Below, in pieces: positions 1 to 38,461 of a stretch of 38,461 bases of DNA. Both the position numbers and the translations under genes were made by a program. The notes under the pieces are model-generated. The model ran no database searches. It saw nothing but the letters and a program-made list of their open reading frames with translations, and was not told where the DNA came from. The DNA comes from Lentilactobacillus sunkii DSM 19904 (GTDB lineage: Bacteria > Bacillota > Bacilli > Lactobacillales > Lactobacillaceae): NCBI RefSeq assembly GCF_001435575.1, contig NZ_AZEA01000023.1:1-38461 (forward strand), in the 5' to 3' direction. How positions within the stretch are numbered: position 1 is the stretch's first letter; every line of letters starts with the position of its first letter.

Positions 1-469
1 ATCGGCGGGACTTATGTCCCGGCCCCTTTTTGCTTGCGCTGAAATAAGTATTTTTGATGATGAAGAAGATGGTAAACGCCGGACCAGCCAGCGCATAGAA
101 GACCCGTTTGCCAATATTGGCAACGAAGCTGAACTGGTCATCCCGCAGCTGAAGCCGCTGAATCTCGGAACTTCGGTTGGCTTGTGATCCGTGAAGATAG
201 CGCTGCAAGTCATGTTGCGACTTGTACGCGTCGGAGTCATTTTGTTGAAGGCTCTTCAATCCCTGGGTAACGAGCGAAGCATATGAAGTGAGAACATTTT
301 CACTTCTCATAATGTAGAACTGGCAGAAGAACGAAACCGTCAGCCAGATGTTGAACCCGTCAAGAGTCGGTCGAAAGTTCCAATGAGCGTCAGTGTTGAA
401 AAAGTACCCCAGCAAACCAATGATCACGGTTTGGACCAAGACTCGCATAATGTAAAGAAATGTTTTCAT
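1..469 (-). CDS. Hypothetical membrane protein, 3' end beyond window
   Basis: The frame is open from an ATG at 467-469 to the left edge without a stop, giving at least 156 codons. The start reads MKTFLYIMRV. Hydrophobic stretches lie at about residues 8-24, 38-54 and 122-142, with a polar, Gln/Ser-rich central part (about 70-115), which suggests a small membrane protein with two N-terminal segments, a helical middle and a C-terminal segment. An AAAGGG stretch lies 9 nt before this ATG. Two in-frame ATGs lie 6 and 9 nt upstream (at 473-475 and 476-478) but are too close to it. The last codons run through the palindromic repeat at 5-26, so the true stop is just outside or the C-terminus has absorbed the repeat. 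I do not recognise a family. The protein is real-looking but its function is unknown. Confidence 0.6.
   Translation of the reverse strand, partial: MKTFLYIMRVLVQTVIIGLLGYFFNTDAHWNFRPTLDGFNIWLTVSFFCQFYIMRSENVLTSYASLVTQGLKSLQQNDSDAYKSQHDLQRYLHGSQANRSSEIQRLQLRDDQFSFVANIGKRVFYALAGPAFTIFFIIKNTYFSASKKGPGHKSRR
5..26 (-). repeat. Short palindromic repeat, GGGACATAAGTCCC type
   Basis: On the minus strand it reads GGGGCCGGGACATAAGTCCC; the arms GGGAC/GTCCC are at 7-11 and 16-20. It matches the element at 38434-38455 (GGGGCTGGGACAAAAGTCCC). Such hairpins recur between genes in lactobacilli; here the copy lies inside the open frame of the first gene. Confidence 0.6.
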
Positions 470-560
470 GATCATCATCCCTTTTTGCCTAAGTTACGTA
501 TGGTAACATTAATTGATTTGTATTATCTTCCAACACCTGGTGCCTGTAAATACCCAATCC

Positions 561-610
561 AAAAAATCCGCCGACAGAAATCACAAACCGGTTTCCGTTG
601 GCGGATTTTA
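561..610 (-). terminator. Intrinsic terminator of the MFS exporter gene
   Basis: A 10-bp stem pairs 563-572 with 600-609 (AAAATCCGCC / GGCGGATTTT). A smaller palindrome AAACCGGTTT sits inside the loop. On the minus strand it ends in six T residues, 20 nt after the stop of the exporter gene. Confidence 0.75.
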
Positions 611-629
611 TTTGATGATAATGGTTGAT

Positions 630-2111
630 TTAACCTGCTTGTTTCGCAAACTTATCATGTTCCAACTTTTGCGCCCAGATGTTAATTAGTAGCGAAATGA
701 TCATCAAAATCAATGACAGCCACATGATATTATGCAGGCCATTGTACAAGATGACTCTCATCTGCGGCAGTAAATGCTGTGGTAGTGCGCCACTGCTGGA
801 TGCATCACTCAACTCATTCATCATCTTCATCGTGATTGAACCACCGGACTTATCAACGCCATTCCGTAGTGCGTTATTCATAATAATTCCAAAAATCGAA
901 GCGGTGAACGTCTGACTCAACATGCGAATCAGAAAACTGAAGGAAGTTGCGATCGGAATATCGCTTGGGTTGGCATCCTGTTGAACCTTAACCTGGAGTT
1001 CGTTGAAGCAGGCCCCATTTCCAAAACCTTCAAACGCCCCAGCGATCAGCAACACCCAGTATGGTGTCTGCACACCGGAAACCACCATGATAATAAATGA
1101 AATCATCAACATTACAATTCCAGCTGCGATGACTCGCTGTGGGGTTAAGAAATTTCTCATTGGTGCAACTGCTTCAGACCCAATAAAGTCGGTAAAGGCA
1201 CCGGGAATCTGGGTGGCACCACCAATCAGAGCAGAGGTCGCCAAAAGCCCTTGTGCCCACATCGGACTGTATATCAGAAAGGCAATGAAGGCACCCCATA
1301 TCAGGGTAAATAAGACAAAATCAATCATCAGTGGCAAGTTCTTGAACAGCCGACTCGGGATAATCGGATCGTCTACTTTTTCTTCGAGAATTCCCATAAT
1401 GATCAAAATAATAATAGCAAATGCGATAACGGCGAGCACCAAGATCAGGTTGGCACTTCCAATCATTTCAATACCTGCCAGCAGGCTGACCAAACCGATG
1501 GTCATCATGATGGCCCCGCGATAATCAACCGCTTGGGTTTGGCGGGTTTCATGACTGACTTTGTAATACATTTGAACCAGGATAATTGAAGCCAAACCGA
1601 TGGGAACATTCAAGTAGAAGACCCAGTGCCAGCTGAATGTATCAACGATATATCCACCAACCAGCGGACCGATGATCGTTGCCATACTGTAACTGGCGGA
1701 TACAAAGCCCAACACCTGCATTCGTTTACGAGGATTCTTATACATTCTGGCATAGATAATATATGGTAGAGAAACCGTTCCGCCGTTCCCGATTCCCATC
1801 AACGTTCTGGCAAGAATCAAGAAGACAATGTTGGGTGCCATCCCTTGGAGAAATGACCCAACAACAAATAATGTTGCAGCCAACTGGTAACTGCGTTTGT
1901 TGCCAATGTGCTCTCCCAACTTACTCCATAGTGGTGTACTAACCGCGGTCCCAAGCAGGAAGACGGCAACAATCCACCCCATTAATTCAATGCCGTGAAG
2001 ATCGGATATAATTGCTGGTAATGCAGTATTGATGGTTGTGTTGTCCAGTCCACTCATTGCGTTTGACAGCAACAGTGCACAAGTTACAATCATAATGTCG
2101 CGTTTGGACAA
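630..2111 (-). CDS. MFS drug:H+ antiporter, DHA2 family (14 TM)
   Basis: This 493-residue membrane protein is of the drug-efflux DHA2 type. The N-terminus has the usual 'NTTINTALPAI' segment of TM1. Motif A is seen as KLGEHIGNKRSYQ between TM2 and TM3. The DHA2 motif C region is seen as SYSMATIIGPLVGGYIVDTF, followed by WHWVFYLNVPIG. Length and the number of hydrophobic blocks fit 14 membrane segments. The start is TTG at 2109-2111, chosen because AGAGG lies 8 nt upstream; the next in-frame ATG, six codons further in, has no such site. It is a single gene with its own terminator, divergent from the acetyltransferase gene. The substrate is not evident; export of a toxic compound driven by the proton gradient is inferred from the family. 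Confidence 0.88.
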   Translation of the reverse strand: MSKRDIMIVTCALLLSNAMSGLDNTTINTALPAIISDLHGIELMGWIVAVFLLGTAVSTPLWSKLGEHIGNKRSYQLAATLFVVGSFLQGMAPNIVFLILARTLMGIGNGGTVSLPYIIYARMYKNPRKRMQVLGFVSASYSMATIIGPLVGGYIVDTFSWHWVFYLNVPIGLASIILVQMYYKVSHETRQTQAVDYRGAIMMTIGLVSLLAGIEMIGSANLILVLAVIAFAIIILIIMGILEEKVDDPIIPSRLFKNLPLMIDFVLFTLIWGAFIAFLIYSPMWAQGLLATSALIGGATQIPGAFTDFIGSEAVAPMRNFLTPQRVIAAGIVMLMISFIIMVVSGVQTPYWVLLIAGAFEGFGNGACFNELQVKVQQDANPSDIPIATSFSFLIRMLSQTFTASIFGIIMNNALRNGVDKSGGSITMKMMNELSDASSSGALPQHLLPQMRVILYNGLHNIMWLSLILMIISLLINIWAQKLEHDKFAKQAG

Positions 2112-2287
2112 GGTATTCGCCTCTTTCTTGTAAAAGTCACTCTTTCTATACTACAACTTTTATGGCTGAATAAGAAAGAGCAAATTATTAAAATGAAAAG
2201 CCGACAAATACCGATGGACGGCAGAAAGCGTTCCCAATCCGACCATCAAACATGATATGCTTAAAGCATTAAAGGAGGACTTCAATT

Positions 2288-2896
2288 ATGGATAATCTTG
2301 AGCGAAAAGAAAAGCATCTTCTGTATCATCCTGATGTGCCTGAGTTGATGGATAAACAGCAGATGTACTTGGAGAAGTTATATTCATTTAATGCAACATC
2401 CCCAAAAGAAGCTGATAAACGCAGCCAATTGTTAACAGAAATGTGTGCTGAAGTTGGCGAGAATTGTTACATCGAACCGCCAATGCGGGCTAACTGGGGT
2501 GGCCACCATCTCCACTTGGGGAGTGACGTTTATATCAACTTCAACCTCACCTTGGTCGACGATGATGACATCACCATCGGCAATCACTGTATGATCGGCC
2601 CCAATGTGGTGATGTCCACGGCAGGCCATCCGGTTTTGCCAGTTCTCAGAAACAATGGCTACCAATATAACTTCCCCATCACCCTAAAAGACAATGTGTG
2701 GATCGGATCCGGCGTCCAAATCCTGCCCGGTGTCACCATTGGCACCAACTCAGTTATCGGTGCCGGCAGCGTAGTCACCAAAGATATTCCGGATAATGTC
2801 GTTGCTTATGGCAATCCATGCCGAGTGGCCCGACCGATTAATGAGCATGATAAGCAGTACTACTTCAAATCCCATAAGTTAGACGTTTGGGAGTAA
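2288..2896 (+). CDS. Sugar O-acetyltransferase (LacA/Maa type, left-handed beta-helix)
   Basis: This 202-residue enzyme belongs to the maltose/galactoside O-acetyltransferase family, which moves acetyl from acetyl-CoA to a sugar hydroxyl. The N-terminal Mac domain (about 1-60) contains YHPDVPELMDKQ. The hexapeptide repeats follow from about residue 75, with the active-site His in STAGHPV and the coil ending VWIGSGVQILPGVTIG...IGAGSVVTKDIPDN and AYGNPCRV. Start ATG has AAAGGAGG 9 nt upstream. It converges on the alpha-galactosidase gene and is separated from it by a 21-bp hairpin, so it may serve the same galactoside pathway by acetylating non-metabolised sugars. That role is inferred; the acceptor sugar cannot be read from the sequence. 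Confidence 0.88.
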   Translation: MDNLERKEKHLLYHPDVPELMDKQQMYLEKLYSFNATSPKEADKRSQLLTEMCAEVGENCYIEPPMRANWGGHHLHLGSDVYINFNLTLVDDDDITIGNHCMIGPNVVMSTAGHPVLPVLRNNGYQYNFPITLKDNVWIGSGVQILPGVTIGTNSVIGAGSVVTKDIPDNVVAYGNPCRVARPINEHDKQYYFKSHKLDVWE

Positions 2897-2905
2897 AAAA
2901 TCCAA

Positions 2906-2953
2906 AAAAAGATGATACCAAGTTAGCCAATCCTAACTTGGTATCATCTTTTT
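2906..2953. terminator. Bidirectional intrinsic terminator
   Basis: A perfect 21-bp stem pairs 2906-2926 with 2933-2953 around a 6-nt loop (CCAATC). It begins with A residues and ends with T residues, so it can stop transcripts of both the acetyltransferase (+) and alpha-galactosidase (-) genes. Confidence 0.92.
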
Positions 2954-2961
2954 AGCATAAT

Positions 2962-5187
2962 TTATTTAACAGCATCAATCACAAATAAGTTCGAATTAAA
3001 GTCCGCTGACTTATCCGTTCCGCGAGTTTCATGAAGAATGTCACTCACAAAGAGCCCGGCATTCATCAATTCGTCACCATAGAATTCCTCGGATCCACCA
3101 TTCACTGTATATTTGGTATCAGGATCGAGTCCTTCAACGTACAACCGAAGATAACCGATATTTGGCCGATTCAAGATTTGATAACGGCCGGCGATTGCGT
3201 GTTGCTTGTCGTCACTGACAACCTCCCAGCTCATGACGTTGCCGCCGTTCTCAAATGGATTGTCGATCCGGTAAAATTTACCGAATTGGAAAAGCTTGCG
3301 ATGGGCTTTATAGAAGGCAACCTGGTCTTTGACCTGCTGCTGTTCTTCAGCTGACATCTTGGTAATATCAAGCTCGTAGCCAAAGTCGCCGAAGTAGGCA
3401 ACGTTGGCTCGCGTTTTTAATGACGTAATCCGGCCAACCTGATCATTTGGTACAGCAGAAACATGGGCGCCCATCATTGCTTGTGGGTAACCATATGAGG
3501 TACCGAACTGAATCAGCATCCGCTCCACGGCATCGGTGTCGTCACTCGTCCAAGCTTGAGGCGCATAGTACATCATCCCCAAGTCGAAACGGCCACCACC
3601 TGATGAACAGGATTCGAACAGCACATTTGGATACGCCTTTACCAATCGATCATAGAGTTGGTAAACCCCAAGAATGTATCGGTGTGGCATCTCCAATTGG
3701 TCAGCAGCACTTAATTGACTGCTGTAAGTCTCGGTAATATTTCGGTTCATATCCCACTTAATGTAATCAAGCTTGGTCAAATCAATGATTTTGCTCATTG
3801 CATCAAAGAGATAATCAACGACTTCCGGACGGGTCATATCGAGAACGAACTGCTGCCGTTCCGGTGATGCATGACGGCCGGGTGCATTAATCAACCAATC
3901 AGGATGGGCCTTGTATAATTCACTATCAATCGAAATCATTTCCGGTTCAAACCACAAACCAAATTTTAATCCAAGCTCATGAATCTTATTCGCAAAGGTA
4001 TCAAACCCACTCGGGAACTTCGGTTCATTCACGAACCAATCGCCAAGGGAACTATCATCATTGTTTCGATGACCGAACCATCCGTCATCCAAGACGAACA
4101 TTTCCAAGCCTAATTTCTTCGCAGTTGTCGCAAAGCTCAGGAGTTTGTCTTCATCGAAATCCATGAAGGTGGCTTCCCAATTGTTAATTAGAGTCGGCCG
4201 CTCAACGTGGGCAAATTTCTGATTAACCAGATGATCTTGATAGAACGTGCCCATCTGTTGGCTCAGCTGATTCATCCCCTGATCGGTATAACTGAGAACC
4301 GCTTCCGGTGTCTGGAACTTCTCGCCAGGCTTAAGATTCCAGGCAAACTCTTCAGGATTGATCCCAACCAGCATTCGGCTGGCATCATATTGATCAACTT
4401 GAACCTGGTCAGCAAAATTACCTGAATAAACGAGGTTGAACCCAAAGACGGAACCATTCGCATCATCGGTGTTGGGACGAGCCAACATGACAAATGGATT
4501 CTGCTGATGACTGGAAGTACCCCGCAGACTACTGATACTTTGAACACCGGAACGCAGATGCGTTCTAATCATGTGTCGTTCACGTGCCCAAGCACCGGAG
4601 AACTGAATGAAGTCATAGTCTGAATCCGGCAGATCAAGTTGAGCACTGGCTGCCGCATTCAAAGTCAATTTCTCGTCGCCCTGATTTTGAAACTCGGCAC
4701 TGCGGATAATCACATCCTGATGGGGAAAGATCGTGTAATTCAAGTGAAGAACCAGACCCAACAGTTTATCTCTTAACGCAATCGTTAAAGTTTGAGCATC
4801 ATCGTCATTGTCATCGAATGAAGAAGGCAATCCAGCAAGTCGTTGCTTACCATCAACCAATTTGTAGCTTTCGTACTTAAATTCAGTAATTCGGCTGCCA
4901 TTTTCTTGAGTTACCTGGTAGGCAGGATAGCGGAAGTCACCCTTGCCCAAGCTGGCATATTCCTGCTTAAGAACTTGTGGCTGCACATCCTTGTGGTCCT
5001 GTCGCCAAACTGCGGCAGCGTTGTGCCATTCTTTGGTCGTCAAATTGTCGTATGATGGCTTGGCATGAACTCGCTTGCCATAGTACACCTGACCGAGCTC
5101 CCCATTTTCCATCACGTGAAAGATATAACTGGTATGGTCTGTCTGTAAATGAAACAACAGATTCTGATCTTCAATTCTAATTGCCAC
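2962..5187 (-). CDS. melA: Alpha-galactosidase, glycoside hydrolase family 36
   Basis: This cytosolic retaining alpha-galactosidase of about 741 residues releases galactose from melibiose, raffinose and related oligosaccharides. The catalytic nucleophile Asp is in YIKWDMNRN (about residue 479). The acid/base Asp is in WTSDDTDAVER (about 549-550), preceded by the substrate-loop CSSGGGRFDLGM. FVLDDGWFG and GLWFEPEM are also typical of GH36. There is no signal peptide. GTG at 5185-5187 is chosen as start because AAAAGGGA ends 9 nt before it; the alternative TTG at 5194-5196 is only about 1 nt from that site. It lies 33 nt downstream of the LacS-type permease gene on the same strand, so the two form an operon driven by the promoter at 7239-7267. 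It ends at a shared bidirectional terminator. Confidence 0.95.
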   Translation of the reverse strand: MAIRIEDQNLLFHLQTDHTSYIFHVMENGELGQVYYGKRVHAKPSYDNLTTKEWHNAAAVWRQDHKDVQPQVLKQEYASLGKGDFRYPAYQVTQENGSRITEFKYESYKLVDGKQRLAGLPSSFDDNDDDAQTLTIALRDKLLGLVLHLNYTIFPHQDVIIRSAEFQNQGDEKLTLNAAASAQLDLPDSDYDFIQFSGAWARERHMIRTHLRSGVQSISSLRGTSSHQQNPFVMLARPNTDDANGSVFGFNLVYSGNFADQVQVDQYDASRMLVGINPEEFAWNLKPGEKFQTPEAVLSYTDQGMNQLSQQMGTFYQDHLVNQKFAHVERPTLINNWEATFMDFDEDKLLSFATTAKKLGLEMFVLDDGWFGHRNNDDSSLGDWFVNEPKFPSGFDTFANKIHELGLKFGLWFEPEMISIDSELYKAHPDWLINAPGRHASPERQQFVLDMTRPEVVDYLFDAMSKIIDLTKLDYIKWDMNRNITETYSSQLSAADQLEMPHRYILGVYQLYDRLVKAYPNVLFESCSSGGGRFDLGMMYYAPQAWTSDDTDAVERMLIQFGTSYGYPQAMMGAHVSAVPNDQVGRITSLKTRANVAYFGDFGYELDITKMSAEEQQQVKDQVAFYKAHRKLFQFGKFYRIDNPFENGGNVMSWEVVSDDKQHAIAGRYQILNRPNIGYLRLYVEGLDPDTKYTVNGGSEEFYGDELMNAGLFVSDILHETRGTDKSADFNSNLFVIDAVK

Positions 5188-5220
5188 GTTTATCAATCCC
5201 TTTTCAGTTTTTGTTAAGCG

Positions 5221-7191
5221 TTATTTCTGATCGTTATCGTCTGATTTTTGTTCTGGCTTGGACAATGTCAGCAAGTCGTCACCGTGGTTAACTTCACCGG
5301 ATTCAACGACATACTTGAAGTCCTTGATGTCCTTGTAGTTATTGATGACAACCATAACCGTATCATCATGACCAGCCTTCTTAATAGCCGGATCCCAGAA
5401 TTCAATCAATTCTTGTCCTTGTGTGACATGTTGACCTTTATCAACGTACTGAACAAATCCGGTACCACGCATTTCAACGGTTCCAATTCCGATATGAATC
5501 AGAGTCAGAATACCACTGTCTGAACGAAGGCCAATTGCATGACGGGTTGGGAAGGTTGCTTCAACTGTTCCATCAAATGGTGCAAAGACCTTACCATCCG
5601 AAGGCTTGATCGCAAATCCTTTACCCATGTTTCCAGAAGCAAAGTTTTGATCGGAAACATCAGACAAGGCAAGCATCGTTCCGCTGATAGGAGCTGTGTA
5701 TGTCGTATCTTTGGCAACTTCCTTAACGATATCGGCCATTGATTCTTGACCATTGGTCTCCAAATGCTCGTTCCAAGTCTTTTCAAGTTCATCAACAATC
5801 TTGGCGTGTTCTTTTTCGTCCAAGGTAACTTTCTTGAAGAAGATGAAAGTCCCGATAATCATTAATAATGCTGGAACACCGAACATAAACATCTTGAAGG
5901 TAATGTTGCCTTGATGAGTGACAGTATTTGCGGTTGCGCCAGCAGTCATTCCTGCAAGAACAGCAGCGACACCAACTACCCAGTTTGAAACGGCACCACC
6001 TAATTTATCAAGCAGTGGACGAACAGCTAAAGTTAATGATTCATCACGATGTCCAAATTTCAATTGGCCATACTCAACGGAATCACTGATAATCATTAAT
6101 ACAACTAAGAATACAAGTGGTTGTGGAATGTAGAAGAGAACGGCGGCAAGTAATACCAGGAACAAGTTTGCACCTGCAAATGAGAAGATCAGCATTGCAA
6201 GAAGCATTGTTCCGATACATGCGAAGAATACGTTCCGACGACTGAACTTTTGAGCCAAAGGTGGGAACATCAATACTGTGAAAATACCAATAATCATGTT
6301 CAATGTCATCAGTAATGAGTACTGACCTGGCTTACCCATAATATAGGTGAAGTAGTACAGCTGAGAAGCGTTGGTGATTTGAATACCGGCTGTATACAAG
6401 CAGTATGTCAATGACAACCACATCAATTGGTCATTTCGAGCCAACACTTTAAACACGTCACGTAAACGAGTCTTCTCAGTATTTTTACGAAGTAATGAAT
6501 CATTTTCTTTTGTTCCGAGAGCAACAATAACGGCTGAGAACCATGAAACGAAGGCGATGGTTGCGGCAAACATGAACCAGCCTCGAAGATCACCTTGTCC
6601 ATTATTTTTGTCAATTGAGAAGAAGACAACCAGTGGCATAACAACAACACCAACAATGTTGGCACCAATGTTGGAACCAACACGGGCAAAGGTGGCTGTC
6701 TTTTCACGTTCTGCTGAATCAAACGAGATTGCTGGAATCATTGACCAGAAGCCAACATCTTTAAACGAATAGAAGATATCCATCATAATGTATAAAATAG
6801 CAAAGATAATTAAATATAACAGTGGATTTGAACTGTTCAATCCAAACATATTACTGAACAGAATAGAAAGTGCGATGGACCCAACAGTACCACCAGCTAA
6901 GATCCAAGGCTTAAAATGGCCCCATCTGGTATTGGTATTGTCAATTGCGTTACCAATAAATGGATCGATCAATAATTCAACAACCCGTAATGCACCAATG
7001 ATAAAAGTGATGTAAAAAATCATTTTGTCATTGCTTGCACTACTGCTCTTATCAAACAGATGAGAGGTAATAAAGATCATAAAGTAGGTAGACAACGTTG
7101 CATAGAACATATCATGACCGAACGCACCAAAGGAGTACGACAGTCGTGACGTGATCTTTCGACCAGTTGATTCGGTAGTATTACTTGCCAT
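5221..7191 (-). CDS. Galactoside permease of the GPH family with C-terminal PTS IIA domain (LacS/RafP type)
   Basis: This 656-residue sugar:cation symporter has about 12 membrane segments (residues 1-460) fused to a soluble EIIA-Glc-like domain (about 500-640). In the IIA domain the phosphorylatable His is seen in TLIHIGIGTVEMRG (about His566), with the partner His in PTRHAIGL (about His551). In LacS-type carriers HPr phosphorylates this domain to tune transport. The start ATG has GGAGG 9 nt upstream. It is the first gene of an operon with the alpha-galactosidase, so melibiose, raffinose or a similar alpha-galactoside is the likely substrate; lactose cannot be excluded. Control is by the operator at 7241-7254, through CcpA and/or the divergent LacI-type regulator. 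Confidence 0.93.
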   Translation of the reverse strand: MASNTTESTGRKITSRLSYSFGAFGHDMFYATLSTYFMIFITSHLFDKSSSASNDKMIFYITFIIGALRVVELLIDPFIGNAIDNTNTRWGHFKPWILAGGTVGSIALSILFSNMFGLNSSNPLLYLIIFAILYIMMDIFYSFKDVGFWSMIPAISFDSAEREKTATFARVGSNIGANIVGVVVMPLVVFFSIDKNNGQGDLRGWFMFAATIAFVSWFSAVIVALGTKENDSLLRKNTEKTRLRDVFKVLARNDQLMWLSLTYCLYTAGIQITNASQLYYFTYIMGKPGQYSLLMTLNMIIGIFTVLMFPPLAQKFSRRNVFFACIGTMLLAMLIFSFAGANLFLVLLAAVLFYIPQPLVFLVVLMIISDSVEYGQLKFGHRDESLTLAVRPLLDKLGGAVSNWVVGVAAVLAGMTAGATANTVTHQGNITFKMFMFGVPALLMIIGTFIFFKKVTLDEKEHAKIVDELEKTWNEHLETNGQESMADIVKEVAKDTTYTAPISGTMLALSDVSDQNFASGNMGKGFAIKPSDGKVFAPFDGTVEATFPTRHAIGLRSDSGILTLIHIGIGTVEMRGTGFVQYVDKGQHVTQGQELIEFWDPAIKKAGHDDTVMVVINNYKDIKDFKYVVESGEVNHGDDLLTLSKPEQKSDDNDQK

Positions 7192-7238
7192 AAATGTAAG
7201 CCTCCAAAAATAAAATTTAAAAAATAATTGCTAACTTC

Positions 7239-7267
7239 AATGTAAACGTTTACAGTTAAATTGTCAA
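7239..7267 (-). promoter_or_regulatory. Sigma-A promoter of the permease/alpha-galactosidase operon
   Basis: The -35 is TTGACA (7262-7267) and the -10 is TACATT (7239-7244), with a 17-nt spacer. The operator at 7241-7254 occupies the -10 and part of the spacer, so bound protein would exclude RNA polymerase. Confidence 0.82.
7241..7254. promoter_or_regulatory. cre / LacI-family operator, perfect palindrome
   Basis: TGTAAACGTTTACA is a perfect 14-bp palindrome and fits the cre consensus TGWAANCGNTNWCA at every position. It may bind CcpA, the adjacent LacI-family regulator, or both, since their operators share the central CG palindrome. Confidence 0.88.
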
Positions 7268-7357
7268 TTGGTTTTATTAAAACATGTGATATGTTTATTA
7301 AAACATTTAATCGAATTTAATAACGGTTAAAATCTAAGAACTGAGGAGCGAAGTAAC

Positions 7358-8371
7358 ATGGCAACAATTAAAGATATTTCGAAACTGGCACACGTATCAC
7401 CAGGTACGGTGTCACGGGCGTTGAGTGCCGATAAAAGCGAATACGTTGCAAAAGAAACCCGGGACAGAGTCCGTCAGGTAGCTGATAAGCTGAATTATAA
7501 ATATTCGCTCGTTCCAACCCCGGATAAGAATAAGCTGAATTTTGTGCTATTGACGACCCTGACCCTTGAAGAAGAAACCCGTGATGAATACTGGCGCTTT
7601 ATTCGTCGTGGTGTGTACGAAGCAGCCGATGCTGTCAACATTAATATGAAGCGAATTGTTCGACCAAGTAAAGACATTGAGCCAAAAGATTTTGCCGAAT
7701 ACGATGCCGTTATCGTGGTTGGAACGATTTCAAGGACGGCTATTCGTGCACTCCAGAAGGTTAACGCCAACGTCATTATCGTCGATCCCGGCCAGTGCTA
7801 TGACAACTTAGTGGATACGGTGGACACCAATTTGGCAGAACTAACGACTCATGCCCTAGACGAAATGGGAAAATCAGCCCAATCCATTGGTTTTATTGGC
7901 GGCCACCGACATGAGGTCAATCTGGATGGAACCAGCGGATCAATTATTGAAGATGTCAGAACATCCGCCTACAAACAATGGTGTAAAGTCCACCAACGTG
8001 AACCAATTATTAAAGAAACCAATTGGACAACGAAACAATCAATGGAAGTGGCTGATGAATTATTGGATGAATATGCCAATCGACTTGATGGTCTGCTGGT
8101 GGCGTCTGATCCACTAAGCATCGGTGTTATGAAGGGCTTGGCAAAGCATCACGTGACTCCAGGAAGGGATTTGCAACTGATCAGTTTTGATGATTTGGAG
8201 TTTGCCTCCTACCTGACACCATCTTTAACCAGTATTTGGCTGCCAAAGGTCGAGCTGGGTTATGCAGCCGTACTGCACGCTGAAACCCTGGTCAGATTTC
8301 CAAGAACGTGGCACATGAAAAACATCATTCCAGGTGAAATTCGATACAGAGAAACCTTCAATCCAGATTAA
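7358..8371 (+). CDS. LacI/GalR-family transcriptional regulator of the galactoside operon
   Basis: This 337-residue regulator has an N-terminal helix-turn-helix, MATIKDISKLAHVSPGTVSRAL, with the hinge-helix region before residue 60, followed by a periplasmic-binding-protein-like sugar domain (QLISFDDLEFASYLTPSLTSI near residue 290 is typical). The start ATG follows GAGGAG by 9 nt. It is transcribed divergently from the permease/alpha-galactosidase operon and faces the operator at 7241-7254, so it is most likely the local repressor released by a galactoside. Its stop codon directly abuts the stop codon of the convergent thiW gene, with no terminator between them. Confidence 0.92.
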   Translation: MATIKDISKLAHVSPGTVSRALSADKSEYVAKETRDRVRQVADKLNYKYSLVPTPDKNKLNFVLLTTLTLEEETRDEYWRFIRRGVYEAADAVNINMKRIVRPSKDIEPKDFAEYDAVIVVGTISRTAIRALQKVNANVIIVDPGQCYDNLVDTVDTNLAELTTHALDEMGKSAQSIGFIGGHRHEVNLDGTSGSIIEDVRTSAYKQWCKVHQREPIIKETNWTTKQSMEVADELLDEYANRLDGLLVASDPLSIGVMKGLAKHHVTPGRDLQLISFDDLEFASYLTPSLTSIWLPKVELGYAAVLHAETLVRFPRTWHMKNIIPGEIRYRETFNPD

Positions 8372-8890
8372 CTATTTCCTGTGACTATTCAGTTTTTGCT
8401 GCTGTGGGACAATAATTCGTTTCCAAATGCTCTTTAAGATAATATAGCCAAAAATCACGCCAACTAAAGCGCTCAGGAAAAAGCTTGGAATAAACAGATA
8501 AACTGCACCGGTCGTGCCCATCATCCAACTGGCAATCGGATAGGCAACAATTGCACCGATAATCCCAGTTCCAATGAGCTCACCACATGCTGCAATGATC
8601 AGTTTGTTGGTCTTTTGGAATAACCAGCCGACACAAAAAGCACCGATCATACTGCCGGGAAAAGCTAATACGGTTCCGGTTCCAAGTAAATTACGAATTA
8701 ATGATGTGATAAATGCTTGGGTGACTGCCCACCAGGGGCCAACAAGGACACCGGAAATCAAGTTGATCAAATGCTGCATTGGCGCAACTTTGGCGACGCC
8801 AATCGTAAATTCGAACATACTGCCGCCGACCACGCCAATGGCCGACAGGATTGCTGTGAGAACCATTTTATAAGTCATATTTTGTCGCAT
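8372..8890 (-). CDS. thiW: Thiamine-precursor ECF transporter S component ThiW
   Basis: This 172-residue membrane protein has about five to six hydrophobic segments. It resembles ThiW, the substrate-binding S component used with the shared ECF module (EcfA, EcfA', EcfT, not in this window) for uptake of a thiazole or thiamine precursor. The ATG at 8888-8890 is chosen because GGAGG ends 6 nt upstream; an 18-codon longer frame would read through the riboswitch hairpin. The riboswitch at 8940-9025 strongly supports a thiamine link. The assignment to ThiW rather than another thiamine S protein rests on overall pattern (MFEFTIGVAKVAPMQHLINLI, GPWWAV) and is likely but not certain. It converges on the LacI-type gene with zero spacing. 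Confidence 0.82.
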   Translation of the reverse strand: MRQNMTYKMVLTAILSAIGVVGGSMFEFTIGVAKVAPMQHLINLISGVLVGPWWAVTQAFITSLIRNLLGTGTVLAFPGSMIGAFCVGWLFQKTNKLIIAACGELIGTGIIGAIVAYPIASWMMGTTGAVYLFIPSFFLSALVGVIFGYIILKSIWKRIIVPQQQKLNSHRK

Positions 8891-8891
8891 A

Positions 8892-8929
8892 AAAAGCCTC
8901 CTTTCGTTAGATAACAAAAGGAGGCTTTT
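8892..8929 (-). terminator. Riboswitch expression platform: terminator that also hides the thiW Shine-Dalgarno
   Basis: A perfect 13-bp stem pairs 8892-8904 with 8917-8929 around a 12-nt loop. The 3' arm of the transcript contains AAAGGAGG, the ribosome site of thiW, and ends in T residues immediately before the ATG. Formation of the hairpin would both stop transcription and mask the ribosome site. The loop (8909-8916) is complementary over 8 nt to 9022-9029, which includes the 5' strand of aptamer helix P1. Confidence 0.8.
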
Positions 8930-8939
8930 CGCTTCTTTC

Positions 8940-9025
8940 AACACTTTCCTACGCTGGTACCAACCAGATCAGGTTCGAAGGGTCCGTTAATGTTTTCGTC
9001 TCAGCCAAAAGGCTCCCCTAATGTT
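8940..9025 (-). ncRNA. TPP riboswitch (THI box)
   Basis: The minus strand shows the THI-box hallmarks in order: AGGGGAGCC, GGCTGAGA, ACCCTTCGAACCTGATCTGG, TACCAGCGTAGG. Helix P1 is AACAUU (9020-9025) with AGUGUU (8940-8945). It precedes thiW and should switch its expression off when thiamine pyrophosphate is abundant. Confidence 0.96.
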
Positions 9026-9054
9026 ATCTTTGATTAAGTTTTCGTACGCCTTTA

Positions 9055-9083
9055 AGTATACCCGAAAAGGTGCCACGTGTTGG
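9055..9083 (-). promoter_or_regulatory. Putative promoter of thiW
   Basis: A good -10 hexamer TATACT (9055-9060) lies 30 nt upstream of the aptamer. The -35 at 17-nt spacing (CCAACA, 9078-9083) is weak. The thiW leader must start near here because the aptamer begins at 9025. Confidence 0.45.
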
Positions 9084-9093
9084 AAAATGTGTC

Positions 9094-9966
9094 CTATTTC
9101 TTTTCCCGTTGAGCAACGGCTTCATGAACCGCTTCGATTACCTGGTCAACCGGCATCCGTTGGCCAGTCCACTCCAAAAATGAGCCGGCAGCTTGGTTCA
9201 CCAGCATCCCAATACCGTTATATGTATGACTTCCCTGCTTCTTGGCGGCACGGATAAATGGTGTTTCAAGTGGGAAATAAATGGCGTCAGTTACAATATG
9301 ATTCGAGGTCAAATGATTCAAAACAGCAGGCGTAACGGGCAATGATTTGTCGCCCGCCATGCCTATATTGGTTGAATTTGCGATAATTTGGCTTTGATCT
9401 ACCGCCTTGATCATCAACTCCTCATCTTCATAAGGCAACACTTCAACAACATTCGACCAAGCTTCCAACTGTTCTTTGCGGGATTCGAATAAATCGTTTG
9501 TCCGCTTGAATACATAGACTTTCTTCGCCCCAGCATCCACTGCAGCAGAAATGATTGCCCGGCCGGCACCTCCGGAACCCAAGACAGTAATCACCTTTTC
9601 ATCCAACGTGATATCATTGGCTTTTAATGCATCAATAAATCCCTGACCATCAGTACTGTCACCAATGAGTCGGCCATCCCGATTGACCACCGTATTGACT
9701 GCCTGCAGGCGTTCGGCACGTGGTGTCACTTCATCCAAAAGTGGAATGACATCAGTTTTTAGTGGCATTGATAAATTAAAGCCGCCAATATTCATCGTCC
9801 GCATCGCAGCAAGACTATCGGAAAGTCCTGCTGAGGTTACATCAAAAGCCAGGTATACACCATTGATTCCGGTCACCTTAAAACTGGTATTATGAATCAA
9901 CGGCGACAAACTATGAGCCGCCGGATGTGCTAAAAAGCCAAATAACTTTGTATGTCCATCGATCAT
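9094..9966 (-). CDS. aroE: Shikimate dehydrogenase (NADP+)
   Basis: This 290-residue enzyme reduces 3-dehydroshikimate to shikimate. The substrate site shows SLSP (residues 19-22) and GFNLSMPLK with the catalytic Lys at about residue 70; the partner Asp is in DSTDGQGF (about residue 106). The nucleotide-binding loop is VLGSGGAGRA. Slight departures from the commoner NVTxPxK and NTDGxG motifs (NLSMPLK, STDGQGF) resemble the quinate/shikimate dehydrogenase subgroup, so quinate activity is possible. GGAGGG lies 6 nt before the start ATG. It is the last gene of the aro operon, 16 nt after aroK. No clear terminator follows before the thiW promoter. Confidence 0.93.
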   Translation of the reverse strand: MIDGHTKLFGFLAHPAAHSLSPLIHNTSFKVTGINGVYLAFDVTSAGLSDSLAAMRTMNIGGFNLSMPLKTDVIPLLDEVTPRAERLQAVNTVVNRDGRLIGDSTDGQGFIDALKANDITLDEKVITVLGSGGAGRAIISAAVDAGAKKVYVFKRTNDLFESRKEQLEAWSNVVEVLPYEDEELMIKAVDQSQIIANSTNIGMAGDKSLPVTPAVLNHLTSNHIVTDAIYFPLETPFIRAAKKQGSHTYNGIGMLVNQAAGSFLEWTGQRMPVDQVIEAVHEAVAQREKK

Positions 9967-9982
9967 TCGAATCCCTCCATTG

Positions 9983-10489
9983 CTACATTTTTATGAATAA
10001 ATTTTTATTAATCGTTTCCACGACCTCGTTAGGTGTGAGCTCATCAGTTGCAACCCGGAAATCGCTAACTTGTTCGTACCGGGCATCCCTTTGACCTTTT
10101 AAATCAACTAGGCCGTCCAATCCAAGCTGTTTTGCCAATGGCCGATCTTGATTATTTTTTAACCGGGACATAATCGTTTCCGGCATTACATCCAACAGAA
10201 CAACCGGAACTTCACTATCCTTGAGCATCTCAAAGTTAACATCTTGAATGGGGGTTCCGCCACCGGTCCCTAAAATGCCCTCGCCATTAAGCGCTTCTTC
10301 GAGAGCCTCATGCTCCAGTTGGCGGAAGACAGTTTCCCCATCTTCGGCAAAAATTTGCTTAATTGGCTTACCGGCTTTTTCGATGACCATGTCATCCAAG
10401 TCATGGTATGGAATATTTAACTTTTTGGCCAATAAATGGCCAACGGTGGTCTTCCCGCTTCCCATAAATCCAACTAATATTGCTTTCAT
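9983..10489 (-). CDS. aroK: Shikimate kinase
   Basis: This 168-residue P-loop kinase phosphorylates shikimate with ATP. The Walker A is GFMGSGKTT (Lys13). The shikimate-binding features are DLDDMVIEKAG, FRQLEHE and GTGGGTP, and the lid region carries the Arg in QDRPLA. The start is ATG at 10487-10489 with GGAGG 6 nt upstream; the five-codon longer frame would overlap the end of tyrA and lacks a ribosome site. It sits 11 nt downstream of tyrA and 16 nt upstream of aroE in the same operon. Confidence 0.94.
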   Translation of the reverse strand: MKAILVGFMGSGKTTVGHLLAKKLNIPYHDLDDMVIEKAGKPIKQIFAEDGETVFRQLEHEALEEALNGEGILGTGGGTPIQDVNFEMLKDSEVPVVLLDVMPETIMSRLKNNQDRPLAKQLGLDGLVDLKGQRDARYEQVSDFRVATDELTPNEVVETINKNLFIKM

Positions 10490-10500
10490 AGGCTTCCTCC

Positions 10501-11352
10501 TCACTTATCCAGTGACTTTCTGATTTTTTGAGCTTTGGCAAAAGTTTTAAAGATTGTGTCTGCGTCCTGATCCTTGATTGCCGCCTGCAATTCACTTAGT
10601 TCCTGTTGAAATGATTGAATCTCACGACTAATTTCGATTGAATTACTCATCATAATCGCTGTCCACATCTTCGGGTCTGAAGCTGCTATCCGCGTGGTGC
10701 TTTTGAATCCCCCTGCAGCTGCATTTAACCCAACCGGATCATCCTTTAGGCTGTCAGCAATGCTATTGACCAAGACTGCTGCAACCGCGTGAGGAACGTG
10801 GCTGAGTTCGCTAACCAGTTTGTCATGGGTTTCTGCCGTGGTTGTTATCCATTCAACATTTGCCGACTTCATCAGTTTCTGAAGTTCGCGAAGTTGCCGG
10901 TCAGTTTGTGAACCGGTTACCAGGAAGTATTTTGATCCGGCAAACAGCTTTGCTGAACCATTTTCCCCACCAGTCAGATGAGATCCTGCCATCGGATGGC
11001 CACCGATAAAGCCAATTCCTGGTTGGGTGAGCTTCTTAGCTTCGTTCATAATGACCTGTTTGGTGCTGCCGACATCAGTAATGAGTGCCCCGTCCTTTAA
11101 TGGAAGCTTTGAAAGAATATCAATTTGTGCGACGATCACTGAAACCGGGCCTGCTAAAACGATCACATCGGCTTTTGGAGCGGCCTCCGCAAATTCTTCA
11201 CGTTCATCAATAATCCGATGATCCAATAAAAACTGGGCTGATCCATCGTCTGGATCACTGCCGATAATATCGGCCTCGGAATTGCCATCCTTGATGATTC
11301 TGGCAACAGAACTGCCAATCAACCCAAGCCCGCTAATTAGAACTGTCGTCAT
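10501..11352 (-). CDS. tyrA: Prephenate dehydrogenase
   Basis: This 283-residue NAD(P)-dependent enzyme converts prephenate to 4-hydroxyphenylpyruvate, the tyrosine branch. The N-terminal dinucleotide fold has GLGLIGSS; the catalytic region has GGHPMAGSHLTG and later HDKLVSELSHVPHA, with the substrate-binding His near residue 170. There is no C-terminal ACT domain (the family's longer members are about 360 residues), so feedback control by tyrosine on the protein is less likely. That fits control at the RNA level by the Tyr-rich leader. It follows aroA by 6 nt. Confidence 0.94.
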   Translation of the reverse strand: MTTVLISGLGLIGSSVARIIKDGNSEADIIGSDPDDGSAQFLLDHRIIDEREEFAEAAPKADVIVLAGPVSVIVAQIDILSKLPLKDGALITDVGSTKQVIMNEAKKLTQPGIGFIGGHPMAGSHLTGGENGSAKLFAGSKYFLVTGSQTDRQLRELQKLMKSANVEWITTTAETHDKLVSELSHVPHAVAAVLVNSIADSLKDDPVGLNAAAGGFKSTTRIAASDPKMWTAIMMSNSIEISREIQSFQQELSELQAAIKDQDADTIFKTFAKAQKIRKSLDK

Positions 11353-11358
11353 CTGCCA

Positions 11359-12675
11359 TCACCTCTGAATCAACGTACCCAAGTCATCAAAAAACTCCGG
11401 GTAGGAAATATTAATGCTGTTGGCACCTGCCAAAGTCAACGGCTGGTCAACCAGAAGGGCAGCGACTGCCATGACCATGCCGATTCGATGGTCACCGTGG
11501 CTATCTAACTGAGAATTAGCCACGTGCCAATGCTTCCGGCCATCAATGATAAAGCCGTCTTCTAATTCCTCAATTGAGATCCCTAACTTGCGGAATTCAG
11601 TCACAATAGCTGAAATCCGATCGGTCTCTTTAACCCGCAATTCACCGGCACCAGTGATCTTGCTGATACCATTGGCTTTTGCTGCCAATAAAGCTACTAA
11701 AGGTAATTCGTCAATAACAGCGGGAATTTCGTCAGCACCAATCTCAATGGGTTTCAGGTTAGCTGATTCAACGGTCAAATCGGCTGTCGGTTCGCCATCA
11801 CTGTTCTCATTTGACAGGCTGATCTTTCCGCCCATCCGTTTCAAAATCTCGTATAAGCCGGTTCTGGTGTCGTTCATGCCCACATTGAGCAGTTTTACCT
11901 TGGAGTTCGGAACCAAGCTGGCAGCTGTCATAAAGAAGGCTGCTGATGACATGTCTCCCGGTACGTTCATCTCAATCCCATGCATTTTCGGATCTGGATG
12001 AACGGTAATCGTAACATCGTCCGGTTCAGTTTCGATATCTGCACCAAATGCCCGCAGCATGATTTCGGTATGATTTCTGGTTGGCTGCTTTTCGACGAAG
12101 ATGGAATCGCCATCTGCCTGTAGTCCTGCCAGAATCAAGGCACTTTTAACCTGGGCGCTGGCCACCTTTAAATGATAATCGACTGAATGGAGCTGTTTCC
12201 CAGTGATTGTGGCCGGTAAATGGCCATCGGTGACCGCGATGTCGGCACCCATCTGGGCAAGTGGCTCACCTACTCGTTTCATCGGCCGCTTGGATAATGA
12301 GGCATCGCCGATCAGCTTGGTCTGAAAGTTCTGACCCGCCAGCAATCCCATAATTAATCGGGTAGTGGTTCCGGAATTGCCCATATCAAGCGGTTCGTTC
12401 GGTTCCTGCAATCCATGAAGGCCAACTCCTTCAATCTTGACCGTCTTGCCATCTCTGGTAATCGGCACGCCAAGCTGTTGAAATGCCTTCAGAGTGGATA
12501 AACAGTCCTCTGCAGTCAGAAAGTGATGGAGGATTGTGGTTCCCTCACTAATCGCGCCGAACATAATCCCGCGGTGGGAAATGCTTTTGTCACCGGGAAC
12601 AGCCAATTCACCGTTCAGGCCGGTTTGAAGATTCCCTTGGAGCTCTTTAGTTGTGCCAACCTTAACTTTTTCCAT
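11359..12675 (-). CDS. aroA: 5-enolpyruvylshikimate-3-phosphate synthase
   Basis: This 438-residue two-domain inverse alpha/beta barrel enzyme joins shikimate-3-phosphate and PEP. The PEP/S3P signature is PGDKSISHR near residue 28, followed by GNSGTTTRL near residue 101 and the C-terminal LRVKETDRI and HGDHRIGM. The start ATG follows AGGAGG by 6 nt. It lies 9 nt after aroC and 6 nt before tyrA. The residue after GNSG is T (GNSGTT), so this is not the GNAGTA-type site of the E. coli class. Confidence 0.96.
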   Translation of the reverse strand: MEKVKVGTTKELQGNLQTGLNGELAVPGDKSISHRGIMFGAISEGTTILHHFLTAEDCLSTLKAFQQLGVPITRDGKTVKIEGVGLHGLQEPNEPLDMGNSGTTTRLIMGLLAGQNFQTKLIGDASLSKRPMKRVGEPLAQMGADIAVTDGHLPATITGKQLHSVDYHLKVASAQVKSALILAGLQADGDSIFVEKQPTRNHTEIMLRAFGADIETEPDDVTITVHPDPKMHGIEMNVPGDMSSAAFFMTAASLVPNSKVKLLNVGMNDTRTGLYEILKRMGGKISLSNENSDGEPTADLTVESANLKPIEIGADEIPAVIDELPLVALLAAKANGISKITGAGELRVKETDRISAIVTEFRKLGISIEELEDGFIIDGRKHWHVANSQLDSHGDHRIGMVMAVAALLVDQPLTLAGANSINISYPEFFDDLGTLIQR

Positions 12676-12684
12676 TTGGACCTC

Positions 12685-13851
12685 CTAGAATTTCTTCAAT
12701 TCTTCCCGGTATTGGGCTAACTGTTCCTGTAATCGCTGAAGATTGTCGCCGTCAAACTTATCGGTTAGTGCTTTCGACAATTCGATTGCAACGACACTTT
12801 CAATGACAATCGAAGCCGGAACGATCGCCGTTGTGTCGGAACGTTCAACGTTGGCCTTTTTGACTTCTTTGGTCTGAATATCAACACTCTGAAGCGGCTT
12901 GTACAAGGTTGGGATTGGCTTCATGGCTACTTTAACAATAATTGGCATCCCATTGGTCATCCCGCCTTCAAAACCACCAAGATGATCGGTATTTCTAAAG
13001 AAGCCTTTGTCTTGATTCCAATCAATTTCATCCATCACTTGGCTGCCTAAGCTGGTTGCGGCTTTAAAGCCATCGCCAATTTCGACACCCTTCATGGCAT
13101 TGACACCCATGACTGTGGCAGCAAGCTTAGCGTCCAACTTGGTATCCCAACTGATGTAACTGCCTAACCCGGCTGGAACGTTTGTTGCAACAACCCGGAT
13201 GATGCCGCCCAATGTGTCACCGTCACGTTTCGTTTGGTCAATCAGTTCATGGATAGAATCAACCTTTGACTGATCGATGATTCTCAAATCATTTTGAGCA
13301 ATTTCATCCTCAATCTTTCCCACATTCAGTTCGGGATTTGCATCCGTTGAAATCTGGCCAATTTGTTCCACATAGCCGACAAGGTTAATCCCAAGTTGTT
13401 CCAAGAACTGCTTGCAGACAGCGCCAATGGCAACTCTGATGGCTGTTTCCCGAGCTGATGAGCGTTCCAAGACATTTCGCAGGTCCTCATGGCGATACTT
13501 CATCCCACCAACCAAATCAGCATGGCCGGGACGTGGTCGTTCGACTTTTCTTAAAGTGTTCTCGGGGGTTTCGGGGCTAACCGGATCCATGATTTGACTC
13601 CAATGAGCATGGTCACGGTTTTGGACAACCATTGAAACGGGTGATCCAAGGGTAATTCCGTGACGAACGCCGCCTGTGATGGTGACCTCATCATGTTCGA
13701 TTTTTTGACGGTTGCCTCGGCCATAGCCGCCTTGCCGCTTCTTCAATTGTTCATTGATAGCGTCAATATCCAAATGAAGTCCTGAAGGGATTCCTTCAAT
13801 AATTCCAGTTAATTGTGGTCCGTGAGATTCTCCGGCAGTTAAGTAATTCAT
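12685..13851 (-). CDS. aroC: Chorismate synthase
   Basis: This 388-residue FMN-dependent enzyme makes chorismate from EPSP. Signatures visible are GESHGPQLTGIIEG at the N-terminus, GRGNRQKIEHDEV, the RPRPGHADLVGG box, ERSSARETA and the late ERSDTTAIVPASIV. The start ATG overlaps the TAA of the chorismate mutase gene (TAATG), which suggests translational coupling, and GGAGAG lies in front of it. It is the second structural gene of the operon. Confidence 0.96.
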   Translation of the reverse strand: MNYLTAGESHGPQLTGIIEGIPSGLHLDIDAINEQLKKRQGGYGRGNRQKIEHDEVTITGGVRHGITLGSPVSMVVQNRDHAHWSQIMDPVSPETPENTLRKVERPRPGHADLVGGMKYRHEDLRNVLERSSARETAIRVAIGAVCKQFLEQLGINLVGYVEQIGQISTDANPELNVGKIEDEIAQNDLRIIDQSKVDSIHELIDQTKRDGDTLGGIIRVVATNVPAGLGSYISWDTKLDAKLAATVMGVNAMKGVEIGDGFKAATSLGSQVMDEIDWNQDKGFFRNTDHLGGFEGGMTNGMPIIVKVAMKPIPTLYKPLQSVDIQTKEVKKANVERSDTTAIVPASIVIESVVAIELSKALTDKFDGDNLQRLQEQLAQYREELKKF

Positions 13852-14168
13852 TATTTGCTCTCCTTTTGCATCAATTGATGTTGGTAATCACGTGAGTTTT
13901 TTAAAATCGCTTGGAAAATATTTTGCAGATACTTTTGCGTTTCTGCATCTGAATCATGTTGGGCCACCTGCTCCAATACCTGTTTCTCCCTGTCGTTATC
14001 AAGAACCGGCAGTTGTGATTCTTCTTTAATCCGCCCAATCCGTGCCGAAGTTTCAAATCGCTTCTTCAATAAATCAATAATCGATTGATCCAATTGATTA
14101 ATTTGGCGGCGAGCTGCTTGAATCTCATCGTGACCGCTGATGGTTGAACTCTTAATATTATTTGTCAT
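13851..14168 (-). CDS. Chorismate mutase, AroQ (CM_2) type
   Basis: This 105-residue, all-helical, stand-alone chorismate mutase converts chorismate to prephenate. The typical first helix is seen as IQAARRQINQLDQSIIDLLKKRF, followed by ARIGRIKEES and the DREKQVLEQV segment, which carry the usual Arg/Lys/Glu active-site residues. The start ATG at 14166-14168 has AGAGG 8 nt upstream. A 40-codon longer open frame upstream is rejected because it runs backwards through the attenuator terminator. It is the first structural gene after the leader at 14193-14409, and overlaps aroC by one base. Confidence 0.9.
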   Translation of the reverse strand: MTNNIKSSTISGHDEIQAARRQINQLDQSIIDLLKKRFETSARIGRIKEESQLPVLDNDREKQVLEQVAQHDSDAETQKYLQNIFQAILKNSRDYQHQLMQKESK

Positions 14169-14192
14169 CCTTAACACCTCTTTTTCTGCAAG

Positions 14193-14226
14193 AAAAAACC
14201 AGCTGGGAATGGTATCCAGCTGGTTT
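14193..14226 (-). terminator. Attenuator terminator of the aro operon
   Basis: An 11-bp stem pairs 14196-14206 with 14216-14226 (AAACCAGCTGG / CCAGCTGGTTT) around a 9-nt loop and ends in six T residues on the minus strand. It lies between the leader peptide and the chorismate mutase start, so it can end transcription before any structural gene. Confidence 0.9.
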
Positions 14227-14309
14227 ACTAAATTCGTAAAGAATGGTAACTCACCCAGCCAGACTATAACGTCTAGTGGGCTCAACAAAGCATTGACTCT
14301 GCACCACTT

Positions 14310-14348
14310 GGACGCGAACGCTCAATTTGCGTCCGCCCCGAAGCGGAC
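14310..14348 (-). promoter_or_regulatory. Mutually exclusive leader hairpins (aro attenuator)
   Basis: Hairpin A (14331-14348, GTCCGC/GCGGAC) starts 1 nt after the leader stop codon. Hairpin B (14310-14334, GGACGC/GCGTCC) shares the four bases 14331-14334 with A, so only one can form. A further pairing partner of the terminator, GGCUGG in the transcript near 14256-14261, precedes it. This is the usual logic of ribosome-controlled attenuation. Confidence 0.7.
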
Positions 14349-14349
14349 A

Positions 14350-14409
14350 CTACATAAAGTAGGCATAGTCAAAATAATAGGCTGTTGCAGTTGTTGTTTG
14401 CTTTGTCAT
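14350..14409 (-). CDS. Tyr/Phe-rich leader peptide of the aro operon (19 aa)
   Basis: The peptide is MTKQTTTATAYYFDYAYFM. Six of its nine last residues are Tyr (4) or Phe (2). AGAGAGGA lies about 10 nt before the ATG, the promoter at 14442-14470 lies just upstream, and alternative hairpins and a terminator follow. This combination is the hallmark of an attenuation leader: scarcity of charged tRNA-Tyr (or Phe) would stall the ribosome in the codon cluster and favour the antiterminated structure. The product itself is probably not functional. The same layout occurs at 21637-21696. I know of no gene name for it. Confidence 0.88.
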   Translation of the reverse strand: MTKQTTTATAYYFDYAYFM

Positions 14410-14441
14410 TGTTATCAATTCCTCTCTTAAAAGTTGTATTA

Positions 14442-14470
14442 ATTAAAACATATTAGAAATTATTCGTCAA
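14442..14470 (-). promoter_or_regulatory. Promoter of the aro operon
   Basis: The -35 is TTGACG (14465-14470) and the -10 TTTAAT (14442-14447), with a 17-nt spacer. The spacer end TTCTAATATGT is shared with the promoter at 21729-21757. Confidence 0.88.
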
Positions 14471-14531
14471 CCCTAATCGTTCACTCATTTCATTTTAATC
14501 CTTCAATTAGAGTTTATTTTAGATTGAAGCG

Positions 14532-15797
14532 TTAAATTGCAGCGTTCACTTCACTTGTTACCTTAACCTGCTGGAACGTGTCTGCAGCAGCTTGGGCATG
14601 GACTTTGGTTCCATTTTGATAAACGTCTTTATCGTGTTGAATCACACTGATGTCATTAATTGGATTTTCTTCCATTGAAATAAAGTCCGCAAAGTTGCCT
14701 ACCGCAATCTGGCCATACTCATTATCAACGTGCATAGCTCTGGCACAGTTAATGGTTGCCGAATCGATTGCTTGAGCGGGTGTCATCCCCGCCTTCTCAA
14801 CGTATAATTCCATCTCATAGGCACTTTCATTTCTGAAACCATTGTATGGAGTCCCAGCGTCAGTTCCCATGGCGATCGGAATCCCTGCCTGGACAGCTTT
14901 GGTGATGCTGGCAAAATGCTTCTTGATGTTCACAATGACCTTTTCTCTTGCCCAGTCCGGAACTGTATCCTTGCCATATTTATAAATGGCATACATCGCA
15001 TTCATCGTTGGGACAACGACTGTTCCATGATCCTTCATCATTGCAATTGTTTCATCATCAATGTCAAAGGCATGTTCAACGGTGTCAAAGCCGGCCTCGA
15101 CTGCCTCCTTAACCCCTGCGTTGCCTTGTGCGTGGGCCGCAGCCGTCTTGCCTTTGTGGTGAGCTTCAGTGACCGCTGCTCTGGCCTCTTCCGATGTAAA
15201 TTGAATGTCATCTGGTGTCTCACCGTTTTTAAGAACTCCGCCAGTCACCATCATTTTAATGTTATCGACGCCATTTTTCATTGCCTGGCGAACACCTTTA
15301 CGAACTTCATCAACCCCGTCGACTTCATATCCACCGCCTGAACCATGGCCACCGGTAATTGAAAATGCTTTGCCGGAAGTCATGACTTTTGGCCCTCTGA
15401 TCCAGCCTCTTTCCTGCATCTTTTTGATTTCAATATCAATGTCGAATGCAGCCCCAACGTTTCTGATATAAGTAACGCCATGATCAATCGCATCAGCCAT
15501 GTTTCTCACGGCAAACATTGTATTAAATTCGCGTGAATCGGAGTGACGTTGTTCTTTGCCATCGTTCCACCAATATGTCGGAATACTGGTGATATGGGTA
15601 TGGGCATTCATGATCCCCGGCATGACATATCGACCATTCATATCGGAAACTTCGTCGACAACCTGGTCTGTGGAACTGCCATTGCCGACCTCGACAATCT
15701 TCCCGGTTTCCGTATCGACCACCATATGCTGGTTTTCAATAAAGTTCTGCTTCTCATGGTTGTAAATTGCGACATTCGTATAATTGATTTTTGTCAT
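14532..15797 (-). CDS. Metal-dependent amidohydrolase (imidazolonepropionase/Xaa-Pro dipeptidase-like)
   Basis: This 421-residue TIM-barrel hydrolase has the first metal pair in MNAHTHI, the probable carboxylated Lys in GVDNIKMMVTGGV, His in AAAHAQG and TVEHAF, and the final Asp in MGTDAGTPYNG. These place it in the Met-dependent hydrolase group that includes dipeptidases and prolidase-like enzymes. It has no signal peptide. The start ATG (15795-15797) follows AAAGGAAG. A 42-codon ORF with a stronger ribosome site overlaps its start in another frame. It lies downstream of the peptide-binding lipoprotein gene on the same strand, so processing of an imported peptide or N-acyl amino acid is plausible but unproven. 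Confidence 0.85.
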   Translation of the reverse strand: MTKINYTNVAIYNHEKQNFIENQHMVVDTETGKIVEVGNGSSTDQVVDEVSDMNGRYVMPGIMNAHTHITSIPTYWWNDGKEQRHSDSREFNTMFAVRNMADAIDHGVTYIRNVGAAFDIDIEIKKMQERGWIRGPKVMTSGKAFSITGGHGSGGGYEVDGVDEVRKGVRQAMKNGVDNIKMMVTGGVLKNGETPDDIQFTSEEARAAVTEAHHKGKTAAAHAQGNAGVKEAVEAGFDTVEHAFDIDDETIAMMKDHGTVVVPTMNAMYAIYKYGKDTVPDWAREKVIVNIKKHFASITKAVQAGIPIAMGTDAGTPYNGFRNESAYEMELYVEKAGMTPAQAIDSATINCARAMHVDNEYGQIAVGNFADFISMEENPINDISVIQHDKDVYQNGTKVHAQAAADTFQQVKVTSEVNAAI

Positions 15798-15882
15798 AAT
15801 AAATCTTCCTTTCGATGTAAAATGCTTGGTTGCGGACTAACTGAGACGGAACATCTTTAGAACTCTTTAACTGGTATGCCAT
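15754..15882 (-). CDS. Small ORF (42 aa) overlapping the amidohydrolase start
   Basis: ATG at 15880-15882 is preceded at 8 nt by a full AAGGAGG (15891-15897), one of the best ribosome sites in the window. The frame reads MAYQLKSSKDVPSQLVRNQ and continues to a TGA inside the amidohydrolase gene, overlapping it by 44 nt in a different frame. Composition is charged and polar with no membrane segment. It could be a leader peptide that couples translation of the amidohydrolase, or a true small protein. I do not recognise it. Confidence 0.55.
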   Translation of the reverse strand: MAYQLKSSKDVPSQLVRNQAFYIERKIYYDKNQLYECRNLQP

Positions 15883-15965
15883 GGCAACCACCTCCTTAAA
15901 TGTGTGGGATTAATTTTGAAGCTTTCTTTTTGTGCTTTTCCCCATTACTTTTCTGAAACGTGTTC

Positions 15966-16062
15966 GGCATAACTGATGCTAATTTCTAAGTGCACTTTGA
16001 CTAAAACCCAGGACCGGGGTTTCAGCCAAAGTCCCCTTAGAAACCGCATCACCCGTTATGCC
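15966..16062 (-). ncRNA. Long rod-like hairpin between the oppA-like and amidohydrolase genes
   Basis: Successive paired blocks are GGCATAAC/GTTATGCC at the outer ends (15966-15973 with 16055-16062), TGATGC/GCATCA, TTTCTAAG/CTTAGAAA and CACTTTG/CAAAGT, closing on a short loop near 16010. It starts 11 nt after the lipoprotein stop codon. No T-run follows on either strand, so it is not a plain terminator. A processing or stabilising element, or a small inserted palindrome, is possible. Confidence 0.6.
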
Positions 16063-16072
16063 TCACACTCTG

Positions 16073-17710
16073 CTATTTCCAGAATGCGTATTGCAGCTTC
16101 CCTGACTGTCCGGACATTGCATCCCACTTCAAACCGCCTACTTTACTGCTGATCAAATGGGCTTGCGATGCCTGATACGTTGGGGCTACTGCTGCAATTG
16201 ACATCAATCGCTTATCCGCCTGTTTTTCAAAATCCCATCGCTGATTTGCATCATACTTGGTTGTATCATCCACCTTGTTCATCAAATCGTCATATTGTTG
16301 ATCCTTGAACTTCGAGAAGTTAATCGTGTTGTTACTGCGCATCCCATCCAAGAAGTTTTGGGCATCCGGATAGTCTGGACCCCAGCCAACTGTACAAATG
16401 TCGAAGTCGGTTGAGAAGTCACGGGTCACATGAGTTGCATGCGGTACAGATTCAATGTTGATGGTTAGTCCCTTAAGGTTGTTTGAAACCGCACCCTGAA
16501 CGTATTCGGCCAGCTTCTTCTCGGTGTCGGTATCATCGACCAGGAAGTCCAATGAAATTTTATCCTTACCAATTTCTTTTTGAGCTTTGGCCCAATACTC
16601 TTTGGCTTTAGTCGTGTCAGTCGGTGCCTGATCACCCATCTCAGACGTAAAGTCTTCGCCGGTCTTAGGATCTTTGGCATAATCTTTCGGTACGATATTA
16701 TTAGCACCGATTGAACCATCCTGAAGGACATCCTCAGCCAATTGGTCCTGGTCAATCACCATACTGATTGCTTTTCTCAGGTTTTCGTTTGAAGTTGCTT
16801 TCTTCTTATCATTAAAGTAAATATAGTTGTTTCGACCAGTTTCGGTAACGACCAGATTCTTGTTATTCTTGTTCTCTTTCACATACTGGCCGGTCAGGCT
16901 GGTCAAATCAATCTGGCCGCCGTTAAACATGTTCTGGGCTGTGTTGTTATCTTTGACAACGGTAACGTCAACTTCTGGGATCTTCACGTTTTTGGCATCC
17001 CAGTAGTTCTTGTTCTTCTCATACTTCCATGAATCATTGGTGCCATTCCATCCAGTGATCACGTATGCCCCGTTGGCGACTGTCTTGTCGGAACTTGATC
17101 CATATTGGCTGCCATATTTTTTAATGGCGGACGTTTGAATCGGGTAAAAACTGGTGAACTCATAATTCATGAATGGCACCGGCTTAGTCAACTTGATGGT
17201 GAATGTCCGGTCATTAACCGCATGAATTCCAAGTTTACTTGGATCAGCTTTACCGCTGTTAACGGCGGCGAAGTTCTCAATGTATTGAATGGACGTTGTC
17301 TGTTGTGATTTGGTCCTGGGATCGGCTTGTCGATCAATCGAGTTCACAAAATCCTCGGATTTGATGGCCGAACCATCCTGCCATTTGGCATCTTTGTTAA
17401 TGTTAAATGTGTATTTGGTGCCGTTGTCAGTTGGCTTAACAACTTCGTCAACAACCCCCGCTGCAATCTTGTTATTCGCATCCCTACGATAAATACCTTC
17501 ACTGACTTGGTCGATGACTGCACCGCCATTGGTTTCAATGGATTTAGTTGGATCAATTGTTAATGGTTCTCCTGGAATCGTTATTTTTAAGGCTTTTTCA
17601 GCACTCCCAGCACCTCCGCCAACTGCTGTCGACGCACAGCCGCTTAATAAGACAGCCATAAATCCAATAACGACACTAATCATGGCTGTAAATCTTATAT
17701 CCTTAAACAT
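16073..17710 (-). CDS. Oligopeptide ABC transporter substrate-binding lipoprotein (OppA family)
   Basis: This 545-residue SBP family 5 protein would be anchored outside the membrane. A lipoprotein signal ends in LLSGC with the modified Cys at residue 25. The mature part shows the family features LTIDPTKSIETNGG, EGIYRRDANNKI, WQDGSAIKSEDFV and the C-terminal VGWGPDYPDAQNFLDGM. The start ATG (17708-17710) is preceded by GGAGG at 7 nt; a 23-codon longer frame lacks a ribosome site. No Opp permease or ATPase genes are adjacent, so it is an orphan that must share a transporter encoded elsewhere. Expression is under the T-box at 17778-18045, tying it to starvation for one amino acid. Confidence 0.93.
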   Translation of the reverse strand: MFKDIRFTAMISVVIGFMAVLLSGCASTAVGGGAGSAEKALKITIPGEPLTIDPTKSIETNGGAVIDQVSEGIYRRDANNKIAAGVVDEVVKPTDNGTKYTFNINKDAKWQDGSAIKSEDFVNSIDRQADPRTKSQQTTSIQYIENFAAVNSGKADPSKLGIHAVNDRTFTIKLTKPVPFMNYEFTSFYPIQTSAIKKYGSQYGSSSDKTVANGAYVITGWNGTNDSWKYEKNKNYWDAKNVKIPEVDVTVVKDNNTAQNMFNGGQIDLTSLTGQYVKENKNNKNLVVTETGRNNYIYFNDKKKATSNENLRKAISMVIDQDQLAEDVLQDGSIGANNIVPKDYAKDPKTGEDFTSEMGDQAPTDTTKAKEYWAKAQKEIGKDKISLDFLVDDTDTEKKLAEYVQGAVSNNLKGLTINIESVPHATHVTRDFSTDFDICTVGWGPDYPDAQNFLDGMRSNNTINFSKFKDQQYDDLMNKVDDTTKYDANQRWDFEKQADKRLMSIAAVAPTYQASQAHLISSKVGGLKWDAMSGQSGKLQYAFWK

Positions 17711-17777
17711 AGCAATTCCTCCAATATATTTGTATTGATATCGATGACCATACAGCCGCGTTGTGTCCATGAAACAC

Positions 17778-18045
17778 AAAAAGCGTCCAATCAGAAGTTA
17801 AACTTCCAAAAGGACGCTTTTGCGCGGTACCACCTTTTTTGTGAAATAAATATTCCACCTCTCACGTACAACCGGTCGACACGGTATACGTTGGCGCTGT
17901 ATTGGGCGCACCCGAGTGATTCTGAACGAACCACCGTGCTCAAAATTGGCTTTAAGTGATTAAGAAATTACGCCTTCACAGATAACGACGCTCTCTTTGA
18001 ATTTCTTAATACCGACTGTCCAATTTCTCTAAGCACTTTCTCATC
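17778..18045 (-). ncRNA. T-box riboswitch upstream of the oppA-like gene
   Basis: The T-box core GGTGGTACCGCG lies at 17823-17834 on the minus strand, followed by an intrinsic terminator (AAAGCGTCC / GGACGCTTTTT, 17778-17821). Stem I is visible as GUGCU..AAAUUGG with CCAAUUU..AGCAC, and an 11-bp upper helix (UUAAGAAAUU with AAUUUCUUAA). The UGGU of the T-box calls for a tRNA with discriminator A. The specifier is not clear: CUU (Leu, 17954-17956) is the best fit in the 3' loop strand UCACUUAAAG, with weak confidence. Confidence 0.92.
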
Positions 18046-18062
18046 GATATCTAATGTTAAGT

Positions 18063-18091
18063 ACCGTAACGAATCTCAAAATGTTTGTCAA
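18063..18091 (-). promoter_or_regulatory. Promoter of the T-box/oppA-like transcript
   Basis: The -35 is a consensus TTGACA (18086-18091); the -10 TACGGT (18063-18068) is weak, with a 17-nt spacer. Transcription would begin just before T-box stem I. Confidence 0.65.
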
Positions 18092-18195
18092 CACCACTGA
18101 GCAAATTTATCCAACAACTCGTTCATGAATCCGACCTCCCATCGCAGTGTCAGCAAGGACTCATAATCATTCAAAAATTTCGAAAATAAGTTTGA

Positions 18196-18224
18196 TTGAC
18201 TTACCTCATTCGTAATGTGAAAAT
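18196..18224 (+). promoter_or_regulatory. Putative promoter of the polysaccharide deacetylase gene
   Basis: TTGACT (18196-18201) and GAAAAT (18219-18224) are 17 nt apart and lie about 42 nt before the start codon. Confidence 0.5.
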
Positions 18225-18266
18225 TAACTTGAAGTACAAAACTAAAGGTAATTCGGGGTGATCATC

Positions 18267-19283
18267 ATGATTAAGAAGCATTTATTTGTAACGTTGGGCA
18301 TCACTGCAGCAAGCCTCTTCGCACTCAGTATCAGCAATCATTCAGCTCCACAGGCTCATGCAGCAGCTAATTTAACATATGGGAAAATTACCAACAACAG
18401 CCTTCATCGGCTGGGCACCATCCGTCAATTAACCCGTGCTCAATTAGCAGCCGACCACAAATTAACCGGCAAACAGGTTCAGCAATTGGTTTATCTGCCA
18501 CTACCAAAACGATTAACGGCCCACAACTTTACATTGAGTAAGAAGGCTTTAACCATTCATTTGGTCAAGAATTCATACGGTGTAAAAAATGTCGCCATTC
18601 CACTGAGTAAACTCACAGGAATTATTTTGAATCGCTATATGCCTGCCAAGTATGACTTTGTTAAGCCAAAGACACCAAACAAAGTTGTATCTATGACGTT
18701 TGACGATGGACCGGATCCAACGTTGACACCAAAGTTACTCAAAATTTTGAAACACTATAATGTACCTGCCACATTCTTTGAAGTCGGCAGTAGCGTCATC
18801 CGTTACCCAAGTATCAGCCGAATGGTTCTCAAATACGGGAACCAAATCGGAAACCATTCATGGAATCATCCGGACCTGACGAGCCTTTCAAGTACCAGGG
18901 CACTACATCAGATTGCATTGACTGATGCAGCCATTTACAAGGCCACCGGCACGATTCCGGCGTATGTTCGCCCACCATACGGTTCAGTTAACAGCCGGAT
19001 AGGAAACTTGTATGACCGGCCGATCGTTCGATGGAACGTTGACTCACGTGACTGGGCATATCTAAACACACCAAAGACTGTCCAACACGTTTTGGCAACT
19101 ACCCATCCAGGCTCAATCATTTTAATGCATGATATCCATCCAACATTGGTTGCCGCTGTCCCTCAGATTATCCGTTCATTGAAGAAACGCGGATACACCT
19201 TTGTGACATTGCCAACCCTCATGCAAAAGCCGTTGCTGGCTAACTTACAGTACTTTGGTCGAGGCGACTTTCGCGGATTTTAA
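18267..19283 (+). CDS. Secreted polysaccharide deacetylase (NodB/PgdA type)
   Basis: This 338-residue protein has a Sec signal peptide (charged IKK, hydrophobic core, cleavage after AHA near residue 32). An N-terminal domain of unknown type (about 35-130) precedes the NodB homology domain. All five motifs are present: TFDDGP (144-149), NHSWNHPDL with the two metal His, RPPYG, DSRDW, and ILMHD near the end. Such enzymes remove N-acetyl groups from peptidoglycan or other amino-sugar polymers and often confer lysozyme resistance. ATG at 18267 is preferred to the upstream GTG because GGGGTGA lies 5 nt before it. It is a single gene ending in its own terminator. Confidence 0.92.
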   Translation: MIKKHLFVTLGITAASLFALSISNHSAPQAHAAANLTYGKITNNSLHRLGTIRQLTRAQLAADHKLTGKQVQQLVYLPLPKRLTAHNFTLSKKALTIHLVKNSYGVKNVAIPLSKLTGIILNRYMPAKYDFVKPKTPNKVVSMTFDDGPDPTLTPKLLKILKHYNVPATFFEVGSSVIRYPSISRMVLKYGNQIGNHSWNHPDLTSLSSTRALHQIALTDAAIYKATGTIPAYVRPPYGSVNSRIGNLYDRPIVRWNVDSRDWAYLNTPKTVQHVLATTHPGSIILMHDIHPTLVAAVPQIIRSLKKRGYTFVTLPTLMQKPLLANLQYFGRGDFRGF

Positions 19284-19291
19284 CTCGCTTT

Positions 19292-19316
19292 AAAGCTTCC
19301 TTTCGAGGAAGCTTTT
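19292..19316 (+). terminator. Intrinsic terminator after the deacetylase gene
   Basis: The stem AAAGCTTCC (19292-19300) pairs with GGAAGCTTT (19307-19315) around TTTCGA and is followed by T residues. Confidence 0.9.
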
Positions 19317-19389
19317 TGATATTGCAGTTAGTTTGTGAGATTGGTAGAATGAGTCATAAGTAAACCAAAATTCAGGAGGATCGTGTGAT

Positions 19390-20145
19390 ATGAGTGGAAA
19401 ATTAACTGTTGGCCAAACAACATTTGAGACTGGAACAACTAAGATTGCCGTCCCGATCACGGGTCGCTCTTCTGATGAAATCCTACAACAGGCAAAAACA
19501 GCTGTTGAAGCTAACCCAGACGTGATTGAATGGCGAATTGACTATGATCAAGAGGTATCAGATTCCGATTCATATTTCAAAACAGCACATAAACTCAAAA
19601 CCATCTTGGATGACACCGTTCTTCTGACAACTTTTCGAACGACTGGAGAGGGTGGCCAAGCAAGTCTTGATGAATCGGCATACGTTAAACTTTACAAATG
19701 GATTATCGAAAACGGTCTGACTGATATGCTGGATATCGAAGGACATTTTAGTGAAGCGTTAATCAGTGATCTCATTTACCTCGCCCATCAGCACAATATC
19801 AAAGTTATCTTAAGCGCCCACGAATTCCAAGGCACCCCACCTGAATTGGAAATCGTCAATCTCTTGGACCAAATGCAAAATCAAAACGCTGATATGGCTA
19901 AGATCGCCGCAATGCCCCGCAAATTCAAAGATGTTCTGACATTGATGCGGGCAACCGCAAGTGAATCCGAAAAATTGGAAATTCCTATAATTGCGATTTC
20001 AATGGGTGAATTGGGCCAGATCTCGAGAATGGCTGCACCGCTATTTGGTTCAGTAATGAGTTTTGCCACGGTTGGAAATGCTTCAGCCCCGGGACAAATT
20101 GAAATCGGGGAGCTTCGTAAAGATATGAAATTATTTAACCATTAA
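19390..20145 (+). CDS. aroD: 3-dehydroquinate dehydratase, type I
   Basis: This 251-residue class I aldolase-fold enzyme dehydrates 3-dehydroquinate to 3-dehydroshikimate. Catalytic residues are recognisable: the EWR motif (about 47-49), the general-base His in ILSAHEFQGTP (about 144) and the Schiff-base Lys in MAKIAAMPRK (about 171). GASAPGQ-type closure is seen as ASAPGQI near the C-terminus. CAGGAGG precedes the start ATG. It is separate from the aro operon and stands convergent with the YdiN-like MFS gene, which carries a Tyr-rich attenuator. It could serve biosynthesis or quinate catabolism. Confidence 0.96.
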   Translation: MSGKLTVGQTTFETGTTKIAVPITGRSSDEILQQAKTAVEANPDVIEWRIDYDQEVSDSDSYFKTAHKLKTILDDTVLLTTFRTTGEGGQASLDESAYVKLYKWIIENGLTDMLDIEGHFSEALISDLIYLAHQHNIKVILSAHEFQGTPPELEIVNLLDQMQNQNADMAKIAAMPRKFKDVLTLMRATASESEKLEIPIIAISMGELGQISRMAAPLFGSVMSFATVGNASAPGQIEIGELRKDMKLFNH

Positions 20146-20178
20146 AAAAGAAACTGCAAACTTTGCAGTTTCTTTTTT
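20144..20178. terminator. Bidirectional terminator between aroD and the MFS gene
   Basis: An almost perfect palindrome (AAAAAAGAAACTGCA / TGCAGTTTCTTTTTT with AACTT between) overlaps the aroD stop codon. It has A and T runs suited to both strands. Confidence 0.92.
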
Positions 20179-20185
20179 GTGTTCT

Positions 20186-21442
20186 CTATTCATCCTTGGA
20201 TTGACCTTGACCAACCGGTGTCCCGCCAATGTGCAACAACGTCATGACTGAATGGCCAGCGTGCCCCAAGACATTTCCGGTCCCAATTGCCAACGAAGTG
20301 ATGACAACCAATCCGGTTCCAACAAGTCCAATCACAACATCAAAGTTCATGACGGCTTGTATACTGGTTTGAGATAAGATTCCAGTCACAATCGGAATCG
20401 TGAAGGTCGCAATACTGCCGAACGTAAAGTAAGTTCCAGTAATCACACCTTTATGGGTTGGAAACATCTTAAGCAAAACATTGAGGGCAATTTGCATCAC
20501 CCCACCGGCAGCAGTGAATCCAAACACAAAGCAGCCGACTGATGTCATGATAACTGTTGAAGCGTTGGTGACCGTTAGCAAAGCCACGAGTGAAATTGTG
20601 TTAGTAACAACCAGCAATTTAGTTTCCGTTACGTTTAATTTCAACAAGATGAACATCACGATCACACCACTGATTGAACCAATACTGTACAATGACAGTA
20701 ATCCATGGGACACCAATGAACTGTATCCAAGATTTTTAGTCGCAAACATACTGATCCACTGAGTAAACAGAATCATGATTGCCATCGTCGTGTAACCGTA
20801 TAGTGCCAAGGCGATAGTGGCAGTTACCCGACGCACTTTTGATAAAGATTGGTGGGCCTCACTGAATGCTTCATCAGTATTATTTCTCTCAGGGAAGTGG
20901 GCACCATGAAGGACAAACAGATTTACAACCAGGACAAGCAGCGCCCCGATGAATGACCAGCCAAACCACAGTTGTCGAGCCTCAAGAGTCGCAATGAAAA
21001 GCGGCAGGATGAATTCACCCAAACTCATGAAAGCCTTGATGAAGACATTGGAAGCGCTGGAATTACCACCCATTTCAACAAAGGTTGGGTAAGTACCCGA
21101 ATCCAGAGCAGAGTTGGCAACCCCGGCAATAATCGCAAATAAGTAAGCAATGACGATGTTGTGAGTAAATGGGATTCCAATAAAGAAGACCATGTAACTC
21201 AAGGTTCCGGTTAAAACAAGCTTACGCCGGCCGAAACGATCCGACAGGTAGCCAAACAGGAAGTAGGCGATCAACTTTCCTATCCCAATACCGGAAATAA
21301 CGTATGAAACAGTTGCGATAGGCACATTCCAGAAGCCACCAAGTGCCTGCATGTTCTGTGTCAGAATAATCAGCCCAATTCCATGGACCAGGTAGTTCAG
21401 GTATAGTGCCATTGATAATCTTCGTTTATTGGATCTCGTCAT
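20186..21442 (-). CDS. MFS transporter, YdiM/YdiN-like, under a Tyr-rich leader attenuator
   Basis: This 418-residue, 12-TM major facilitator protein resembles, from memory, E. coli YdiN/YdiM in the segment HGIGLIILTQNMQ, SGIGIGKLI, LFGYLSDRFGRRKL (motif A) and ANSALDSGTYPT. Those E. coli genes lie beside ydiB and aroD and are suspected of moving shikimate-pathway compounds. Here too the gene is next to aroD (convergent). The ATG at 21440-21442 is chosen: GGGAGAG lies 8 nt upstream, whereas a GTG three codons earlier overlaps that site. Upstream are a promoter, a leader peptide (YYYGYAWF) and a terminator matching those of the aro operon. The likely cargo is therefore tyrosine, another aromatic amino acid, or a precursor such as shikimate; the direction is unknown. 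Confidence 0.85.
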   Translation of the reverse strand: MTRSNKRRLSMALYLNYLVHGIGLIILTQNMQALGGFWNVPIATVSYVISGIGIGKLIAYFLFGYLSDRFGRRKLVLTGTLSYMVFFIGIPFTHNIVIAYLFAIIAGVANSALDSGTYPTFVEMGGNSSASNVFIKAFMSLGEFILPLFIATLEARQLWFGWSFIGALLVLVVNLFVLHGAHFPERNNTDEAFSEAHQSLSKVRRVTATIALALYGYTTMAIMILFTQWISMFATKNLGYSSLVSHGLLSLYSIGSISGVIVMFILLKLNVTETKLLVVTNTISLVALLTVTNASTVIMTSVGCFVFGFTAAGGVMQIALNVLLKMFPTHKGVITGTYFTFGSIATFTIPIVTGILSQTSIQAVMNFDVVIGLVGTGLVVITSLAIGTGNVLGHAGHSVMTLLHIGGTPVGQGQSKDE

Positions 21443-21473
21443 AATAATCACTCTCCCAAGTATGTAAGTAAAT

Positions 21474-21507
21474 AAAAAGCCAGCTGGATATTAGAATCCA
21501 GCTGGCT
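21474..21507 (-). terminator. Attenuator terminator of the YdiN-like gene
   Basis: A 12-bp stem pairs 21478-21489 with 21496-21507 (AGCCAGCTGGAT / ATCCAGCTGGCT) with a 6-nt loop and ends in T residues on the minus strand, between leader peptide and gene. It shares the CCAGCTGG core with the aro attenuator. Confidence 0.9.
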
Positions 21508-21603
21508 GATTTCTTATTAACTCGCTTAAGAAATTATACCCATCCGGCTAGACTCTAGCGTCTAGCTGGCAACAACAAAGTTACGACTTTGCCCAGGTTA
21601 GAC

Positions 21604-21637
21604 GCGAACGCGTTGCGCGCTCGCATCTCACGAGCGC
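21604..21637 (-). promoter_or_regulatory. Mutually exclusive leader hairpins (YdiN-like attenuator)
   Basis: Hairpin A' (GCGCTCG/CGAGCGC, 21617-21623 with 21631-21637) touches the leader stop codon. Hairpin B' (21604-21612 with 21616-21624) reuses the same bases 21617-21623, so the two exclude each other, as in the aro leader. Confidence 0.68.
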
Positions 21638-21696
21638 TACTTAAACCATGCATAGCCGTAATAATAGGCATTCAATTGTTGAAGTTGAGTATTCAT
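21637..21696 (-). CDS. Tyr-rich leader peptide of the YdiN-like transporter gene (19 aa)
   Basis: The peptide is MNTQLQQLNAYYYGYAWFK, with four Tyr, one Trp and one Phe in its last eight or nine codons. AAAGGA lies about 9 nt before the ATG. It has exactly the same length as the aro leader peptide, and sits at the same place relative to a near-identical promoter and alternative hairpins. It is best read as a stalling sensor for charged aromatic tRNA, mainly tRNA-Tyr. Confidence 0.87.
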   Translation of the reverse strand: MNTQLQQLNAYYYGYAWFK

Positions 21697-21728
21697 AGAT
21701 ATAATTCCTTTCTTGAAATGTTGAACTC

Positions 21729-21757
21729 ATTAAAACATATTAGAATTGGTTCGTCAA
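21729..21757 (-). promoter_or_regulatory. Promoter of the YdiN-like gene
   Basis: TTGACG (21752-21757) and TTTAAT (21729-21734) with a 17-nt spacer ending TTCTAATATGT, as in the aro promoter. Confidence 0.88.
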
Positions 21758-21802
21758 CTCTAATTTCATTTTAATGTTCATGAATGTGAAATCCTGGTAC
21801 CG

Positions 21803-21831
21803 AAAACAGCCGGAAATGACTCCCGACTGTT
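21803..21831 (-). terminator. Intrinsic terminator of the amino-acid ABC importer operon
   Basis: On the minus strand AACAGTCGG pairs with CCGGCTGTT (21823-21831 with 21805-21813, one G-U pair) and TTTT follows, 10 nt after the binding-protein stop codon. Confidence 0.7.
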
Positions 21832-21840
21832 CCTTGGTGA

Positions 21841-22695
21841 CTATTTAACCGGTAATACAATATCAGAAGGCTTAACTTCCTTGCCGAAGTATGGCTTCAA
21901 CTGCGTATTGTAATCCTTCACGAAGAAGCTTTGCTTGGTTAACTTATCAATTTCCTTGTTAGTCCAGTTAAGAAGTGACTTGTTACCCTTCTTAACAGCT
22001 GGCGCAATGTAAGACTTGGGTCCAATGCTCTTGATCCCAACAGTGTATTTAGGATTGTCCTTGGACCAAGCGTAGAGGTATGAGTTGTCATCAGCAAGCG
22101 CTACGCCACGGCCATTCTTCAAAGCATTAAATTGTTGGGTCTTTGAATCAAACTTCAATAATTTAACATCGGGCTGCTTGGAAGTGAAGTAGTTTTCAGC
22201 AGTCGTTCCTTTGGTAACAATCACGTTCTTGCCTTTAAGTTGGCTGGCACTGGTAATTGGCTTGCTCTTAGGTGAAACCACACCAACGGAAACCTTCATG
22301 TATGGTTTGGCAAAATCGATAACCTGTTTCCGTTCTGGCGTAACGGTAAAGTTGGCAAGGACCAGATCAACCTTGTTGGAGTTCAGTGCATCAACCCGGT
22401 TGTTGGCATTAACTTGAACGAACTTAACCTTTACACCAAGATCTTTGGCAACTTTGTGGGCCAAAGTGACATCGTAGCCAACCCGTTTACCGTCTTTGTT
22501 AACCCAGCCATAAGGAGGCAAGTCGCCGAAAACGGCAATTCGGATGGTTCCGTTTTTCTTAATTTGTTGAACGGAGCTTGGGTTATTGCTTTGTGAACTG
22601 GACTTCTTGCTGTTCCCACATCCGGCCAATACCAATAATAAGGTTGCGAATACCCCAACAACGGCGATTAATTTGGTGAATGATCTTTTCTTCAT
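21841..22695 (-). CDS. Amino-acid ABC transporter substrate-binding lipoprotein, CjaA-like (probable cysteine/cystine)
   Basis: This 284-residue SBP family 3 lipoprotein has a signal ending in VLAGC with Cys26 as the lipid anchor, then a Ser-rich linker. The ligand domain shows IAVFGDLPPYGWVNKDGK, GYDVTLAHKVAKDLG, NRVDALNSNKVDLVLANFT and TPERKQVIDFAKPYM. From memory these match Campylobacter CjaA, a cysteine-binding protein, more closely than glutamine- or arginine-binding proteins. The ATG at 22693-22695 has GAGGAGG upstream; six codons upstream are dropped. It is the last gene of a permease-permease-ATPase-SBP operon led by a T-box whose best specifier is UGC (Cys). Cysteine or cystine is the likely ligand. 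Confidence 0.9.
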   Translation of the reverse strand: MKKRSFTKLIAVVGVFATLLLVLAGCGNSKKSSSQSNNPSSVQQIKKNGTIRIAVFGDLPPYGWVNKDGKRVGYDVTLAHKVAKDLGVKVKFVQVNANNRVDALNSNKVDLVLANFTVTPERKQVIDFAKPYMKVSVGVVSPKSKPITSASQLKGKNVIVTKGTTAENYFTSKQPDVKLLKFDSKTQQFNALKNGRGVALADDNSYLYAWSKDNPKYTVGIKSIGPKSYIAPAVKKGNKSLLNWTNKEIDKLTKQSFFVKDYNTQLKPYFGKEVKPSDIVLPVK

Positions 22696-22713
22696 AAACT
22701 TGTTCCTCCTCAA

Positions 22714-23454
22714 TTAAAAATCCATACTATCCAAAAATTCTTGTGCGCGTTTGGTTTGTGGTGCACTGAAAAACTGTTTTGAAGGTGTCTGTTCCAATAT
22801 GTGACCATCCTCCAGAAAAATCACTCTGTCAGCAATCTGCTGGGCAAAGTTCATTTCATGGGTCACAACGATCATGGTCATGTGATCGACATCGGCCAAA
22901 TCCTGGATGATGTTCAAGATTCCCCGAACCATTTCCGGATCAAGCGACGCCGTGACCTCATCGAACAACATGAAATCCGGATGAAGGGCAAGGGCGCGAA
23001 CAATCGCAACCCGCTGTTTTTGACCACCTGAAAGTTGCCGCGGATAAGCATTGGCGTAATCTTCCAGGCCAACTCGCGCCAGCAGATCCAAGCCTTCCTT
23101 TTTGGCAGCAAATTTATCCTGCTTCTGAACCTTAGTGGGTCCTAATAGAATGTTATCCATCACTGTCAGATTGGGGAATAAATCATAACTTTGAAAGACC
23201 ATACCGATTTTTTGGCGGATCTGCTGCCAATTTTTTTCAGTTGGTTCAATCTTCTTACCCTCAAAGGTAATCGTTCCCTGTTGATAAGCTTCCAAACCAT
23301 TTAAGCAGCGAATTAATGTACTCTTTCCAGAACCAGAAGGGCCCAGGAGGGTGACAACTTCCCCCTTATCAACGTGAAAATTAATGTCGTGCAACACATG
23401 CTTCTTCTGATAATATTTTTCTAGATGTTCAACCTGTAAAATCTGCTCAGCCAT
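22714..23454 (-). CDS. Amino-acid ABC transporter ATP-binding protein
   Basis: This 246-residue ATPase of the polar amino acid uptake family has Walker A GPSGSGKST (near residue 37), Q-loop MVFQSYDLFPN, signature LSGGQKQRVAIVRAL, Walker B FMLFDEVTASLD and H-loop VVTHEMNFA. It overlaps the upstream permease gene by 8 nt and is followed by the binding protein gene 18 nt later. In its signature the more usual IARAL reads IVRAL. It energises the importer made with the two permeases. Confidence 0.96.
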   Translation of the reverse strand: MAEQILQVEHLEKYYQKKHVLHDINFHVDKGEVVTLLGPSGSGKSTLIRCLNGLEAYQQGTITFEGKKIEPTEKNWQQIRQKIGMVFQSYDLFPNLTVMDNILLGPTKVQKQDKFAAKKEGLDLLARVGLEDYANAYPRQLSGGQKQRVAIVRALALHPDFMLFDEVTASLDPEMVRGILNIIQDLADVDHMTMIVVTHEMNFAQQIADRVIFLEDGHILEQTPSKQFFSAPQTKRAQEFLDSMDF

Positions 23455-24136
23455 TTGCCCTCTCCAATCTCTTCTTTTCTAACCGCTTTGCCCACCATGA
23501 CAGTGGATAATCAATCAAAAAGTAGAATAGGAATATTAATCCGTATACCCAGAAGACCCCTGTTGGATGCGTGTGGTTATTGGCCTCAATAATTTGTTGG
23601 CCAATGTTGATCACATCCATAACCGAAATCAACAACAGCAGGGAAGTCGTTTTGATAACCCGGGTTGCCAAGTTGATGGTTGCGGGAATTTCCAAACTGA
23701 TTGCCTGGGGGATCAATACGTATCGGTATAGTTGATAGCGATTCAATCCAATCGCTTTCCCAGATTCTTTTTGATGCTGAGGTACCGATATCAAGGCGCC
23801 ACGGACAATGTCACTCATTTCTGCAGCAACCCAAAGGGCAAACACTAAGGTTGCCAACTGATCGCCTGGTAAATTAAAATTCATCTCTCGCGGCAGGATG
23901 TAATAGAACAGGAACAAGAGGACAACCGTGGGAACCACCCGAAAGAATTCCAGGTAAAGCCGCAAGATGATCCGCAACGGCCGATTCTTAAATGTTCTCA
24001 ATACACCCAGGATAACTCCCAGAATCAAACCAATTATCAATGCCACCGCTGCAATCCTGACAGTTACCCAAAGTCCGCCCAGCAAGCGCTGAAAATTGGT
24101 TCCTTCGAATAAAACACTAATTCCCGAATGATCCAT
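23447..24136 (-). CDS. Amino-acid ABC transporter permease (second subunit)
   Basis: This 229-residue HisMQ-type membrane subunit has about five hydrophobic segments and a coupling-loop sequence ESGKAIGLNRYQLYRYVLIPQAI that contacts the ATPase. The start ATG has GAGGG 6 nt upstream and overlaps the end of the first permease gene by 20 nt. The two permeases probably form a heterodimer. Confidence 0.94.
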   Translation of the reverse strand: MDHSGISVLFEGTNFQRLLGGLWVTVRIAAVALIIGLILGVILGVLRTFKNRPLRIILRLYLEFFRVVPTVVLLFLFYYILPREMNFNLPGDQLATLVFALWVAAEMSDIVRGALISVPQHQKESGKAIGLNRYQLYRYVLIPQAISLEIPATINLATRVIKTTSLLLLISVMDVINIGQQIIEANNHTHPTGVFWVYGLIFLFYFLIDYPLSWWAKRLEKKRLERANG

Positions 24137-24779
24137 AACGAACCCTCTTTTCTAGTAAAGTCAAAATGATTGATAGCGGAATTAAAATGATGGCATAGCC
24201 AATTACCAAAACAAACAAATATTCATTCGACCGGTAATACAACCCAATCAAATCCAAAGCCGTATTTGTTAATTCCGGAATGGCAATCACCGTAAAAATC
24301 GACGTCTCCTTAATCAGGAAGATCACGTTGGCAGCCATCGCCGGAACGCTTAATGAGAATCCTTGCGGGAAGACAATGTAGCGGGCAAGCTGCCAGCGGC
24401 TTAAGCCAATTGCCTTTCCTGACTCCAACTGGCCTTTGGAAACGCCGTTGAAGCCACCGGTGAATCCCTCGGCCATGTAACTGCCTCCGAGAAAAACCAA
24501 TCCGATGATGCCACAAAGTTCTGCCCCGAACTTAATGCCAATCACGGGAAATGCATAATACAGGAAAAATAGCTGAATCAACAAAGGTGTATTTCTCGAT
24601 ATTTCAACATAAACAGATGCAATCTGGTGTAGGACGGGAACTTTAAAATATTGAAGCAGGCTAACAATTAATCCAACGATGATGGATCCGATTATCCCAA
24701 TGAACGAAAGCCAAAGAGTTAATTCAAATCCTTTGGTAAACATTGGTAAGCTCTGTTGGATAATAGCCCAGCTACTCAT
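24117..24779 (-). CDS. Amino-acid ABC transporter permease (first subunit)
   Basis: This 220-residue HisMQ-type permease has the EAA-like coupling loop ESGKAIGLSRWQLARYIVFPQGF and the N-terminal segment FTKGFELTLWLSFIG. AAGGAGGAG lies in front of the start ATG. It is the first gene of the four-gene operon and directly follows the T-box leader at 24824-25031. Confidence 0.94.
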   Translation of the reverse strand: MSSWAIIQQSLPMFTKGFELTLWLSFIGIIGSIIVGLIVSLLQYFKVPVLHQIASVYVEISRNTPLLIQLFFLYYAFPVIGIKFGAELCGIIGLVFLGGSYMAEGFTGGFNGVSKGQLESGKAIGLSRWQLARYIVFPQGFSLSVPAMAANVIFLIKETSIFTVIAIPELTNTALDLIGLYYRSNEYLFVLVIGYAIILIPLSIILTLLEKRVRYGSFGN

Positions 24780-24823
24780 TATTGATCATCTCCTCCTTAA
24801 TTTATTTAACAGTCATTGAACGC

Positions 24824-25031
24824 AAAAAGTCCCTGACAACTGGTACTACCAGCTGCCAGGGACGAATTAACGTGGTTCCACCCTTTTTCGCACCCATCAA
24901 ACAAAAGGTGCCTCGTTAAAAATACCTATTTAAGCTGAAACAACACAACTCAGAGCGCACTTTCAGTTATCTCCCGCCACTCTTTCACTATCAGTGGTCG
25001 CTTGATCGGGACAATAGCTTACTCTTCTCTT
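24824..25031 (-). ncRNA. T-box riboswitch upstream of the amino-acid importer, probable Cys specifier
   Basis: The T-box core GGGTGGAACCACG is at 24871-24883 and is followed by an intrinsic terminator (GTCCCTG..CAGGGAC, 24824-24863). In stem I the upper helix is AGCUAUU with GAUAACU. The S-turn strands AGUA and GAA are adjacent to it, and the next triplet followed by a purine is UGC (24957-24959), a Cys codon. The UGGA of the T-box requires a tRNA with discriminator U, which suits tRNA-Cys (also Thr and Gly). Both readings together favour Cys. Confidence 0.92.
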
Positions 25032-25032
25032 C

Positions 25033-25061
25033 AACATTGTGAAATTCAAAATGACTGTCAA
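25033..25061 (-). promoter_or_regulatory. Promoter of the T-box/importer transcript
   Basis: Consensus TTGACA at 25056-25061 and a weak -10 AATGTT at 25033-25038, 17 nt apart, just before T-box stem I. Confidence 0.6.
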
Positions 25062-25123
25062 TCAATTAACTAATAATGTAATGTTTAATGCCTTAAAAGT
25101 CAACTGTTTTTACTCATTAATTT

Positions 25124-25873
25124 TTAATGTGCCATGAAGCCCTGTTCTTGAATAATTGAAAACAAGTCTGCCCGCAGATTGTGGTTCCGATTCAATTCGG
25201 AAACAATGTGATGACTGAAAGTTTCCGTTCGGCCGTTTGTGCTTCGTGACCGGTAATAGTCACTTAACAGCTGATCATAATCAAGAAGTTGTTGATCAAA
25301 GTTTTCACCCAAATCATAGTGGTTACTGAAATGAAACTCGATTTTGGGCAGTCGGGGTTTCAGTTCTGGTTTGTCTTTTGGATACCCCAGTGCAATTCCC
25401 AACAGAGGGAAAGTCATCTCAGGTAAATGAAGGAGCTTAATCATTTGCCGGGGATCATTTAAAATGCTCCCCATAATCGTTCCGCCAAGGCCCATGCTTT
25501 CTGCAGCGACCATGATGTTCTCAGTCGCAATCGCCGTATCGAACACACTCGCCAAAAACTTGTCTGTTGAGTGCAAAATATAGGGATCGGTGCCGTTTTC
25601 CTGTGCGATTTTAAGATTCCGGTACTGATCGGCAACCATCACAAAGTAATGACCGCTCCTTAGCATCCATCCATGACCGGTAATCTTGGCAATTTCTTTC
25701 AATATGGCCGGATCAGTCACGCTAATAATCGAATATTGCTGTGAAAATGTGCTTGTCGACGCATGCTGGGCTGCATCAACCAATTCAGTTACCTGATGAG
25801 GGCTTAATGACTTATTTTCAAATTGCCGAATGCTTCGGTGCTGAGTGAGTGCTTCGAGTATTGGATTAGTCAA
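25124..25873 (-). CDS. NADPH-dependent flavin nitroreductase (NfsA/NfrA family)
   Basis: This 249-residue FMN protein belongs to the oxygen-insensitive nitroreductase family. It shows HRSIRQF (FMN phosphate contact), ASTSTFSQQYSIISV, AESMGLGGTIMGSI and LGIALGYP. The C-terminal segment with NGRTETFSHHIVSELN and ending near LFSIIQEQGF is the NfsA-type tail. The start is TTG at 25871-25873 with AGGAG 9 nt upstream. It reduces quinones, flavins or nitro compounds with NAD(P)H; the physiological substrate is not evident. It is divergent from the metal-transporter pair, with direct repeats in the shared upstream region. Confidence 0.92.
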   Translation of the reverse strand: MTNPILEALTQHRSIRQFENKSLSPHQVTELVDAAQHASTSTFSQQYSIISVTDPAILKEIAKITGHGWMLRSGHYFVMVADQYRNLKIAQENGTDPYILHSTDKFLASVFDTAIATENIMVAAESMGLGGTIMGSILNDPRQMIKLLHLPEMTFPLLGIALGYPKDKPELKPRLPKIEFHFSNHYDLGENFDQQLLDYDQLLSDYYRSRSTNGRTETFSHHIVSELNRNHNLRADLFSIIQEQGFMAH

Positions 25874-25889
25874 TGGGGTTATCTCCTAT

Positions 25890-25919
25890 TATTTGATAAT
25901 GATAACTAACTATTTGATA
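25890..25919. promoter_or_regulatory. Direct repeats and Fur-like box between nitroreductase and VIT genes
   Basis: TATTTGATA occurs at 25890-25898 and again at 25911-25919, exactly 21 bp (two helical turns) apart. GATAATGATAAC (25895-25906) between them resembles hexamer repeats of a Fur-type box. A regulator bound here would sit on the nitroreductase promoter region. Confidence 0.4.
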
Positions 25920-25993
25920 GCGGTTCTAAATTGGGATAATTTGATGAAATTATGGATATTTCATTTGTGCCATATCATCGGCGGTATTTTTAA

Positions 25994-26022
25994 TTTACAT
26001 TCGTTCTTATTAGGGTTAAAAT
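25994..26022 (+). promoter_or_regulatory. Promoter of the VIT-family gene pair
   Basis: TTTACA (25994-25999) and TAAAAT (26017-26022) with a 17-nt spacer, about 50 nt before the first start codon. Confidence 0.75.
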
Positions 26023-26070
26023 GAATTTCGTTGGATAATAATGATTATAAACTACAAAGTAGGTGAAACA

Positions 26071-26751
26071 ATGGCAAAGAAAAGATCGCTTTCTCAAAAA
26101 ATTAATGTCCTGCGGGCTTCAGTCATGGGCGCAAACGATGGGATCGTCTCAGTTGCCGGGATTGTTATTGGTGTTGCAGGTGCGACATCCAGTAACTTTG
26201 CAATTTTCATTTCAGGTATTTCCGGTATGTTAGCCGGGACTGTCTCTATGGCAATGGGTGAATTCGTTTCTGTTAACACGCAGAAGGATTCACAGCGCCA
26301 TGCCATCAGTCTCCAAAAAGCTGCACTGAACTCGGCGTATGATAATGAATTTAATACCGTCAAGCACAAGTTAATGGGCGACGGCATCTCTGATGATCTG
26401 GCTCATCAGGCCACCAAAGAAATGATGACCAAAGACCCAGTCAAAACAACCGTCCGTCAAAAATACGGCTTTAACGTTGGCGAGTATACCAATCCGTTAT
26501 CAGCAGCGATTGCGTCAATGATTTCATTTCCGACAGGTTCAATTCTACCACTGTTAGCAATTACGATGTTCCCAAAAGCCATCCGAATTCAAGCCACATT
26601 CTTAGCGGTCATTGTCGCTTTGGCGATTACCGGCTACGCTGCTGCCCAACTGGGAAATGCCAACAAAACTCACGGCATGATTCGAAATATCGTTTCCGGT
26701 GTCTTAACCATGTTGGTAACTTACACAATCGGAACCTTAATTGGTTCATAA
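26071..26751 (+). CDS. VIT/CCC1-family membrane protein (Fe2+/Mn2+ transporter), first copy
   Basis: This 226-residue protein has the VIT signature at its N-terminus, KINVLRASVMGANDGIVSVAGIV, an early membrane hairpin with SGMLAGTVSMAMGEFVSVNTQKD, a soluble metal-binding helical region (about 75-140) and C-terminal membrane segments. The family exports iron or manganese from the cytosol. ATG at 26071 is chosen because AGGTGA lies just upstream; the ATG ten codons earlier has no ribosome site. A paralogue follows after 26 nt. The pair probably acts as two separate or partnered metal exporters. Confidence 0.9.
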   Translation: MAKKRSLSQKINVLRASVMGANDGIVSVAGIVIGVAGATSSNFAIFISGISGMLAGTVSMAMGEFVSVNTQKDSQRHAISLQKAALNSAYDNEFNTVKHKLMGDGISDDLAHQATKEMMTKDPVKTTVRQKYGFNVGEYTNPLSAAIASMISFPTGSILPLLAITMFPKAIRIQATFLAVIVALAITGYAAAQLGNANKTHGMIRNIVSGVLTMLVTYTIGTLIGS

Positions 26752-26777
26752 ATCAACCATAGATGGGAGGAACTGGC

Positions 26778-27482
26778 ATGGAAAATGCTAAATCCAAGAA
26801 TAAAAAAGAGTCACAAACCATGGAGGAAAAGCTGAACACCCTGCGTGCCGGCGTTTTAGGCTCAAATGACGGGATCCTGACGGTTGTTGGTGTCCTGTTC
26901 AGTGTTGCCGTGGCAACCACTAATCAATTTACAATCTTTATTGCGGGTTTGTCCGATTTGCTGGCCTGTGCGTTTTCAATGGCTTCAGGGGAATATGCTT
27001 CCGTTAGTACTCAAAAGGATACTGAAAAATCAGTTGTCGCAAAAGAAAAGCAACTCTTGAAGACCGATTTTGACACCGATTTGAGAGTCGTTTCCGATTA
27101 TTACGTCGATCAAGGAGTGTCAAAAGAAACTGCAGATAAGATCGCCAAGGACTTGATGAGTAAAAAGCCCTTGGAAACGATCGTCAACGTTAAATATGAT
27201 TTGCAATTAGGCCATTATATGAACCCCTGGAACGCGGCGTTTTCATCCCTATTCTCTGCCTCGGCCGGCGGCATTTTCCCACTATGTGCAATGACCTTGT
27301 CACCCATTGCGTTTCAATGGCCAGCCACTATCCTGGCAGTTTGTTTATCGGTGGGCCTGACCGGTTACCTAAGTGCCCGGCTTGGAAACGGGTTAGTCAA
27401 AACAGCTATTATTCGAAATGTCATCGTTGGAATTATCACGATGATCATCCATTATTCTTTAGGAATCTTACTTGCAGCGTAA
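26778..27482 (+). CDS. VIT/CCC1-family membrane protein (Fe2+/Mn2+ transporter), second copy
   Basis: This 234-residue paralogue of the preceding gene has EEKLNTLRAGVLGSNDGILTVVG and SDLLACAFSMASGEYASVSTQKD. It carries a slightly longer, Lys-rich N-terminus. ATG at 26778 has GGAGG 7 nt upstream; a five-codon longer frame starting within that site is rejected. The two copies are clearly diverged, so the duplication is old. The gene ends 40 nt before a strong terminator and forms an operon with the first copy. Confidence 0.9.
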   Translation: MENAKSKNKKESQTMEEKLNTLRAGVLGSNDGILTVVGVLFSVAVATTNQFTIFIAGLSDLLACAFSMASGEYASVSTQKDTEKSVVAKEKQLLKTDFDTDLRVVSDYYVDQGVSKETADKIAKDLMSKKPLETIVNVKYDLQLGHYMNPWNAAFSSLFSASAGGIFPLCAMTLSPIAFQWPATILAVCLSVGLTGYLSARLGNGLVKTAIIRNVIVGIITMIIHYSLGILLAA

Positions 27483-27522
27483 ATTGTTCAAAATACCTGC
27501 TAACAATAAGCAATCTAAGATT

Positions 27523-27569
27523 AGATCCAGTTAAAACTGTTTGAATTTCAGTTTTAACTGGATCTTTTC
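27523..27569 (+). terminator. Intrinsic terminator of the VIT gene pair
   Basis: A perfect 17-bp stem pairs 27523-27539 with 27549-27565 around TTTGAATTT and is followed by TTTTCT. Confidence 0.92.
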
Positions 27570-27652
27570 TATTACACTGAAGATGGAGGCTGTGACAAAA
27601 CTGACGTTTTACTCGAAGCCCCTTTTAATTTCTCCTGTTATATAGCCATAAC

Positions 27653-27763
27653 GTGTGCCAAAAGGCTGCTTCCTATGCATAACTACGAATAACTTTCCGA
27701 GCTTTCAGCTCAAAAAGTTATCCTAGGTTATGCTACGGAAGCAAAATCGCCTTTTTGGCACAC
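27653..27763. repeat. 111-nt imperfect palindromic element
   Basis: Paired blocks from outside in are GTGTGCCAAAAGGC / GCC(T)TTTTGGCACAC, GCTTCC / GGAAGC, TGCATAAC / GTTATGC, and an inner stem with AACTTT..AGCT / AGCT..AAAGTT. It lies between convergent genes and ends 10 nt from the metalloprotease stop codon. A sequence GAGGCTGTGACAAAACT at 27586-27602 precedes it. There is no coding capacity; it may be a MITE-like or REP-like element that also ends transcription. Confidence 0.65.
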
Positions 27764-27773
27764 TTCCTTTTGT

Positions 27774-28466
27774 TTATTGTGGGATTCCATGATAAAGCTG
27801 TGCCAAATGCTTGGCATCCACCTCTGGAATACTATATAGGTACGTTGGCGCTGCCTGCTGCATAATTGAATGTGGGCTGTCACTATGTTCCAATCCCAAG
27901 TCATGGCCCAGTTCATGCATCGCAACACTGGCCTGTTCGTTAACTGAATCGTAGTGAGCCTGCTTCAGGGAATCGATAATCAAATAGCTTTTATTTTGAT
28001 CCACAAATAACGGCACGCCATCCACATGGCTAAAGGCTTCACTGGTATAGCCGACAACGCCACCCGCGATATTTTCAACCGTGCCTTCACCCTCATGATA
28101 AGACTGTTTCACGGTCAAAATAACGTCAGCTTGGTTGTATCTAGTCGCCGAAATCAGGTTCACAACATCGACCGCATTCCACGCCTTTACCGCCTGCATC
28201 CAGGCAACTCGATAATGTGCGGGTATCTGCTTCGTAATATAGTAGGAGATTGTCTTGGTGGGCCAGTGAAAATTGGTTTTAGGACTATAGGCGGGCGTTG
28301 AGGTCGTGTCAACTTGTTCAGTTGGCGTATTATTTTGATCAAGCACAGCTGGGGATAGTTTGATGGCAAACCCGGCCAGTATGAATAGCAGGTAGATCAC
28401 AACGGTCCCGATACCTACCCAAATCGCTTTCCAAATGAACTTTTTATTGAAAAATCGATCGATCAT
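27774..28466 (-). CDS. Membrane-anchored matrixin-type zinc metalloprotease
   Basis: This 230-residue protein has one N-terminal membrane segment (about residues 11-35), no clear cleavage site, and an extracellular catalytic domain. The metzincin zinc motif HELGHDLGLEH is at residues 184-194, with the Met-turn in HSIMQQ (Met202). The N-terminal part of the domain (FHWPTKTISYYI..RVAWMQAVKAWN) is typical of peptidase family M10A. ATG at 28464-28466 is chosen because AGGTGA lies 6 nt upstream; the ATG two codons earlier touches that site. No propeptide cysteine switch is seen. It could trim surface proteins or peptides; the substrate is unknown. Confidence 0.9.
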   Translation of the reverse strand: MIDRFFNKKFIWKAIWVGIGTVVIYLLFILAGFAIKLSPAVLDQNNTPTEQVDTTSTPAYSPKTNFHWPTKTISYYITKQIPAHYRVAWMQAVKAWNAVDVVNLISATRYNQADVILTVKQSYHEGEGTVENIAGGVVGYTSEAFSHVDGVPLFVDQNKSYLIIDSLKQAHYDSVNEQASVAMHELGHDLGLEHSDSPHSIMQQAAPTYLYSIPEVDAKHLAQLYHGIPQ

Positions 28467-28667
28467 GATCATTCACCTAGCTTCATTCATTTACTCCTTC
28501 AGCATAGCACATCCCAATGATAACGCGCTTAAGCGAACTTTGTTAGATACTAATATCAGCAACTTAGTACAGATTTGTAAATTGTGGTGCTAGCTTTCAT
28601 GGTGTTAGTCCCCCAACAGGTCCTTAGAGAAGTAGCTCTGTCAGGGCTGCTCTCTTTGTACATAAAA

Positions 28668-28697
28668 AACTGCTTACAATAGCAGTTGTAAGCAGTT
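28668..28697 (-). terminator. Perfect hairpin with a T-run on the minus strand only
   Basis: AACTGCTTACAA (28668-28679) and TTGTAAGCAGTT (28686-28697) form a perfect 12-bp stem with a 6-nt loop. On the minus strand six T residues follow. No minus-strand gene is visible upstream of it, so it may terminate an unannotated RNA. Confidence 0.65.
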
Positions 28698-28876
28698 CGG
28701 TAATTCCTTATGTTTCAGATTTATTGTGACATTAATTACCAATTTATTTTAGAGCTTATAAGTGATCTTCCTGTTAAGCAGATGGAGATTTAATGATTAG
28801 ATTATTAATTATATAATTTTTTCCAAATAAGTCATACTTTCTTCTCAGCTTCTTCATATTAATAAAGTATTATTGT

Positions 28877-28941
28877 TTTTATCACAAAAATCACATTCAT
28901 ACAATGATACACGGATTTCTATTGTTGTTACTGTGATAAAA
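28877..28941. promoter_or_regulatory. 10-bp inverted repeat flanking the presumed helveticin-like promoter
   Basis: TTTTATCACA (28877-28886) and TGTGATAAAA (28932-28941) are perfect inverted copies 45 nt apart, and a possible -10 (TACAAT, 28900-28905) lies between them. The right copy sits 33 nt before the start codon. It could be a two-site operator. Confidence 0.45.
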
Positions 28942-28974
28942 CACAGTATTGCTATTACTGAGGAGGTAATTACT

Positions 28975-29979
28975 ATGGCAGTTAAGAATGTAACACCTAA
29001 CCACGAATATACAATGACCGGACTTGGCAGTAATCGAATTGTCCAGAAAGCCGTTATTGATTTCACAGGTAAATATCTATATGCCTTACAATTAAGAACG
29101 TCAGACCCTTCACCAGATTCATTATTATCCCGAGTCACAATTGCAGACTCAAATGAAGCAACTGGCATTAAACCCAGTGGATCAACCATTGACTTTTCAA
29201 GCGGAGAATCAATGGTTCTTGAAGAATTTGGGCATGGTGAAACTTTAGAGCAGTATCTTCCTAAAGGAGCTGATTATTTTTGGGTAGCAACTGGTGCGAA
29301 TGGCGATCCAGTTAATGGCACACACTGGGCGAGACAAATTGGCTTAATCCAGTTTCAAGCAGGTCAAACACTTAACTATAGAAATGCTATGCGCCTTTCT
29401 AGTATTAGCAGTGCCAACAAGAATGGTGAGCCTTTCGCAGAACTATTGCGTTGTGATGCAGCGCTATCGAGCAATGGTTCGCGACTGATTATTATGGGAC
29501 AGTCCATTAAGGATAACAATAATAATTATACAAGACAGTTAACTTGTTATGAAACAGCAAAAATTGTTCCATTTATGGAATCCTTTCAGACTCTGAACAC
29601 GCCATGTACTGAAAAGACAATCAAGAGTGCTTGCGTAAGTGCCTATATCTTCACACACCATTTGCCTTGGGATTCTCAACAAGGTCTTGAATTTAATGAT
29701 AGTAACAAAGTCTATATTTCTGGTGGTCATCAAAAATCTGACAACTCACAACAAGAAACCCAACGACCACATATTTTAAAAGGAGATTGGCGATTTACAC
29801 CCGGTAATTATGAAACAGTGCAACTAAATCTTAACGACTCCCAGCACAATCCCGATCTTGTTGAAACTGAAGGCCTTCAATTACATGGAGATAATGTTTA
29901 TGTTGGAATTGAAGATCACGTACAATCTCCTGCAATCCACATGATTTATAGCTTTGCAAAAAATGAATTCTCAGTTTAA
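28975..29979 (+). CDS. Helveticin J-like protein (class III bacteriocin family)
   Basis: This 334-residue protein resembles helveticin J in several places: VIDFTGKYLYALQLR near the start, HWARQIGLIQF, a middle segment LLRCDAALSSNGSRLIIMGQS, QGLEFNDSNKVYISGGHQ, and VETEGLQLHGDNVYVGIEDH near the C-terminus. Helveticin J is a large heat-labile antibacterial protein without a signal peptide, and none is seen here. The ATG at 28975-28977 follows GGAGG by 8 nt; the longer frame starting further upstream runs through the promoter and is rejected. No immunity or export gene is evident beside it, though a secreted protein is encoded convergently. Many lactobacilli carry such genes without shown killing activity, so the function remains a prediction. 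Confidence 0.8.
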   Translation: MAVKNVTPNHEYTMTGLGSNRIVQKAVIDFTGKYLYALQLRTSDPSPDSLLSRVTIADSNEATGIKPSGSTIDFSSGESMVLEEFGHGETLEQYLPKGADYFWVATGANGDPVNGTHWARQIGLIQFQAGQTLNYRNAMRLSSISSANKNGEPFAELLRCDAALSSNGSRLIIMGQSIKDNNNNYTRQLTCYETAKIVPFMESFQTLNTPCTEKTIKSACVSAYIFTHHLPWDSQQGLEFNDSNKVYISGGHQKSDNSQQETQRPHILKGDWRFTPGNYETVQLNLNDSQHNPDLVETEGLQLHGDNVYVGIEDHVQSPAIHMIYSFAKNEFSV

Positions 29980-30008
29980 AAAAGAAGCTCAATGTGAGCT
30001 TCTTTTTT
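29978..30008. terminator. Bidirectional terminator between helveticin-like and secreted-protein genes
   Basis: The palindrome AAAAAAGAAGCTCA / TGAGCTTCTTTTTT with ATG in the loop overlaps both stop codons and has A and T runs for both strands. Confidence 0.9.
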
Positions 30009-30858
30009 ATTCTTTTGATACCGTAACAAAAGTAAAGAAATTCTGGTTTCCGATTGTGTACATGCTAGCTGAAATATCATTATTTAAACGGTAAGGTGTG
30101 TGCTGATTAGCAATAGCTAAACGATATTGATAAAGTCCCTTAGTGCGAACCTTACTGTCAGAAACACCTTTAAGTTTATGCCCATAATATAAATACGTCA
30201 CATTCCCTTTAACAACTGAACGATTTATCTTAGTATAACTGGTTGGAATAGTTTGCTTTTGGTAAGCACTTATAATGTTTTCAGCAGCTCGCCGGTTAGC
30301 ATACTTATAATATTCAACGTAGCCATCCGAAGTCAGCTTAACAGCGTTACTATCATATGTTCCAAACTGTAAAAATCCAGTTAACCCGCCAGAATACAGT
30401 ACATTATTGCCATATGGGAGCATGTATCCTGGACGCTTAATCCGCACAGTATTTGAAGAATAATTAATAGCAAAGGTTGGCCCGCCAACCAAACGATTTT
30501 TACCAAGTAGCTTATGCTTTAGAGTATAACTAAGATCGACACCAGTCCCGTAAAGCACCTTTTTGCTATTCTTTGAACCTGTAAATTGAGAATCAATAAT
30601 CGTTCCCCTAGGCATGATGATATTCGCACGATGCGTCAATCCATCTCGATTGGCTCCTGGTTCGTTAACGTAATAGTATATAGATGCCTTGGTATTCTTA
30701 GTTAATTTGTAAAAACGATGCTTAATGCCATTCTTTTTAATATAGCTGGAACTCACCCGCTTCACATTGCTGGCAGATGCAGATACCATTGCTAATCCCA
30801 ATGCTCCTAATGAAACACTGGCAATGACTAGTAAACTAATCAATCCTTTTTTCTTCAT
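30007..30858 (-). CDS. Secreted protein of unknown function
   Basis: This 283-residue protein has a clear Sec signal peptide: MKKKG, a hydrophobic core to about residue 26, and cleavage after SASA. The mature part is basic and rich in Tyr, Ser, Asn and Lys, as in surface proteins of lactobacilli, with the stretch YYKYANRRAAENIISAY. There is no LPXTG motif and no transmembrane anchor. The ATG at 30856-30858 has AGGAGG 7 nt upstream, so six codons of the longest frame are dropped. It converges on the helveticin-like gene. I do not recognise a family; a cell-wall role is a guess from composition. Confidence 0.8.
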   Translation of the reverse strand: MKKKGLISLLVIASVSLGALGLAMVSASASNVKRVSSSYIKKNGIKHRFYKLTKNTKASIYYYVNEPGANRDGLTHRANIIMPRGTIIDSQFTGSKNSKKVLYGTGVDLSYTLKHKLLGKNRLVGGPTFAINYSSNTVRIKRPGYMLPYGNNVLYSGGLTGFLQFGTYDSNAVKLTSDGYVEYYKYANRRAAENIISAYQKQTIPTSYTKINRSVVKGNVTYLYYGHKLKGVSDSKVRTKGLYQYRLAIANQHTPYRLNNDISASMYTIGNQNFFTFVTVSKE

Positions 30859-31053
30859 AGGTGTTCCTCCTGTCACTCAAAAGTTTATCTGATTCCTTAC
30901 AAAATAGCTACTTTTTTGGTTGGCAATTACAGTTTCTAGAGTGTTCAGTCTGCTGCATCTTAACCTGGCTGCTTTTCGCATTCACAGTTCTTCGAGAGGG
31001 TCTGGCGTTTGTCCAACCTGGAAAGGTGGTTTTAAATTCGTTTAAACATCCCC

Positions 31054-31059
31054 ATTATA
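31054..31059 (-). promoter_or_regulatory. Possible -10 box of the secreted-protein gene
   Basis: TATAAT on the minus strand at 31054-31059 is perfect, but no convincing -35 lies 16-18 nt upstream. The remainder of 30859-31111 shows no gene; a 72-codon frame on the plus strand has no ribosome site. Confidence 0.35.
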
Positions 31060-31111
31060 ACGTACCTAACCATGGCTGATTCGAATAATTTTTTGTCTGA
31101 AAGAGCAATTT

Positions 31112-31138
31112 TTAGCACTCTCGACATCTGAGTGCTAA
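31112..31138. promoter_or_regulatory. CIRCE element (HrcA operator)
   Basis: TTAGCACTC, 9 nt, GAGTGCTAA is a perfect match to the CIRCE consensus. It lies directly upstream of the -35 box of the first Hsp20 gene and predicts repression by HrcA until heat shock. Confidence 0.96.
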
Positions 31139-31141
31139 ATG

Positions 31142-31170
31142 CTGGCATTCATTTCAAAACTGATTATTAT
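31142..31170 (+). promoter_or_regulatory. Promoter of the Hsp20 genes
   Basis: CTGGCA (31142-31147) and TATTAT (31165-31170) with a 17-nt spacer, starting 4 nt after CIRCE. Confidence 0.7.
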
Positions 31171-31201
31171 AGAAGATGAAAGGTTAAGGAGGAACAAAAA
31201 A

Positions 31202-31228
31202 GTGAAGTGTTGTTCCCCATTACCTTGA
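31202..31228 (+). CDS. Possible 8-codon upstream ORF in the Hsp20 leader
   Basis: A full AAGGAGG (31186-31192) lies 9 nt before GTG, which opens the frame MKCCSPLP followed by TGA. It ends 33 nt before the Hsp20 start codon. Two adjacent Cys codons are notable in so short a peptide. It may be a leader peptide or a chance ribosome-binding decoy. Confidence 0.35.
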   Translation: MKCCSPLP

Positions 31229-31261
31229 ATCATAATTTCGAAAATAAGGAGATAGATATTT

Positions 31262-31696
31262 ATGGCAAATGAATTAATGAATCGTTTCGATTTGGATCCG
31301 TTCTTCGATCGTATGGCTCATCGTTTCTTTAGCCCTTCTGACTTCGATAAGGATTACGAGAACCTTGGGAATTTAAAGACTGATATTAATGAAACCGACA
31401 AAGATTACTCATTGAAGATTGATGTTCCAGGTGTTGATAAGAACAACATCCATCTGAATTATCAAGATGGTCTTCTATCAATTAACATCAACCAACAACA
31501 TACAAGTGAACAAAAAGATGAAAACGGCAAGATCATTGCCAGCGAACGTAGTCATGGCGTAATGTCACGCAGCTATCAATTACCTGGTGTAGACCGTGAG
31601 AACATTTCAGCACACATTGATAATGGTGTTTTGAATATCACATTACCAAAGGTTACTGAAAGTGAAGACACAACCGGAAATATTGATATTGACTAA
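31262..31696 (+). CDS. Small heat-shock protein Hsp20, first copy
   Basis: This 144-residue alpha-crystallin-type chaperone has a short N-terminal arm (DPFFDRMAHRFFSP), the crystallin domain from about residue 37 (LKTDINETDKDYSLKIDVPGV), the conserved SERSHGVMSRSYQLPG stretch and the GVLNITLPK strand. An ALPHA-typical IxI-like tail is present (IDID). It holds unfolding proteins in an ATP-independent way. The start ATG follows AAGGAGA. CIRCE and promoter lie upstream, so HrcA control is expected. A paralogue of the same length follows 169 nt downstream. Confidence 0.95.
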   Translation: MANELMNRFDLDPFFDRMAHRFFSPSDFDKDYENLGNLKTDINETDKDYSLKIDVPGVDKNNIHLNYQDGLLSININQQHTSEQKDENGKIIASERSHGVMSRSYQLPGVDRENISAHIDNGVLNITLPKVTESEDTTGNIDID

Positions 31697-31865
31697 TTTA
31701 GATTGATAACATTTTGGTGTGGTTTGGTAGGGAATTAGGTAATTAGCTTTTGAAACTTCAGTAAAGCTTCTTTTGGGGGAACGTGATTCCAAGACCCCAT
31801 CCCACCACCTTTGACGCTTATTAATTGATCAATCTTATTAATAATCAACGAAGGAGATAGATATT

Positions 31866-32300
31866 ATGGCAAATGAATTAACAAACCGTTTCGCAATGGA
31901 TCCATTCTTTGATACTTTGGCACGTCGTTTCTTCAGTCCAACTGATGCAGACAATGACTACATGGTAAATGGCAACTTGAAGACTGACATTACCGAAAAC
32001 GACAAGGATTATGTCATGAAAGTTGATGTCCCTGGCATTGATAAGAAGAACATCCACTTGGCATATCAACATGGCGATTTGGCATTAAGCATTGACCAAG
32101 AACGTAATTCTGAAAAGAAGGACGAACAAGGCCGGGTTGTTGCCAGCGAACGTAGTCATGGTGTAATGTCAAGAACTTACGAATTGCCTGGCGTTGATCG
32201 TGACAATATCTCAGCTCAAGTTAATGACGGTGTTTTAACCATCACTTTGCCAAAGGCTGCAGATAGTCAAGAAGACACTGGTCATATTGAGATTCAATAA
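31866..32300 (+). CDS. Small heat-shock protein Hsp20, second copy
   Basis: This 144-residue paralogue of the preceding gene shares the N-terminal DPFFD..ARRFFSP arm, VDVPGIDKKNIHLAY, ASERSHGVMSR and GVLTITLPKA. The untranslated stretch before it (AAGGAGATAGATATT) is nearly identical to that of the first copy, so the duplication included the ribosome site. No CIRCE copy lies in the 169-nt gap; TTGACG at 31811-31816 could be part of its own promoter, but no good -10 is spaced from it. It may be co-transcribed with copy one. A terminator follows. Confidence 0.95.
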   Translation: MANELTNRFAMDPFFDTLARRFFSPTDADNDYMVNGNLKTDITENDKDYVMKVDVPGIDKKNIHLAYQHGDLALSIDQERNSEKKDEQGRVVASERSHGVMSRTYELPGVDRDNISAQVNDGVLTITLPKAADSQEDTGHIEIQ

Positions 32301-32311
32301 TTTAATGCTGT

Positions 32312-32369
32312 AATACAAAAATGGTTGGTAGTTAAAGTGAAAACTTGTTACCAACCATTTTTTTGTATT
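32312..32369 (+). terminator. Intrinsic terminator after the Hsp20 genes
   Basis: AATACAAAAATGGTTGGTA (32312-32330) pairs with TACCAACCATTTTT..GTATT (32349-32369), with a T-run in the 3' arm. Confidence 0.85.
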
Positions 32370-32382
32370 ATTTTGCTGAAAT

Positions 32383-32495
32383 GTGCTTCACAAGCCAGCC
32401 TCCTCCGCTTAGCCAAATCAGGAGTTTCAATGCAAGTTCAGCATTAAAACTCCTGATTTACCTAATGCTCTGAGGCTACCCGGCTTGCTACGCAC
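32383..32495. repeat. 113-nt imperfect palindromic element
   Basis: Paired blocks from outside in are GTGC/GCAC, CAAGCC/GGCTTG, AGCCTC/GAGGCT and a perfect 13-bp inner stem AAATCAGGAGTTT (32415-32427) / AAACTCCTGATTT (32447-32459). It fills the gap between the Hsp20 terminator and the ABC exporter stop codon. Size, layout and the GCTACG near its right end resemble the element at 27653-27763. Confidence 0.62.
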
Positions 32496-32496
32496 T

Positions 32497-34293
32497 CTAA
32501 TCCAGGTGCGCTGAATTTTGAAGCTGAATCATATCATAATAAAAGCCACGTTTTGCCAACAACTCATCATTGGTCCCCCGTTCAACAATTCGACCTGATT
32601 CAAGAACTAAAATCAGATCTGCGTTTTGAATGGTTGATAATCGATGGGCAATTGCGATGGTCGTCCGGCCCTCTTGAAGCTTGGCCAAACCGGTTTGGAT
32701 AATCTGCTCGGTTTCCGTATCAATGTTTGCGGTTGCTTCATCCAAAATGAGAATTTTTGGATCAGTTACCAAAGTCCGGGCAAATGAAATCAACTGGCGT
32801 TGACCACTCGAATAACTCGCACCACGCTCAATAACCCGTGATTCATACTGTTCGGGTAAATCTTCAATGAACTGATCCGCCTGAACAAAATGAGCAGCTT
32901 CGCGAACTTCCTGGTCGGTGACGGATTCATTAAACATTCTGATATTGGAAGCAACCGTCCCATAGAACATAAATGGCTCTTGCAGAACCAGTCCCATTTT
33001 TTTGCGAAGTTCCGGAATTGAATAATCGCGAATATCACGATCATCAATCAAAATCTCGCCTTCCCCAAATTCGTAAAAGCGCATCAAAATATTGATCATC
33101 GATGTCTTCCCGCTACCGGTTTCACCGACCAAGGCGACAGTCTGGCCAGGTTCGGCAACAAAGGAGATATCATGTAACACATCGTGTTCTCCATCATATG
33201 AAAAGGTTACATGTTTAAATTCAATCTTACCTCGCGTAATCTTGGCGTCCGCATTTGCATGCTGCTGTGGTTCATAAGTCTGGTCATCCATGATCCGTAA
33301 CACTCGTGAACCGGCAACCACACCATCTTGAAAATCACTCAATCGATCCATCATTTCAGACATTGGGTTATAAAAGTTGGACAGGTAAGTGATGAAGGCA
33401 TAAATGATACCGGCAGCAACGTAGCCGTGCAGTCCACGAATACCAAACATCCCCAATGCCAACACGGTCCCTAACGCATAGAACAAATTAATGATTGGGT
33501 TCAGCAGCAATGAGTTGATTCGAATCATTGCCCGCCGAGTATTGAAATACTGATCGTTGGTATCGCTGAATTCATGATTAATCCGCTTTTCCTGACGGAA
33601 TTGCTGAACCACACTGATCCCGGTAATGCCTTCAGCCAGCTTGGCATTCAGTAGACTCAACCGCTCACGCATCCGGCGATAAACCCGGGTGCTATATCGT
33701 TGGTAATACCAGACGGTCACAAACAGAAACGGCATAAACACCAGCAGCCACATGGCAATTCTGGCATCAGCAAAATACATGGCAATAAATGACGAAATCA
33801 TCGCAGAGATTGTTACCACCAGACTGCTGAATAAAGCCCAAAAGTTTGCGAATGCCATGGTATCATTCGTTAATCGTGACAGGATTGATCCACTGGGTGT
33901 TTGATCAAAATAACGCATCCCGAGGGTGTGCAGTTTCGCAAACAGTTTCCGTCTGGTGTTTTCAAGCATATACTCGGCACCCATCTCATATAGATAGGTT
34001 TGAGCAAACTGCATGACTGCCTTAGCCAGCATTCCAAAGAAATATAGTCCTGCGAAGAACCACATCATTTCAAAATCAGTTCGGCCAACTACCAGATGAC
34101 TATCCATATAGGTCTGAATAATCCTTGGCAATAAGATGTTCACAACGGCAACCGCAATCGCAAACACAACTGAAAAGTAAAAGTATAATTTATAGGGAGC
34201 AGCGTATTTAAACAGCCGCCAAATAATGTGCATCTGCTGCTTGACCGGAATGGATTTCGCCCAGGCAGATTGATGCTTTGATGTGTCAGCCAT
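32497..34293 (-). CDS. ABC multidrug exporter half-transporter with intact ATPase site (LmrD-like)
   Basis: This 598-residue fused membrane/ATPase protein has six hydrophobic segments (about 35-320) and a C-terminal nucleotide-binding domain: Walker A ALVGETGSGKTS, Q-loop VLQEPFMF, signature SSGQRQLISFART (one residue from LSGGQ), Walker B LILDEATANID with the catalytic Glu, and H-loop AHRLSTI. Its start overlaps the stop of the partner gene by one base (TAATG). In heterodimeric exporters of the LmrCD type this subunit carries the catalytic Glu while the partner has Asp, as seen here. It probably exports drugs or bile-type compounds with its partner. Confidence 0.93.
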   Translation of the reverse strand: MADTSKHQSAWAKSIPVKQQMHIIWRLFKYAAPYKLYFYFSVVFAIAVAVVNILLPRIIQTYMDSHLVVGRTDFEMMWFFAGLYFFGMLAKAVMQFAQTYLYEMGAEYMLENTRRKLFAKLHTLGMRYFDQTPSGSILSRLTNDTMAFANFWALFSSLVVTISAMISSFIAMYFADARIAMWLLVFMPFLFVTVWYYQRYSTRVYRRMRERLSLLNAKLAEGITGISVVQQFRQEKRINHEFSDTNDQYFNTRRAMIRINSLLLNPIINLFYALGTVLALGMFGIRGLHGYVAAGIIYAFITYLSNFYNPMSEMMDRLSDFQDGVVAGSRVLRIMDDQTYEPQQHANADAKITRGKIEFKHVTFSYDGEHDVLHDISFVAEPGQTVALVGETGSGKTSMINILMRFYEFGEGEILIDDRDIRDYSIPELRKKMGLVLQEPFMFYGTVASNIRMFNESVTDQEVREAAHFVQADQFIEDLPEQYESRVIERGASYSSGQRQLISFARTLVTDPKILILDEATANIDTETEQIIQTGLAKLQEGRTTIAIAHRLSTIQNADLILVLESGRIVERGTNDELLAKRGFYYDMIQLQNSAHLD

Positions 34294-36044
34294 TAGCTGT
34301 TGCCTCCCTTCACTTTGGTTTCCAGTTCTTGACGTTCAAACATTTCATGATACCAGCCGCCATGTGCCATTAATTGGTCGTGGGTTCCACGTTCCACAAT
34401 TCGGCCATCATCAATGACCAGAATTTCATCCGCATTCATGACGGAGCTTAGCCGGTGAGCAGAGATAATTGTTGTCTTATCAGAACGTTCTGCATGTAAA
34501 TTCTCTAAGATCTGAGTTTCCGTTTCCGCATCAACGGCTGATAAAGCATCATCCAAAATCAATAATTCCGGATTAATCAATAATGCTCTGGCAATTGACA
34601 GCCGCTGACGTTGACCACCAGACAATGAGATTCCTTCTTCACCCACGGCCGTATCATAACCATCCGGCATTGATTGGATTTGGTCATAAAGATCGCTCTT
34701 CTTGGCCGCTTCCTCCACTTGTTCCTGAGTTGCTTCTGGCCGGGCAAACCGAATATTTTCCCGAATACTTTGCGAGAACAGGAACGTATCCTGTGGCACA
34801 TAACCAATCGCTGGAATTAAGGCATCCATTTTATATTTTTTAATGTCGATTCCGCCAAATTTAATTGTCCCCTCGTAATTATCAAATTGACGCAGGATCA
34901 GCCGCAGAATTGTACTTTTTCCTGAACCAACCTTACCGACAAGACCAACAGTTTGGCCAGCTGGAACTTTGAAATTAATGTTTTCCAGGGCATTTCGTTT
35001 ATCTCCTGGATACGAGAAGCGCTTAACATCATAGTCAACCTCACCCTTTGGAGATGTTGTCACCCCATTGGGATCGTCAATGACTTTACTCTGCTCATTG
35101 ATCAGGTCCATAACCCGGTCATAACTGGCATTCCCACGTTCCAAGGTGTTGAACAACATCCCGACCGCAAACATTGGCCAGATCATCATTGCCAAATATG
35201 AGACAAAGGAAACCAGCGAGCCGATGGTAATTGTTTCGTTGGTAACCAAATAACCACCATAAACGATCGTGATCACATACGACAGCGCAATGATCATAGT
35301 CGTCATTGGGTCAAATAATGAATCCAGCAGGTTAACCCGCCGGTTGATCTTAATCGTTCTGGCAACCTGGTTGTCAAAGTCCTGCATATCTTCTTCTTGC
35401 TGACCCAGGCCTTTAATCACCTTGATACCGGTAATACTTTCTTCCCCCTTATTATTCAGTCGAGAGAAGGCAGCTTGGGAATCTCTGAATGCAAAATGAA
35501 TCTTGGTTCCCAAAAATCTGGACATAACCGTCAATAACGGAAAAGGCACAATCGCAATCAAAGTCAGTCGCCAGTCAATCAGTGTGATCATCGCAATCAG
35601 AGTGGTTCCACCGGTAATCATCGAATCAGCAAACTGAAGAATGCCTCCACCAGCCACCCGCTGAATCGCAGACAAGTCGTTGGTCGCATGGGCCATCAGG
35701 TCACCAGTCCGGTAACGTTGAAAGAATTCATGATCCATACTCGTGTAATGGAAGAATAGCCGGTTCCGCAACACTTTTTCCAACTTCGCTGCTTCACCCC
35801 AGATAGCCGTCCGCCACATGTAACGAGCGCCATATTGGGCAAATGACACAATTGTCAATACAATCAGCAAAACCATGAGATAGTTGGCTGTTAATTTACC
35901 ATTATGTATTGAATCAACCAGATCACCAATGATCCGTGGGGGAATAATTCCGACCAATGCGGTCAGCAGCAGACCAAATAAACCGACCAGGTAGATTTTC
36001 CATTCCCTTTTGAAATACCAGCCCAGCTTAACAAAAATACTCAT
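34293..36044 (-). CDS. ABC multidrug exporter half-transporter with degenerate ATPase site (LmrC-like)
   Basis: This 583-residue half-transporter has six membrane segments, then Walker A GLVGKVGSGKST, Q-loop VPQDTFLFSQ, canonical signature LSGGQRQRLSIARALL, and Walker B LLILDDALSAVD, in which Asp replaces the catalytic Glu. That substitution, with a canonical signature on this subunit and an imperfect one on its partner, is the known pattern of asymmetric heterodimers such as LmrCD. AGAGGTGG precedes the start ATG by 4 nt. It is the first gene of the pair and faces a 9-bp inverted repeat (36107-36145) in the divergent upstream region. Confidence 0.93.
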   Translation of the reverse strand: MSIFVKLGWYFKREWKIYLVGLFGLLLTALVGIIPPRIIGDLVDSIHNGKLTANYLMVLLIVLTIVSFAQYGARYMWRTAIWGEAAKLEKVLRNRLFFHYTSMDHEFFQRYRTGDLMAHATNDLSAIQRVAGGGILQFADSMITGGTTLIAMITLIDWRLTLIAIVPFPLLTVMSRFLGTKIHFAFRDSQAAFSRLNNKGEESITGIKVIKGLGQQEEDMQDFDNQVARTIKINRRVNLLDSLFDPMTTMIIALSYVITIVYGGYLVTNETITIGSLVSFVSYLAMMIWPMFAVGMLFNTLERGNASYDRVMDLINEQSKVIDDPNGVTTSPKGEVDYDVKRFSYPGDKRNALENINFKVPAGQTVGLVGKVGSGKSTILRLILRQFDNYEGTIKFGGIDIKKYKMDALIPAIGYVPQDTFLFSQSIRENIRFARPEATQEQVEEAAKKSDLYDQIQSMPDGYDTAVGEEGISLSGGQRQRLSIARALLINPELLILDDALSAVDAETETQILENLHAERSDKTTIISAHRLSSVMNADEILVIDDGRIVERGTHDQLMAHGGWYHEMFERQELETKVKGGNS

Positions 36045-36106
36045 GATTCCACCTCTAAATTAGAAATTAATTAAATAAAACAATTCTAGCACAAAACTCA
36101 CGTTGA

Positions 36107-36145
36107 TAACACTATTAGCATTGCTTATCATTGATTATAGTGTTA
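36107..36145. promoter_or_regulatory. 9-bp inverted repeat between the exporter and GshA-like genes
   Basis: TAACACTAT (36107-36115) and ATAGTGTTA (36137-36145) are perfect inverted copies with 21 nt between them, lying between divergent start regions. It is a candidate operator for a local regulator of the drug exporter, but no regulator gene is adjacent. Confidence 0.5.
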
Positions 36146-36150
36146 CTATT

Positions 36151-36178
36151 TTGACATCAATTATCATCAAATTTTAAT
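36151..36178 (+). promoter_or_regulatory. Promoter of the GshA-like gene
   Basis: Consensus TTGACA (36151-36156) and TTTAAT (36173-36178) with a 16-nt spacer, 22 nt before the start codon. Confidence 0.65.
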
Positions 36179-36200
36179 CAATTGAATTAGGAGGAATGCT

Positions 36201-37577
36201 ATGTTCAGTGAAATCGGTCAGTTAATATTTGATAATGAAGCCGTTGCGAAAACATCAGATTTTACCATGGGCATTGAAATTGAAATGCAGCGGGTTGATG
36301 AAAACGGCAATTTAAGTCAGGAACCTTATCCGGCCGGAGCCGGCGATGAACAGACCAACCCATGGATAACCAATGATTTCTTGGAAACCATGTCGGAGGT
36401 CGTTACACCACCAGCTGCCCATGCTTTAGACGCCATGCACTACTTATTCAGTATCAATAACGCACTTCGGACTGCTCTGTCACCCGGTGAACTATTGTGG
36501 CCGCTTTCCATGCCACCGCGGCTGCCAAAGGATAAGAGTCAGATTCCGTTAGCCAAGATGGGCCCAAAAAAGGAAGCCTACCTAAAAGAATGGCTTAAAC
36601 GACACGGCTTTTCTCAAGGAACCCCATGTGGTGCTCACATCAACTTAAGTATTGATCCTCACGTTTTTGACTTAGTTTTGGCTAAAATGAGCGATCGATT
36701 CAAATCCAAGGTGGACCTGCAAAATTATTTATACGCAAAAATTGCCCAAGGATTTTTACGTTATCGGTGGGTCATTACATATTTATTTGGTGCCAGTCCA
36801 GTAGCCGAAGCCAATTATTTTGACCCCGGCAAAGGTCCCAAAGCACCGATCAGAAGTATTCGTCAGAGCTCACATGGATTTGGGAATCCATTTACCGGTG
36901 ATTATACCAATGTCCAACGCTACGTTAATCGGATTGAAAAAGGCGTTTCAGACGGTAAGCTCATTTCAGACTACGAATTTCACGGTGCCGTTCGTTTTAA
37001 GGGTAATTCAAATCTCCGTGAGCTTCCAAAGACTGGGGTTGACTACCTTGAATTAAGAATGCTTGACCTTGACCCCAGCAGCTCAGTTGGGATTAGAACC
37101 AATACCTTGCGGTTCATCCGATTGATGGCCAGCTACTTCATCATGTCACCGGCCATGAACCCAGATGAAGTCGAAAAAGTCATTGCCCGCTCAGACAAGA
37201 TGAACGAGGAAGTTTCCGAGGAACATCCAAACGATGTTTCAAAGTATCAGGCTAATGCCAGAGCATTCTTACAGAGCCTTGAAATGTATTCCGATAGGAT
37301 TCAGCTTGGACCGGAGTATCAAGAAGAACTTCAGGATCTTCAAGATCGGGTGGAAAATCCACTAACCACTCCTAGTGCGAAGCTCATCACTCATTTAAAA
37401 GACGGTTCACTGGAAGCGTACGCGATCAAGCGGGCCAAGCGCTATCAGCAATCTGCCCTTCAGTCAATTCGGCCGTTCAAGGGATTTGAAAGTAATGCCA
37501 AGCTTTCTGCCAATGATTTGAAAAACGACTTGTTCAGAGGAAGTTGGGAGCCTGCAAAGGACAAAGACAAAGAATAA
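36201..37577 (+). CDS. Glutamate-cysteine ligase-like protein (GshA domain of the GshAB type)
   Basis: This 458-residue ATP-dependent ligase is related to the N-terminal domain of the bifunctional glutathione synthetase GshAB. Visible motifs are MGIEIEMQRV (metal/Glu site), ETMSEVVTPP, GAHINLSID, YLFGASPVAEANY and YLELRMLDLDP. The usual GshAB ATP-grasp domain is absent, so it should make gamma-glutamyl-cysteine or other gamma-glutamyl dipeptides rather than glutathione. Stand-alone enzymes of this kind in lactobacilli have been linked to gamma-glutamyl peptide formation. AGGAGG precedes the ATG. It is divergent from the exporter genes and is followed by a gamma-glutamyl hydrolase. Confidence 0.85.
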   Translation: MFSEIGQLIFDNEAVAKTSDFTMGIEIEMQRVDENGNLSQEPYPAGAGDEQTNPWITNDFLETMSEVVTPPAAHALDAMHYLFSINNALRTALSPGELLWPLSMPPRLPKDKSQIPLAKMGPKKEAYLKEWLKRHGFSQGTPCGAHINLSIDPHVFDLVLAKMSDRFKSKVDLQNYLYAKIAQGFLRYRWVITYLFGASPVAEANYFDPGKGPKAPIRSIRQSSHGFGNPFTGDYTNVQRYVNRIEKGVSDGKLISDYEFHGAVRFKGNSNLRELPKTGVDYLELRMLDLDPSSSVGIRTNTLRFIRLMASYFIMSPAMNPDEVEKVIARSDKMNEEVSEEHPNDVSKYQANARAFLQSLEMYSDRIQLGPEYQEELQDLQDRVENPLTTPSAKLITHLKDGSLEAYAIKRAKRYQQSALQSIRPFKGFESNAKLSANDLKNDLFRGSWEPAKDKDKE

Positions 37578-37589
37578 AGCAATTTTAGA

Positions 37590-37618
37590 TTGACAACAAT
37601 CAAAATATGACGTAAATT
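37590..37618 (+). promoter_or_regulatory. Promoter of the gamma-glutamyl hydrolase gene
   Basis: TTGACA (37590-37595) and TAAATT (37613-37618) with a 17-nt spacer. A second -10 candidate, TACAAT, lies at 37632-37637. Confidence 0.55.
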
Positions 37619-37679
37619 TATTCTTTTGGAGTACAATACTATAAACAGATTTAAAGTCACTAATTGAGGAGGGATTTTA

Positions 37680-38420
37680 TTGCGCCCAAGAATCGCATTA
37701 CCTGCTGACACTCTTGCCGAGGCAACGAATGTTATTAATGAACGAAACGCTGCGTTTGCACCGCGGCCAGCCATTGAAGCCATTGTTAAATCCGGTGGTG
37801 TTCCAGTTATTTTCCCAAGTGTCAATCCAGAAGATGTGCGCGATTACATGACACTGTTTGACGGCGTCTGTTTTCTTGGCGGCGCTGATGTCGATCCCAC
37901 TTTTTATGGTGAAGAACCCTTCCAGAAGCTGGGAATGACTTATCTCAAACGTGACTTATTTGAAATTGAATTACTGAAGCAATCAGTCACAGCTGGAAAA
38001 GCGATCATGGGAATTTGTCGGGGCATGCAGCTGATTAACGTTGGCTTGGGCGGAACACTCTACCAAGACCTGTCACAAGATCTACATGCAACTCTGAAGC
38101 ATTCTCAAGAGGCGCCTGGCAACATGCCTTCCCACCATGTGACAGTTGATCCCGATAGCCGTTTAAACGACATTATCGGACAACGACCATACGTCAACTC
38201 ACGTCACCATCAAGCAGTCAAAGACGTTGCCCCATATCTAAAGGTTACCGCAAGAGCGGATGACCAGGTGATTGAAGCAATCGAATCGATTGATAACGAT
38301 CAGATTCTTGCTGTTCAGTGGCATCCTGAGAACATTTATAAACATTATGAAGATTCACGCAAGCTGTTCAAAGACTTTATTGATCGAAGTCAGGTTGTGG
38401 CGGATAAAACACGAAAATAA
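37680..38420 (+). CDS. Gamma-glutamyl hydrolase, class I glutamine amidotransferase fold (peptidase C26, PuuD-like)
   Basis: This 246-residue enzyme has the nucleophile elbow GICRGMQ (Cys113), and the catalytic His and Glu in QWHPE (His215, Glu217). FLGGADVDPTFYGE and NSRHHQAV are typical of the PuuD/C26 group, which cleaves gamma-glutamyl bonds, for example in gamma-glutamyl-GABA. The start is TTG at 37680-37682 with GAGGAGG 7 nt upstream. It follows the GshA-like ligase by about 100 nt and has its own promoter. The neighbourhood suggests turnover of gamma-glutamyl compounds, with the ligase making them and this enzyme releasing glutamate. The exact substrate is not shown by the sequence. 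Confidence 0.92.
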   Translation: MRPRIALPADTLAEATNVINERNAAFAPRPAIEAIVKSGGVPVIFPSVNPEDVRDYMTLFDGVCFLGGADVDPTFYGEEPFQKLGMTYLKRDLFEIELLKQSVTAGKAIMGICRGMQLINVGLGGTLYQDLSQDLHATLKHSQEAPGNMPSHHVTVDPDSRLNDIIGQRPYVNSRHHQAVKDVAPYLKVTARADDQVIEAIESIDNDQILAVQWHPENIYKHYEDSRKLFKDFIDRSQVVADKTRK

Positions 38421-38433
38421 TTATCACAAAAAT

Positions 38434-38455
38434 GGGGCTGGGACAAAAGTCCCAG
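38434..38455 (+). repeat. Short palindromic repeat, GGGACAAAAGTCCC type
   Basis: GGGGCTGGGACAAAAGTCCC with the 7-bp arms CTGGGAC (38438-38444) and GTCCCAG (38449-38455). It matches the element at 5-26 in opposite orientation and lies 13 nt after the hydrolase stop codon, where it may act as its transcription end. Confidence 0.65.
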
Positions 38456-38461
38456 TTAACG

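Follow-up and report, generated by a model that had tools for sequence, protein, structure and literature searches.

The two modules A and B of Lentilactobacillus sunkii DSM 19904, each consisting of a promoter, a Tyr-rich leader of 19 codons and a terminator, are predicted to act as ribosome-mediated transcription attenuators, with a probability of roughly 0.85. In silico, this reading is built on the leader ORFs, their codon bias, conservation throughout the order, six helices with covariation and an effect of ribosome position on folding. Both modules are located on the minus strand of the window, i.e., the whole analyzed stretch of 38,461 nt, with about 7.3 kb between them.

The promoters (14442–14470 in module A, where conservation is seen in a 25-module alignment, and 21729–21757 in module B) are composed of TTGACG, a 17-nt spacer ending in TTCTAATATGT, and TTTAAT, with ATTAAAATGAAAT upstream in both cases. 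Sequence, alignment and pattern matching define the leader ORFs, which encode MTKQTTTATAYYFDYAYFM in module A (14350–14409, with the SD-like GAGAGGA directly 5′) and MNTQLQQLNAYYYGYAWFK in module B (21637–21696), and both end with the stop codon TAG. In module A, strand a (14343–14350) begins inside this stop codon and is followed by strand b (14329–14342), which can pair with a or, with one mismatch in this module, with S1. The next strands are S1, GCGTTCGCGTC (14311–14321), S2, CCCACTAGACG (14270–14280), S3, AGTCTGGCTGGG (14254–14265), and the terminator (14193–14226), made up of S4, CCAGCTGGA (14215–14223), S5, CCAGCTGG (14199–14206), and a T run (14193–14198). Module B has the same layout, with strand a at 21631–21637, b, GATGCGAGCGC, at 21617–21627, S1, again GCGTTCGCGTC and again 3′ of the leader stop, at 21601–21611, S2, CCAGCTAGACGC, at 21558–21569, and S3, GTCTAGCCGG, at 21544–21553. 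Its terminator (21474–21505) is likewise of the CCAGCTGG type and combines S4, CCAGCTGGA (21497–21505), S5, TCCAGCTGG (21480–21488), and a T run (21474–21478). The first gene past module A encodes a chorismate mutase (13851–14168, minus strand; Pfam CM_2, 5.9e-20; NCBIfam TIGR01805), and downstream of it are aroC, aroA, tyrA, aroK and aroE (9094–13851, minus strand; NCBIfam). The gene downstream of module B encodes an MFS transporter (20186–21451, minus strand; Pfam MFS_1, 3.8e-26), for which no NCBIfam model reached its cut-off.

The original prediction had listed the -35 and -10 elements, the spacer end, the upstream stretch, the leader length, the segment after the stop codon and the terminators as common to both modules, about 7 kb apart on one strand, and all of this was confirmed. 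The likeness is not due to chance, since a genome search with module A recovered module B at an E-value of 1.8e-21, the next match having an E-value of 0.8. The modules are homologous, and the description as duplicates overstates how recent the event was. The two share 67% identity; module A reaches 72% with a module from another genus (L179), and module B 75 and 71% with modules from two other genera (L072 and L081). A recent duplication was rejected because some modules of other genera are at least as close to A or B as the two are to one another, and judging from these identities the pair is old and not a recent copy. Each module also has orthologs in congeners. With module B as query, genuine modules were found in 16 of 23 sampled congeners, four of the 22 matches (G029, G041, G050, G057) being short and devoid of a leader. 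Within the genome, two covariance models and a leader-codon pattern revealed no third strong copy; the third match of one of these models (E 0.003) is the module B terminator read on the opposite strand, and the next has an E-value of 0.24. A dispersed repeat was rejected as well, given the lack of a third strong copy and the amino-acid genes next to both modules. The proposal of a regulon copied inside one genome did not hold, as the proposed genome scan yielded only these two strong copies, the outcome that had been named as speaking against it, and the pair is old. Further copies at aromatic genes had also been considered possible; such copies were found in relatives.

The relatives were covered by a model of the A/B modules, which matched 186 of 397 Lactobacillaceae genomes and, in a phylum sample of 119 genomes, only the source genome (0/118 others). 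The genes behind these copies include aroE, aroA, aroK and genes for chorismate mutase, DAHP synthase, an aminotransferase and transporters. The scan of other Lactobacillaceae that had been suggested thus did find more copies before aromatic genes, which supports the idea that a Tyr-rich leader and a terminator 5′ of aromatic genes form one regulatory kind. Of 103 Lactobacillaceae modules and 60 further loci, 102 and 58, respectively, have an amino-acid-related gene, identified by similarity or motif, on the same strand no more than approximately 350 nt downstream, the exceptions being L140, L228 and L276. Two family matches outside the family pattern, L062 and L063, have an unrelated gene downstream, and no such module was seen there.

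As in ribosome-mediated attenuators, the modules contain a short ORF with a ribosome-binding site and clustered cognate codons. At least four Tyr, Phe or Trp codons occur among the last nine in 136 of 142 folded modules compared to 1 of 222 SD-preceded short ORFs from the same flanks, a count to be read in the light of scripts that favored aromatic leaders when choosing among candidates. With the target genes grouped by similarity or motif and representatives scanned with Pfam and NCBIfam, leaders with at least three Tyr codons in the 103 Lactobacillaceae modules pair with chorismate mutase, MFS, aro, NhaC and aminotransferase genes, three genes of this group carrying mixed leaders. Phe leaders without a Tyr run precede 17 TrpX-type genes and five genes for the IHTLGP protein, for which Pfam (1e-4) and NCBIfam (1e-6) gave no match and the PDB none that was convincing. 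The family is wider than Tyr, with Phe-, Trp- and His-rich leaders on relatives of modules A and B. As these relatives carry the same design at other genes, family members appear able to exchange the amino acid that is sensed.

In the proposed mechanism, a ribosome translating the short leader would stall on the Tyr codons, at positions -9 to -3 before the stop, when charged tRNA-Tyr is scarce. It would mask the leader end, otherwise the partner of S1, and leave strand a free; a:b would then form, followed by S1:S2 and S3:S4, so that no S4:S5 terminator arises and the operon would be transcribed. When Tyr is ample, the ribosome at the stop codon would mask strand a, thereby freeing b to take S1; with b:S1 in place, S2:S3 and S4:S5 would follow and transcription would end. 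If no ribosome is present, the leader end would capture S1, which would again lead to termination. Stalling on uncharged tRNA and this direction of regulation are what would be expected in cells. The family resembles the trp, his and phe leader attenuators of enterobacteria in its short peptide with regulatory codons, its alternative helices and its intrinsic terminator. The enterobacterial trp leader has four strands and the his leader six. The A/B family differs from these in having seven strands and in the predicted role of a ribosome on the stop codon, which would mask a and free b.

The relay a-b-S1-S2-S3-S4-S5 with the terminator at its end is supported by covariation over 100 sequences, and it provides the mutually exclusive helices and the intrinsic terminator before the gene that characterize ribosome-mediated attenuators. 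In the 100 aligned modules, which include sequences used to build model R1, the six helices are paired in 92.6–98.8% of cases. For every helix, both the paired cells and the two-sided changes outnumbered those of all 500 shuffles, although kinship of the sequences inflates such tests. The helices b:S1, S1:S2 and S3:S4 were absent from the search model, yet they are backed by covariation. Before counting, the eight weakest rows of alignment A3 were dropped, all of them lying on the opposite strand of modules already counted. L127 and L142 were set aside separately, as they have no leader or terminator under the script rules. Counts on the MAFFT alignment A2 were given less weight because the S2 loop is misplaced in L064 and L079. 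A greedy partner search (p ≤ 0.05, n = 103) found partners for S3 in 95 and S2 in 97 modules, but for S1 in only 35 and b in only 39; being weak for these two strands, it was superseded by the counts on the model alignment. An initial pairing of b with one half of S1 was replaced by the longer b:S1 helix of the alignment.

Folding with an assumed ribosome footprint (A-site +12 nt) agrees with the S1:S2 step of the relay in most of the family, and less so with the S3:S4 step. The median probability of S1:S2 was 0.02 without a ribosome, 0.79 with a stalled ribosome and 0.05 with a ribosome on the stop codon (n = 99), and 0.03, 0.60 and 0.16, respectively, in a second set (n = 43); this three-state folding did not include L274 and 11 of the 54 loci from other families, in which the text pattern had missed S1 or S2. 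A ribosome placed at codons -9 to -3 favored S1:S2, which is the antitermination side, and these favorable edge positions coincide with the aromatic codons. For the pairing of the leader end with S1, the own partner outperformed all 100 swaps in both sets. The S1:S2 step runs contrary to the model in 10 of 99 and 3 of 43 modules. Module B is contrary to it (0.29 stalled, 0.66 on the stop codon), and module A agrees moderately (0.40 versus 0.12). In Lactobacillaceae, the S1:S2 probability climbs again, to medians of 0.51–0.68, when the edge lies 18–21 nt beyond the stop. For the last step, the S3:S4 probability went up in 40, down in 6 and stayed within 0.1 in 53 of 99 modules; under other cut-offs (n = 103), 55 went up, 8 went down and 40 were equal. 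At equilibrium, S2:S3 is still preferred in module A in both states and in module B when stalled. Because the S3:S4 shift is weak and S2:S3 stays preferred, the model requires co-transcriptional kinetics.

An improbable alternative is a metabolite riboswitch, in which the structured part directly binds an amino acid or a related ligand, as has been suggested for the trpB motif. Narunsky et al. (2024; PMC11109978) rank this motif (RF04312, SRC-39-1) among the strong riboswitch candidates while leaving room for a classic attenuator, and here too a heavily structured RNA precedes amino-acid genes. The passages of PMC11109978 on the motif name no uORF. However, 28 of 30 trpB-motif loci are preceded by a Trp-, Tyr/Phe- or His-rich uORF whose codons vary with the gene: Trp at TrpX-like genes, His at ABC permeases and permeases, and Tyr, Phe or Trp at another permease. 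No fitting uORF was seen in L288, where neither a gene nor a matching leader was found, or in L305 (E 9.2e-4). The uORF ends 18–22 nt 5′ of the motif start in 28 of the 30 loci, as it does in L277, and in 9 of 9 loci above the family cut-off. In folding of the trpB-motif set (n = 28; L282 has no scripted terminator), the favorable window covers codons -6 to -3, with the Trp, His, Tyr or Phe codons at -6 to -2; in the trpB-type loci L283–L285, antitermination pairing is favored also with the ribosome far upstream. In the Lactobacillaceae form, the conservation of the strands is explained by alternative pairings and not by a fixed aptamer. RF04312 itself was found in 1 of 249 genomes of a phylum search, did not match modules A and B, and matched their relatives L242, L243 and L264 below the cut-off only. 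The trpB motif resembles the A/B family in the a, b, S1 start of the chain, in a terminator 5′ arm pairing with the right side of P1 and in the similar kind of genes, and reads as a shorter, five-strand form; modules A and B have two additional strands, S2 and S3.

RF02863 ("Enterococcus sRNA 2410") did not match modules A and B. Among 18 loci scanned in other families of Lactobacillales, however, seven reached its gathering score (L242, L264, L257, L244, L233, L262 and L227), and in the RF02863 structure S1 is the partner of the leader end. RF02863 is filed as an sRNA gene, whereas its matching loci precede amino-acid genes and have a leader ORF. Probably, these elements form one superfamily of five- or seven-strand, codon-exchangeable relay attenuators across Lactobacillales, including the trpB motif and sRNA 2410, with leader codons that label transporter cargo. 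If so, the present filing of both RF04312 and RF02863 would be wrong: the trpB motif would possibly have no ligand, the ribosome being the sensor, and a catalogued small RNA would become a terminated leader. Substrates of uncharacterized transporters could then be assigned from a few codons, e.g., Trp versus Phe/Tyr within the TrpX family, the His permeases and the Tyr-linked MFS transporter. One scaffold carrying Tyr, Phe, Trp or His codons would moreover constitute a natural codon-swap experiment on attenuation, and lactic acid bacteria would have widespread leader-peptide control alongside T-boxes, which have been regarded as the principal leaders of amino-acid genes in Lactobacillales.

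TnaC-like nascent-peptide arrest, with a peptide of the FSYFR type stalling the ribosome upon binding of a free amino acid, is very improbable. FSYFR is found near the end of 38 of 54 leaders outside Lactobacillaceae, but the peptides elsewhere differ widely (AYYFDYAYFM, QFAFSFFFR, WQSWR, HHHLHR). Moreover, the constant leader end overlaps the pairing of the leader end with S1, so RNA constraint can account for it. Slightly less probable still is a trans-acting small RNA for which the gene arrangement is incidental. This would fit the RF02863 filing and the two transcripts of sRNA_2410 detected by Northern blot in E. faecium (PMC5593968), an RNA that would correspond to RF02863 by name and size; however, a terminated leader would also yield a discrete RNA, and the near-constant amino-acid-related gene downstream argues against an incidental arrangement. 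A trans role may exist in addition to attenuation. T-box leaders, which sense tRNA and are common before amino-acid genes of Lactobacillales (PMC2494555; PMC9413887), are practically negligible as an explanation, since RF00230 had no match in the whole window at the gathering threshold, where a TPP riboswitch was the single match, nor in modules A and B at E-values up to 1.

Leader-peptide attenuation, as preferred here, has precedents in Firmicutes. No account of the A/B family was found beyond PMC11109978 and PMC5593968 in a survey mostly of titles, with PMC3166299 and PMC7724050 searched by term. His leaders are described in Bacillus, Erysipelotrichales and Peptostreptococcaceae, and T-boxes in Lactobacillales (PMC9413887; PMC2965389); these His leader attenuators share the leader-peptide principle with the A/B family, which is absent from the relevant passages of both papers. 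In Acholeplasma, uORFC-13-1 before aroF combines at least one Phe codon with a terminator (PMC8632094) and, compared by description, resembles the A/B family as a uORF and terminator at an aromatic gene in a different genus.

Modules A and B (about 14193-14470 and 21474-21757, both on the minus strand) of the window (contig 16; genome size, 2.69 Mb) are by their anatomy ribosome-mediated transcription attenuators and probably work like such; that they respond to amino acids is what we infer. Module A is located 5′ of the genes for chorismate mutase, aroC, aroA, tyrA, aroK and aroE, module B 5′ of an MFS transporter gene. The anatomy originally described for both, i.e., promoter, spacer, 19-codon leader, GCGTTCGCGTC and a CCAGCTGG terminator, agrees with the sequence. 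They had also been described as duplicates. The modules are indeed homologous, with 67% identity, but some modules of other genera are at least as close to A or B as the two are to each other. Copies expected at further aromatic genes do occur in relatives (aroE, aroA, aroK, DAHP synthase), but in this genome neither of two covariance models nor a pattern search for the leader gave a strong copy other than A and B.

Downstream of the leader, the RNA contains the successive strands a, b and S1 to S5, with S4:S5 as the terminator hairpin and S1:S2 as the antitermination-side helix. Among 100 modules aligned to the covariance model R1 (eight opposite-strand matches were left out), each strand pairs with the next: a:b for 96.7%, b:S1 93.3%, S1:S2 94.4%, S2:S3 92.6%, S3:S4 93.1% and S4:S5 98.8%. 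R1 itself contained a:b, S2:S3 and S4:S5 only. For each of the six helices, none of 500 shuffles equaled the observed pairing or the two-sided change count. Because kinship of the sequences inflates this test, more weight is given to slid-partner controls, which are 4-52% paired in the same modules, and to replaced pairs, such as S1:S2 columns 125-188 with 66 GC and 27 AU. A greedy partner search (p ≤ 0.05) was strong for S3 (95/103) and S2 (97/103) and weak for S1 (35/103) and b (39/103). By eye, the same strand chain with a quite different sequence is present in another genus, 5′ of an aminotransferase gene (locus L031).

The effect of ribosome position was modelled by equilibrium folding of transcripts that stop past S2; everything 5′ of the ribosome edge was deleted, and the ribosome footprint was assumed. 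For 99 Lactobacillaceae modules, the median probability of S1:S2 was 0.02 without ribosome, 0.79 for stalling upstream and 0.05 for a ribosome on the stop codon, the stalled value being the higher of the last two in 84 modules and the lower in 10. In 43 modules of other families, the medians were 0.03, 0.60 and 0.16, respectively (stalled higher in 31, lower in 3). The probability of b:S1 shifts opposite to that of S1:S2 in 70/99 modules and contrary to the model in none; the shift of S3:S4 is weaker (up in 40, down in 6, within 0.1 in 53). Scanning the edge in Lactobacillaceae gave favourable A-site codons at -9 to -3, where the aromatic codons are located, and S1:S2 climbs again with the edge 18-21 nt beyond the stop. 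Of the window modules, A agrees moderately with the model and B folds contrary to it.

When 397 Lactobacillaceae genomes from 40 genera were searched with R1, which was built from 22 modules, 186 genomes in 32 genera gave a match at the threshold of E 0.01, where about four chance matches are expected. The 105 modules studied comprise 77 of the R1 matches, taken from the higher-scoring ones that were listed, and 28 fetched earlier; leader and terminator were both found in 103. First genes were grouped by similarity or motif, with ten representatives scanned. Tyr-rich leaders precede MFS transporters, chorismate mutase, aroE, aroA, aroK, an aminotransferase and an NhaC-type antiporter. Two scanned MFS proteins of about 480 aa (L185:1025-2488 and L145:523-1962, behind Tyr-type modules) are fusions of Pfam MFS_1 with a C-terminal chorismate mutase domain, CM_2. 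In two Enterococcus records (L082, L083), an MFS relative lies directly 3′ of an ORF resembling, by eye, the end of aroE, which supports a link to the shikimate pathway. Phe-type leaders without a Tyr run precede 17 ABC substrate-binding proteins of the TrpX type and, in five loci (L132, L133, L134, L152, L153), a 176-204 aa protein starting ..IHTLGP..TDS.AAA. Neither of the two copies tested matched Pfam or NCBIfam, nor PDB convincingly; judging by its leader, the protein may have a role linked to Phe. Two proteins of the TrpX family (L184, L278) fall on opposite sides of the NCBIfam TrpX cut-off of 390, with 467.6 for the one that has a Trp leader and 313.9 for the one that has a Phe leader, as if the family were split between two substrates.

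Among close relatives, a module B search gave matches at E 0.01 or better in 22/60 genomes, the own genome counted, with A, B or both present in 16 of 23 congeners; four of the remaining matches are short and without leader. Leaders mostly have an end of the form ..AYYFDYAYF. or ..NAYYYGYAWF. and there are variants. In one congener (G006; L020, L038), module B is interrupted just 5′ of its terminator by about 1.5 kb with a transposase-like 423-aa ORF, the two pieces overlapping by 8 nt. A genome of another genus (G229; L064, L072) carries two B-type modules 5′ of two MFS paralogs.

Beyond Lactobacillaceae, a second model, R2, was run on 148 sampled genomes of the Lactobacillales and matched 84 of them (E 0.001); in a phylum sample of 119 genomes it matched the window's own genome alone, the 20 others listed lying outside the order. 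From the order matches listed, 60 loci were fetched. All 54 outside Lactobacillaceae have a leader with at least three aromatic residues near its end (FSYFR in 38), picked by a script biased to aromatic leaders; four or more such residues occur in 1/222 control short ORFs, so this leader end is uncommon by chance despite the bias. By motif, 44 precede TrpX-type proteins and seven aroE; single loci precede DAHP synthase, an aminotransferase and a solute-binding/permease fusion, all three scanned. Of 18 loci of these families that were scanned, seven score high enough to reach the gathering threshold of RF02863 (Enterococcus sRNA 2410). In the RF02863 structure the leader end pairs with S1, and own-partner pairing beats all 100 swaps; the leader end would thus be an added strand occupying S1 when the ribosome is absent. 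E. faecium sRNA_2410, of 195 nt, gave two transcripts on a Northern blot (PMC5593968). These might be a terminated leader and either readthrough RNA or a processed form.

The trpB motif, RF04312, was published as a strong riboswitch candidate, a classic attenuator not being ruled out (PMC11109978). Three loci of other families match it below cut-off. In family f4 it was found in 28/117 genomes at E 0.001, eight of these above cut-off. Among the 30 loci studied of 47 matches listed, 28 have a uORF ending 18-22 nt 5′ of the motif, picked by a script biased to W, Y and F, not H. Nine uORFs (type ..WQSWR) precede TrpX-like proteins, of which the one scanned is above the NCBIfam cut-off; eight (type ..VYFFWRR or YYYYRHG) precede an amino-acid permease, and one (..YYFSYFR) DAHP synthase. 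Ten are of the HHHLHR type, nine with a gene in reach (ABC permease, permease or YjeM-like transporter). With the eight f4 matches and an above-cut-off match in another family (..TWQNWRR), such a uORF accompanies 9/9 above-cut-off matches. The trpB-type chain is shorter than the window type, consisting of a, b, S1 and the terminator arms. Its favourable codons in folding are -6 to -3, with the regulatory codons at -6 to -2 (28 loci); in L283-L285, pairing is favoured even with the ribosome far upstream. By score, modules A and B belong to neither RF02863 nor RF04312; the strand chain nevertheless links all three as one design, and common descent of window and trpB types is likely, not proven. 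L303 carries the His-containing leader NHRHHR 5′ of a YjeM-like transporter, a hint that its substrate may be histidine or a similar compound.

Elsewhere in the window, a TPP riboswitch (RF00059, 70.1 bits; 8929-9029, minus strand) lies 5′ of ORF 8372-8944, which we take to resemble a thiamine transporter. Two adjacent, similar 144-aa ORFs (31262-31696 and 31866-32300, plus strand) are small heat-shock protein-like by eye.
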